DNA of 64,000 nt from positions 43,746,507-43,810,506 of the forward strand of contig CM050449.1 in the NCBI GenBank assembly GCA_027563935.2, given 5' to 3'. This stretch comes from Costus lasius. Its lineage: Eukaryota; Streptophyta; Magnoliopsida; Zingiberales; Costaceae. Of the stretch, positions 1-64,000 are shown in pieces; position 1 is the first letter of the stretch, and each line of letters opens with the position of its first letter. The position numbers and the translations under genes were made by a program. The notes under the pieces were generated by a model, which had not been told where the DNA came from, searched no databases, and saw only the letters and a program-made list of their open reading frames with translations.

Positions 1-19
1 TCCCCGGGGTTTCCCAACA
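1..19 (+). repeat. 3' end of the 5' LTR of copia A
   Basis: The 19 bases end in CCCAACA and abut the primer binding site after one G. The same terminal word, with the same CCCCGGGG run, closes the LTR at 36616 and, on the minus strand, the LTR of copia E at 43171. Only this tip is inside the window. Confidence 0.85.
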
Positions 20-20
20 G

Positions 21-32
21 TGGTATCAGAGC
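21..32 (+). other. Primer binding site of copia A
   Basis: TGGTATCAGAGC follows the LTR end after one base. It is complementary to the 3' end of plant initiator tRNA-Met, the usual primer of Ty1/copia reverse transcription. Confidence 0.9.
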
Positions 33-33
33 T

Positions 34-1724
34 ACTTGCGAGCCTCGAACGATGTTCTTTCATGCTTTTCATGCTCACATGCCATATCTACATTTTCGCA
101 TATTGCATAGATGTTGGCGCATGATTTTTCTTTAAGTAGAAAAATTGTAGGTCTCTTGTTTCTTACTTCTAATTAACTTCTTGTGGTTCTTTGCTCTCTT
201 CATGTGATGGGATAGACCCATACGTGGAAGAGAAAATTTCTCCTCTCATAATAGGATAGACCTATCTTGAGAGACTTGTTGGAATAGGGCATGGACTGGG
301 TGATTGCCCTTATCCTAGCAAGTTAGGGATTGCAAGGAGGGCAACCGGTATGCCTCTTGTAGACTCCTGAGAGAAACTTAGAATCAAAGATTTGTGATAT
401 GAAGGGAAGGAAGAGAGACATGTTTTATGAAAAAGTAAAATTTCAGATTTTATGTTTTTCATGAGCATATAGAATTGCATGAGTAAGTACTTGATTATGC
501 ATGATGTTGTGGTCATATATCAAGCCCCTTAACATGCCTGTGATGTATCCTTGTGAGGCCTGCGTGCCGCTTTTCTTTTTGCTTTTAACTAACAAGAAGA
601 TTAGATGGCGCATCTACTTGGAGCAAGGTGCATGCTTGCTTGGTTGCGCATCCTTGCATGATGGCGCAACAATCTTCAAAGGTGGCACATCCTTGCATGG
701 GGGCGCAAGTTAGGGTTTGGCCGAGCCTTGTGCTTGTGTGCTATCCCTCTTGTGGCTTGCTAAATGGCGCACCTTCCTTGGAGGAAGACCATGGCATTGG
801 CCGAACCTTGTGGGTATACCCCTAGGGTTTGAGAGCTAAACCATGGGAGAATGACCTTGGAGCCAACCTTGAAGATAGAGCTAGAGGTCGGCTAGGCTAG
901 GTCTAATCTTGGGGCTTGAATCCTAGGTCAAGAGTTGAACCCCTTTTTGGCATAGATTGGTTCAATGTCTTGAATGGGCTATGATCACATCATCCTTTTA
1001 TTGCTTTCTTTACAAAAGCTAAAGCATGCCTGTGATGTTTTATCGTTATGTTATCACCATAGGATTGCATGCCTGTAATGATAGACATAAGATAAAACTG
1101 AGATGATGGGACCTTAAACAAAAACCCTCAATTAAAATATCAAGTCTAGTAGCCTTCTAACGCGTAGCCCTCACTAAGCTATCGATCAGTGGAGTTGTGA
1201 ACTGTTTCCCACCCTCGTGGGACACACCCACTTATCTTTAGAAAGTGCGTGGTGGCAATGGTTTCCCCAGTCCAGTTTTAACCTGGGCGTGCCTTCGCAA
1301 GGAAACTCGTTGGCCCTAGGCATAACGGTTAGGAATGGACTTGACTAGATTTTCATGTGTGCTAGGCACATGATGAAACTCTAGAGGCATCGTTGAGAGG
1401 TTAGGGTTTCATGCTGTATCCAGCCCTCGCTGGACATGAAATGCCTGGACTGTCTCAATAAGGGGAATTGCTTGGAGCAATCGGCCGGCGCGCCCACCTT
1501 AGGAAACATGGGTCACTTTGTGCATCTCATCCCACCCTCGTGGGACACGAAGCCCTGTGTGGAATGAGGATCTCATCTCACTAGGAAATCTTGGATTTCT
1601 CGATTGACTTTGTGGGTTGTCAATTCGATTAAAAATAGTGGGAGCCATGGTCATTTAAAAGGCAAGTCCAGTTTAAATGACTCGAAGTAGTACTAATCTG
1701 CTGTTTCTTGGTTGTTGTAGAACA
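34..1724 (+). promoter_or_regulatory. Copia A untranslated leader with three-hairpin array
   Basis: This is a leader of about 1.7 kb without a credible coding region. Three short stem-loops lie in its 3' third: 1208-1221 and 1531-1544 (both CCCAC, loop CCTC, GTGGG) and 1420-1433 (CCAGC, CCTC, GCTGG). The first two extend outward across a single mismatch into TGT/ACA-type pairs. Equivalent hairpins with different but complementary stems occur in elements B, C, E and F at almost the same spacing. The leader ends in a pyrimidine-rich TTGTTGTAG just before the gag ATG, which resembles a splice acceptor. The part at 600-830 is a run of short GGCGCA and CATCCTTGCATG words. The small ORFs at 501-825 look accidental. 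Confidence 0.75.
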
Positions 1725-4700
1725 ATGGCTATGAACAATAGCAGTTGGTCACTGCGATCTACCCTGGATAAGTTGGTTGGATCCAACTTACTGGATTGGT
1801 ATATGAACTTGAGAATCGTGCTCAAGCTCGAGAGGAAGCTTTATGTTCTTGAGCGTCTTATTCCTGAGCCACTTCCATGCTCGGCCTTAGCGGCTGAGAG
1901 GGATGCTTATGATAAGCATCAGGTTGATACTTTGGAGGTTGCTAACCAACATGTCACTTGAATTTAAAGGGTGATATGAATCGAAGAGTGCCTCTGAAAT
2001 TATTTTAATCTAAGGCAGCTCTTTGATGAATTGGTTGAGCTCAATCCTGCTAAAGTTGATATTCAGTGTGTTGAGCCGAAAGGCTTGACCAAGGAACTGA
2101 AATTAAAGATGGATATGATCAGGAATAATAGGTACTATTCATGTGGAGGGCCACCTCACATGTTGAAGGACATGTTGCAACTTCAGAATGAGGAGAAGAA
2201 AGGCAAGGCCTTGTCTTCATGCTCAGGTATTTATGTTACCGAAGTCAACCTTTCTACTCCTATGACATGAGTATTGTATACCGCATGTGGAGTACAAATA
2301 TGCAAAGGCTCAGAAAGGATAGATCGGTAAGGCCTAGAGAGATTGACCTACGGATAGGTAACAGGGCACAAGTTGCTGCTGTTGCTGTAGGAGTTTTTCT
2401 CCCTGCCTTCTGGACTTCAGTTAAAGCTAGACAATTGCTATTATGTACCTTCCCTTACCAAAACATTGTATCCACTCCTTGCTTGGCAAAGAAAGGATTT
2501 AGGTTTGAAATAAAAGAGAACTTATGTTCTTTTTCTTTTGCAAACATGTTTTATGGGAAAGGTACTTTGTGCAATGGTCCGCATGTCTTGGACATGGTTA
2601 GCTCTATTTGTAACATAAATATTAAAAGGACCAAATTGAGTGGTTCAGTTGGTGCTTTCCTACGGCATTGTCGATTAGCCCATATAAACAAGAATCGCAT
2701 TCGGCAACTCCATGAAAATGGGTTGCTAGATTCGAGTTCCTTGGAGGAACTTGATACATATGAGACTTGTTTATTAGGGAAAATGACAAAGACGCCCTTC
2801 ACCAAGACTGGTGAGAGGGCAGGAGGTTTGTTGGATCTCATACATAGTGATGTGTGTGGGCTATTCAATAAGCAAGCCAAAGGAGGGTATAACTACTTCA
2901 TCACATTTACTGATGACTTCAGTAGATATGGTTATGTCTACATGATGAGACATGAGTCTGAATCCTTTGAGAAACTTAAGGAGTTCAGACATGAAGTAGA
3001 GAACCAGCTTGGTAGATCCTTTAAGGATCTTCGATCAGATCATGATGGAGAGCACCTGAGTAGTGTATTCTTTGACTATCTGAGTAAGTGTGGGATCCTA
3101 TCCCAACTCACTCCTCCTAGAGCACCTCGGTAGAATGGTGTATCTAAAAGGAGAAATCGAACCTTGTTGGACATAGTTCGGTCTATGATGAGTCATGCAA
3201 CTCTACCTCCCTCATTCTAGGGACATGCACTTGAAAAAGCTTCTCTAATACTGAATAATGTTCCATCTAAGAGTGTCTCAAAGATTCCATACGAGGTATG
3301 GAATGGGAGACGCCCTAATCTCACTTTTATCAGGATCTAGGGATGTGAGGCTTATGTCAAACGTCAGGATTCTAGCAAGCTAGAACCTAGATCTGATAAG
3401 TGTATGTTTGTGGGGTACCCTAAGGAGACTAAGGGTTACTACTTCTATATTCCAACCGAGAACAAAGTTTTTGTTGCTCGGGGTGCGGTCTTTCTAGAGA
3501 AAGAATTTCTCATGAAAGAAGTTAGTGGGAGGAAGTTTGACTTGGACGAGGTCCAAGTGCAACCACAAGACATAGAGATGGGAACCTGAGCCACCTGCAC
3601 CGGTTGCTAGGCAGCCTGAGGCTCAGACACAGGCCCCATGTAGGTCTGGGAGGTTTCGTCGTGCACCTGAGAGGTATGGGTCGCTGCCGACCCAACACGG
3701 CGGGATCTTCATCATGGAGGATGAACCCAGGACTTATGATGAGGCGGTCAGTGGACCGGACTCCGAGAGATGGCTTGAGGCCATGCGATCCGAGATGGAT
3801 TCCATGTTGGCTAACCAAGTATGGGATTTGGTTGAGCTGCCTGATGGGGTAAAACCCATAGGGTGTAAATGGGTCTTCAAGAGAAAGACAGACATGGATG
3901 GCAAAATAGTTACCTATAAGGGTAGACTAGTGGCTAAAGGATTTAAACAAGTCCACGGGGTGGACTATGATGAAACCTTCTCGCCAGTTGCCATGATCAA
4001 ATCCATTCGGATTCTGCTTGCTATAGCTGCATATCATGACTATGAGATATGGCAGATGGATGTGAAGACAGCGTTCCTTAACGGGAAGCTAACTAAGGAT
4101 GTGTATATGACACAACCTAATGACTTCATCCATCCTGCAGATACTAGTAAAGTCTGCAGGCTAAAGAAATCCATTTATGGATTAAAGCAAGCATCTCGAA
4201 GTTAGAATCTTCAGTTTGATGAAGCTGTGAGAGATTATAGCTTTATCAAAAGTGAAGATGACGCCTGTGTATACAGAAAATTCAGTGGGAGCTTGGTGAC
4301 TTTTCTGGTCATGTATGTCGATGACATACTGCTCATCCGAAACGACATCCCTAGTCTTCAAGCTATGAAGACATGGTTAGGGAAGTGTTTCGAGATGAAG
4401 GACTTAGGGGAGGCCGCCTATATTCTAGGCGTGAGGATCTACCGGGATAGATCCAAGAGGCTCTTGGCCCTTAGTCAGAGTACCCACATTGATAAGGTCC
4501 TGGAGAGGTTCAACTTGGAGCAATCCAAGAAGGGATACCTTCCAGTGAGACATGGCCTTACTCTCTCAAAGAACCAGTGTACCAACACAGAGCCTGAGAG
4601 AGATGACATGAGTCGAGTGCCCTATGCTTCGGCGGTGGGATCGATCATGTATGCAATGTTGTGTACTAGACCAGTTGTGGCTTATGCTGTGAGCATAACC

Positions 4701-5284
4701 AGCCGATACCAATCCAATCCTAGTTTGCAGCACTGGGTGGCTGTAAAGAATATCCTTGAGTATCTTGATAGGGACTAAGGATTTATTCTATAAAGTCTAC
4801 GGGGACAGGAAGAACTCAGTGTGCAGGGCTTCACTGATGAGTCGTTCTAGTCTGATCCTAACGACTTCAGATCGCAGACCAGCTATTAGAGGTGCTGTAT
4901 GCTGGAAGAGCTTCAAGCAATCCACCATAGCTAATTCTACAATCGAAGCTGAGTATGTGGTTGCTTCTGAGGCAGCCAATGAAGCCGTTTGGATCAGGAA
5001 ATTCTTTTCTGAACTTCAGGTGGTTCCAAGTGCAATGGATCCCATTGAGCTCTACTATGACAACAATGGGAACTGCACATACTAAGGAACCACGGTCTCA
5101 TCAAAGGTCCAAACACATACTCAAGAGATTTCGCCTGATCAAAGAGATCATTGATCGAGGTGATGTTAAGATTAGCAGAGTTAACACAGAGAGCAATCTA
5201 GCAGACCCACTGACCAAGGCTTTGGCGCAGCAGAAGCATGATGGTCGTACTAGAGATATGGGGTTGAGGTTGCTCAACCTCTAG
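1725..5284 (+). pseudogene. Copia A gag-pol polyprotein, degenerate
   Basis: Translation in shifting frames gives copia gag, protease, integrase, RT and RNase H in order. Compared with B and C, the central gag (capsid) is missing between about 1960 and 2040. The zinc knuckle at about 2130-2180 has lost its first and last cysteines. The GAG-pre-integrase and integrase core are readable at 2640-3130, the RT at 3714-4205 and 4227-4778 (YVDD box near 4315), and RNase H at 4756-5284. Stops include TAG at 3131, 3218, 3338 and 4203, all at codons that are Trp in C. Frameshifts occur near 4770 and 5070. The ATG at 1725 was chosen because it aligns with the gag starts of B and E. The gene is dead. Confidence 0.88.
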
Positions 5285-5289
5285 GTCTT

Positions 5290-5305
5290 AGTGCAAGTGG
5301 GAGAT
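5290..5305 (+). other. Polypurine tract of copia A
   Basis: AGTGCAAGTGGGAGAT lies immediately before the 3' LTR start TGTTGGTG. The same purine-rich word precedes the 3' LTRs of B (minus) and C, as expected for the plus-strand priming site. Confidence 0.8.
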
Positions 5306-5585
5306 TGTTGGTGTATATGCCCTAGGACCTAGTTTTGGTCCATCTTTGTACTACTTGACTCTGATATTAATATATATCTTTCTGGCATTGTCGTTATCAT
5401 TGTTTGTCTACACCTGCGATTGTGTACTTACATGATAATGTCCCTGGAGACAGATTGGATCTGTGCTCGAACTATAGTCCCCAGTCGATGTACCTGAGTG
5501 GATATGGGACAACTCTAGTACTTGAGAGACTGGTATGTGGGCTGGTTAGGCACGTGGTGCTAACGCAGACACATGGGTGTATCAT
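5306..5585 (+). repeat. Copia A 3' LTR, first part
   Basis: It starts TGTTGGTGTATATGCCC, as do the LTRs of E and F on the minus strand. It runs 280 bp to 5585 and stops at the G1 insertion. The last five bases, ATCAT, are repeated at 34798-34802 on the other side of G1, where the LTR resumes. An ORF at 5404-5682 crosses this boundary and is accidental. Confidence 0.9.
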
Positions 5586-8198
5586 TGTCACATCCCCTCA
5601 GAATAAACCCCAATCACAGACAGAAACCGCAGAAGATAGGGAACGTCACACACAAAACAACAAGACAGATGCTAGGGAATGATAGCTTACGGAAAAAGAT
5701 TCGGAAAATTTCGGCAGCATGTCCCCAGAAAAACTAAGGAAATTCCTGTACATGCTCCATAAACAAAAACTGAAACATACCATTTCGAAATCAAAATTCT
5801 TAATCCTTATCACAACATCAAACTAATAAATCACAATAATCAAATAACACTGAACAAAATAGAATTCACCGAAAACAGGCTTAAGCCCTCGGTTTAACAG
5901 TCGTATCAAAACCAAATGCCAACCCGGCAACAATATCACAGTAGTCGAAAACTAACAGCCACATCCGGCTAACATGTCAATGAACAAAATCATAAAAACC
6001 TCGGCCACATCCGGCCCTCAAAATAGCACAGGCTCGCAGGCCCCAAAATATCAAGTCAGAAAACTAAACATCCGCTCACGCTGTAGGCTCCTGTCCTGCA
6101 TCTGGAAATATCGTGGAATGAGCTACACGGCTCAGTGAGTAGATAGTCTCGTTCGACCATCCACTAATATACAATCAAAAATAGATGCAGATATCTTTTC
6201 AAAGCTTTTAACGGAATATGTCAAAGTATGATACATAAGAAAACCGATAACCATAAATCACAATCATGATCAGAAAACAATACACCCACAACCTCGGGCA
6301 ACCAGACACAAAACAGCCTATCCGGCTAACAGACTAAGGATTACACAACTAATGTCCAGTGATTCAGAATTGACCCCAAGGGTCCAACCTGGCCCTCGTA
6401 AAGGCACTGAGAGTAACTTGCAACAAACCATGGTGAGGCGTAGATTCAAGAGGTGGCCCCCCGCCAGGTCACGACGTGGCACTTTGCTCTACGACACTCA
6501 ACCGCACCCCCTTACCGGGAACACAAACAGAACAGAACGGAAGGTGAATGAATTCAAGAGGTGGCCCCCGTCTGACCAAGACGTGGCACTTTATTTCAAA
6601 CACCCAACTCTCAAAAGGTTTATCACTTGGACAAAAATACCCTTAACACAAACCGGAAACCTGAACCTCTAACCTGGTCACTAGACTCTAGAACAGTCCC
6701 ACCATTACTGGAAACAAATCGGAATAGGTTGGGTGGATTCTCCAACCCCAAATCAGAATGACTGTTCACTGAGTGCTCTAATTGACCCTTAGGTTCAGTC
6801 CACCCAAGTCTAGGACCCTTATCGAGTGCATACAACACAAACATTGTCTCGAACATCACATCAATCAAGTTCAGGAAAGGTCCTTAAATTTCATGCAAAC
6901 ATGGTTTAACCTTTTCTAAGTTATCATCCAAGGTTATCAATCAATATTTCACATCAATACTTCCTACATACACCATTTAACTAAAAATACATATTAATAC
7001 CAAAAATTCACCAAATTTCATCCGCAGATAACATAAATACAGGAAATCACAAAATCATAGTTTTCTCCTAGTTCTTATAACAAAAGACAGAAATGCCCCT
7101 AGTTCAAAATTTAAGTCATGCAGGAAAACTTATCCAAAAATTTTGTAAAAATAGTCATTACATCCCTCATGATCCTTAGATTCCTAATTTCAAGTTTTCC
7201 CCCAATTTAACTAGAAAATTTACCGAATTACCCCTAGGTCAATTTCAGTCAACAGAAATTTTTATTTCCAAAAATTCCCCAAAAATAACGGTAGAGTCCT
7301 CATATACCTAATTTCATGAAAATCAGGTTTGCCCCAATTTTTACCCATACATTTGGGAGCAATTTCATGAAGAAGGCGAAATTCTCAATTAAGCCCTAAT
7401 CTTCATGTAATTGAATGTTTAAAGCCACATACATGTTTAATCAAGGTCTAATTGATGATTAGAAGTCTTAGAGATGAAAAGCCCTAATTTTTATGCAAAC
7501 TAGGGTTTCAAAATTTAGGGAAAAACAAAGAAACGTGTACAACTTGAAATCAAGAGTTCATGTCATCTCTCTAGCATTAATCTTCTCTAAATCAAGCAAC
7601 ACTTCCAATATGCGTGAACTAGGTGAAAGAGAAGATCCACTCACTTTGATTTCGGTTCTTCCAAACCTCACGCCCTCACGCCTCCCTTCACGCCACTCAC
7701 GTCGCCGGAAGCAAACGCCGGAAGCACAAAAGTCACCGGAAACCGCCTCCACCACCACTCGCCGCCGGCCACAAGAAGAGGAGAAGGGAGGAGAAGGTAA
7801 GCCGCCCCTTCACCCTAGGGAAAAATCGTGAGAAAAAGGGAAAACGTGTGAACATGGATCCCTCACGATTTCGTTTACCCATCAAGCCTCCCAAGAATCC
7901 AAACCCAATAGCAAGCATTAGTGGAAGATCCAATAACCCTTTAGTATAAGTTATTCTCCACCTCACCCTTATCAAGGGCTCTTACCCTTTTTTAATAGAT
8001 AAACACCACTAGCCAAGTGGTGTGCAGCACACATTTTACGCCTTAAGTCGCAGGTTCGAATCCTCTCCGCGACACATATTTTTACATCGCAGGAAAAATA
8101 CATAAGTCAATACATTACCTCATTGAAAAACTTCCACAACAAAGCTAGATAAACAAAATTTTATTTTCTTACCTGCTATTAAATTTCTGGATCTTACA
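5586..8198 (-). repeat. G1 3' LTR
   Basis: This 2613-bp LTR lies on the left because G1 reads on the minus strand. It matches 32184-34797 along its whole length with only scattered differences, for example one base in the CTCGTxAAGGCAC word near 6400 and 33000. That indicates an insertion much younger than copia A. It contains a conserved GGTGGCCCC/GACGTGGCAC pair repeated at 6450-6590 and a tRNA-like module near 8010. The ORFs at 6352-6868 and 7493-7975 recur as fragments in every G1/G2 LTR, overlap on both strands and have no recognisable domain. I do not regard them as genes. Confidence 0.9.
8005..8080 (+). other. tRNA-like Pol III module in G1 left LTR
   Basis: An A-box-like TAGCCAAGTGG (8010-8020) and a B-box GGTTCGAATCC (8053-8063) lie 43 bases apart, within the tRNA range. 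The B box sits in a hairpin closed by GTCGC/GCGAC and is followed by a T run (about 8078-8083), a possible Pol III stop. The module runs opposite to G1 transcription and recurs at the same place in the three other G1/G2 LTRs. It is probably a captured SINE head, not a tRNA gene: there is no acceptor stem or proper anticodon arm. Confidence 0.6.
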
Positions 8199-8211
8199 TT
8201 CCTTCCCCCTT
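8199..8211 (-). other. G1 polypurine tract
   Basis: Read on the minus strand this is AAGGGGGAAGGAA, directly adjoining the 3' LTR start TGTAAGATCC. A matching tract occupies the same position in G2 at 51254-51267. Confidence 0.8.
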
Positions 8212-8227
8212 AAAAAGCTTTAGTCCT

Positions 8228-9334
8228 CTAAAGCTCACCACCCAAATCATCGAATAGCTGAGGGAACTCTCTTCTCATATTTGACTCTGACTCCCAAGTA
8301 GCTTCTTCGACTGACTGGTTTCCCTAGATAACTTTTACAAGCGGTACTGTCTTGTTCCTTAGGACTTTGTCTTTCCTATCCACAATCCTCAGTGGTCTCT
8401 CTACAAAGGTCAGATCACTCTGGATCTGCAGGGGATCAGAATCAAGCACATGAGATGGATCTGCACAGTATTTCCTCAGAACTGACACATGAAATACATT
8501 ATGAAGATGCTCCAGAGATGGTGGCAGAGCTAGTCTGTAAGCTACAGGACCAACCCTCTCTACAATATCGTAAGGTCCAACAAACCTCGGGCTCAGCTTT
8601 CCCTTCTTGCCAAACTGCATGACACCCTTGGTTGGTGAAACCTTCAGAAACACATGATCCCCCACCATAAACTCTAAGGGACGACGACGATCATCTGCAT
8701 AACTCTTCTGCCTGTCCCGAGCAACCTTCAATTTTTCCTGGATAACTCTGACTCTATCTGTAGCCTCCTGTACAGCCTCTGATCTCAGAATCATCCGGTC
8801 CCCCGATTCCTCCCAACTCAGAGGAGACCTGCACTTCCTGCCATACAGAGCCTCGTACGGAGCCATCTGAATACTGGAGTGAAAGCTGTTATTGTAGGTG
8901 AACTCTATCAGGGATAAATCACTGTCCCACTCAGAGCTCCAATCTACAACATAAGCCCTCAGCAAATCCTCCAAAGTCTGTATAGTACGCTCTGACTGAC
9001 CATCTGACTGCGGATGGTAGGCGGTACTAAAACTCAACTTAGTGCCAAGACCCTCATGCAAGCTCTTCCAGAATCTGGAAAGGAATCTGGAATCGCGGTC
9101 TGATACAATATCCATAGGCACTCCGTGTAATCTGACTATCTCGTCGATGTACAGCTTAGCCAGCCGATCGAGTGGATAAGTCATCCGAATAGGCAAAAAG
9201 TGTGCACTCCGTGTAATCTGACTATCTCTACGATGACCCAAACCGCATCATGCCCTCTCCTGGTCCGAGGCAACCTACAAACAAAATCCATACTAATGCA
9301 CTCCCACTTCCACTGCGGGATAGGGAGCTGCTGC
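8228..9334 (-). pseudogene. G1 integrase core and chromodomain-like tail, broken
   Basis: On the minus strand it begins in the integrase catalytic core (HFLPIRM, then the D in VSDRDSRFL, then GQSER). It passes the C-terminal integrase region and ends in a chromodomain-like tail (PLVKVI to EEATW), with its stop at 8228-8230. A TAG at 8324-8326 replaces a Trp codon (CTGG to CTAG) inside the tail and would remove most of the chromodomain, which in chromoviruses is thought to direct insertion. At 9204-9235 a foreign 32-base stretch, copied from 9118-9149, replaces normal core sequence. The upstream coding part is displaced by copia B. Confidence 0.85.
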
Positions 9335-9338
9335 AATA

Positions 9339-11037
9339 TGTTGGGTCCCCTTCAAGGGGGAGCGCAAACCCTAAGCATGCATAATCTAAGAACTAGCATG
9401 AGCGGAATTAGGGTTTCAATAGATCGCATGAAGTATATCTATATGATCAACTTTGTTTGCTTATCAAGATCAAGAGAAGATCTAGAAGATCTCACCATGG
9501 CCATGATTTGGACGGCGCCTTGGAAGCAAGAGGGCGAAAAGGCTCTCCTCCAAAGAAGACACACACAAGGGATGAAGACTTACTCCTTGCGCAACTCTTG
9601 TGCTAGCAACAATTGCCAAGATGTCCTTTGTGTTGAGGAGATGAGATGATAGCTCCTTCTTGGCCGAAAGCTCTTCTTTCTCGTCAACCACACTCTTACT
9701 CCAAAGAGCAAAAACGGCGACAAGACAAGAGAGACAAGCGTTTTGGGCGTTATGGCGTTACAAGACTTCCCTATTTGGAAAGTCATCAAGACATGCGCTT
9801 ATGTCTTGAGAACCAAATCAAAACGCCAATTCAATTCGAACCATGCGTTCACATATGTGAACCGGTTCAATTGAATTCGGTCCAATCTCATTTGGTTTAA
9901 GAACCAAATTGAACCAAGCCAAGCCATGGTCTAAATCTCATATGAACCATGAAGGTTCAAGATCTAACCACACATCTCATGATGCTCTTGATCTCACCGA
10001 TCTAGCATCAACACTCTCGATCGAAGCTTACCGATCTCAAGCCCTAATCAATCAAACATGATCAGACCAGATCTCACTTACAATCAGAGTTTAAACTCCT
10101 TTAAACTGAATCAAAACAATCCAGTCCACACGATCTGACTCAAGTAAGCCATATCACCAAATTGTGCGACCCTGAGGGTTTCCTTTAAATGTCGATAACG
10201 ATAACTCACGTTATCACAATCAGTGAGGGGTATCTAGCAACACATCACTGTCTCCTGATATAAAGGAAAGAGTCTTCCAAGACTACACCCAAATCACAGC
10301 ACAAGTGTGAATCCACTTCACAAGGCATACATGTTTCCTTTGCCACTGGATGTTCTTATTGGACAAGCATGTCAAGCCTGTAACTCCAATATGATGAGCA
10401 TGATTAGATCAGATGATCACAGTCATCTGGGTATGGCCATACACTTTCTCAATCATCTCATATAGGGGGGCCCCTTTTAGAACATCACACTCCTTGAACA
10501 AGGAGACGGCAATCCTATATCTATCACTAGTGCCCTAACCTGACTCATGATCATTATCCAAGACAGTCTATAATCATTATGTTTCAAATGATATTGAACT
10601 ACCTCAAAACAATGACAATCATCATTTAGAAACACAAGTGATCTCAAGTCAGAGGACATGTGCCACTTGGTGCTTACAAGGATCATTCACATTGTGACAA
10701 GCAATGGAATATCCTAGTAGGGTCAGTCCAGTACATCCAATGTACCCATGAGTCTACATCTTATTCCATGCTCGAAGCATCCTATAAGATTAGAACACAT
10801 ATTAGTCTCAATCATATCAAGGCTGTCTCATGTTCACCAAGATATCTCGACTAAGGACATATGCATGTCAGCCTAGCTGAACTGCGTTGAGACATTATTC
10901 AGAAGAACACACATTGCAGCAGATGATGTAACAATCTGAATAATAACCATTGCCTTTTATAAACATGATAGTTTATACAAATGATACTGTTACATTCCCA
11001 AGGCCTCAAACATTAGCCTTAAGGGCATACCCCAACA
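9339..11037 (-). repeat. Copia B 3' LTR
   Basis: It is 1699 bp long. On the minus strand it opens TGTTGGGGTATGCCC (ending at 11037) and closes GGGGACCCAACA (9339). It differs from the partner LTR at 16811-18509 by isolated bases, for example near 9509, 9744 and 10843. Small ORFs here (9200-9900, 10477-10854) recur in the partner LTR and have no known domain. Confidence 0.92.
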
Positions 11038-11049
11038 ATCTCCCACTTG
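11038..11049 (-). other. Copia B polypurine tract
   Basis: Read on the minus strand this is CAAGTGGGAGAT, abutting the 3' LTR. It is the same word as in copia A and C. Confidence 0.8.
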
Positions 11050-11057
11050 CACTTAAT

Positions 11058-14000
11058 CTAATGGTTGAGAACTCTCAAACCCATATTATTACAGTGCTTC
11101 TCATGCTTCTGCTGCGCCAGAGGCTTAGTAAGCGGGTCTGCCAGATTGTCATCTGTATGAACCTTGCATATTTTGATCTCGCCACGATCAATGATCTCCC
11201 GGATCAAGTGAAACCGTCTCTGTATGTGCTTAGACTTCTGGTGCGACCGTGGTTCCTTTGCTTGTGCGATGGCTCCAGTGTTATCACAGAAGATAACCAA
11301 AGGATCTACACTTGAAGGAACAACACCAAGTTCTCTCACGAACTTACGAATCCACACTGCCTCCTTGGATGCTTCCGAGGCTGCAACATACTCGGCTTCT
11401 GTTGTGGAATCAGCAACAGTTGACTGTTTGAAACTTTTCCACACCACTGCTCCACCATTCAAGCTAAAAACATAGCCTGATTGCGATCGGAAATCATCCT
11501 GGTCAGACTGGAACGAAGCGTCAGTATATCCTTCAATACTGAGTTCTTCCTAACCACCATATATCAAGAACATATCTTTGGTCCTCCGCAGATATTTTAA
11601 AATGTTCTTGACCGCAATCCAGTGTGCCTGACCTGGATTACTTTGGAATCGACTGGTCACGCTTAACCCGTAAGCGACGTCTGGGCGAGTACACAACATC
11701 GCATACATAATGGACCCAATAGCCGAAGCATAAGGCGTATTGTCCATTTCATCTTTCTCAGTCTGTGTCTGTGGACACTGACCCTTTGAAAGATTCAGAC
11801 CATGTCTGACTGGAAGATATCCTCTTTTAGACCTTTCTAAATGGAATCTCTCCAGGACTTTATCGATGTAAGTATTCTGGCACAGCCCGAGAAGCCTCTT
11901 AGATCTATCCCTGTAGATCTTCACACCTAATACATAGGCTGCTTCTCCTAAATCTTTCATCTGGAAACATTTCCTTAGCCATGCTTTAACAGCATGAAGT
12001 TCAGGAATATCGTTTCCAATGATTAAGATATCATCGACGTAGAGGATTAGGAATGTAATCACGCTCCCATTAAACCTCTTATATACACACGGGTCATCTT
12101 CGTTCTTGATGAAACCAAACTCAGAGATTGATTCATCAAAACGAATATTCCAGCTTCTAGATGCTTGTTTCAGTCCATAAATAGACTTCTTTAACTTGCA
12201 TATTTTATGACGATCTGTTGGATTAGTGAAACCTTCAGGTTGTGTCATATACACATCCTCATCTAGATTTCCATTAAGGAAAGCTGTTTTCACATCCATC
12301 TGCCAGATCTCATAATCATAATATGCAGCTATCGCGAAAAGAATCTGAATAGACTTGAACATGGCTACAGGTGAGAAAGTTTCATCATAATCTATCCCGT
12401 AGATTTGTTTGAAACCTTTCGCAACTAGCCTGCCTTTATAGGTAACCACGTTACCATCCATGTCAATCTTCTTCTTGAAGATCCATTTGCAGCCTATAGG
12501 GATTACTCCCGGAGGCGGATCAACCAAATCCCAGACTTGGTTATCTGACATGGAGTCCATCTCGGCTCGCATAGCTTCAAGCCATCTAGCTGACTCCGGT
12601 CCACTGACCGCATCCGCATAAGTGAGGGGTTCATCATTATCAATGATGTAGACTCCGTCATAGCGCTCAGGCTGTCGACGGATCCTTCCCGATCTTCGCG
12701 GTTCCCGTGATATCTGAGCCTCAGGTTGTTCAATAACCTGTTCTACCGGCTCAGACTCATCCAACTGTGCTTGACTACTTTGTCCTTCCTCCGGATTCTC
12801 ATCCAGCTTTATTTCTCTCCCACTGGCTTCTTGCAGAAGAAACTCCTTCTCAAGAAATATTGCCGTCCGAGCAACAAAAACCTTGTTCTCCTTGGGATCG
12901 TAGAAATAATAACCCTTAGTTTCTTTAGGGTAACCGACAAAGATACATTTCTCAGATCTGCTCTCTAGTTTCCCAGAGGCGAGCTTTTTGACATAAGCCT
13001 CGCAACCCCAGATCCTGACAAATGTCAAGCTCGGCTGTTTCCCATACCATAGCTCATATGGCGTCTTTGAAACTGCCTTGGATGGCACTCGGTTTAGTAC
13101 CTTTGCAGCTGTTTCCAGTGTAAATCCCCAAAAGGAGTATGGAAGAGTAGCCTGACTCATCATAGAACGAACCATATCAAGTAACGTTCTATTTCTACTC
13201 TCGGACACACCATTCCATTGTGGTGTTCCTGGCGGAGTGAGCTGTGAGATAATCCCACACTCCTTGAGATAGTCAGTAAATGTATGACTCAAGTATTCTC
13301 CACCTCGATCAGAACGAAGTGCCTTGATATTTCGGCCTAGCTGATTCTGTACTTCATTCTTGAACTCTTTGAACTTGTCAAAAGATTCACTCTTATGTCT
13401 CATAAGATAGACATAACCATACCTACTGAAATCATCAGTAAAGGTAATGAAGTACTGATATCCACCTCTGGCATGTTTACTAAATGGCCCACACACATCA
13501 CTGTGTATGAGGTCAAGTAAACCTGAAGCCCTTTGACCTTTATTAAGAAAAGGTGACTTCGTCATTTTACCCATTAAACAAGCTTTGCATGTATCAATCT
13601 CCTCATAGGAGAATGATCCCAGCAGTCCATGATCATGCAACCGCTTAATGCGCTTCTTGTTAATATGGCCTAAACGACTATGCCAAAGCAAGGTGCTGTC
13701 ATCAGCATACTTGGCTTTCTTACTATCAATGTTTTGTATAGAATATTCCATGTCCAACATGAATAACCCATTGTTAATTGAACCAGTAGCATAAACAATA
13801 TTATCATGAGATAAAACACACTTTGAAATATTGCATTCAAAGGCAAATCCTTTCCTGACAAGAGCAGGAATGGAGATAATATTTTTGGTGATACTCGGTA
13901 CAAAATAACAATTGTTTAATTCCAATACAATGCCAGATGGTAAAGAAATGAAATAGTCTCCTACAGCAACAGCAGCAACCCGTGCTCCGTTTCCAACGCG

Positions 14001-14942
14001 TAGGTCTACCTCATGCTGTCCCACCTGCCTTCTTCTCTTGAGTTCCTGTACATTTGAACAAATGTGAACTCCACATGCAGTGTCCAACACCCATGAAATA
14101 GAAGAAGATGAAACCATGACTTCCGTCACGTAAATACCTGAGCCAGAGGCGATGCTTCCCCTCTTATCTCCTTGGAGCGCTTTACAGTCCTTTTTCCAGT
14201 GACCCAGCTGGCCACAGTGGAAACACCTGTTGTCCTTCGCCCGCTTTACCTTTTGTTTCAGAGCCTTACTGTAGTTCTTGACAGGGGCCTTGCCCTTCTT
14301 CCCCTTCTTCTTGTTCCTGGAAGGAACCATTAAGACAGAGGTTGAAGGCTTTCCCTTCAGAGTCTCCTCAGTAGTCAAGAGCATATTCAGCAGCTCTGCC
14401 GGAGCACAATCGATTTTGTTCATATTAAAATTAATAATGAACGCATCGAAAGAAGGCGGAAGAGACTGTAGAATTATGTCTACAGCAAGCTCCTGGTTGA
14501 TGGTATGCCCCAGTTTCTCCAGAGCCTCCTTGTGCCCAATCATCTTGAGCATGTGAGCTCCCACTGGGCTCCCTTCAGCCAGTTTGCTCTGAAAGAAAAG
14601 CTTTGTCAGATTATAGCGTTCTGTCCTCGCCTGTGCAGCATACAGCATCTTGAGGTTCGCTATAATCTCTATAGCCGACATATCCTCATGCTGACGCTGC
14701 AGCGGTGGCGTCATAGACGCTAGCATCAGGCAAGCGACATCAATGCTATCATTGACGTGCTTTTCATAGGCTTCACGAACCGCCCTTGCGGCGTTCGCAG
14801 CGGGTTGAGGCGGCACAGCCGTCTCGAGGACATACAGTTTCCTCTCTGCCTTAAGAACGATCTTAAGGTGTCCGAACCAGTCAGAGAAGTTCGGCCCAGC
14901 AAACTTCTCCCTTTCCAGTAGGGATCGCACATTGAAGCTCAT
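11058..14942 (-). pseudogene. Copia B gag-pol polyprotein with one internal stop
   Basis: The 1130-codon reading frame starts at ATG 14942 and ends at TAG 11550-11552. The same frame continues open to 11058, so only one stop lies between gag and the end of RNase H. Order: gag (about 1-230), zinc knuckle CFHCGQLGHWKKDC (about 238-251), protease with WVLDTACG (about 284-291), GAG-pre-integrase HSRLGHINKKRI (about 425), integrase core (HSDVCG, TDDFSRY, SDRGGEY), RT with YVDDILII, then RNase H (DNTGAIAQ, after the stop). The stop replaces the Gln codon present in C (CAG to TAG). Without readthrough the element lacks RNase H. The start is supported by alignment with A and E. Confidence 0.93.
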
Positions 14943-16796
14943 GGTGTTCGTTGCTGCAGGTATCTACAACAATGCAAGAACAGCAAGGTCAGTATCAATG
15001 TCTAGAATCAATCCAGGACTTAAGAAAGATTCTTTTTCTCACTATTTTATCTGACTGAAAAATCCATTAAACAGTCCCAAAGAGTAACACTCTTTTAGTG
15101 AGATGGGATCCAGATTTCATACTTGGTCTCCGCGTCTCGCTCAGGCGAGATAAGATACACAGAGAGTACAAGCACTAATCTCTGGTAGGCTGTCCCAGCC
15201 AATCGCCAACCCGTGCGATTCCCCTTCATCTGGGCAATCCAGCAGACTGTGCCAACTGAGTTGGTACAACACAGTCTCTGACCCCACAGATGGCTGCCTC
15301 CATGTGCTGCCATATGCGCCACATATGCAGCCTACATGGTCAAGCTGACCCGACCTACTCCCTGGACCACCATGTGCTATGCTGAGCAACGAGAAGCGAT
15401 AAATCCCTTCTCTGTAACACGCAGGTGTAATCCAGCACCGTCTGAAGATAGATGGACGTGCCCACTGAGTGGGTACAACACGACTCCAACGATAGTCAGA
15501 ACAGTGAGGTTTCGCGTCAGAAGGCTTACGAGCTTGATATTTTAGCGTTTGGATTTTAACGGTCTTTTATCTTCTTCACTATCATGCAATTCCTATGGTG
15601 ATAGCAGAAGATAAATAAATCATGCTGTTCTACTTATTCTAACAATAAAAGAAAGCATGGATCTTATGTGGTAAAAGCCCATAGCCTAAGTAAGACCTTA
15701 AGATACTTAAGTCTTCACTTGCATCTCTTTATGGGTCTTTAGCTCATTAGGTCCATCCCAGGGCCCTTGCGCCAAATTCAGCTCAGATGCACCCACCAGC
15801 TGAATGCGCCTCTGCGATGTGTGCTCTTGTCTAATCAAAATACATTTTGATCTATCTAGACTATCTTGACTCGCAGGTCAATTATACAATAAATAAATTA
15901 AAATTGTGATTCGCAGATCACAAAATAATTATTTACAATTTACCAGGCTCGCAGGCCCCAGCACAGCACACATTAAAAGGGCATCCCACATAAGATGAAA
16001 TAAACATGCATCATGGCATCAAAAACAACATGTGATCCATAGACAAAGTAAAATTTTTCAAAATCCCATTGGAATCAATTTTAGTTGTCTTATGTGTCCT
16101 ACTACCTTACAACGGTCCATTAGTAGGGATCCACTCATCCAGCTAGTCAGATCCTCTGCCCTTGCATGCACCAAGTCCTAACTGACTCGAGTTGACCTAA
16201 TGGTCAACCATGCATGCTACAAGGGCTGAACAACCCTCATGAGTTCTGGCAAGCGGGTGTGACCCCGGGCCTAACTCATGTGTGTTCAATAGCCGTCTCA
16301 ACCAGACCTCGCTACACGCCCTTGATGCAGTCAACCTATAGCCACCTCATGCTTGCGCACAGGTGCTATCAGGTCAACCCATCTAGGCTGTCAGATGGTC
16401 TGATCAGACTAGTTGGATCTTCCCTAGAGGATGCCTTCAACCCTACTAACCCGTCTAAGGGATTATAGCAGGCGCCACTTAGATCTATGGTGATAGGCGC
16501 GCAAGATGTAAGTTTTTGTAGAAAAACAACTACAACAAGCACAAACAAGTAACATGCGCCACTATGATAAACAAGATACATCAAATATCTAGCATGTCAA
16601 TCTTTGCATGTTAATAAACCAAAGATCTAGGCATGAGCGCAAACTTCTCCAAGCAATGATACAAGCGCAAACAAACTTATGTGCTCATAACCTCATGTAA
16701 GCGCAAGAAAACAAAGCATGAAGGGAGCGCAACAAAGCATCATGAGTGGATCACAATTTCAGCAAAGCAATCATATAGATCATACCGAAAACAAAT
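14943..16796 (-). promoter_or_regulatory. Copia B leader with three-hairpin array
   Basis: This is the untranslated leader between the PBS and gag. Hairpins on the minus strand: 15461-15473 (CCCAC, loop TCA, GTGGG), 15252-15264 (CCAAC, TCA, GTTGG) and 15135-15150 (TCTCGC, CTGA, GCGAGA). The first two continue across an A-C mismatch into TGT/AC pairs. A pyrimidine-rich TTGTTGTAG precedes the gag ATG. Compared with C, about 56 bases are missing near 15805, between two copies of AGGCGCAT. ORFs at 15095-15545 lie over the hairpins and look incidental. Confidence 0.75.
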
Positions 16797-16809
16797 GCTC
16801 CGATACCAA
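16797..16809 (-). other. Copia B primer binding site
   Basis: Read on the minus strand this is TTGGTATCGGAGC, one base inside the LTR end. It fits the initiator tRNA-Met 3' end with one change (CGG instead of CAG). Confidence 0.85.
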
Positions 16810-16810
16810 T

Positions 16811-18509
16811 TGTTGGGTCCCCTTCAAGGGGGAGCGCAAACCCTAAGCATGCATAATCTAAGAACTAGCATGAGCGGAATTAGGGTTTCAATAGATCGCA
16901 TGAAGTATATCTATATGATCAACTTTGTTTGCTTATCAAGATCAAGAGAAGATCTAGAAGATCTCACCATGGCCATGATTGGATGGCGCCTTGGAAGCAA
17001 GAGGGCGAAAAGGCTCTCCTCCAAAGAAGACACACACAAGGGATGAAGACTTACTCCTTGCGCAACTCTTGTGCTAGCAACAATTGCCAAGATGTCCTTT
17101 GTGTTGAGGAGATGAGATGATAGCTCCTTCTTGGCCGAAAGCTCTTCTTTCTCGTCAACCACACTCTTACTCCAAAGAGCAAAAACGGCGACAAGACAAG
17201 AGAGACAAGCGTTTTTGGCGTTATGGTGTTACAAGACTTCCCTATTTGGAAAGTCATCAAGACATGCGCTTATGTCTTGAGAACCAAATCAAAACGCCAA
17301 TTCAATTCGAACCATGCGTTCACATATGTGAACCGGTTCAATTGAATTCGGTCCAATCTCATTTGGTTTAAGAACCAAATTGAACCAAGCCAAGCCATGG
17401 TCTAAATCTCATATGAACCATGAAGGTTCAAGATCTAACCACACATCTCATGATGCTCTTGATCTCACCGATCTAGCATCAACACTCTCGATCGAAGCTT
17501 ACCGATCTCAAGCCCTAATCAATCAAACATGATCAGACCAGATCTCACTTACAATCAGAGTTTAAACTCCCTTAAACTGAATCAAAACAATCCAGTCCAC
17601 ACGATCTGACTCAAGTAAGCCATATCACCAAATTGTGCGACCCTGAGGGTTTCCTTTAAATGTCGGTAACGATAACTCACGTTATCACAATCAGTGAGGG
17701 GTATCTAGCAACACATCACTGTCTCCTGATATAAAGGAAAGAGTCTTCCAAGACTACACCCAAATCACAGCACAAGTGTGAATCCACTTCACAAGGCATA
17801 CATGTTTCCTTTGCCACTGGATGTTCTTATTGGACAAGCATGTCAAGCCTGTAACTCCAATACGATGAGCATGATTAGATCAGATGATCACAGTCATCTG
17901 GGTATGGTCATACAATTTCTCAATCATCTCATATAGGGGGGGCCCCTTTTAGAACATCACACTCCTTGAACAAGGAGATGGCAATCCTATATCTATCACT
18001 AGTGCCCTAACCTGACTCATGATCATTATCCAAGACAGTCTATAATCATTATGTTTCAAATGATATTGAACTACCTCAAAACAATGACAATCATCATTTA
18101 GAAACACAAGTGATCTCAAGTCAGAGGACATGTGCCACTTGGTGCTTACAAGGATCATTCACATTGTGACAAGCAATGGAATATCCTAGTAGGGTCAGTC
18201 CAGTACATCCAATGTACCCATGAGTCTACATCTTTTTCCATGCTCGAAGCATCCTATAAGATTAGAACACATATTAGTCTCAATCATATCAAGGCTGTCT
18301 CATGTTCACCAAGATATCTCGACTAAGGACATATGCATATCAGCCTAGCTGAACTGCGTTGAGACATTATTCAGAAGAACACACATTGCAGCAGATGATG
18401 TAACAATCTGAATAATAACCATTGCCTTTTATAAACATGATAGTTTATACAAATGATACTGTTACATTCCCAAGGCCTCAAACATTAGCCTTAAGGGCAT
18501 ACCCCAACA
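16811..18509 (-). repeat. Copia B 5' LTR
   Basis: It is 1699 bp, the same length as the left copy, with TG...CA ends. The target duplication CAATA follows at 18510-18514. It should hold the element's promoter; I could not place a convincing TATA box. Confidence 0.92.
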
Positions 18510-18658
18510 CAATAATCCCCCAGGCCTCTGGTGTTCAGCCTTCACAGTCTGACAGGTCAAACACCGAGATACGAACACCGCGACCTCCTTCTTCATGCCC
18601 GGCCACCAGAAATCTTTCTTCAAATCCTGATACATTTTTGTGACTCCGGGATGCAAGG
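18510..18658 (-). pseudogene. G1 integrase zinc-binding fragment
   Basis: About 50 codons on the minus strand encode [20 protein letters not shown] and the CLTCQ motif. This is part of the HHCC zinc-binding region of gypsy integrase, and it is nearly identical to G2 at 51773-51923. It continues the G1 coding sequence interrupted by copia B. It ends abruptly at 18655-18658, where the four bases AAGG are shared with the truncated LTR of copia C. Confidence 0.88.
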
Positions 18659-20321
18659 CTAATGTTTGAGGCCTTGGGATTATTTCAGTATCATGTATAA
18701 ACTCTATGTTTATAAAGGCAATGGTTGTTATTCAGGTTGTTACATCATCTGCTGCAATATGTATACTTCTGAATAATGTCTCAATGCTGTTCAGCTTGGC
18801 TGACATGCAGTTTTGTCCTTAGTCGAGATATCTTGGTGAACATGAGACAGCCTTGATATGATTGAGACTAATATGTGTTCTAATCTTATAGGATGCTTCG
18901 AGCATGGAATAAGATGTAGACTCATGGGTACATTGGATGTACTGGACAGACCCTACTTAGGATATTCAATTGCTTGTCACAATGTGAATAATCCTTATAT
19001 GCAAACAAGTGGCATATTTCCTCTGACTTGAGATCACTTGTGTTTCTAAATGATGATTGGCATTGTTTTGAGGTAGTTCAATATCATTTGAAACATAATG
19101 GTTATAGACTATCTTGGATAATGAGCATGAGTCATGTTAGGGAACTAGTGATAGATATAGGATTGCCGTCTCCTTGATTGGAGTGTGATGTTCTGAAGGG
19201 GCCCCCTGGATGAGATGGTTGAGAAAGTGTATGGCCATACCCAGGTGACTATGTTCATCTGATCTAACCACTCTCATCATATTGGAATTACAGGCTTGAC
19301 ATGCTTGTCCAATAAGAACATCCAGTGGCAAAGGAAACACATATGTCAAGTGACTTGGGTTCACACTTGTGCTGTGGTTTGGGTGTAGTCTTGGAAGACT
19401 CTTTCCTTTATATCGGGAGATAGTGATGTGTTGCTAGATACCCCTCACTGATCGTGATAACGTAAGTTATCGTTACCGACATTTAAAGGAAACCCTTAGG
19501 GTCGCACAATTTGATGATATGGCTTACTTAAGTCAGATCGTGTGGACTGAATTGTTTTTGGTTCAGTTTAAAGGAGTTTAAACTCTGATTGTAAGTGAGA
19601 TCTGGCCTGATCATGTTTGATTGATTAGGGCTTGAGATCGGTAAGCTTCGATCGAGAGAATTGATGCTAGATCGGTGAGATCAAGAGCATCAAGAGATGA
19701 ATGGTTAGATCTTGAGCCTTATGGTTTAATTTGATCTAGACCAAGGCTTGGTTTGATTTGGTCCTTGAACCAAATTCAATTGAACCAGGTTCATCAAATG
19801 AGCGCTTGGTTCAAGGGAGAAGAAAATGCGATCGTTCACTTGGAGTGAACGCATGAACGCATGATGTTAGTGGCTTGCTATTTTTGGAAGTTATGTTTTT
19901 CCAAAATAGCGTGAACGCCTCCACATTCGTTCGTGGGTGCATCTCTTTTCGCCTCTCCCTCTCGACGCCTCTCTCTCGTGTGGTGAGACTTCACGCAAAG
20001 GAGAAGAGGACTTGACAAAGCCAAGAGATCATCTCAATCTCCTTCACGCGATCAGGAGACCTTGGAGCTTTGCTAGCACAAGGAACGCCAAGGGAGTAGT
20101 CATCTTCACCTTGTGTGCGCCACCTTTGGAGGAGAGCCGCTCGCCCTCTTCTTCCAAGACGCCATCCAAGAAATGGCATTGGTATGATCCCCTTCTTGAT
20201 CTATACAAATTGTTAAGTTGATCTATGTTCATACATGCGATCCTAGGAAACCCTAGATTCCGCCCATGCAAGTTTTTATATGCGCATGCTTTAGGGTTTC
20301 GCCCCCTTTAGGGAACTTTCA
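18655..20321 (+). repeat. Copia C 5' LTR, 5' end missing
   Basis: It is 1667 bp long. It joins its 3' partner at the AAGGCTAATG word (26081) and lacks the preceding TGTTGGGGTATGCCCTT. It ends GGGAACTTTCA at 20321, right before the PBS. The ORF at 19937-20221 recurs in the other LTR and has no known domain. Confidence 0.9.
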
Positions 20322-20322
20322 A

Positions 20323-20336
20323 TTGGTATCAGAGGC
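20323..20336 (+). other. Copia C primer binding site
   Basis: TTGGTATCAGAGGC lies one base after the LTR and is complementary to initiator tRNA-Met. Confidence 0.88.
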
Positions 20337-22140
20337 ATGGTTCCTTGTATGATTCATATGATTGCTTATATGTGATCCTTGTTTGCGCTTAAGAGTAGAT
20401 CTAAATTTTATCATCATGCGAAACTACATGCTAGTTTGCGAAAATAGATGTAAGTTTATTACTTGTTGGCGCATGCATGATGATTGGCGCTTGTTGAATG
20501 GTTTTTCTCAAAACATTACTTGCGCGCCCCTCATTAGATCTAAGCGCCTACTTCAAAAGCTTAGACGGGTTATTAGGGTTGAAGTCATCGTCCAGTCTAG
20601 ACCCGACAGTCTGATCAGACCATCTGACAGCCTAGATGGGTCGACCAGATGGCACCTATGCGCAAGCATGAGGTGGCTATTGGTCGACTGCTGAAAGGCG
20701 TGTAGCGATGTCTGATTGAGACAACCAGTGAACGCTCATGATTAAGGCCCGGGGTCACACCTGCTTGCCAGAACTCATGAGGGATGTTCAGCCCTTCACG
20801 CATGCATTGTAGACCATGAGGTCGACTCAAGTCGGTTAGGACTTGGTGCATGCAAGGGCAGTGGGTCTGACTAGGTCTGATGAGTGGATCCCTATTAATG
20901 GACCGTTGTAAGGTAGTAGGGCACATAAGGAAATAAAATAAAGCCAATGGGTTTTTCGAAAAAAAAAAATTTTCTTGATTGGATCACATGATGTTTGTAT
21001 AACATGAATGATTGTCTATTTAATCTTATGTGGGCTGCCTAAATTTAATGTGTGCTGTGCTGGGGCCTGCGTGCCTGGATTATTATTTGTAAATTATTAT
21101 TGTGATCTGCGCATCACATTTTAATTAATTTATAAAGTGTAATTGACCTGCGTGTCAATCATGTCTAGATAGATTAAATTGTATTTTAATCAGACATGAG
21201 CACAGAGCACACTTGGCAGAGGCGCATGCAGTAAGTGGCTTCACCAGTGGGAGGTCTAGAGTTCGACTCTAGGACAGGCGCATTTTACCTGGTGGGCGCA
21301 TCTGAGCTGCAGTGGGCGCTTGGGCCCGGGTTGGGCCAGAGGAAATGCTAAAGACCCATGAAGAGCTCAAGTGAAGACTTAAGTTAATTAAGGTCTTACT
21401 TAGGCTTAATGGGCTTTTACCACATAAGATCATCATGCTTTTAATTTACTATTTAAGTAATTTAATAACTGCATGATTTATTCTTCTACTATCACCATAG
21501 GGTTTGAATGATAGTAAGAAGATAAAAGGACCGTTAAAATCCAATGTTAAATATCAAGCACGATAGCCTTCTGACGCGAAACCTCACTGTTCTGACTATC
21601 GTTGGGGCCGTGTTGTACCCACTTAGTGGGCATGCCCATCTATCTTCAGACGGTGTGTGATTACACCTGCGTGTTACAGAGAAGGGATTTATCGCTTCTC
21701 GTTGCTCAGCATAGCACGTGGTGGTCCAGGGAGTAGGTCGGGTCAGCTTGACCATGTAGGCTACATATTGAGCATATGGTAGCTATATGGAGGCAGCCAT
21801 CTGTGGGATCAGAGACTGTGTTGTACCAACTCAGTTGGCACAGTCTGCTGGATTGCCCAGATGAAGGGGAATCGCACGGGTTGGCGATTGGCAGGGATTG
21901 CCTACCAGAAATTAGTGCTTGTACTCTCTGTGCATCTTATCTCGCCTGAGCGGGACGCGGAGACCAAGTATGAAATCTGGATCCCATCTCACTAAAAGAG
22001 TGTTACTCTTTCGGGCTGTTTTGCTGGATTTTTCAGCCAGATAAAATAGTGAGAAAAGAATCATTCTTAAGTCCTGAATTGATTCTAACATTGATACTGA
22101 CCTTGCTGTTCTTGCATTGTTGTAGATTACTGCAGCAACG
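20337..22140 (+). promoter_or_regulatory. Copia C leader with three-hairpin array
   Basis: This is a leader of about 1.8 kb. Hairpins: 21618-21630 (CCCAC, loop TTA, GTGGG), 21826-21838 (CCAAC, TCA, GTTGG) and 21940-21955 (TCTCGC, CTGA, GCGGGA, with one G-U pair). Spacing is 208 and 114 bases, close to the other copia elements. At 21220-21283 two AGGCGCAT repeats flank a 48-base stretch absent from B that contains a B-box-like AGAGTTCGACTC. The leader ends with CATTGTTGTAG (acceptor-like) about 20 bases before the gag frame. Confidence 0.75.
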
Positions 22141-25100
22141 AACACCACAGCGTTCAATGTGCGATCCCTACTGGAAAGGGAGAAGTTTGCTGGGCCAAAC
22201 TTCTCAGACTGGTATGGACACCTTAAGATTGTTCTTAAGGCTGAGAGGAAACTGTATGTCCTCGAGACGGCTATACCGCCTCAACCCGCTGCGAACGCCG
22301 CAAGGGCGGTTCGGGAAGCTTATGAAAAGCATGTCAATGACAGCATTGACGTCGCTTGCCTTATGCTAGCGTCTATGACGCCAGAGCTTCAGCGTCAGCA
22401 TGAGGATTTATCAGCTATAGAAATTATAGCAAACCTCAAGATGCTATATGCTGCGCAGGCAAGGACTAAACGCTATAATTTGACGACACTTTTCTTTCAG
22501 AGCAAACTGACTGAAGGGAGTCCAGTGGGAGCTCACGTGCTCAAGATGATTGGCTACAAGGAGGCTCTAGAGAAACTGGGACACACCATCAATCAGGAGC
22601 TTGTTGTAGACATCATCCTGCAGTCTCTCCCGGCCTCTTTCGATCCGTTCATTATTAATTTTAATATGAACAAGATCGACTGTACGCCGGCAGAGTTGCT
22701 GAACATGCTCATGACTATAGAGCAGACTCAGTCTCGTGAGAAGGGAACGCCTTCATCCTCTGTCCTAATGTTTCTTTCTAGGAACAAGAAGAAGGGGAAG
22801 AAGGGCAAAGCCCCTATCAAGAGCTACAACAAGGCTCTAAAGCAAAAGATAAAGCGGTCGAAGGAATACAGATGTTTCCATTGTGGCCAGTTAGGTCACT
22901 GGAAAAAGGACTGTAAAGCGCTCCAAGGAGATAAGAAGGGAAGCAAGCCTTTCGCTTCTGGCTCAGGTATTTACGTGACTGAAGTCATGGTATCTTCTTC
23001 TTCTATTTCATGGGTGTTGGACACTGCATGTGGAGTTCACATTTGTTCAAATGTACAGGAACTCAAGAGAAGAAGACAGGTGGGACAGCATGAGGTGGAC
23101 CTACGAGTAGGAAACGGGGCACGGGTTGCTGCTGTTGCTGTAGGAGTTTATCACATCTCTTTACCATGTGGTCTTGTATTAGAACTGGACAATTGTTATT
23201 TTGTACCGAGCATAACTAAGAATATTATCTCTATTCCTGCTCTTGTCAGGAAAGGGTTTTCCTTTGAATGCAAAATTTCAAAGTGTTATATTTCTTTTGA
23301 TAATATTGTTTATGCTACTGGGTCAATTAACAATGGGTTATTCATGTTGGACATGGAATGTTCTATACAGCAGATTGATATTAAGAAAGCCAAGTATGCT
23401 GATGACAGCACCTTGCTATGGCATAGTCGTTTAGGCCATATTAACAAGAAGCGCATTAAGCGGTTGCATGACCATGGACTGCTGGGATCATTCTCCTATG
23501 AGGAGCTTGATACATGCAAAGCTTGTTTAATGGGCAAAATGACGAAGTCTCCTTTTTCCAACAAAGGTCAAAGGGCTTCAGGTTTACTTGACCTCATTCA
23601 CAGTGATGTGTGTGGGCCATTTAGTAAACATGCCAGAGGTGGCTATTCATACTTCATTACCTTTACTGATGATTTCAGTAGGTATGGTTATGTCTATCTA
23701 ATGAGACATAAGAGTGAATCTTTTGACAAGTTCAAAGAGTTCAAAAATGAAGTACAAAATCAGCTAGGCCGAAATATCAAGGCACTTCGCTCAGATCGAG
23801 GTGGAGAATACTTGAGTAATGAGTTTACTGACTATCTGAAGGAGTGTGGGATTATCTCACAGCTCACTCCGCCAGGAACACCGCAATGGAATGGTGTGTC
23901 CGAGAGGAGAAATAGAACCTTACTGGATATGGTTTGTTCTATGATGAGTCAGGCTACTCTACCTTACTCCTTTTGGGGATTTGCACTGGAAACAGCTGCA
24001 AAGGTACTAAACCGAGTGCCATCCAAGGCCGTTTCAAAGACTCCATATGAGTTATGGTATGGGAAACAGCCGAGCTTGACATTTATTAAGATCTGGGGTT
24101 GCGAGGCTTATGTCAAAAAGCTCGCCTCTGGGAAACTAGAGAGCAGATTTGAGAAATGTATCTTTGTCGGTTACCCTAAGGAAACTAAGGGTTATTATTT
24201 CTACGATCCCAAAGAGAACAAAGTATTTGTTGCTCGGACGGCTATTTTTCTTGAGAAAGAATTTCTTCTGGAAGAAGCCAGTGGGAGAGAAATAAAGCTG
24301 GATGAGAATCCAGAAGAAGGACAAAGTAGTCAAGCACAGTTGGATGAGCCTGAGCCAGTAGATCAGGTTACTGAACAACCTGAGGCTCAGATATCACGGG
24401 AACCGCGAAGATCGGGAAGGATCCGTCGACAGCCTGAGCGCTATGACGGAGTCTACATCATTGATGATGAACCCCTCACTTATGCGGATGCGGTCAGTGG
24501 ATCGGAATCAGCGAGATGGCTTGAAGCTATGCGAGCCGAGATGGACTCCATGTTAGATAACCAAGTTTGGGATTTGGTTGATCCGCCTCCGGGAGTAATC
24601 CCTATAGGCTGTAAGTGGATCTTCAAGAAGAAGATTGACATGGATGGTAACGTGGTTACCTATAAAGGCAGGCTAGTTGCGAAAGGTTTCAAACAAATCT
24701 ACGGGATAGATTATGATGAAACTTTCTCTCCTGTAGCCATGTTCAAGTCTATTCGGATTATTCTTGCGATAGCGGCATATTATGATTATGAGATCTGGCA
24801 AATGGATATGAAGACCGCTTTCCTTAATGGAAAATTAGAGGAGGATGTGTATATGACACAACCTGAAGGTTTCACTAATCCATCAGATCGTCATAAAATA
24901 TGCAAATTAAAGAAGTCCATTTATGGACTTAAACAAGCATCAAGAAGCTGGAATATTCGTTTTGATGAATCAATCTGTGAATTTGATTTCATCAAGAATG
25001 AAGATGACCCGTGTGTATATAAGAGGTTTAGTGGGAGCGTGATTACTTTCCTAGTCCTCTACGTCGATGATATCTTAATCATTGGAAACGATATTCCTGA

Positions 25101-25992
25101 ACTACATGCGGTTAAGGCATGGTTAAGAAAATGTTTCCAGATGAAAGATTTAGGAGAAGCAGCCTATGTATTAGGTGTGAAGATCTACAGAGATAGATCA
25201 AAGAGGCTTCTCGGGCTATGCCAGAGTACTTACATCAATAAAGTCCTAGAGAGATTCCATTTAGAAAATTCTAAAAGAGGATATCTTTCAGTCAGACATG
25301 GTCTGAATCTTTCAAAGAGTCAGTGTCCACAAACACAGACTGAGAAAGATGAAATGGACAATACGCCTTATGCTTCGGCTATTGGGTCCATTATGTATGC
25401 GATGTTGTGTACTCGCCCAGACGTCGCTTACGGGTTAAGCGTGACCAGTCGATTCCAAAGTAATCCGGGGAAGGCACACTGGATTGCAGTCAAGAACATT
25501 TTGAAATATCTTCGGAGGACCAAAGATATGTTCTTGATATATGGAGGTCAGGAAGAACTCAGTATTGAAGGATATACTGACGCTTCGTTCCAATCTGACC
25601 AGGATGATTTCCGATCACAATCAGGCTATGTTTTTAGCTTGAATGGAGGAGCAGTGGTGTGGAAAAGTTTCAAACAGTCAATTGTTGCTGATTCCACAAC
25701 AGAAGCCGAGTATGTTGCAGCCTCAGAAGCATCCAAGGAGGCAGTGTGGATTCGTAAGTTCGTTGAGGAACTTGGTGTTGTTCCTTCGAGTGCAGATCCT
25801 TTGGTTATCTTCTGTGATAACACTGGAGCAATAGCACAAGCAAAGGAACCACGGTCGCACCAGAAGTCCAAGCACATACAGAGAAGGTTTCACTTGATCC
25901 GGGAGATCATTGATCGTGGCGAGATCAAAGTCTGCAAGGTTCATACAGATGACAATCTGGCTGACCCGCTTACAAAGCCTCTGGCGCAGTAG
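22141..25992 (+). pseudogene. Copia C gag-pol polyprotein, open but start lost
   Basis: One uninterrupted frame carries gag, zinc knuckle (CFHCGQLGHWKKDC, near 22870), protease (WVLDTACG, near 23010), GAG-pre-integrase (near 23415), integrase core, RT (YVDDILII, near 25060) and RNase H (TDASFQSD and DNTGAIAQ). Where B has the gag ATG followed by AGC, C has ACAGCG. A TAG lies in frame just upstream, so no ATG remains for full-length translation; the frame can be followed from 22141, and a GTG at 22159 is the first alternative start. The end is also early: CAG to TAG at 25990-25992 trims about 17 residues relative to B. It is the most intact coding region of the window. Confidence 0.93.
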
Positions 25993-26046
25993 AAGCATGA
26001 GAAGCACTGTAATAATATGGGTTTGAGATTTCTCAACCATTAGATT

Positions 26047-26063
26047 AAGTGCAAGTGGGAGAT
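26047..26063 (+). other. Copia C polypurine tract
   Basis: AAGTGCAAGTGGGAGAT abuts the 3' LTR start at 26064 and is shared with A and B. Confidence 0.85.
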
Positions 26064-27746
26064 TGTTGGGGTATGCCCTTAAGGCTAATGTTTGAGGCCT
26101 TGGGATTATTTCAGTATCATGTATAAACTCTATGTTTATAAAGGCAATGGTTGTTATTCAGGTTGTTACATCATCTGCTGCAATATGTATACTTCTGAAT
26201 AATGTCTCAATGCTGTTCAGCTTGGCTGACATGCAGTTTTGTCCTTAGTCGAGATATCTTTGTGAACATGAGACAGCCTTGATATGATTGAGACTAATAT
26301 GTGTTCTAATCTTATAGGATGCTTCGAGCATGGAATAAGAGGTAGACTCATGGGTACATTGGATGTACTGGACAGACCCTACTTAGGATATTCAATTGCT
26401 TGTCACAATGTGAATAATCCTTATATGCAAACAAGTGGCATATTTCCTCTGACTTAAGATCACTTGTGTTTCTAAATGATGATTGGCATTGTTTTGAGGT
26501 AGTTCAATATCATTTGAAACATAATGGTTATAGACTATCTTAGATAATGAGCATGAGTCATGTTAGGGCACTAGTGATAGATATAGGATTGCCGTCTCCT
26601 TGATTGGAGTGTGATGTTCTGAAGGGGCCCCCTGGATGAGATGGTTGAGAAAGTGTATGGCCATACCCAGGTGACTATGTTCATCTGATCTAACCACTCT
26701 CATCATATTGGAATTACAGGCTTGACACGCTTGTCCAATAAGAACATCCAGTGGCAAAGGAAACACATATGTCAAGTGACTTGGGTTCACACTTGTGCTG
26801 TGGTTTGGGTGTAGTCTTGGAAGACTCTTTCCTTTATATCGGGAGACAGTGATGTGTTGCTAGATACCCCTCACTGATCATGATAACGTAAGTTATCGTT
26901 ACCGACATTTAAAGGAAACCCTTAGGGTCGCACAATTTGATGATATGGCTTACTTAAGTCAGATCGTGTGGACTGAATTGTTTTTGGTTCAGTTTAAAGG
27001 AGTTTAAACTCTGATTGTAAGTGAGATCTGGTTTGATCATTTTGATTGATTAGGGCTTGAGATCGGTAAGCTTCGATCGAGAGAATTGATGCTAGATCGG
27101 TGAGATCAAGAGCATCAAGAGATGAATGGTTAGATCTTGAGCCTTATGGTTTAATTTGATCTAGACCAAGGTTTGGTTTGATTTGGTCCTTGAACCAAAT
27201 TCAATTGAACTAGGTTCATCAAATGAGCGCTTGGTTCAAGGGAGAAGAAAATGCGATCGTTCACTTGGAGTGAACGCATGAACGCATGATGTTAGTGGAT
27301 TGCTATTTTTGGAAGTTATGTTTTTCCAAAATAGCGTGAACGCCTCCACATTCGTTCGTGGGTGCATCTCTTTTCGCCTCTCCCTCTCGACGCCTCTCTC
27401 TCGTGTGGTGAGACTTCACGCAAAGGAGAAGAGGACTTGACAAAGCCAAGAGATCATCTCAATCTCCTTCACGCGATCAGGAGACCTTGGAGCTTTGCTA
27501 GCACAAGGAACGCCAAGGGAGTAGTCATCTTCACCTTGTGTGCGCCACCTTTGGAGGAGAGCCGCTCGCCCTCTTCTTCCAAGACGCCATCCAAGAAATG
27601 GCATTGGTATGATCCCCTTCTTGATCTATACAAATTGTTAAGTTGATCTATGTTCATACATGCGATCCTAGGAAACCCTAGATTCCGCCCATGCAAGTTT
27701 TTATATGCGCATGCTTTAGGGTTTCGCCCCCTTTAGGGAACTTTCA
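26064..27746 (+). repeat. Copia C 3' LTR
   Basis: This complete 1683-bp LTR begins TGTTGGGGTATGCCC and ends GGGAACTTTCA. It is nearly identical to 18655-20321. G1 coding sequence resumes at 27747. Confidence 0.93.
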
Positions 27747-29837
27747 CCAGCTTGGAGAACCCCTTCACAAACCTCCTGTAATATCCTGCTAATCCCAGAA
27801 AGCTCCGGATCTCTGTGGCACTAGTTGGTCTTTCCCAGTTCAGGATAGCCTGTACCTTCACTGGATCCACAGACACGCCCTGACCAGATATCACATGCCC
27901 CAGAAAGCTGATCTGATCCAACCAAAACTCGCACTTGCTGGCCTTAGCATACAACTGGTGCTTCCTCAGAATTGCTAGTACCCTACGCAAGTCCCTAGCG
28001 TGATCCTGATAAGTACGGGAGTATACCAGTATATCATCTATAAATACCACCACACAAGTGTCTAACAACTCGTGAAACACCCTGTTCATCAGATCCATAA
28101 AAACAGCAGGTGCATTGGTCAGTCCAAAAGGCATAACTACAAACTCGTAGTGTCCATACCTGGTCCTGAAAGCAGTCTTCAGGATATCCTCATCCCTAAC
28201 CCTGAGCTGATGGTATCCTGACCTCAGATCGATCTTGGAGAACACAGTGGCACCCTGCAACTGATCGAACAGATCATCTATCCTCGGAAGGGGATACTTA
28301 TTCTTTACAGTCACCTGATTCAGCTGGCGGTAATCTATGCACATCCTCAGTGTTCCGTCCTTCTTCTTTACAAACAAGACTAGCGCTCCCCAGGGTGAAG
28401 CACTCGGTCTGATATACCCCTTTTCAAGCAATTCCTCTAACTGCTTCTTCAACTCAGCTAACTCTGAGGTGGCCATACGATAAGGAGCCTTTGATATTAG
28501 AGCTGTACCAGGCACCAGCTCAATACCAAACTCCACATCCCTGTGGGGAGGCAAACCTGAAAACTCATCCGAGAATACATCAGGAAACTCACAAACTACC
28601 TCCATCTAAGCTAAGTCTGGATCTGAGTCTTCTTGCACCTTAACATGTGCAAGGTATCCTTTACACCCACTGGCTAGCAACCTGCTGGCATGCACAAATG
28701 ATATCAAATGTGGCCCTTGATCAGACACCAGGCCCCTTACTAGCAGATGACTCCCATCATGCAGATGCAGAGTAACAATCTTCTCAAAGCAATCCACTGT
28801 AGCGTGGTGAGAAGATAGCCAATCCATGCCTAGGATCAAATCATAATCCTGCATGCCTAGTAGTATCAAATCAACTATAAACTGGTACTGCTCTACGTGA
28901 ATAACACAGTCAGGGTAGACTATGTCAGTGGATAAACTATCCCCCAGGGGTGTACATACAGAAACTGTGTAATCTAGTACTCTAGGTGAGACAGGTAGTC
29001 TAGAAGCAAAGTTAGCAGACACAAAGGACAAATTGGACCCCGGATCAAACAAAATACGAGCTAACTGATCAAAAACATGTAAAGTACCTTCCACAACGGA
29101 TCGGGAAGCTCGAGTGTCCTTCTCTGCTATAGCGTAGACTCTGGCCTGGACAGCTGGTCTCTCGGTACCCCGGATCTGTGGCCCATGCGCCGTGCAATCT
29201 TTGATCCTATGCCCCACTTTTCCGCACTTGAAGCACGCCCCGGACTTCTTGTGGCAGTCCGCCTTCAGGTGACCCTTGGCCCCACAATGGTAATAGACTC
29301 TGTCCTCTACCCGGCCATCAGTACCCTGCTGCTGTGGCTGAGATGTCTGCTGCGGTCTCTGAGTTCCCTTCCCCTGGTAAGGTCTGTATCGGCCTCTCTT
29401 CTGGTCCTTCCCCTTATGGTATTTCCTACTGCCTCCACCAGTCTGCTGGGAACCCGGTGCCTCAGCTATAGGGGCTACAACTAGGGCCGTCTTGGCCTGC
29501 TCCTCCAGGATGTACTTCTCCGCGGTGCGGGCACGATCCAGCATCTCAGCATAAGTCTCCAAGTGCTGCAATCCTACCTTCTGTCTGATATCCCTTCTGA
29601 GACCCCTGAGAAATTTCTTAGCTCGTCTATCCTCAGTATTTATCAAGTGTGGAGCATACTTCCCAAGCTTTGAGAACATCAAGTCATATTGATCCACCGT
29701 CATGTCCCCTTGTTCCAAGTGGATAAACTCCACCTCCCTATCCTCAACCAGGCTGGTGGGGAAGAATTTCTCATTGAACCGGGACAAGAAGTATTGCCAC
29801 GTCACCGGTTCAGATTTGTCCACCGCGAGTCTCAGCT
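27747..29837 (-). pseudogene. G1 gag (C-terminal), protease and RT, one internal stop
   Basis: On the minus strand this is Retrotrans_gag followed by two zinc knuckles. The first is degenerate ([14 protein letters not shown], first Cys replaced by Tyr); the second is intact ([14 protein letters not shown]). An aspartic protease with [12 protein letters not shown] follows, then a chromovirus RT running from FPDVFSDE through FIDDILVYS (near 28035) to [17 protein letters not shown] at 28606-28608 (CAG to TAG, compared with G2) separates protease from RT in an otherwise single frame. RNase H is absent because of the deletion at the C junction. The start of gag lies beyond solo LTR D. Confidence 0.92.
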
Positions 29838-31527
29838 CGTTGGGGTATGCCCTTAAGGCTAATGTTTGAGGCCTTGGGATTGTAAAAGTATCATGTAATA
29901 AACTCTTGTGTTTATAAAGGCATGGTTATTATTCAGTTTGTTACCTTGTCTGCAGTAATAAGTGTACTTCTGAATAATGTCTCAATGCTGTTCAGCTAGG
30001 CTGACATGCAGTAAAGTCCTTAGTCGATATATCTTGGTGAACATGAGACAGCCTTGATATGGTTAAGACTAATATGTGTTCTAATCTTATAGGATGCTTC
30101 GAGCATGGAATAAGATGTAGACTCATGGGTGCATTGGATGTACTGGACAGACCCTACTAGGATATTCAATTGCTTGTCACAATATGAATAATCCTTGAAT
30201 GTAACAAGTGGCACATTTCCTCTGACTTGAGATCACTTGTGTTTTCTAAATGATGATTGTCATTGTTTTGAGGTAGTTCAATATCATTTGAAACATAATG
30301 ATTATAGACTATCTTGGATAATGAGCTTGAGTCAGGTTAGGGCAATAGTGATAGATAAAGGATTGCCGTCTCCTTGTTTAAGGAGTGTGATGATCTAAAG
30401 GGGCCCCTGGATGAGATGATTGAGAAAGTGTATGGCCATACCCAGGTGACTATGTTCATCTGATCTAATCATGCTCATCATATTGGAGTTACAAGCTTGA
30501 CACGCTTGTCCAATAAGAACATCCAGTGGCAAAAGAAATATGCATGCCTTGTGAGTTGATTCACACTTGTGCTGTGGTTTGGGTGTAGTCTTGGAAGACT
30601 CCTTTCTTTCTATCGGGAGACAGTGATGTGTTGCTAGATACCTCTCACTGATCGTGATGACGTAAGTTATCGTTACCGACATTGAAGGAAACCCTCAGGG
30701 TCGCACAATTTGATGATATGGCTTACTTAAGTCAGATCGTGTGGACTGAATTGTTTGGGTTCAGTTTAAAGGGATTTAATCTCTGATTGTAAGTGAGATC
30801 TAGTCTGATCATGTTTGATTGATTAGGGCTTCAGATCGGTAAGCTTCGATTGAGAGAATAGATGCTAGATCGGTGAGATCAGAAGCGTCAAGAGATCAAC
30901 GGTCAGATCAAGAACCTTAGGGTTCAATTGTGATCTAGGCTAAGTCGCTTGGTTTATTTGGTCATTGAGCCAAATGAAATTGAACCGGCTCATGGGCTGA
31001 GCGCATGGTTCAAAGAGAAGAGGTAAATGCGGTTTGTTCATGATCGCATGAACGCATGAACTTATGGTTTTGCTATTTTTGGAAGATGCGTTTCCAAGAT
31101 AGAAAAACGCCTCCACGTTCATGAGTTGCGTTACACTCTTGCTCGCATCTCGCTCTCTCGTCGCCTCAAGCATTCATCTTGCGTAGTGAAGGTGGACGAA
31201 AGTAGGAGCAAGAAATCACCAAGCAAAGAAGGTCTCCTTCCCTTCCATTCGACAAGCACTTCTTGGAGCCTTGCTAGCACAAGGAGCACCAAGGAAAAGT
31301 AGGCGACATCAATTGTGTGCGTCACCTTTGGAGGTGATCTCTCTTGCTCTCTCCTTCCAAGACACCATCCAAGAGATGGCGATGGTATGGATCCTTCTCT
31401 TGTTATTTCTAATGTGTGAAAGTTGATCATATGCGATATTAAGATCTCTTGAAACCCTAGCTTCCATGCGAAATTTATACATGCGCCACCAATAGGGTTT
31501 CGCCCCCCTCTTGAAAGGGGTCCTACA
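29838..31527 (+). repeat. Solo copia LTR D
   Basis: This 1690-bp LTR is related to those of B and C and lies in plus orientation within G1 gag. It is flanked by CAGCT (29833-29837 and 31528-31532), and gag reads straight through once it is removed. No PBS, internal region or second LTR accompanies it, which fits LTR-LTR recombination. Its first base is C, not T (CGTTGGGG), so one terminal TG has mutated; it ends GGTCCTACA. It is diverged in sequence from the B and C LTRs. Confidence 0.92.
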
Positions 31528-32040
31528 CAGCTCACTTTTCCACCACACATCTGCGTCACCACGCATCATATAAGTGGCCAAACATAATCTGTCCTCATCT
31601 GAACATCGCATCACTTGGAAGATCTTCTCCAAGCCCAAAAGCCAGTCCTCTGCCGTCCTGTAATCTGGACTCCCATAAAAAGAGCTAGGGCCCAACCGCT
31701 GGAATTCACCCACAAGCAAGGCATAGCGCCTATGGGTGTCCTCCGGCAAGCTAACCCCTGGGCCCGAGTCAGACTCAGACCCCCGCCCCTGCGTCGGTAT
31801 CTGGGTCTGAGACAGAAGCTGCAACTGCTCTCTGAACTCGCGTTGCTGTTCGCGATTCTGCTGTAATAGCTGCTGCTGCACCTCCTGGTTCTGGGTCTGC
31901 TGCTGCTGCAGCATCTGAGCCTGTTGCTGGATTAGTGCGTTCTGTTGCTGCACCATACCAGTCAAAGACTCCATAGCCCGCAGGAATTCAGCAGTCTGAT
32001 CACTGCTGCCAGCACTAGCACTCGACCTGGGGCGCACCAT
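31528..32040 (-). pseudogene. G1 gag N-terminal part
   Basis: It starts at ATG 32040 on the minus strand (MVRPRSSASAG). A glutamine-rich, probably coiled-coil segment (31780-31980) comes first, then the gag domain with [13 protein letters not shown] and ADVWWKSEL, where solo LTR D splits it. It joins in frame with 29832 after removal of D and one CAGCT copy. The Q-rich head is absent from G2. The start was chosen because it follows the PBS by about 130 bases and opens a Ser/Ala-rich gag-like start; a further ATG at 32061 is possible. Confidence 0.87.
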
Positions 32041-32168
32041 ACTGACTCCTAAAATACACACAAATCAAATTTACAATCAAGTCAGTTCTCAAACAAGTTT
32101 CCTAGCTGTCTAGCAATACACAAGAAAGGTTTTCCAACCCCCATACAGCTATCATTAGCTAGTTCATA

Positions 32169-32180
32169 CCTCTGATACCA
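32169..32180 (-). other. G1 primer binding site
   Basis: Read on the minus strand this is TGGTATCAGAGG, three bases inside the 5' LTR end at 32184. It is complementary to initiator tRNA-Met. Confidence 0.9.
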
Positions 32181-32183
32181 TTC

Positions 32184-34797
32184 TGTCACATCCCCTCAGA
32201 ATAAACCCCAATCACAGACAGAAACCGCGGAAGATAGGGAACGTCACACACAAAACAACAAGACAGATGCTAGGGAATGATAGCTTACGGAAAAAGATTC
32301 AGAAAATTTCGGCAGCATGTCCCCAGAAAAACTAAGGAAATTCCTGTACATGCTCCATAAACACAAACTGAAACATACCATTTCGAAATCAAAATTCTTA
32401 ATCCTTATCACAACATCAAACTAATAAATCACAATAATCAAATAACACTGAACAAAATAGAATTCACCGAAAACAGGCTTAAGCCCTCGGTTTAACAGTC
32501 GTATCAAAACCAAATGCCAACCCGGCAACAATATCACAGTAGTCGAAAACTAACAGCCATATCCGGCTAACATGTCAATGAACAAAATCATAAAAACCTC
32601 GGCCACATCCGGCCCTCAAAATAGCACAGGCTCGTAGGCCCCAAAATATCAAGTCAGAAAACTAAACATCCGCTCACGCTGTAGGCTCCTGTCCTGCATC
32701 TGGAAATATCGTGGAATGAGCTACACGGCTCAGTGAGTAGATAGTCTCGTTCGACCATCCACTAATATACAATCAAAAATAGATGCAGATATCTTTTCAA
32801 AGCTTTTAACGGAATATGTCAAAGTATGATACATAAGAAAACCGATAACCATAAATCACAATCATGATCAGAAAATAATACACCCAAAACCTCGGGCAAC
32901 CAGACACAAAACAGCCTATCCGGCTAACAGACTAAGGATTACACAACTAATGTCCAGTGATTCAGAATTGACCCCAAGGGTCCAACCTGGCCCTCGTCAA
33001 GGCACTGAGAGTAACTTGCAACAAACCATGGTGAGGCATAGATTCAAGAGGTGGCCCCCCGCCAGGTCACGACGTGGCACTTTGCTCTACGACACTCAAC
33101 CGCACCCCCTTACCGGGAACACAAACAGAACAGAACGTAAGGTGAATGAATTCAAGAGGTGGCCCCCGTCTGACCAAGACGTGGCACTTTGTTTCAAACA
33201 CCCAACTCTCAAAAGGTTTATCACTTGGAAAAAAATACCCTTAACACAAACCGGAAACCTGAACCTCTAACCTGGTCACTAGACTCTAGAACAGTCCCTC
33301 CATTACCGGAAACAAATCGGAATAGGTTGGGTGGATTCTCCAACCCCAAATCAGAATGATTGTTCACTGAGTGCTCTAATTGACCCTTAGGTTCAGTCCA
33401 CCCAAGTCTAGGACCCTTATCGAGTGCATACAACACAAACATTGTCTCGAACATCACATCAATCAAGTTCAGGAAAGGTCCTTAAATTTCATGCAAACAT
33501 GGTTTAACCTTTTCTAAGTTATCATCCAAGGTTATCAATCAATATTTCACATCAATACTTCCTACATACAACATTCAACTAAAAATACATATTAATACCG
33601 AAAATTCACCAAATTTCATCCGCAGATAACATAAATACAGGAAATCACAAAATCATAGTTTCCTCCTAGTTCTTATAACAAAAGACAGAAATGCCCCTAG
33701 TTCAAAATTTAAGTCATGCAGGAAAACTTATCCAAAAATTTCATAAAAATAGTCATTACATCCCTCATGATCCTTAGATTCCTAATTTCAAGTTTTCCCC
33801 CAATTTAACTAGAAAATTTACCGAATTACCCCTAGGTCAATTTCAGTCAACAGAAATTTTTATTTCTAAAAATTCCCCAAAAATAACGGTAGAGTCCCCA
33901 TATACCTAATTTCATGAAAATCAGGTTTGCCCCAATTTTTACCCATACATTTGGGAGCAATTTCATGAAGAAGGGCGAAATTCTCAATTAAGCCCTAATC
34001 TTCATGTAATTGAATGTTTAAAGCCACATACATGTTTAATCAAGGTCTAATTGATGATTAGAAGTCTTAGAGATGAAAAGCCCTAATTTTTATGCAAACT
34101 AGGGTTTCGAAATTTAGGGAAAAACAAAGAAACATGTACAACTTGAAATCAAGAGTTCATGTCATCTTTCTAGCATTAATCTTCTCTAAATCAAGCAACA
34201 CTTCCAATATGCGTGAACTAGGTGAAAGAGAAGATCCACTCACTTTGATTTCAGTTCTTCCAAACCTCACGCCCTCACGCCTCCCTTCACGCCACTCACG
34301 TCGCCGGAAGCAAACGCCGGAAGCACAAAAGTCGCCGAAAACCGCCTCCACCACCACTCGCCGCCGGCCACAAGAAGAGGAGAAGGGAGGAGAAGGTAAG
34401 CCGCCCCTTCACCCTAGGGAAAAATCGTGAGAAAAAGGGAAAATGTGTGAACATGGATCCCTCACGATTTCGTTTACCCATCAAGCCTCCCAAGAATCCA
34501 AACCCAATAGCAAGCATAAGTGGAAGATCCAATAACCCTTTAGTATAAGTTATTCTCCACCTCACCCTTATCAAGGGCTCTTACCCTTTTCTAACAGATA
34601 AACACCACTAGCCTAGTGGTGTGCAGCATACATTTTATGCCTTAAGTTGCAGGTTCGAATCCTCTCCGCGACACATATTTTTACATCGCAGGAAAAATAC
34701 ATAAGTCAATACATTACCTCATTGAAAAACTTCCACAACAAAGCTAGATAAACAAAATTTTATTTTCTTACCTGCTATTAAATTTCCGGATCTTACA
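32184..34797 (-). repeat. G1 5' LTR
   Basis: It is 2614 bp and matches 5586-8198. It ends GATCTTACA at 34797, followed by the second ATCAT copy. The promoter should lie here on the minus strand. ORFs at 32950-33466 and 34092-34574 repeat those of the left copy and are not supported as genes. Confidence 0.92.
34604..34680 (+). other. tRNA-like Pol III module in G1 right LTR
   Basis: TAGCCTAGTGG (34609-34619) and GGTTCGAATCC (34652-34662) lie 43 bases apart, followed by a T run. It is the same module as at 8005-8080 with a few substitutions. Confidence 0.6.
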
Positions 34798-36616
34798 ATC
34801 ATTGGAGGATATACTGGATAGACCCGCTGTGAGGCTATGACTTGGTGTCATGAGTTATCCTCACAAGTGACAGGAGATGCATTGATCCCTTGACTTGAGG
34901 TCATTGACCATTCTATATGGTTAGGGACTTGCTTTGATGGAACCTAACGCCTTGCCATAGTTGGGAGGTCATAACGGTTGTCATTGAGCATGTCACGACC
35001 CATATGAGAAGGTCAATGGACAGACATAGGATTTGCCCCTTCCTTAGGGAAGTATGATATCCATGGAGCTCCCTTATGGTTCTATGACTGAGAGTGTATG
35101 GCCATACCCAGGTGAGAATCTGTTTTAGTCATAGCCATGTGATTGGATGAAAACAAGTGGTGACACACTTGTCCAATCGGATATCAGTACGGCAAAGAGA
35201 CTGTAATGCATCTGTACCTAGTTGCGATGATGGGGATGTCGATGTCGATATCCATTCCAATAACCTGGGTAGCAGCGATGCACTGCTAGGTGCCACTCAC
35301 TGCTTGTGATGACCTTTGGTCAGCACTGCCAGTGTTAGAGGAACCTACAGGGTCGCACACCTTGATACTCGAGTTTTCATATTGATCGGGTAGCCTTTAG
35401 ATCGAGTTATTGGATAACTCTGATCTATTTGGGAGATTTCATCAGCGCCAATGGGCCTGATGAGATGGAAGAAACTTATTGGGGCCAACTTCCGTTTTTG
35501 GCATATCGATCAAATTAACCATGGTTAGCCTCATTTAACCATGGGTTAAATTGGATTGGATCCAATAGCTTGGTTAACATGCATAATGGACTTTGGGCTT
35601 GGCCCATTGCTTAGTTGGGCTTGCTAATAAGTTGTATTGAAGGGTTAAGAGGCTTGAAGGGTATAATGGGGATGAATTAATGGGATAGGCGCATATGGGA
35701 TTCTAGTTGGACTAGAATTTGCGCCTATGCCTTGTTTGGTATCTCCTAGGTGATTAAATCAAATTGGATTTGATTAAATCACACAAGATAATTGATTGGA
35801 TTGTGTTTGACAATTGTGGGCTGATTATTAACATAATTAGAGTCCTAATTGGATTAGGACTTACGCCCAAGCCACATTAGGCAATCCATCATATTGCCTT
35901 GACTAGGTCTAGGCGCATGGATGGGATTAATGCCTCATATGGCATGATATGGGCGCATATGGCTGATGCTTGCTTTGGCAAGTCTTAGGCGCATATGGGA
36001 GTGGAGATTTAATCAATATATTTGATTGGATAATCTCCTAGAATCATGCCCTAATTGTCAACACTTGCCATTCTCCCCTAACCGCCTCTTGCTCCTATAA
36101 ATAAGCCCTTGCCGCCCCCTCTCTTCATGATGCTAATTCCTTGGAGGCGTGAAGCATTAGAGGGCGACGGCTTGGAGAGCTTAGAGCTCTTCTTCTTCCA
36201 TCAAGGGCGCAAGCATGCTTCTCCTTTTCCTTTCCTTGGCGCAAAGGAACAAGAAGGCTTGCGGCGTTCTCTTCTCCTTCCATCTCCTTGGCGCATCACA
36301 TCTTGGTGGTGGCGCAAGTTGCTTGGAGGACTCTCCTAAGGCATGGATCTTCTTCTCGAGGCTAGCACCGGGCGAGGAAGAAGAAAACTTGAGGAATCCG
36401 TGTGTGCGAGACTGCAGAGGGCGAACACTTGGGCACCTTCATCGACATCGGCTTCTAATTGCTTAAAGGTAGTTACTATCACATCGTGTCGACCCCCTCG
36501 CAAGAGATCTTCACTGGGTTTTTGGGACTAGCCTGTTTCGGGGACATTCTTCCGCTGCGTAAAATGTATGTCCATGGCTCTGAAAAATTGTAAAATGTCC
36601 CCGGGGTTTCCCAACA
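34798..36616 (+). repeat. Copia A 3' LTR, second part
   Basis: It continues the LTR begun at 5306. The first five bases (ATCAT) are the G1 target duplication. The sequence then parallels the LTR of E read on the minus strand, with shared words such as GGATATACTGGA and GTATGGCCATACCCAGGTGA. A TATA box TATAAATA lies at 36096-36103. The LTR ends CCCCGGGGTTTCCCAACA at 36616, the same end as at 1-19. The ORFs at 36109-36531 are LTR sequence downstream of the TATA box and not host genes. Confidence 0.9.
36096..36103 (+). promoter_or_regulatory. TATA box in copia A 3' LTR
   Basis: TATAAATA lies in a C-rich stretch about 510 bp before the LTR end. The related LTRs of F (39343-39350, minus) and E (43717-43724, minus) hold a TATA box at the matching place, which supports it as the family promoter. 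Confidence 0.7.
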
Positions 36617-37078
36617 CTTCTTGGCCATTAATCCTCTACGAAATGCCCATGCATTCCCAGTCTTCCGAAGTATTGGCTTCGAAGATACAGAACCATGGTC
36701 ATTCTCAGATTTAGGCATACACTCTGAAGATCCAACAGAACTCTCCTGAACTTTGTCTATAGAGCATGGTGTGAAGAGACTTTTGAGATGTATGATAAGA
36801 TCATAAATTCCCATCTCATCACACTCAACTTTGACCTCTGGGGTCATGCACTCTAAGACAAGAGCAGTGTACTATTCATTATCTTCACAATGTTCAAGAT
36901 AGACATTCCACTCCCACTCAGTAGTGAAATACACACTGGGCTGGGATGGAGGTCTTTCAAGAAGATGCACCTTATTCTCTTGTTCCAGTATCTTGGACAA
37001 AATCTTGAACCAATTTGTCTAATTTGTCCCATCCAATTTATTTTTATAAAGTTTCAATCTTAGATCAGGAGATGCCAT
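36617..37078 (-). pseudogene. Copia F gag fragment
   Basis: On the minus strand the ATG at 37078 opens a copia gag: MASPDLRLKLYKNKLDGTN, a stop, TNWFKI, and later MTPEVKVECDEMGIYDLI and HLKSLF. Stops are present at about 37020 and 36870. The coding sequence breaks at 36617, where the end of the copia A LTR begins. CTTCT (36617-36621) would be A's target duplication if a second copy exists left of the window. The rest of F lies beyond the left edge. Confidence 0.75.
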
Positions 37079-38572
37079 CTACAATAAGCAAATAAGTAAA
37101 ATAAGTACTATGATAAAGCATTTATCAAGGACTTTAAATTAAATGCTATGCTCCCACTACTTCCAAAACAAGTTGAGAACTCTCAAACTCAACATGGAAA
37201 TAAGTGAGTAGGATCCTAATTTCACATGAGGTCTCCGTGACTCACGAGGGTGAGTTGGGATGCACAGAGAATCCCATGCTTCCTTAGGTAGGCATGCCAG
37301 CCAATTGTGCCGTGCACAACTCCTCTTAGTTAAGACAGTTAAGACAGACTAGGCGCTCTATTTCCAACAAGGGCTGGATACAACACAGAACCCTATCCTC
37401 TCAACAGTTGCCTCTAGTGATTCATCATGTTAGTGACATATGAAAACTAGTCAAGTCTGGTCCTAACCGTTATGCCCAGGGCCAACGAATTTCCTTACGA
37501 AGGCACGCCCAGGTTAAAATTGGACTGGGGAAATCATTGTCACCACGCACCTTCTAAAGATAAGTGGGTGTGTCCCACGAGGGTGGGAGACAGTTCACAA
37601 CACCACCGATCGATAGTTTGATGAGGGCTACGCATTAGAAGGCTATCGACTTGATATTGTATTGAGAGTTTTTGCATGTTTGTTTTATTCTTTTCTAGCA
37701 TGCAGTTTTCCTATGGTTATGGCAGCAAAGGAAAAACATCACAGGTATGCTATGGACAAAATAATAAACCATCACAGGCATGCTAGTTTGGTCGATATGG
37801 TCATAGCCCTTTTCATACACATAACTTGTCACGAGCCATGTGACATGTTATCGTGAATCCAAGGGTTCCGAGTCCCTAAAGCAGATCAGCCCATGCTAGA
37901 AGCCGAAAGCATGTGTCCTTCCTTCCGCCGCAAGTCCATCACCACGCTTCCAAAGCTGGCGCCACTTCTGACGTCGATTGAAGAAGACTCCTTGTTGTCA
38001 AGATGAAGCCTTAACCTATCATATAATTCTACATCTATTCTAAACAAGATGAAAAATTTTTTACAACAAGATAGGGAGAGAACCACACGCAGGTGGAAAG
38101 AGATTTTACAAGCATTCATCACAAGTGGAAACATTCTTCCACATCACAACACAGGAGGGCACTCGCTATGACCATATCAACCTAATCAAGTGGCGCATGT
38201 AAAATTTGAAAATCCAGAAAAATCAAATTTTAGCACCTTATGCGCCAACATCATCCAAAGCACTCTCTTAACTAAATTTATGCCAAAATTTAGATCAAGT
38301 TCCATGATGATTTCATAGACCCTATCGGCTGGCAGTTTTGTCAGATCAAGAGACCTGGCCAGTCCGAAGACACAATGTCCGTCCTACTTGACAAAACCAC
38401 GTGCACCTTTGGTTTTAAATCAATCATAAACAAAATCCAAGTTTCGGCCACAAAGATGAGAAGAGAGGTCTGGATGAAAACGCTTTCTACGTGAAACGCG
38501 CATGGATAGAAGAAAAATTTTCTAAAAAACTTTTCACACAAGCAAACGTACACCTTGTGTTTCTCGCAAGTA
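37079..38572 (-). promoter_or_regulatory. Copia F leader with three-hairpin array
   Basis: This is an untranslated leader on the minus strand. Hairpins: 37574-37587 (CCCAC, loop CCTC, GTGGG), 37364-37377 (CCAGC, CCTT, GTTGG, one G-U) and 37241-37254 (CTCAC, CCTC, GTGAG). Spacing is 210 and 123 bases. The leader ends in TTGCTTATTGTAG directly before the gag ATG, acceptor-like as in the other copia elements. Nothing else is evident. Confidence 0.72.
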
Positions 38573-38584
38573 GCTCTGATACCA
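38573..38584 (-). other. Copia F primer binding site
   Basis: Read on the minus strand this is TGGTATCAGAGC, one base from the LTR end at 38586. It is complementary to initiator tRNA-Met. Confidence 0.88.
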
Positions 38585-38585
38585 C

Positions 38586-40773
38586 TGTTAGGGAATACCA
38601 GGTGTAATTTAAATTTTTGCAGTCCCAGGACGCAGCGAAAGAATCATTACACCCAAAACATATTCTGGTCCCAAGGATCCATGCCAGAGAGAAGACACAA
38701 GGATGTGTTAGAGATGTACCTCTTTTGCTTGTATAGTTGCCAAAGCCATGTTGAAGGCGCCCAAGTGTTCGCCCTCTACAAGTATCCATGCGTCGACTCC
38801 TTGATCGTTGCTCCCTTCCACGCTTGGTGCTAGCCTCGGGAAGAGAATCAAGCCTTCACCTCACTTGCGCCACCTTCAAGAGAACTTGCGCCAAGGAGGG
38901 GATAGGGAAGATGCCGCCAAGGACTTCCCTCTTCTTCTTTGCTTGCGCCACCTCCAAGGTGCGCCTATGGCCAAGGAACGATGAGGGCTCATGGCAAGAA
39001 GACGCCACCAAGCACAAAGAATCCTTGCACCAAAGAAGAGAGGAAGAGGAAGAACTTTCGGCTCCAAGGAAGAAGGAGATTGCGCTCCTTGATGAAGAAG
39101 GAGAGCTCCAAGCTCTCAAGTTGTCGCCACCCTAAGCTTCCAATTCTCTCCAAGAGATGTCGCCACCAAGCCCTTCTCCAAGTTATGTCAAGAGGTGAAG
39201 AAGGAGAAGAAGGCTTGCAGCTTCAAGGAAGAAGAAGGGTTGCGCCACCTTTAAGTTGTCACCCTTTGCCCTTGTTCTCGCCTCTCTTTGTGTCTTCACG
39301 CCTCCAAGGAGTTAACCTTTTTAGAGGGGGCGACTAGGGTCTTATTTATAAGGGCAAGAGGCGGTTTAGGGAGGGCCAAGATCATGCCAAGTGGGCGGCT
39401 AGGATGAAGGGGGTTTGTGGAAAGGAAAGTCTCTAAGACTTTTCCATAAACCTCATTCAACCTATCCTTATTTGCCCTATAGCCATATCAGCCCAAGAGA
39501 TGCCTTAAAGGCATGCATTCCATCCTAGGAAGAAGGGCTAGGCTCCCTTTACTTCCATAATGAAGCAAAGGCGCATCCCTCACCCCATTATGCCCTTAGG
39601 CGCCAATGGGGTGAGATTTCTCCCCATTATGCCCTTTTAGCCTTTAATCTCTTCATGACAACTTATTATTGGGCCTCATTGGATAATGAGCTAGCCCAAA
39701 CTTCATGGTATGGGTTGATTAAGCCATTGGATCCAATCCAATGCAACCCTAATCCAAATGTGACCAATCTAGGTCAATTTCGGGTCAACCTGCCAAAAAT
39801 AAAGTTTGGCTCCAATAACTTTCTTCCAACTCATCAGGCCCATTGGCGCTGATGAAATCTTCCAAATGGATCCAAGTTATCCAATAACTTGATCCTAAGG
39901 CTTCTGATTAAAGCAACGTCAAGAGTCTATTGCGTGTGACCCCGCAGGATCCATATGACGATGGCAATGATGTAAACATCATAAGTAGTGAGGGGTATCT
40001 AGCAAGACATCACTACTACCCATGTCATAGGACTTAAGTCATTATGGCAATAACTCCTAACAAGCAACGAGGATTCCCATTGCATTATAGATCCCTTTGC
40101 CTAAACTGATATCCTGCCATTGGATTAGTCTCAAGTTTATCAGTCCAATGTATTGGTCATGACTCAACAAGTGTGGCCACACATTCCTGTCATGCACCAA
40201 TAAGGTGGGGCGCCCCGAGTGGATATCATGCTTCCAATAAGGAATGGGCAAATCCTACTATTGGTCATCCATGTCTCTACGTGACTTATGACATGCCCAA
40301 TGACAGTCGTTTTGGTCTCCCAATTACGGAGAGACGTAAGACTGTATCAAAGCATACCCATCATCAAATCTAGACATGAATACCTCAAGTCTAAGGATCA
40401 ATGCAAACCTCTTGCATGTGAGATTGACTTGTTGACTAGACAAGTCAATCCTCACGGTGGATCACTCCAGTGCATCCAATGCACCTGTATGTCTGCGTTA
40501 CTGTGCCCCGCACTTAACCAGCCCAGACACGAATCTCACATGTACCAAAGCTGTCCTATATCTGCTAAGGTACCTTGTCTGGGGATTTCTTATGAGTATG
40601 GATCCAATCCAAACTCCTGGGACATTATACATGCAACTCAATACATCAACGCACGTAGAGAAGTCTGCATAATAATGACCATGCCTCTATAAAGAATAAT
40701 AATTCTATCAAAGTACATTCAAACAATGCCTGACCATGTCCATACATTGGTCTGCAGGGCATATACACCAACA
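38586..40773 (-). repeat. Copia F 5' LTR
   Basis: This 2188-bp LTR on the minus strand runs from TGTTGGTGTATATGCCC (ending at 40773) to GGTATTCCCTAACA (38586). It is related to the LTRs of A and E but diverged, mainly in its 3' half, where short words such as TTGCGCCACC recur at 38870-39260. A TATA box TATAAATA lies on the minus strand at 39343-39350. It interrupts the gag-pol of E at 40774; the adjoining bases AGGAA may be the target duplication. ORFs at 38487-39337 and 39655-40692 show no domain. Confidence 0.85.
39343..39350 (-). promoter_or_regulatory. TATA box in copia F LTR
   Basis: TATAAATA on the minus strand, followed by GGGCAAGAGGCGG-like C/G-rich sequence equivalent to that after the copia A TATA box. 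Confidence 0.65.
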
Positions 40774-41550
40774 AGGAATAGATACAATGTTTAATGGAAG
40801 ATACATAATAGCAATGATCTAAGTCTAACTGAAGTCCAGAAGGCAAAGATAGAGTCAAAAGTGCTACGGCAACAGCAGCAACCTGTGCTCTGTTTCCAAC
40901 ACGTAGGTCAATCTCTCTAGGCTGCACCAATCTACTTCTCTTAAGCTCCTGCATATTTGTACAAATATGAGCTCCGCATGTGGTATCTAATACCCATGAC
41001 ATAGAGGTAGAAAGGTTGACTTCGGTAACATAAATACCTGAGCCAGAAGACGAAGCCCTACTTCTCTTCTCCTCGTTCTGAAGTCGCACTATGTCAATCA
41101 TGTGAGTTGGCACTCCACATGAATAAAACCTATTATTCCTGACCTTTTCCATCTTTATCTTCAATGTCTTAGTTAAACCTTTCGGCTAAATGCATTGAAT
41201 GTCTACTTTCGAAGGGTTGAGCCCAACCAATCCATCGAAGAGCTGCCATAGATTATAAATAATCTCAGAAGCACTCTTCCGATCATATTTCCCTTATAAT
41301 TCAGGCGATATGTTGGTCAGCATCAAATTAGCAACCTCCAAGTATCTGCCTGATGCTTATTAGCATCCTTCTCAGCCGCTGAGGCTAAGCATGGAAGTGG
41401 CTCAGGAATAGACTGCCCAAGGACATATGGCTTCCTCTCGAGCTTCGAGGACGATCCTCAAGTTTCGATACCAGTCCATTAAGTTGGTCCAACCAACTTA
41501 TCCTATTCTAGGATAGATCGCAGTGACCATCTGCTATTGTTCGTAGCCAT
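40774..41550 (-). pseudogene. Copia E gag and start of protease, degenerate
   Basis: On the minus strand the ATG at 41550 opens MATNNSRWSLRS, closely resembling copia A. The central capsid is missing, exactly as in A: the frame runs from IYNLWQLFDG straight into LVGLNPSKVDIQC. A zinc-knuckle remnant FYSCGVPTHMIDIV lacks the first and last Cys. The protease start SWVLDTTCGAHICTN follows, then VGNRAQVAAVAV. Several stops lie in gag. The sequence breaks at 40774 at the start of the F LTR, within a segment that corresponds to copia A near 2480. Confidence 0.82.
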
Positions 41551-43157
41551 TGATCTACAACAACCAAGATAACAAATTAGTACTACTTCGAATCATTTAA
41601 TCTGGACTTGCATTAAATGATCATGGCTCCCACTATTTTAATCGAATTGACAACCCACAAAGTCAATCGGGAAATCCGAGATTTCCTAGTGAGATGGGAT
41701 TCTTGTTCCTCACATGGCCTCGCATCCCGCTAGGGCAGGATGTACTGCACGAGGTGACGCATGTATCCCAAGGTAGGCGCGTCGGCCAATTGCAACTTGG
41801 CAATTCCCCTTCTCAAGACAGTTCAAGCATTTTGTGCCTAGCTAGGGCTGGAACAACACAAAACCCTAACTTCTTGAGGCTGCCTCTAGAGTTCCATCAC
41901 GTGGCCACCACATATGAAAAACTAGTCAAGTCTATCCTGACCGTTATGCCTAGGGCCAACGAATTCCTTGCAAAGGCGCGTCCAGGATTTTAATTGGACT
42001 GGGGAAAACATTCTCACCACACGCCTCCTAAAGATAGATGGGTGTGTCCACTAGGGTGGAAACAATGCACAACCCTGTCGATTGATAGTTTGACGAGGGC
42101 TACACGTCAGAAGGCAATATCATACTTGATATTATTTTCAGGGTTTTTGAGGTCTCATCCTCTTAGTTTTATCTTTTGTCTAACATTACAGGCATGCAAT
42201 CCTATAGTGATAACAAAATGATAAAACACATCTAGGCATGCTTTTGCAGAAAAGGAAAGCAGTAAACAAGCGATGTGGTCATAGCCTAATCAACACATTG
42301 AACCATCACATGCCAAAGGATGTTCAATGCTTAACCTAGGTGACAAGCCCCGACAACACCTAACCTAGCCGCCACTAAGCTCTATCTTCAAGTGCGGCTC
42401 CAAGGTCCTCCACACCAAGGCATAGCACACAAATCATAGGGTTTGGCCAAGACCTTGATGGCTCCTCCATACATGAAGTGCCATCATGCTTGTGCTAATA
42501 GGGATAGCTCACGAACCCTACGGTTCGGCCAAGCCCTTACTTGCGCCACCAAGCAAGATGCGCCATCATGGTTGATGCGCCAAGATGTAAGCTTCAAGAG
42601 GGATGCGCCCTTAATCTTCTTTGTGCGTTTACAAAACAAAAAGAACAAGCGGTAGGCAGGCCTCACACAGAATACATCATAGGCATACAAGGGGCTTGAC
42701 TATGACCATAACACGATGCACAATCATCTCATGCTTTTCTATATGCTCATGAAAACATAAAACTTCAGTTTTAGTTTCTTTAGAAAACATGTTTTTCAAC
42801 CTCAACGTCCATTCGCAAATCTAGGATTTTTTGTTTCTCTCGGGAGTCTACAAGTGGCGCATGCATGCTCAAAGCACACTTGCCGCCTACCCTTGCAATC
42901 CTTAACTTGCCAAGAAGTCCCACACAGTAGGTCTATCCTACATGTGTGGGGAGAAATTAATTCTCTCACATATGGGTCTATCCCACCATGTGAAGAAAAT
43001 GAAAAACCAAAGAGATCGAATAGATGTTAGGAACGAAAAACTTGCAATTTTTCTTACTTAGAAAAATCCATGCGCATATGCAAATTTTCTAAAAATTTCA
43101 TATAGCACATGTGAGCATACAATCAAAGCATAAAACACCGTTTGAGTTCGCAAGTTG
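41551..43157 (-). promoter_or_regulatory. Copia E leader with three-hairpin array
   Basis: This is a leader on the minus strand. Hairpins: 42047-42060 (TCCAC, loop CCTA, GTGGA), 41837-41851 (CCAGC, CCTA, GCTAGG with one extra A) and 41724-41741 (ATCCTGC, CCTA, GCGGGAT). Spacing is 210 and 113 bases. Stems differ from A by paired changes. TTGGTTGTTGTAG precedes the gag ATG by four bases. ORFs at 41694-42221 and 42443-42690 lack domains. Confidence 0.75.
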
Positions 43158-43169
43158 GCTCAGATACCA
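43158..43169 (-). other. Copia E primer binding site
   Basis: Read on the minus strand this is TGGTATCTGAGC, one base inside the LTR end. It matches initiator tRNA-Met with one change, A to T. Confidence 0.8.
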
Positions 43170-43170
43170 C

Positions 43171-45045
43171 TGTTGGGAAACCCCGGGGATTTTAAAATTT
43201 TATAGATAAGCACAGCGGAAGCAATCCCCGAAACAGGCCAATCCCAAAAACCCAGAAGATCGAGTCTTGCGAGGAGATCGACACGGTGAGTAGGAGATGA
43301 TACCTTGATGCAAATTAATTGATGCGATGCAAGCGCCCAAATGTGCGCCCTCTGTAGTCTCACACACAGCCGAACCTCAAATCCTCTTCTTCCACGCCCG
43401 GTGCTAGCCTCGGGAAGAAAATCCACGCCTTTGGGAGACTTCCTCAATCACTTGCGCCAACTCCAGAGGAGATGCCAAGGAGAGGAGGTGGAGCTTCATC
43501 GGAGTCCAACTCTTGAAGCACTCCACTAAGATCCAAACCAGAATCAACCGAAGCCAAAGTCCAACTTTGGAGGGGAGGGCGCCAAGGAACTTCCAAAGTT
43601 CCGAACTTACTAAAGGGAAGAGGAGAGGCAATGGGCGAACATCCCTCTCCCTCTTTCCAGGAGTGGCGACAAGGGGACAAGGGGGTAAGAGTTGTGACGA
43701 GGGGGGAGGAAGGCGGTTTATATACCCATGAATAGGTGCACCTCTTCACTAGTGAAAGAGGCACAACTCTTCATGAAGAAACACACCTCTTCAAGAGGTA
43801 AAACCCATTTCGCCCACTCCAAGTGCCATGCGCACAAGTACATTCACCCACTCCAAGTGAGAAGCTCCAAGCTTCTCACCTTAAGAAGATGTCCAACTTG
43901 GATTTGTCCACCTCAAGGAAATGCGCCAAGTTCACTCCAAGTAGCTTGCGCCATTCCATTTAGCCCATTGGCCCAAATGGCTTATTGAGCCCATTTGGCC
44001 TATTAGCCCAACTTGGTCTTTGGGCCCATTTGGCCCAAATGGTCCATTGGGCCCATTTGGCCTACTAGGCCCAAAAACAAGTTAGCTCCAAATGATTCCT
44101 TTCATCTCATCTAGCATAGTGGTGCTGATGGATTCTCGCAAACAGATCTGAGTTATCCAATAACTCAATCAATAGGCTACCCGATCAATACGAGAACCAA
44201 AGTTTCAAGTTGTGCGACCCTGTAGGTTCCTCAGACGTTGGCAGTGATGAACTGAGTCATCACAAGCAGTGATTGGCACCTAGCAATGCATCGCTGCTAC
44301 CCAAGTCATCGGAATGGATATCAACATCGACATCCCCATCATCGCAATAAGGTACCGATGCATTACAGTCTCTTTGCCGAAGTGATATCCGATTGGACAA
44401 AGTGTGTCACCACTTTGTTTTCACCCAATCTCATGGTCATGACTAAATTAGGCTTTCACCTGGGTATGGCCATACACTTCTAGTCATGCAACTATAGGGG
44501 GCCCCATGGATATCAAGCTTCCTACAGGAAGGGGCAAATCCTATGTCTGTCCATTGATCTTCTCATATGGGTCGTGACATACCCAATGACAACCGTGATG
44601 ACCTCCCTGCTACGGCGAGGTGTTAGGTTGTATCAAAGTATATCCCAAACCATATAGAAGAGTCAATGACCTCAAGTCAAGGGATCAATGCATCTCCTGT
44701 CACATGTGAGCTTAACTCATGACACCAAGTTAAAGCCTCACAGTGGGTCGGTCCAGTATATCCACCACTGATATACTCATATGCCTGCGTTCGCACCCCG
44801 TGCGAAACCAGCCCATATACCAGTCCCACATGTACTAGAGCTGTCCCTTATCCACTCAGGTACTCGACCGGGGACACACCGTTTGAGCACAGATACAATC
44901 TATCTCCAAGGACATTATTATCCATGTACATAATCACAGATGTAAACATAGCATAATAACGACAAGGCCAGAATGATATATTAAATATCAATGTCAAGTA
45001 GTACAAGATGGACCAACAACGGGTCCAAGGGCATATACACCAACA
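43171..45045 (-). repeat. Copia E 5' LTR
   Basis: This 1875-bp LTR on the minus strand runs from TGTTGGTGTATATGCCC (ending at 45045) to CCCCGGGGTTTCCCAACA (43171). It is collinear with the split LTR of copia A, including the region where G1 inserted in A. A TATA box lies at 43717-43724 (minus). The flanking ATACC (45046-45050) would be the target duplication, with its partner outside the window. ORFs at 43160-44483 are LTR sequence without domains. Confidence 0.88.
43717..43724 (-). promoter_or_regulatory. TATA box in copia E LTR
   Basis: TATATAAA on the minus strand, at the place corresponding to the TATA boxes of the A and F LTRs. Confidence 0.65.
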
Positions 45046-45094
45046 ATACCATGATGTGAGAGGAGTGGATGATGATGCCTATGCTGATGGGGAG

Positions 45095-46555
45095 CTACCT
45101 CCGCTTGCGCGAGCGAGAGCCAGATGCTGGAGAGCTCTTACTCTTCCCGCGTGTGCTATAGTCGGGCTCCGCCTCCTCGTTAGAAGAGATGTCTATGTGA
45201 GCCATGTTTTCCTCATTGATGAAGGAGAGGCGCTCATCCATCGCAGAGAGCTTTTCCCATACTGATCCCATCATTTTGTGCTGCCTCTGCATGAGTGCTT
45301 CCATGGACTCCCAATGTGAAGATTGGTTCTGCTCGATGTAGGTAATGGTAGTGTCTAGGTGATCAATCATCTCCCGTTGATGGAGATGCTCTTCTTTAAT
45401 ATCCTGCAATACAGACATCATAGAATCATGATAAGTGGTGCCACCAAAAGAAAAGGCGCTTAGTGCTGGTGATGCGATGTCGACGGGATCTGGCTATGCA
45501 TCCTCAACTGGATGGATATGCCAGTTTCCACGGACTTTGATTAATGTGCGCTCTGGGTTCGGCAAGGGTAGGCAGAATGGGCTCCCTTTGAATGTCATGA
45601 AATATGAATCGCCCTTGTGAATGATCAGCTTCATGGTGACACAAGACTCAATGTTTAGCCTGTTACTGCCAGTAACTTCCAATGTGCCGTAGGGGATGAT
45701 GCCTAAGGAAACCGCCAAGGGAGTGATCAAACCGCTAATCAGAATCGCCCCCTTCAAAGAACGGGCAACGCGGCTGAACTGCTTAGCCAAGTAATACCCA
45801 GAGTCAACTCTGAAACTGTGGAGCATGCACCAGAGATAGAATAGCTCTATCTGACGGACCATGCCATCGCTCTCACCACGGCCGAAGAGGGTATGGGCCA
45901 ATACGTGGTGGACATACTTGAGGACCGGGTTGCAAAGACTGGAGGCACGGGCCATGCGAGCGAAGTAGATGTGCTCGTTCGTAATCGCTCCCCAGAAATT
46001 CTATTCACTGTACTCGGTGGGGATCTTGCGTGCACACGGCTCAGGAAAACCATAAATACTGCGTAACTGAGAAAGAGTAAGGATATGCTCGATGTTACCA
46101 AGACGGAAGGACAGTCGGCCTGGGTCGTCCTCCAGAATAGGGTCTACCTTTACTTCCAAAGAGCTCAGAAACTCCTATGTCATGCCAACGTAAAGCTGTT
46201 GGAACTGCTCCCAACCCACTGCTGCATACATCATGTTTACATCCTCTAGCATCCCAAGCATATGCAACGTGCCTCTATCTGGATACCGCGTGTTGAGCAC
46301 GCGACGTTGCCGCAGCGTCTGATACCATGCCTCTTGCCCGGCATTCCGAAAGATGATCCCGAACTCGTTCGGGGGAGAGACATATGGTTGTGGTCGGCCG
46401 GCAAATGTGCATGCATAACGAGAAGAAGAGGAGCCTGGCATAGCTGAAGATGGTCAGTGAGATGGAGGTGTAGGCGTTGGCTCGTACTCCTTATCGTCAG
46501 TGGTGGACGAGTCTGAGAATGCTGGTGTCGACTGCACGGTCTTCTTGGCAGCCAT
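45095..46555 (-). pseudogene. Athila-like element J: ORF in env position, broken
   Basis: The ATG at 46555 (minus) opens MAAKKTVQSTPAFSDSS. The frame is then interrupted by stops near 46455, 46180 and 46000 but can be followed to 45095. Readable parts include a region with FRLGNIEHILTLSQLRSIYGF, the segment VLAHTLFGRGESDGMV with an FYLWCMLHS follow-up, and a C-terminal coiled-coil-like stretch ending SRSRKRR. It resembles, from memory, the ORF-1/transposon-protein family found in Athila-type gypsy elements; I cannot confirm this without a profile search. It lies downstream of integrase on the same strand, where Athila elements often carry an env-like gene. No signal peptide or membrane helix is evident. 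Confidence 0.6.
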
Positions 46556-47443
46556 GACCCTAGTTCATGGAGGCATGATGGCTGGTGAACTTAGAGTTGA
46601 GAAGATCTGGCTGAAGGTGCAGAGAAAATGGAAGCGATGGCAGATCCTCTAAAACAAGCTTCGAAGAACTGGCGGAAAGGAAACCTGGAATCTGGAACCG
46701 ATTGAAGTAGAAATCTGTCTGGATGAAGAGGAAGGCTAGATCGAACCCTTGGAGACCTTCCTCGAGTGCTAGGAAGGAGAGAAAACGGCGCGATTTGGTC
46801 GGTGTCATCGAAATCTGGAGGCGGCAGCGATCGGCTGAAAGACTTGAAGAAACTTGGTGAAACAAAAATCTGGAACTTGATTGAAGAAGAAACCGGTTTG
46901 GATGAGAGGGGAAATCAAGATCAAACCCGTAGAGATCCCTTCTGCGTGTTGAAAAGGTTAGCAGGCGGCGCGATCGGGTGAAGTTCGTCAAGCTGGGAGG
47001 CGGCGGCTGAAGTTCTTCGCGTGCAATGCCCTAACTCGGGTGAGCACAAGTTGAAATTCCAGTGAACCCGCCCGTGAAGTATTCTGGATCGGGCTGTTGC
47101 AACAGAAGCACGGGTGAACCCGCTAGGGTTCGCCAACCCGTGAAGTGTTTTGGTGGCTTCCATCGAGTGCAGAAAAGATGCCGGCATGTGAAGTATACTG
47201 GAAGGTTTATACGCAGAAAGAAATATAGGTGAACCCACCGTGAAATGCACTGGTCACAAAATCTGGAAGCGCTTGCACAATGCACTTCACGGGTGAACCC
47301 CATGGGGTTCACCAGGCCGTGATTTGCACTGATTAATTCAAAAAATTCTGAAAAAATCTAGGAAAATTCCCATGCGCTCCAACTTCCTCCTACAACATAA
47401 AGAGACATCAAATTAGAAGCAATCCCCTCTAGAAATCCAAAAA
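46556..47443 (-). repeat. Noncoding spacer of J with palindromic repeats
   Basis: No gene is supported in these 0.9 kb. From 47050 to 47330 the words GGTGAACCC and CCGTGAAGT recur five times. Among them, 47292-47313 is a perfect 22-base palindrome centred on CCATGG, and 47112-47133 is a near copy of the same design. ORFs on both strands (46560-46991, 46766-46981, 46921-47312) overlap and lack domains. Confidence 0.6.
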
Positions 47444-47523
47444 TTAAATGAAGAATAAATCAATAGTGTAAAACAACGTCTGAATCAATGCATGAAAACT
47501 AAAAATCAAACAAAAACTTGGGT

Positions 47524-47930
47524 TGCCTCCCAAGAGCGCTAGGTTTAGGTCGGTAGCTCGACCATGAGAGTTTTCAGAGTTGCAAATTTGTGGGGTCTGA
47601 GAGAGCAAGATCTTCCTCTCTTTCGACCCGCTCATCTCAAAGTAGTGCTTGAGGCGGTGCCCGTTAACTATGAAACTTCCAGTTCGTTCTGTCCAAATTG
47701 TGATGACACCATATGGTTGAACTTTCTGAACTGTGAAAGGGCCGAACAATCTCGTGCGAATCTTTCCTGCAAATAGCTGAAGTCTTGAATTAAATAGAAG
47801 TACTTTGTCCCCTTCATGAAATTCTTTCTTTGCAATGTGCTTGTCATGCCAAAACTTGGTGCGTGCTTTGTAGCTCTTGGCATCTTTAGTGGGGTTTATC
47901 AGGGTGGGTCCCAATGGTTCCATTTCACTT
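47524..47930 (-). pseudogene. J integrase C-terminal remnant
   Basis: The minus-strand frame reads RTKFWHDKHIAKKEF, EGDKVLLFNSRLQLF and then VNGHRLKHYFE. This is the C-terminal part of gypsy integrase typical of Athila-like elements. It is followed by a GGGAGGCAACCCAAG word (read on the minus strand, 47516-47530) that commonly follows pol in such elements. The catalytic core, RNase H and RT are missing: upstream sequence joins directly to protease at about 47930-47950. Confidence 0.8.
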
Positions 47931-47947
47931 CTATAGGGCTCAACATT

Positions 47948-48597
47948 CTATGTACCCTCTTCCAGAATGTCAATACTGTAGCATGTGCCTGCAAGAGAAG
48001 GATTTTTCAAGGTGTTAGTTAAATCAAATTGAATAATGTTGCCACATATGTTCAAAGACAGTTTCTCATGCTTGACATCCATGACAGTGCCTGCAGTAGC
48101 AAGAAACGGTCTCCCCAGAATGATAGGGAGCCTGTCATCCTCATCAATCTCCAAAATAATAAAATCAGCAGGAATAAAGTAATCTCCTACTTTAACAAGT
48201 ACGTCCTCTAAAAAACCAACTGGGTGACGCACAGATCTGTCTGCAAGCTGTATAGAAATACTAGTTGGTTGCAAATCCCCTAGATCTAGCCTTTTACAAA
48301 GTGATTATGGCATGAGGCTAACGCTTGCTCCTAGATCGTACAAAGCTCTCTGAAAGGACATCTCCCCAATCTGGTAGGGTATGAAGAAACTGCCTGGGTC
48401 TTTAAGCTTCTGAGGGAGCTTGTTCTGAATGATGGCGCTGCACTCCTCAGTAACTGTAACGGTCCCTTGCCCTCTTTCAGGAATTTTGCGTAAGTTGGCA
48501 TTTGCGAAAGAGCATCAACGAAAGGGATGTTAATATAAAGTTTCTTCAATACTTCTAAAAACTTACCGAACAGCTTGTCTAATTTAGCCTTGACAAG
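47948..48597 (-). pseudogene. J gag C-terminus and aspartic protease remnant
   Basis: The minus strand reads KAKLDKLFGKFLEVLKKLYINIP and DALSQMPTYAKFLKE, then, after a frameshift near 48470, EECSAI. The protease active site follows as LYDLGASVSLMP (near 48320), and the flap-to-end segment reads LADRSVRHPVGFLEDV and ILGRPFLATAGTVMD. This order is typical of Athila-type gag-pol. A stop follows the active site near 48305. G2 interrupts it at 48597/57821 with an ACAAG duplication, so its N-terminal continuation should lie right of 57820, but none is clear there. Confidence 0.83.
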
Positions 48598-51253
48598 TGT
48601 AACATCCCCTCAAAATAAACCCCAATCACAGACAGAAACCGCGGAAGATAGGGAATGTCACACACAAACGACAAGACAGATGCTAGGGAATAATAGCTTA
48701 CACAAAACGATACGAAAAATTTTGGCAGCATGTCCCCAGAAACACTAAGAAAATTCCTGTACATGCTCCATAATATAACAATATGGGTCGACATCCCGAC
48801 CACAAACTAAAACACACCAATTCGAAACAAAATTCTCTGAACGACAGCACATCATCAAGTTAATAAAACCACGGTAATCAAATAATTCTAGACATAACAG
48901 AATTCACCGAAAACAGGCTTAAGCCCTCGGTTTACAATCGTATCAAAACCAAATGCCAACCCGGCAACAGATATCACAGTACTCAAAAAGAAATAGACAC
49001 ATCCGGCTAACATGTCCATGAATCAAAAGTCATAAAACTTTGGCCACATCCGGCCCTCAAGATATCACAGGCTCGCAGGCCCCAACATATCAAGTCAGAA
49101 AGCAAAATATCCACTAAGCTGTAGGCTCCTGCCCTGCATCTGGAAATATAGTGGAATGAGCTACACAGCTCAGTGAGTAGATAGTCTCGTTCGACCATCC
49201 ACTAATATGCAACCCAAAAATAGATGCAGATATCTTTTCAAAAACTTTTAATAGAAGATGACAAAGCATGATACATAATAAAGCTGATAACCATAAATCA
49301 CAATCATGATCATAAATCAATACCCCCACAATCCCGGGCAACAAGATCACAAAACAGCCTAACCGGCTAACAGAATCAGACTCACGCAACTATTGTCCAG
49401 TGATTACAGAACTGACCCCGAGGGTCCAACCCGGCCTTCGTCAAGGCACTGAGAGTAACTTGCGTAACAAACATTGGTGAGGCCTAGATTCAAGAGGTGG
49501 CCCCCATCAGGTCACGACGTGGCACTTTGCTCTACGACACTCAACCACACCCCCTTACCGGGAACACAAAACCCCCACAACTGGGAAACAAGAACAGAAC
49601 AGAAGGTGAATGAATTCAAGAGGTGGCCCCCGTCTGACCAAGACGTGGCACTTTGCTTCAAACACCCAACTCTCAAAAGGTTTATCACCTGGACAAAATA
49701 CCCTTAACACAAACCGGAAACCTGAACCTCTAACCTGGTCACTAGACTCTAGAACAGTCCCTCCATTACCGGAAACATGTCAGAATAGGATGGGTGGATT
49801 CCCCAACCCCAAATCAGAATGACTGTTCACCGAGTGCTCTAGTTGACCCTTAGGTTCAGTCCACTCAAGTCTAGGACTCTTATCCTCAATCATACAACAC
49901 GAACATTATCTCAGACTCCACATCAATCAAGTTCAGGAAAGGTCCTTAGATTTCATGCAAGCATGGTTTAACCTTTTCTAAGTTATCATCCAAAGTTATC
50001 AATCACTATTTCATGTCATTACTTTCTACATACACCATTCAATTAAAAATACATAATAATACAGAAAATTCACCAAATTTCGTTCACAATTAACATAAAT
50101 GCAGAATATCATATATTCAAAGTTTTCTACTAGTTCTGATAACAAAAGACAGAAATACCCCTAGTTCAAAGTTTAAGTCATGCATGAAAACTTATCCAAA
50201 AATCTCATAAAAATAATCATTACATCCCTCATGATCCCTAGATTCGTAATTTCAAGTTTTCCCCAATTTTAACTAGAAAATTTACCGAATTACCCCTAGG
50301 TCAATCTCAGTCAACAGAAACTTTTATTTCTAAAAATTCTCAGAAAAATACAGTAGAGTCCTCATATACCTAATTTCATGAATATCAGGTTTTCCCCAAA
50401 TTTTACCCATACATTTGGGCGTAATTTCATGAAGAAGGGGCGAAATTCTCATTCAAGCCCTAATCTTCATGCAATTGAAATTCTAAGGCTACATACATGT
50501 TTAATCAAGGTCTAATTTATGATTAGGAGTCTTAAAAACGAAAAGCCCTAATTCTCATGCAACCTAGGGTTTCGAATTTTGGAGAAAAGCAAGAAAACAT
50601 GTACAAGTTTGCAAGCATGAGTTCATATCATAATTCTATCCCTTAATCCTCTCTAAATCAAGCAACACATACAATTTTCGTGAACTAGGTGAAGGAGAAC
50701 ATCCACTCACCTTGTTTTCGGTTCTTCCAAGCCAACACCCTCACGCCACTCACGCCACACAAGACGCCGGAACCACCCAAAAGCCGCCGGAAAATCGCCT
50801 CCACCACCTCTTGCCGCCGGCCACAAGAAGAGGAGAAGGAGAAGAAGCAAGCCGCCACTTCACCAAGGGAAGAAAATCGTGGGCAAAGAGAAAAACGAGG
50901 GTGAACACGATTTCCCCCAAATTTTCGTTTTTTTTTCAAGCCTCTAACGAATCCAAACCCAAAAGCCAACATAAGTGGAAGATCCAATAACCCTTTAGTA
51001 TAAGTTAATCTCCACTTTACCCTTATCAAAGGCTCTTACCCTTTTCTAACAAGAAGACACCCCTAGCCTAGTGGCGTGCAGCACACATTCTAAGCCTTAA
51101 GTCGCAGGTTCGAATCCTCTCCGCGACACATATTTTTACATAGCAGGGAAAATACACAAATCAAGACATTTTCTCAATGAAAAACTTCCACAAACATGCT
51201 AAATAATCAAAACTTTATTTTTCTTACCTGCTAATAAATTTCTGGATCTTACA
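48598..51253 (-). repeat. G2 3' LTR
   Basis: It is 2656 bp, starting TGTAACATCC and ending GATCTTACA on the plus strand. It parallels the G1 LTR throughout but differs by many substitutions and small indels. Repeated ORFs (49474-49822, 50685-51029 and others) are the same LTR fragments as in the right copy and are not supported as genes. Confidence 0.93.
51058..51135 (+). other. tRNA-like Pol III module in G2 left LTR
   Basis: TAGCCTAGTGG (51064-51074) and GGTTCGAATCC (51107-51117) lie 43 bases apart, antisense to G2. The B-box hairpin is closed by GTCGC/GCGAC. Confidence 0.6.
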
Positions 51254-51267
51254 TTCCTCCCCCCTTA
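51254..51267 (-). other. G2 polypurine tract
   Basis: Read on the minus strand this is AAGGGGGGAGGAA next to the LTR start TGTAAGATCC, equivalent to 8199-8211 in G1. Confidence 0.8.
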
Positions 51268-51282
51268 AAAAGCTTTAGTCCT

Positions 51283-54200
51283 CTAAAGCTCACCGTCCAA
51301 ATCATCAAACATCTGAATACTGCAGTGAAAACTGTTATTGTAGGTGAACTCTATCAAGGCTAAATCACTGTCCCACTCAGAGCTCCAATCTACTACATAA
51401 GCCCTCAGCAAATCCTCCAAAGTCTGAATAGTACGCTCTGACTGACCATCTGACTGCGGATGGTAGGCGGTACTAAAACTCAACTTTATGCCAAGACCCT
51501 CATGCAAGCTCTTCCAGAATCTGGAAAGGAATCTGGAACCGCGGTCTGATACAATATCCACAGGCACTCCATGTAATCTGACTATCTCATCGATGTACAG
51601 CTTAGCCAGCCGATCGAGTGGGTAAGTCATCCGAATAGGTAAAAAGTGTGCAGCCTTCGTGAGCCTGTCAACGATGACCCAAACCGCATCATACCCTCTC
51701 CTGGTCCGAGGCAACCCACAAACAAAGTCCATACTAATGCACTCCCACTTCCACTGTGGAATAGGGAGCGGCTGCAATAATCCCCCAGGTCTCTGGTGTT
51801 CGGCCTTCACAGTCTGACAGGTCAAACACCGAGATACGAACACCGCGACCTCCTTCTTCATGCCCGGCCACCAGAAATCTTTCTTTAAATCCTGATACAT
51901 TTTTGTAACTCCGGGATGCAAGGAATACTTGGAGTTATGACCCTCCTCCAAGATCTCTCTCCTCAGACTAGGTTCCTCAGGGACACACACCCTTCCACGG
52001 AACCGCAGAATATTATCACCAGATACACTGAAATCCTCCACTGACCCGGCAGCCATCCTCTCTCTGATCTGAACTAGACTCGGATCTACCAGCTGCTGAT
52101 CCCTGATCCTCTGTAGTAAAGCAGACTGAACCCGGAGAAAAGCCACATATCCAGACTGAACTCTGGGAGACACCTCAACCCTGAGCTCTCGGAACTCCTG
52201 CAATAACTGCCACTCACTGACCCTCAGTGCGGCTACAGAAGTAACTGGGTGTCTGCTCAATGCATCAGCTACCACATTGGCTTTCCCGGCCTGATACTGA
52301 ATAGAGAAATCATATTCCTTTATTAGCTCCATCCACCTTCTCTGCCTCATATTCAACTCCTTCTGAGTGAAAATATACTTGAGACTCTGATGATCAGTAA
52401 ACAAGTCAAACTCCTGTCCCAATAGATAGTGGCGCCATATCTTCAGTGCAAAAACCACTGCCGCCAACTCCAAATCATGTGTGGGATAGTTTAACTCATA
52501 CTCCTTCAGTTGCCGCGAAGCATAAGCTACCACGGCCCCTTTCTGCATCAGGACGCAGCCAAGTCCTTTGCCTGAGGCATCAGTATAAACAGTAAACCTC
52601 TCCCCATCAGTAGGAATGATAAGGATGGGTATACTGGTCAATCTCCTTTTTAGCTCCTGGAAGCTTTCCTCACACTTCTCGTCCCAAATAAACTTAGCCT
52701 CTTTCCTAGTCAGCTTGGTTAAGGGACCCGCCAACTTGGAGAACCCCTCCACAAACCTCCTGTAATATCCTGCTAATCACAGAAAGCTCCGGATCTCTGT
52801 GGCACTAGTTGGTCTTCCCCAGTTCAGGATAGCCTGTACCTTCACTGGATCCACAGACACGCCCTGACCAGATATCACATGCCCCAAAAAGCTGATCTGA
52901 TCCAACCAAAACTCGCACTTGCTGGCCTTAGCATACAACTGGTGTTTCCTCAGAATTTCTAGTACCCTGCGCAAGTCCCTAGCGTGATCCTGAGAAGTAC
53001 GGGAGTATACCAGTATATCATCTATGAACACCACCACACAAGTGTCTAACAGCTCATAAAACACCCTGTTCATCAGATCCATAAAAACAGCAGGTGCATT
53101 GGTCAGTCCAAAAGGCATAACTACAAACTCGTAATGCCCATACCTGGTCCTGAAAGCAGTCTTCAGGATATCTTCATCCTTGACCCTGAGCTGATGGTAT
53201 CCTGACCTCAGATCGATCTTGGAGAACACAGTGGCACCCTGCAACTGATCGAACAGATCATCTATCCTCGGAAGGGGATACTTATTCTTTACAGTCACTT
53301 GATTCAGTTGACGGTAATCTATGCACATTCTCAGTGTTCCGTCCTTCTTCTTTACAAACAAGACTGGCGCTCCCCAGGGTGAAGCACTCGGTCTGATATA
53401 GCCCTTTTCAAGCAGTTCCTCTAACTGCTTCTTCAACTCAGCTAACTCTGAGGTGGCCAAACGATAAGGAGCCTTTGATATTGGACCTGTACCAGGCATC
53501 AGCTCAATACCAAACTCCACATCCCTGTGGGGAGGCAAACCTGAAAACTCATCTGAGAATACATCAGGAAACTCACAGACTACCTCTATCTGAGCTAAGT
53601 ATGGATTTGAGTCTTCTTGCACCTTAACATGTGCAAGGTATCCTTTGCACCCACTGGCTAGCAACTTGCTGGCATGCACAAATGATATCACATGTGGCCC
53701 TTGATCAGACACCAGGCCTCTTACCAGCAGATGACTCCCATCCTGAAGATGCAGAGTAACAATCTTCTCAAAGCAATCCACTGTAGCGTGGTGAGAAGAT
53801 AGCCAATCCATGCCTAGGATCAAATCATAATCCTGCATGCCTAGTAGTATCAAATCAACTAGAAACTCGTACTGCTCTACGTGAATAACACAGTCAGGGT
53901 AGACTATGTCAGTGGATAAACTATCCCCCAATGGCGTACATACTAAAACCGTGTAATCTAGTATTCTAGGTGAGACAGGTAGTCTAGAAGCAAAATTAGC
54001 AGACACAAAGGACAAATTGGACCCCGGATCAAACAGAATACGAGCTAAGTGATCAAAAACATGTAAAGTACCTTCCACGACGGATCGGGAAGCTCGAGTG
54101 TCCTTCTCTGCTATAGCGTAGACTCTGGCCTGGACAGCTGGTCTATCGGTACCCCGGATCTGTGACCTAGGCGCCTTGCAATCCTTGATCCTATGCCCCA

Positions 54201-55115
54201 CTTTTCCGCAATTGAAGCACGCCCCGGACTTCTTGTGGCAGTCCGCCCTCAGGTGACCTTTGGCCCCACAATGGTAGCAGACTCTGTCCTCTACCCGGCC
54301 ATCAGTACTCTGCTGCTGTGACTGAGATGTCTGCTGCGGTCTCTGAGTTCCCTTCCCCTGATACGGTATATATCGGTCTCTCTTCTGGTCCTTCCCCTTA
54401 TGGAATTTCCTATTGCCTCCCCCAGTTTGCTGGGGAACCGGTGTCACAGCTGTAGGGGCTACAACTAGGGCTGTCTCAGTCTGCTCCTCCAGGATGTACT
54501 TCTCTGCGGTGCGTGCACGATCCAGCATCTCAGCATAAGTCTCCAAGTGCTGTAGTCCCACCTTTTGTCTGATATCCCTTCTGAGACCCCTGAGAAATTT
54601 CTTAGCTCGCCTATCCTCAGTATTTATCAAATGTGGAGCATATTTCCCAAGCTTTGAGAACAACAAGTCATACTGATCCACCGTCATGTCCCCTTGTTCC
54701 AGATGGATGAACTCCACTTCCCTGTCCTCAACCATGCTAGTGGGAAAGAATTTCTCATTGAACCGGGACAAGAAGTATTGCCACGTCACCGGTTCAGATC
54801 TGTCCACCGCGAGTCTCAGCTCACTCTTCCACCACACATCTGCGTCACAACGCATCATATAAGCGGCCAAACATAGTCTGTCCTCATCTGAACACCGCAT
54901 CACTTGGAAAATCTTCTCCAAGCCGGAAAGCCAGTCCTCTGCCGTCCTGTAATCTGGACTCCCATAAAAAGAACTAGGGCCCAACCGCTGGAATTCACCC
55001 ACAAGCAAGGCATAGCGCCTATGGGTGTCCTCCGGCAAGCTCACCCCCGGGCCCGAGTCAGACTCAGACCCCCGCCCCTGCGTCGGTATCTGTGTCTGAG
55101 ACATAAGCTGCACCT
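51283..55115 (-). pseudogene. G2 gag-pol polyprotein, broken
   Basis: Minus strand, in order: gag from about 55100 ([14 protein letters not shown] start), two zinc knuckles ([14 protein letters not shown] and [14 protein letters not shown], both complete), protease ([12 protein letters not shown], near 54030), RT (FIDDILVYS, near 53020), RNase H (TDASGKGLG, near 52575), integrase HHCC region (near 51900) and core ([22 protein letters not shown]). A TGA at 52777-52779 replaces the Gly codon of G1 between RT and RNase H. Gag lacks its normal start. The core is joined after SIQM directly to the last codons FDDLDGEL, removing about 0.6 kb of integrase tail and chromodomain that G1 still has. Confidence 0.93.
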
Positions 55116-55152
55116 CCTCAGCAAATCCTCCAAAGTCTGAATAGTACGCTCT
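55116..55152 (-). other. Filler copied from G2 integrase in place of gag head
   Basis: These 37 bases are identical to 51403-51439 in the integrase region of the same element and in the same orientation. They sit between gag and the remains of the PBS (CATACCA at 55153-55159). G1 has about 0.3 kb here encoding the Q-rich gag N-terminus and the leader. Confidence 0.85.
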
Positions 55153-55162
55153 CATACCACTC

Positions 55163-57820
55163 TGTAACATCCCCTCAAAATAAACCCCAATCACAGACAG
55201 AAACCGCGGAAGATAGGGAATGTCACACACAAACGACAAGACAGATGCTAGGGAATAATAGCTTACACAAAACGATACGAAAAATTTTGGCAGCATGTCC
55301 CCAGAAACACTAAGAAAATTCCTGTACATGCTCCATAATATAACAATATGGGTCGACATCCCGACCACAAACTAAAACACGCCAATTCGAAACAAAATTC
55401 TCTGAACGACAGCACATCATCAAGTTAATAAAACCACGGTAATCAAATAATTCTAGACATAACAGAATTCACCGAAAACAGGCTTAAGCCCTCGGTTTAC
55501 AATCGTATCAAAACCAAATGCCAACCCGGCAACAGATATCACAGTACTCAAAAAGAAATAGCCACATCCGGCTAACATGTCCATGAATCAAAAGTCATAA
55601 AACTTTGGCCACATCCGGCCCTCAAGATATCACAGGCTCGCAGGCCCCAACATATCAAGTCAGAAAGCAAAATATCCACTAAGCTGTAGGCTCCTGCCCT
55701 GCATCTGGAAATATAGTGGAATGAGCTACACAGCTCAGTGAGTAGATAGTCTCGTTCGACCATCCACTAATATGCAACCCAAAAATAGATGCAGATATCT
55801 TTTCAAAAACTTTTAATAGAAGATGACAAAGCATGATACATAATAAAGCTGATAACCATAAATCACAATCATGATCATAAATCAATACCCCCACAATCCC
55901 GGGCAACAAGATCACAAAATAGCCTAACCGGCTAACAGACTCAGACTCACGCAACTATTGTCCAGTGATTACAGAACTGACCCCGAGGGTCCAACCCGGC
56001 CTTCGTCAAGGCACAGAGAGTAACTTGCGCAACAAACATTGGTGAGGCCTAGATTCAAGAGGTGGCCCCCGTCAGGTCACGACGTGGCACTTTGCTCTAC
56101 GACACTCAACCACACCCCCTTATCGGGAACACAAAACCCCCACAACTGGGAAACAAGAACAGAACAGAAGGTGAATGAATTCAAGAGGTGGCCCCCGTCT
56201 GACCAAGACGTGGCACTTTGCTTCAAACACCCAACTCTCAAAAGGTTTATCACCTGGACAAAATACCCTTAACACAAACCGGAAACCTGAACCTCTAACC
56301 TGGTCACTAGACTCTAGAACAGTCCCTCCATTACCGGAAACATGTCAGAATAGGATGGGTGGATTCCCCAACCCCAAATCAGAATGACTGTTCACCGAGT
56401 GCTCTAGTTGACCCTTAGGTTCAGTCCACTCAAGTCTAGGACTCTTATCCTCAATCATACAACACGAACATTATCTCAGACTCCACATCAATCAAGTTCA
56501 GGAAAGGTCCTTAGATTTCATGCAAGCATGGTTTAACCTTTTCTAAGTTATCATCCAAAGTTATCAATCACTATTTCATGTCATTACTTTCTACATACAC
56601 CATTCAATTAAAAATACATAATAATACAGAAAATTCACCAAATTTCGTTCACAATTAACATAAATGCAGAATATCATATATTCAAAGTTTTCTACTAGTT
56701 CTGATAACAAAAGACAGAAATACCCCTAGTTCAAAGTTTAAGTCATGCATGAAAACTTATCCAAAAATCTCGTAAAAATAATCATTACATCCCTCATGAT
56801 CCCTAGATTCGTAATTTCAAGTTTTCCCCAATTTTAACTAGAAAATTTACCGAATTACCCCTAGGTCAATCTCAGTCAACAGAAACTTTTATTTCTAAAA
56901 ATTCTCAGAAAAATACAGTAGAGTCCTCATATACCTAATTTCATGAATATCAGGTTTTCCCCAAATTTTACCCATACATTTGGGCGTAATTTCATGAAGA
57001 AGGGGCGAAATTCTCATTCAAGCCCTAATCTTCATGCAATTGAAATTCTAAGGCTACATACATGTTTAATCAAGGTCTAATTTATGATTAGGAGTCTTAA
57101 AAACGAAAAGCCCTAATTCTCATGCAACCTAGGGTTTCGAATTTTGGAGAAAAGCAAGAAAACATGTACAAGTTTGCAAGCATGAGTTCATATCATAATT
57201 CTATCCCTTAATCCTCTCTAAATCAAGCAACACATACAATTTTCGTGAACTAGGTGAAGGAGAACATCCACTCACCTTGTTTTCGGTTCTTCCAAGCCAA
57301 CACCCACACGCCACTCACGCCACACAAGACGCCGGAACCACCCAAAAGCCGCCGGAAAATCGCCTCCACCACCTCTTGCCGCCGGCCACAAGAAGAGGAG
57401 AAGGAGAAAAAGCAAGCTTCCACTTCACCAAGGGAAGAAAATCGTGGGCAAAGCGAAAAACGAGGGTGAACACGATTTCCCCCAAATTTTTGTTTTTTTT
57501 TTTCAAGCCTCTAACGAATCCAAACCCAAAAGCCAACATAAGTGGAAGATCCAATAACCCTTTAGTATAAGTTAATCTCCACTTTACCCTTATCAAAGGC
57601 TCTTACCCTTTTCTAACAAGAAGACACCCCTAGCCTAGTGGCGTGCAGCACACATTCTAAGCCTTAAGTCGCAGGTTCGAATCCTCTCCGCGACACATAT
57701 TTTTACATAGCAGGGAAAATACACAAATCAAGACATTTTCTCAATGAAAAACTTCCACAAACATGCTAAATAATCAAAACTTTATTTTTCTTACCTGCTA
57801 ATAAATTTCTGGATCTTACA
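55163..57820 (-). repeat. G2 5' LTR
   Basis: It is 2658 bp and nearly identical to 48598-51253; the differences seen are single bases (near 55919, 55925, 56106, 57306) and a T-run length change near 57490. It is followed by the ACAAG duplication. Confidence 0.93.
57625..57702 (+). other. tRNA-like Pol III module in G2 right LTR
   Basis: TAGCCTAGTGG (57631-57641) and GGTTCGAATCC (57674-57684) lie 43 bases apart, as in the other three G1/G2 LTRs. Confidence 0.6.
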
Positions 57821-57939
57821 ACAAGTGATGGAGTCATAGACTCCAATGAAGAGGTCCCAACCCCTCTCGAAGATAATTGGGCAGACTCCCCAGGCCCTGA
57901 GGAAGATACCCTAGAATTTTTGCCTCAAACGGAGTTCTA

Positions 57940-58440
57940 CAGCGCCCGACACGGCCAGGCCGTGCTTGCAAGCACGGCCGTAATCGTCCGCCCCGACACC
58001 TTCACGCCCGCTCCTTCAGCCGTGATCAGATCGGCGACATCACACCAACCTGGACACGGCCAGGCCGTGACCAAAGACACGGCCGTGAGACGGTCGGGCA
58101 AACACGCGAAAGACAGCACGACCAGAAGCACGGCTGGGACGCTGCCGTGAAAGTCTCGGCCAACTTCGACGCTCCTGAGCACGGGCGTGCCTACAAGCAC
58201 TGCCAGGCCGTGCTCCCTTCTGTGGATTTTGACCCCAAAAGCACGGCCGTGACGCTTCCCGTGAAAGTCACGGCCGACCTCGACGCCCCTGAACACGGCC
58301 GTGCCCCCAAGCACGGCCAGGCCATGCCTGCAGCCGTGAAATCTGACCCGGCCATGACACTGCCCATGAAGTTCTCGGCCAGCAACCCAGACGCCGAACA
58401 CGACCGTGATGCCAAGCACGGCCAGGCCGTGTTCAGCCCC
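57940..58440 (+). repeat. CACGGCCGTG-rich imperfect tandem repeats
   Basis: The palindromic core GGCCGTG with partner CACGGCC recurs more than a dozen times. Three longer units start near 58147, 58261 and 58367, with a period of about 106-114 bases; each opens with a GTGAAAGT-CGGCC-like word and carries CACGGCCAGGCC-type sequence. Similar palindrome-rich stretches are known, as far as I recall, from gypsy LTRs of other plants. Confidence 0.75.
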
Positions 58441-58994
58441 AGAAAGCCAAAGACGGTGATTTTCCACCCCATTCGACGTTCTCAGCAGTCCTCGCACCCT
58501 CCGGACCATTTTGTGGGAGTGATGAGCCATTCGACAGCCACGACATGCCGCATCCGCTCCGGCCACGTGGCTTCTCCTGCTTCCATGGCATCCCTTCAAC
58601 CGCTACCCATCACTCGGGGGCCACCTTGAGACTCGACCGCCGACCGTGACCAGTCCACCGACCACTACAACAACCGGGTCGTCAACTCGGCCCACGACAC
58701 CGCCAACAACGTGCAGAACTAGCCCACCATCAGTAAGTTTTGCTGCCTTGTGGCTGCTAGCTCGGAGATAGTGTAGCGTCACTTGGGTCTGGATAGCGAC
58801 CACGACTCTTTCACTCGACGCCTCACTCGATGCCTCACACCCATCGCATGAAGGAATCGCCCCAGGGAATAGTTGCTAGTTCTTTTTACTTTTTGGTAGT
58901 TAGATGGCATCTTGACCCTACTTTAGTTTGTTTTGGGTGGTTGGCTTCTCCAACTACCTCACATGTTTAGCTTTTGACCCTCTCTCCCTCTTGA

Positions 58995-59002
58995 TCTATA
59001 AA
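58995..59002 (+). promoter_or_regulatory. TATA box in element H LTR
   Basis: TATAAAAG is preceded by CTTGATC and followed by a G-rich leader, about 530 bases before the PBS. This position suits U3-R of the LTR. Confidence 0.7.
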
Positions 59003-59525
59003 AGAGGACGGAGGGCTGTGTGTTTTTTTAGTTTTTGTTGTAGTTTGCGCCTTCTCTTGCAAGGCCTTAGGTCCAACAAAACTCCGAGGAGCTCGCCTAG
59101 AGTTCCCTTGCCTCCTCTTTGTACGCTTCTTTTCAGCTTTCAATCAAAACACCCGGCGAACCCCGCTTGGGCGCCGAGTCCTTTGCATGTTCATCTTGCT
59201 GCGTTGTGTCTTGGATGAGTAAGCTTGGTTGGTTTCCATAGCATTGTGAAGGGCGTGCGCGTGTGCTTGCAAAACAAACATTGGCTCCGCGATCAAGGTG
59301 TGTATTTTCCGTTAGAGTTTCGATCCGTGGTTTCCTGTCGCTCCGAGTGTTGCTCAAGCTACATCTTGCGCTGTTTCCATCGGTTTTCTCCGTGGGTTTC
59401 CATCGATTGCGCACGCTTTCTATTCCCTTGTCTCAAGACCCTCTCCCGGATTTCCGCATCATAAGTCTCCCCCACCGTAGAGTACTACTCTAAGGAACCA
59501 TCCTATACATCCGCTGCATCAAATT

Positions 59526-59537
59526 TGGTATCAGAGG
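59526..59537 (+). other. Element H primer binding site
   Basis: TGGTATCAGAGG is complementary to initiator tRNA-Met and lies 111 bases before the gag ATG at 59637. Confidence 0.87.
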
Positions 59538-59636
59538 AGGTTGAAGCTAACTCTTGTCTAGCTTCGCCGGTCTCCCGCTGCATTTCATTCGGTTTTTTCG
59601 GGTTTCATTTCAGCATTCATTCGCATTTCCTGCATC

Positions 59637-60860
59637 ATGACCACAAGATCAGGAGCCCCGTATCAACAACCCCCTGCCCTAGTGCCTGCTACGACCGAAG
59701 AAAGTACTCCGCCTTGGGTAGAGTCGGTTGAGTCGCTGTCCACGCGTTTAGAAGCGATGGAAGCCATGTTTCAGTGCCTCATGGCGTCGGTCCATCATCT
59801 GACAGACGAAGTCATGGAACTCTGAGCTAACCCCGTCGAGGGCCAGCCCTCTACTAGTATTCCACCTCCGTTGGCCTCGCTGCATGTGCGCGCCAACAAG
59901 TCGCCCTGCTTTGACCCCTTTGCCGATGAGTCCGCGTGGGCCGAGGACACTCCTCACCCACATCGCCTTGTTCCGCGTAGTCGTGAGGACGACGAGGTCC
60001 GCCGGCTCACGCGCGTTGACCCCCCAATTTTCAACAGTAGCCTTGACCCTCACGTCTTCCTCGATTGGGCCACTGCCATCGATAACTATTTCAAATGGAG
60101 CGCCATGTCCGAACAGCTTAAAGTTAGTTACGTCCGTCTTTTGCTAACCGGCCCCACTCGGTTGTATTGGACGAACGTAGAGCGCCAATTAGTAGACCAA
60201 CATCTTCCCCCCATTACACGATGGGAGGAAATGTGCTACCGGCTTAAGGAGAAGTATGTGCCCCCCACCTATAGACAGCGCCTCCTCGATTCGTACTCCG
60301 TGATCTCCCAAGGGTTCGATACCATCGATGCATACCACACTCGTTTTGACGAGCTTGGTATCCATTGCAACCTTAAGGAGGATCCCACCTTCACCCTGTC
60401 TCGGTTCCGCAATGGTCTCCGCGAGGAGATTCGCCGCGCGTTACCCTCCTACGGTCTTGACACGATCATCCTTGTCCTCCACCATGCCCGTGAGGTCGAG
60501 CAGGACCTCCGCTCGCGGACCCATCATGCTGAAACTCACCCGGCTTGCTACCCTACTTATGCATCTCCGGCGCCTGCCCCTCCCCCTCGTCTCGAGGCAC
60601 CTCCACGTCCTAGCCCTGCTGGTCCCCGTCATTTCCCCCGGGATGCGCCCCGCCTGGCACCCCCTCCTCGCTTGGCTTGGGAGGACAAGGGTAAGGCACC
60701 CCTTGCTACCGCTCCCCCAGGCCCTTGCCGCCACTACAACCAAACCGGCCACTTCAACAAGGACTGTCCCCGCTGCTCTTTGCACATCACCCCCGAGCGA
60801 CGTGACTCACGACCCCCTATTCCTTGCGGCCCACCTGCGGCCCAAGAAGTCGGCTCATAG
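59637..60860 (+). pseudogene. Element H gag, one early stop
   Basis: The ATG at 59637 opens MTTRSGAPYQQPP. A TGA at 59823-59825 interrupts it, and the same frame continues as a 329-residue ORF (59871-60860). The gag domain reads FLDWATAIDNYFKW, then ITRWEEMCYRLKEKYVP and YHTRFDELGI, followed by a proline-rich linker. The zinc knuckle at about 60725-60770 (CRHYNQTGHFNKDC) has Tyr in place of the second Cys. The sequence is C-ending-codon and GC rich, unlike G1, G2 or the copia elements. The lineage looks chromovirus-like, tentatively near CRM. Confidence 0.85.
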
Positions 60861-60910
60861 TGTTACACCGATGACGAGTCTAGCCCACGCCATACCATGG
60901 CGGTTGTTCG

Positions 60911-62125
60911 TTGCACCCTTGTCCATACCCCCCTCCGTCCGAGGACTGGAAGCGCACGAGCATGTTCTACACTTATATTAAGTGTAATGGACACTCCTGC
61001 AAGATAGTGCTTGACGGAGGTAGCAGCCTTAACGTTGTCTCCCAGACAGCAGTCACCCGCTTCGGTCTCACCCTTGAGCCGCACCCTCGACCTTACTCGA
61101 TCGCTTGGGTCGACAGATCCAGCCTAACTGTCACCCATGGATGCCAGGTCCCCATCTATTTTGGTGACTACTCGGAGAGGGTGTGGTGCGATGTCTCTTC
61201 CATGGATGTCGCCCACGTCCTCTTGGGACGGCCTTGGCTCTATGACCGTGACATGATCCACTATACCCGTTCCAACACTTATGTCTTCCACCATGGGGGA
61301 CGTAAGATCTGCCTGACCCCAGCTCTGCCTAAGGAGTTGCGAGCCTCCACGTCCAAGGGTGTCATCACACCCTTGCCTCCAGCTCCGCCTGCACCTAAGG
61401 CCGTCGCCTTGGTTCGCCCCGCCTCCCTCGTCCATGAGGCCCAGGAGACCAACGTGGTCTATGCCCTCATGGTCCGCGAGGTCTCTCCCATACCTCCGCC
61501 TCCTCCGGCCCCTCTGCCGGCTGAGGTCGCTGCCCTGTTAGATGAGTTCGCCGACATCTCCCCGGTGGACCTCCCCGTCGGTCTGCCCCCGGATCGTGAC
61601 ATCCAGCATGTCATTGACCTCGTCCCTGGTGCATCTTTGCCCAACCTGCCCCATCATCGTCTTAACCCGACCGAGCATACAGAGCTCAAACGCTAAGTGG
61701 ATGACCTTCTTTCTAAAGGTTTCATCCGAGAGAGCCTCAACCCTTGCGCCATGCCGGCCCTTCTCACCCCTAAGAAGGACGGGTCGTGATGGATGTGTAT
61801 TGATTGCCGCGCAATAAACCGCATCACGGTTAAGTACCAGTTTCCCATCCCGCGCCTCGACGACATGCTTGACCTTATCACGGGCGCTTGCTGGTTTAGC
61901 AAGTTGGACTTGCAGAGTGGCTATCATCAAGTCCGCATCCATGAAGGTGACGAGTGGAAGACGGCCTTTAAGACAAAGGACGGCCTCTACAAGTGGTTGG
62001 TTATGCCCTTCGGGCTTACCAACGCACCTTCTACGTTTATGCATCTCATTAGCCAGGTCCTTCGCCCCTACATGGGCAAGTTCCTTATCGTCTACTTTGA
62101 CGACATTCTCATCTATAGCCACACG
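60911..62125 (+). pseudogene. Element H protease and RT, truncated
   Basis: The protease is readable from about 60960: the active site has the form [11 protein letters not shown] (near 61010), then [11 protein letters not shown]. The RT starts with [10 protein letters not shown] and [13 protein letters not shown] and continues through [24 protein letters not shown] and [12 protein letters not shown] to YFDDILIYS (near 62095). Stops at 61694-61696 and 61786-61788 break the RT; both replace conserved residues. A frameshift separates it from gag. The coding sequence ends at 62125, where an inverted repeat begins; the rest of RT, RNase H and integrase are absent. Confidence 0.85.
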
Positions 62126-62763
62126 GATGTAGGAGAGAGCCATGTCTACCACACAAGGGCCGTCCGGACATGTATGTCTGCCTCACAAGGGTCGTCTGGA
62201 CATAAGCGACCCATGCCTGCCTCATTCGGCGCGTCTGACATGTTCACCCCCCTCCCCTACAACACTAAGGACCGGCGGAGCTCCACCGATCCCCTCGAGG
62301 TTAGGCATCCCAGAGACCTAACCCGCAAGGTCCAGGGTGTCGAATCCTGGCACAGTTATACCCCATGCCTGGGCTGTGCAAATTTCGTCTACAGCAGGAT
62401 TCGAACCCTCGACTTGGCCTTCACAAACCAAGTCCCTCTAACCATTAGAGCTGGGACTTGGTTTGTGAAGGCCAAGTCGAGGGTTCGAATCCTGCTGTAG
62501 ACGAAATTTGCACAGCCCAGGCATGGGGTATAACTGTGCCAGGATTCGACACCCTGGACCTTGCGGGTTAGGTCTCTGGGATGCCTAACCTCGAGGGGAT
62601 CGGTGGAGCTCCGCCGGTCCTTAGTGTTGTAGGGGAGGGGGGCGAACATGTCAGACGCGCCGAATGAGGCAGGCATGGGTCGCTTATGTCCAGACGGCCC
62701 TTGTGAGGCAGACATACATGTCCGGACGGCCCTTGTGTGGCAGACATGGCTCTCTCCTACATC
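62126..62763. repeat. 638-bp near-perfect inverted repeat with tRNA-like core
   Basis: The arms are 62126-62436 and 62453-62763, each 311 bases, with a 16-base spacer. Only a few mismatches were seen (for example near 62157, 62189 and 62245 against their partners) and no length difference. From the centre outward each arm reads TGGTTAGAG-like or AGAG, then GACTTGG...CCAAGTC, then GGGTTCGAATCC: a D-arm, an anticodon-like arm and a B box, as in a tRNA or tRNA-derived SINE head. The element cuts off the RT of H. No target duplication was seen at the outer ends. ORFs at 62152-62500 and 62389-62715 are the two arms and not genes. Confidence 0.9.
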
Positions 62764-63010
62764 ATAAAAAGGTACCTGGTGCAGGGTGGAGACACGAAAT
62801 ATGATACTAATTAAAGTCCGATTATTATTATTATTATTTTTTTAAATTTTCAAAATAAAGTGTAAAATTCAGAAAACAGCTAGAAAATAGCAAATAGACT
62901 TTAGTGCTACAAAATATTATTTACGAGGAGTTGTCATGTCTTTCGGACTGATCCATTGTAGCTTCAGTTGGATCAACTCGTCCTCTCGCAGAGCAAAGTG
63001 AGTTCTTCCT
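62764..63010. other. AT-rich unclassified stretch
   Basis: No ORF or repeat homology within the window was found. A short (ATT)n microsatellite is at 62819-62837, followed by a T run. The sequence does not continue the H polyprotein. Confidence 0.5.
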
Positions 63011-64000
63011 CATGACGCCAAAGATCAAGATTTTGGTGGCGCCGATTGCTAAAAATACCTGCGCAAACAAACAGATTCAGATTAGCGAACAGAAAGTTGA
63101 GGCAGGAAATTCATGGAGATCAGAAACAGGGAACGCAAGGTTTGCGTCGTTCATCGACGCTCGAGCGTGGATTGCTCGTCGGAGTATTTGGAAGCAAGGA
63201 GGAGACGAGGCGGCGTCGGTATCGTCGGAACACCGACGGCTGGTGGTGGGGCGAGGCGAGGGTGGCAACGTAGGCGGAGGCGGGGACGCGCAGTTCAGCA
63301 GAACAGGGGAGACTGCAAAGAGTGGCGGCTGTTCGAACAGAACAGGGGAAGTTGGCGGGCATAGCAGGGGAGGTCGCCGGTCGGCCGGTGATGGACCAAA
63401 CCAAAACCTGCTATTACTGGAGGTTGGTATGGTTGGCGTGACGACGTGGCCGGAGTTTCGGGGCGGACGGTGGCCTGTCAGAGGAGAACGACGCTGAAAG
63501 GCGGAAGTTGGGCGGAATCAAGGCGAGAGCAGGGGATCGACAGGAAGTTTCGATTCTGCTGATCAGAGTGGCGGATGGATGGATCCTGTCGGCTGGAGAT
63601 TGCACAAGAGTAGGAACAGTGATAGCCAAAGTATTGTGGAGATCTGGCCGGGGGATCGCCGGCGGCGAGGTTGCAAAATCTCGAGATCTGGGTGAAGTTG
63701 CAGGCGAAACAAGGGACGTGTGGCGGAAGCTGAGCGTGACGGTGATTCTTCTGATTTTGGCGATCGGAGAGGTGGATGGGCAGATCCCGGCGGCTAAAGC
63801 TTTGTCAGGGAAAGGAGGAGTGGTGGCCGGAGTTTCGTGGAGATCCGGCCGGTGGATCGTCGGTGGCGAGCTTTCAAAGTTTCGAAATTGGGTGTGGTTG
63901 TCGTGTGCGGGTGTTTGCAGCGAAGTGGAGAGTTTGAGGGAGAAGAGGAGATTAGAGGGAAAGGAGAAGAAGACTTGGTGACACATGCACCTAGAGAAGG
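63011..64000. repeat. Unclassified GC-rich stretch with about 200-bp imperfect repeats
   Basis: Two units are clear: the GTGGAGATC-GGCCGG word at 63636 recurs at 63837, and the GATC-GAG-GGATGG word at about 63562 recurs near 63763, a period of about 201. A weaker third copy starts near 63448 (GGCCGGAGTTTCG, repeated at 63826). Long ORFs exist on both strands (63012-63497, 63508-63981 plus; 63414-63986 minus), as is common in GC-rich repeats, and none has a domain I recognise. It could be an LTR or leader of another element continuing past the edge. Confidence 0.5.

What the first reader, a model, noticed from the sequence alone, without database searches (positions are those of the whole stretch)
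1208..1544. Three-hairpin array with compensatory stem changes in the leaders of five copia elements
Each copia leader here carries three short hairpins upstream of gag, at near-constant spacing (first to second 208-212 bases, second to third 111-123). Positions: A 1208, 1420, 1531 (plus); C 21618, 21826, 21940 (plus); B 15461, 15252, 15135; E 42047, 41837, 41724; F 37574, 37364, 37241 (last three minus). Stems vary while pairing is kept: hairpin 2 is CCAGC/GCTGG in A and CCAAC/GTTGG in B and C; hairpin 1 is CCCAC/GTGGG in A, B, C and F and TCCAC/GTGGA in E; hairpin 3 is CCCAC/GTGGG in A, CTCAC/GTGAG in F, TCTCGC/GCGAGA in B and ATCCTGC/GCGGGAT in E. Hairpins 1 and 2 share a further design: a single mismatch, usually opposite C, then TGT paired to ACA or a near form. 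Loops are CCTC, CCTA, CCTT or TCA/TTA/CTGA. Paired changes in diverged elements imply selection on RNA shape. Packaging, dimerisation or translation control are candidate roles (inference).
Basis: partly seen in the sequence, partly recalled or inferred. Interest (0 to 1): 0.87.

Follow-up and report, generated by a model that had tools for sequence, protein, structure and literature searches.

The report
Folded RNA leader of plant retrotransposons
The stretch of RNA just before the first gene of a very abundant plant jumping element keeps an elaborate folded shape while its letters change, and three look-alike hairpins in it may be the handles by which the element's own coat protein picks up its genome.

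Summary
They belong to something larger. The last ~580 bases before gag hold at least nine hairpins at the same alignment columns in four or five of five diverged copia elements.

Leaders number in the tens of thousands in the unnamed 1.28-Gb genome (36,400 matches to one 15-base motif, backward control 4). In 12 chosen representatives the shared fold far exceeds a tree-preserving null (-84.5 vs -20.3 sd 4.7 kcal/mol; 59 compensatory pairs vs at most 31). With the fold of element A alone, double changes keeping a pair number 33 on internal branches against 3.3 expected; branches after insertion show much less.

Against: an unguided covariation test supported no helix; hairpin 1's inner stem is weak; a gag-coding control also exceeded the null, far less.

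Each hairpin reads best as a bulged stem-loop, not as mismatch plus TGT/ACA. Most likely role: a packaging (Psi-like) domain with three copies of one Gag-binding site. That is inference; translation control and RNA export remain open.

The parts
1137..1720 (+). Element A: structured leader domain, up to the last base before the gag start region
1184..1236 (+). A hairpin 1: outer stem 1184-1199/1223-1236, 5' bulge, inner stem 1207-1212/1217-1222 (inner stem weakly supported)
1345..1384 (+). A hairpin between h1 and h2, ~17 bp, with quite different letters in B/C but still paired
1392..1459 (+). A hairpin 2: long stem 1392-1413/1435-1459, 5' bulge, inner stem 1419-1424/1429-1434
1467..1481 (+). 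A hairpin between h2 and h3 (ATTGCT/AGCAAT)
1497..1569 (+). A hairpin 3: basal 1497-1501/1565-1569, middle 1506-1512/1554-1560, outer 1516-1522/1546-1552, 7-base bulge, inner 1530-1535/1540-1545
   Evidence: inner stem; outer stem
1576..1643 (+). A closing helix 1576-1583/1636-1643 around two hairpins 1584-1600 and 1601-1627
1649..1682 (+). A last hairpin; AAGTCC in its loop in 10 of 12 representatives
1715..1720 (+). A TTGTAG, 3'-splice-site-like end of the leader, 4 bases before the gag ATG
21551..22125 (+). Element C: structured leader domain
21813..21846 (+). C hairpin 2 with outer stem and 5-base bulge
21925..21963 (+). C hairpin 3 with outer stem and 7-base bulge
14964..15540 (-). Element B: structured leader domain (h2 15244-15277, h3 15127-15165)
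41555..42132 (-). Element E: structured leader domain
37079..37657 (-). Element F: structured leader domain (h3 37232-37270)

Best explanation
Shown by computation: the last ~580 bases of the leader, between primer-binding site and gag, form a conserved folded RNA in a large copia family. Stems change by paired changes on the branches where elements replicate, and much less so on the branches that mostly record decay after insertion. Shown by inspection: h2 and h3 are versions of one unit, which h1 resembles: an outer stem whose inner end is usually GUG/CRC, a bulge of 4-7 bases on the 5' side, a 5-6-bp inner stem and a 3-4-base loop. Inferred: the domain is a packaging signal of the genomic RNA. 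The three units are repeated binding sites for one protein, most likely Gag, whose preference shifts between lineages, so that the three loops tend to change together. The neighbouring helices space and present them. Unspliced RNA with the folded domain would be packaged into particles.
For: Consensus fold of 12 representatives -84.5 kcal/mol vs -20.3 sd 4.7 in 200 tree-preserving nulls, 0 as low; compensatory pairs 59 vs 16.9 sd 4.6, maximum 31. Fold of A alone, path to A excluded, 100 nulls: internal-branch changes keep the pair in 63.6% vs 43.4 sd 2.4; kept double changes 33.1 vs 3.3 (null maximum 10), broken doubles 5.8 vs 3.6; terminal branches 56.7% vs 48.0 sd 2.0. Folds of E, F and C point the same way. 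RNAalifold tool on 22 sequences: 22 of 37 pairs have both sides changed and still paired in at least one sequence. Sense strand folds better than antisense: -84.5 vs -72.4, covariance term 14.6 vs 6.5. Changes from Watson-Crick pairs on internal branches give G.U 62.5 vs A.C 35.8 times (binomial p 0.009). Loops are alike within an element: CCTC in all three in 34 of 99, TCA/TCA/CTGA in 30. The place between PBS and gag is that of retroviral Psi (recalled); BARE2 is said to have conserved packaging signals (PMC3735527, passage, place not given there).
Against: No experiment and no binding data. The unguided covariation test named no helix. Hairpin 1's inner stem: 1 double kept, 2 single kept, 3 broken on internal branches. 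The same null is exceeded by a gag-coding control too (12 sequences z -4.8, 5 sequences z -2.5, no null of 100 as low in either; leader z -14.1 and -9.2), so z values are inflated. The antisense leader also far exceeds its null (z -12.0). The strand test against terminal branches is not significant (p 0.41), and both strands beat their shuffles. Twelve leaders not used for the consensus support the fold only moderately (71% vs 63% for slid pairs, p 0.03; doubles 20 of 27 vs 26 of 60, p 0.01). The h1-h3 loops are not self-complementary, so no kissing-loop dimer signal is visible there. Loop concordance rests on few independent lineages and has exceptions.
Confidence: 0.5

Rival explanations
1. 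Translation control: the folded leader lets ribosomes reach gag past many upstream ATGs, by internal entry or shunting.
For: Leaders hold 37-52 ATGs against 28-36 expected from composition, so plain scanning is unlikely. Plant pararetrovirus leaders with short ORFs and structure control translation (PMC5902531, start of abstract in the listing).
Against: The fold is a string of separate hairpins rather than one large hairpin. Element C and some relatives have no ATG where B starts gag, yet C is young. Compared with B under C's fold, changed pairs kept/broken are C 9/0, L062 8/0, L060 8/1, L074 9/2, L092 11/5, L072 16/14; C is the source of the fold, so this is biased, and L072 does not support it.
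Confidence: 0.2
2. RNA export or stability element, like the MusD transport element or the leader of cauliflower mosaic virus, bringing unspliced RNA out of the nucleus.
For: Such elements are structured and act in export of retroelement RNA; the cauliflower mosaic virus leader of about 482-608 bases recruits export factors (PMC12786077, passages). A 3'-splice-site-like end in all five elements would make export of unspliced RNA a problem to solve.
Against: No match to any Rfam family. Splicing itself is not shown.
Confidence: 0.15
3. DNA-level inverted repeats: binding sites of host transcription factors or enhancer palindromes, as proposed for Sirevirus repeated motifs.
For: Inverted repeats with short spacers; both strands fold better than shuffles and than the tree null; Sirevirus palindromes are known (PMC2829016, passages).
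Against: A binding site keeps its letters, whereas stems here change letters and keep pairing. The sense strand folds better. Bulges lie mainly on the 5' side (4-7 bases against 0-1).
Confidence: 0.06
4. Artefact of relatedness, conserved blocks or selective reading of hairpins.
For: Unguided test negative; gag control above the null; stems of the five elements were first picked by eye.
Against: Effect is about three times that of the control in z. Folds taken from one element alone predict change on branches not leading to it. Slid pairs lose the excess of double changes.
Confidence: 0.04

Closest known systems
BARE1/BARE2 of barley (Ty1/copia, Angela lineage)
   Same: Copia element with untranslated leader and one ORF; BARE2 is said to have conserved dimerisation and packaging signals, lacks the gag start and is packaged (PMC3735527, passages). 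Long LTR and long leader: recalled.
   Different: The passages read give no leader structure, hairpin array or covariation, nor the place of the signals. BARE1's known intron lies in gag, not in the leader. Lineage of the present elements was not tested by a tree.
Ty1 TIPIRT domain of yeast
   Same: Folded 5' RNA of a copia-superfamily element needed for packaging, dimerisation and reverse transcription (PMC5454406, abstract).
   Different: Ty1 uses a pseudoknot in the first 326 bases and kissing hairpins; here a string of hairpins about 1 kb or more after the primer-binding site, no self-complementary loops in h1-h3.
Retroviral Psi (HIV-1, MLV, MMTV)
   Same: Structured leader RNA that recruits Gag/NC (starts of abstracts in the listings; place between primer-binding site and gag recalled).
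   Different: No Rfam match; function untested.
Sirevirus repeated palindromic motifs
   Same: Repeated short palindromes in non-coding parts of plant copia elements (PMC2829016, passages).
   Different: Those mostly have a CGG-CCG core and lie by the envelope-like gene and in the 3' LTR; they were read as possible transcription signals.
Cauliflower mosaic virus leader; MusD transport element
   Same: Structured leader or RNA element of a retroelement used in export (PMC12786077, passages).
   Different: Architecture not compared in detail; no Rfam match here.

Membership tests
Retroelement packaging domain (Psi) | Lies on genomic RNA between primer-binding site and gag | tested here: met
   PBS-like site at 21 (A), 20324 (C), 16808 (B), 43169 (E), 38584 (F), with 0-2 mismatches; domain ends at gag. 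That the transcript carries it is inferred
Retroelement packaging domain (Psi) | Conserved secondary structure with compensatory change | tested here: met
   unguided test negative
Retroelement packaging domain (Psi) | Bound by Gag/NC and needed for encapsidation | not testable with these tools
   needs binding or particle data
Retroelement packaging domain (Psi) | Dimer initiation by self-complementary or kissing loops | tested here: not met
   loops of h1-h3 (CCTC, CCTA, TCA, CTGA and kin) are not self-complementary; loops of other hairpins not tested
Ty1/copia retrotransposon | Single gag-pol ORF with integrase before reverse transcriptase | tested here: met
   Pfam order in B and C
Angela/BARE lineage | Clusters with Angela in RT, RH and INT trees | not tested
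   only anatomy: LTR ~1.67-1.70 kb (B, C), leader 1.5-1.85 kb, tRNA-Met type PBS (recalled match)
Sirevirus repeated motif | Palindrome with CGG-CCG core near the 3' LTR | tested here: not met
   core absent from h1-h3, position in the 5' leader
Any Rfam 15 RNA family | Covariance-model match | tested here: not met
   0 matches in the window at gathering score, 0 in 1-1800 at E up to 1
Leader intron | 3' splice site before gag | tested here: inconclusive
   TTGTAG intact in 92 of 97 leaders; internal-branch changes 0 (5.7 expected) in the A/E/F clade, where 2.6% of 6-column windows are as quiet, and 0 (1.3 expected) in B/C, where 42% are; TACTNAY-like motif upstream in the five elements; no RNA data
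Leader intron | 5' splice site at a shared place | tested here: inconclusive
   no site shared by the five elements among the best eight of each (position weights recalled)

The most novel reading that the evidence does not exclude
The folded domain is an intronic packaging signal in a plant copia element. A 3' splice site lies directly before gag, so splicing would remove the domain from gag mRNA and leave it only in the genomic RNA that Gag packages through three equivalent hairpins: the arrangement of retroviral Psi, in a copia element, and in tens of thousands of genomic copies that record its evolution.
Probability: 0.2. Interest if true: 0.85.

Novelty: new variant of a known kind. Interest (0 to 1): 0.62.

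Why it matters
How plant LTR retrotransposons choose their own RNA for packaging seems little known: a 2025 review on host factors of their life cycle has no occurrence of 'psi' or 'dimeriz' in its main text (PMC12786077, word counts; I saw passages only). A leader fold supported by compensatory change gives defined stems to test, and the family supplies thousands of natural variants in one genome. The contrast between internal and terminal branches is a general way to see selection on retrotransposon RNA.

Tried and rejected
Unguided all-pairs G-test with tree null (60 nulls), 44 A/E/F-clade sequences: one pair below E 1 (1279-1283, 75% canonical, four columns apart), next E 2.75 (1174-1243); no support for any helix of the model; not run on B/C or all lineages. 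Relatives in viral contigs: a gag piece gave none; two leader motifs hit one contig each, both without any leader around. Rfam: none. Kissing loops: no self-complementary loop in h1-h3. Pairing of the loop AAGTCC with GGACTT near 1337: fits A by eye, not C or L011, dropped. A 9-base spacer in one genome pattern was my error and sampled a minor subfamily; two regions (L067, L069) were cut on the wrong side by my error and dropped. Test for copies lacking the leader exactly at TTGTAG (would show splicing): asked 16 times, never answered. Literature: seven full-text searches of the open PMC library (lists of 11-20 papers each) showed me no paper on leader structure of plant copia elements; one search found 0 papers, one search was on Ty1. 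Papers: passages of PMC3735527, PMC2829016, PMC12786077, PMC6317226, PMC4974528; abstract and outline of PMC5454406; all others search listings only. The BARE2 paper that PMC3735527 cites for packaging signals was not read.

Full report
What is there. The window holds five copia elements or parts of them. C (LTRs 18655-20321 and 26081-27746) and B (LTRs 16807-18509 and 9334-11037) have LTR pairs 99.2% alike, so they are young. A, E and F are incomplete in the window or interrupted. Pfam finds the copia order gag, zinc knuckle, integrase, reverse transcriptase in B and C. The genome is held without a name: 1,278,925,522 bases. The best named relatives of C's reverse transcriptase piece are from Hibiscus sabdariffa, 78%, so the host is probably a eudicot (inference). 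Leaders are very numerous: a 15-base motif of the domain has 36,400 exact matches against 4 for the pattern read backwards; two other motifs have 9,541 with up to 1 mismatch (control 0) and 30,907 with up to 2 (control 1).

Check of the observation. All 15 hairpins are present with the spacings given. Folding leaders alone gives h2 and h3 with an outer stem and a bulge on the 5' side in A, B and C, and h3 so in F, among many more hairpins (E was lost there by a cut error, its fold is used). Stems listed for each element alone fall at the same alignment columns at nine places, each in four or five of the five elements. Examples: the hairpin at A 1601-1627 is ATTGAC/GTCAAT in A and E, GTTGAG/CTCAAC in F, GGCTG/CAGCC in C and GACTG/CAGTC in B; the hairpin at A 1467-1481 is ATTGC/GCAAT in A and E, AATCGC/GCGATT in B and C.

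Sampling. I fetched 40 of the 100 places listed (partly chosen for variety of motif), 33 of the 100 listed (20, 13) and 27 of the 100 listed (chosen from those not in the other two lists), all on contig C1, plus 8 loci given, one of which (L003) is element A itself. All 108 align to one of the five leaders. 14 were dropped for incomplete cover. With the five of the window this makes 99, 97 of them distinct: 59 in the A/E/F clade, 38 in the B/C clade.

Tests. (a) Twelve representatives that I picked from the tree (mean identity 0.72), sequence-only alignment, RNAalifold with span up to 120, against 200 null alignments in which the substitutions of each branch are moved to random columns: -84.5 against -20.3 sd 4.7, lowest null -37.0; covariance term 14.6 against 2.5 sd 1.2; pairs with compensatory change 59 against 16.9 sd 4.6, maximum 31. 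Non-canonical cells are also more (103 against 61), with more pairs predicted (144 against 64). (b) The same, with 100 nulls, on gag-coding sequence of the same 12 elements: z -4.8, 15 pairs, 7 compensatory against 2.0; five window elements alone: leader z -9.2, gag z -2.5, compensatory pairs in gag 41 against 23.9 sd 4.6. No null was as low in either gag control. The null is therefore not neutral, but the leader stands far outside the control, whose sequences are also more diverged (mean identity 0.55 against 0.72). The antisense leader gives z -12.0. (c) Fold of one element alone, changes counted on the tree without the branches leading to that element, 100 nulls: internal branches keep pairs in 63.6% (A), 63.7% (E), 60.3% (F) and 44.7% (C, in the B/C clade) against nulls of 43.4, 44.9, 45.5 and 29.6; each exceeds its null maximum. 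Double changes that keep the pair number 33.1, 24.4, 10.5 and 2.0 against 3.3, 3.1, 1.7 and 0.1. Terminal branches, mostly decay after insertion, keep 56.7, 53.4, 49.5 and 46.2% against 48.0, 48.6, 47.8 and 38.8; only A exceeds its null maximum there (54.6). (d) Pairs slid by 1-3 columns lose the excess of double changes. (e) Twelve leaders not used for the consensus: of singly changed pairs 163 kept, 67 broken; doubly changed 20 kept, 7 broken; six slid controls on the same sequences pooled 423 of 674 and 26 of 60. One of them, L083, has 20 single changes kept and 21 broken. (f) The RNAalifold tool on 22 sequences over h2 to h3 (two of 24 picked could not be placed): 37 pairs, 22 with both sides changed; one pair of the h2 stem occurs as UA, CG, GC and UG. 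That consensus holds h2 and the inner stem of h3, not h3's outer stem, which I think the gaps of the alignment hide.

Results against. The unguided covariation test on 44 sequences found no helix. Hairpin 1's inner stem has as many breaking as keeping changes on internal branches (3 against 3). The strand comparison is mixed: sense folds better in the consensus, and Watson-Crick pairs change to G.U more than to A.C on internal branches (62.5 against 35.8; p 0.009), but not significantly more than on terminal branches (p 0.41), and both strands beat shuffles.

Anatomy of the unit. h2 and h3 share one plan, seen in 82 and 91 extracted units, and h1 resembles it: outer stem, bulge of 4-7 bases on the 5' side against 0-1 on the 3' side, 5-6-bp inner stem, 3-4-base loop. 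For h3, 40 unit types covering 87 of 91 units were printed; in 35 of the 40 the seven innermost positions of the outer stem all pair. Loop letters tend to agree within an element: CCTC three times in 34 of 99, TCA/TCA/CTGA in 30; minor lineages show CCTA (E) or CTTA (L071) in h1 and h3, or CTCC/CTCC/TTCC (L013). There are exceptions (for example L081: CCTC, CCTA, CCTC), and the number of independent lineages is small, so I call this suggestive.

Function. A fold kept by paired change on internal branches and held less on terminal ones is what a cis-acting signal of the replicating RNA would show. Its place between primer-binding site and gag, and three look-alike bulged hairpins, fit repeated binding sites for Gag. 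Yeast Ty1 has a folded packaging domain at its 5' end (PMC5454406, abstract), and BARE2 is said to have packaging and dimerisation signals (PMC3735527, passage). I put packaging at 0.5, translation control at 0.2 and export at 0.15. Binding, packaging and probing were not testable here.

A further lead. Each of the five leaders ends in TTGTAG directly before gag, with a TACTNAY-like motif upstream. 92 of 97 leaders keep TTGTAG and no internal branch changes it, which is unusual in the A/E/F clade (2.6% of windows) but not in B/C (42%). The leaders carry more ATGs than expected. Both would make sense if the leader were an intron, but no shared 5' splice site was found and the genome search for leader-less copies did not complete. 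Element C and six B/C-clade relatives lack an ATG where B starts gag, and in C the frame is open without one for 79 codons; intact copies exist. How these copies keep the fold is mixed and biased by taking the fold from C (figures under the translation rival).

Noticed in passing
1715-1720, 22120-22125, 14964-14969, 41555-41560, 37079-37084: TTGTAG with an upstream TACTNAY-like motif ends every leader of the window right before gag, like a 3' splice site.
   Followed up: partly
22126-22370 and loci L060, L062, L072, L074, L092, L095: No ATG at the gag start used by B-type copies, although C has 99% identical LTRs and an open frame; possible parasite of intact copies, as BARE2 is of BARE1. Some F-like copies (L015, L038, L042) also lack one at the usual place.
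   Followed up: partly
62126-62763: Near-perfect 638-base palindrome (97.7% to its own reverse complement).
   Followed up: no
29839-31507: Solo LTR-like copy of the B/C LTR next to a gypsy gag-pol fragment.
   Followed up: no
5586-8204, 32184-34803, 48598-51253, 55163-57820: Four copies of a 2.6-kb LTR-like repeat beside gypsy genes, in two close pairs (98.4% and 99.4%); the first copy appears to interrupt element A's 3' LTR.
   Followed up: no
37330-37347 (element F): Short tandem duplication beside hairpin 2 (CTGTCTTAA twice).
   Followed up: no
1217-1231 (element A): The 3' arm GTGGG of hairpin 1 could also pair with a CCCAC just downstream: a possible switch (listed for A and F).
   Followed up: no
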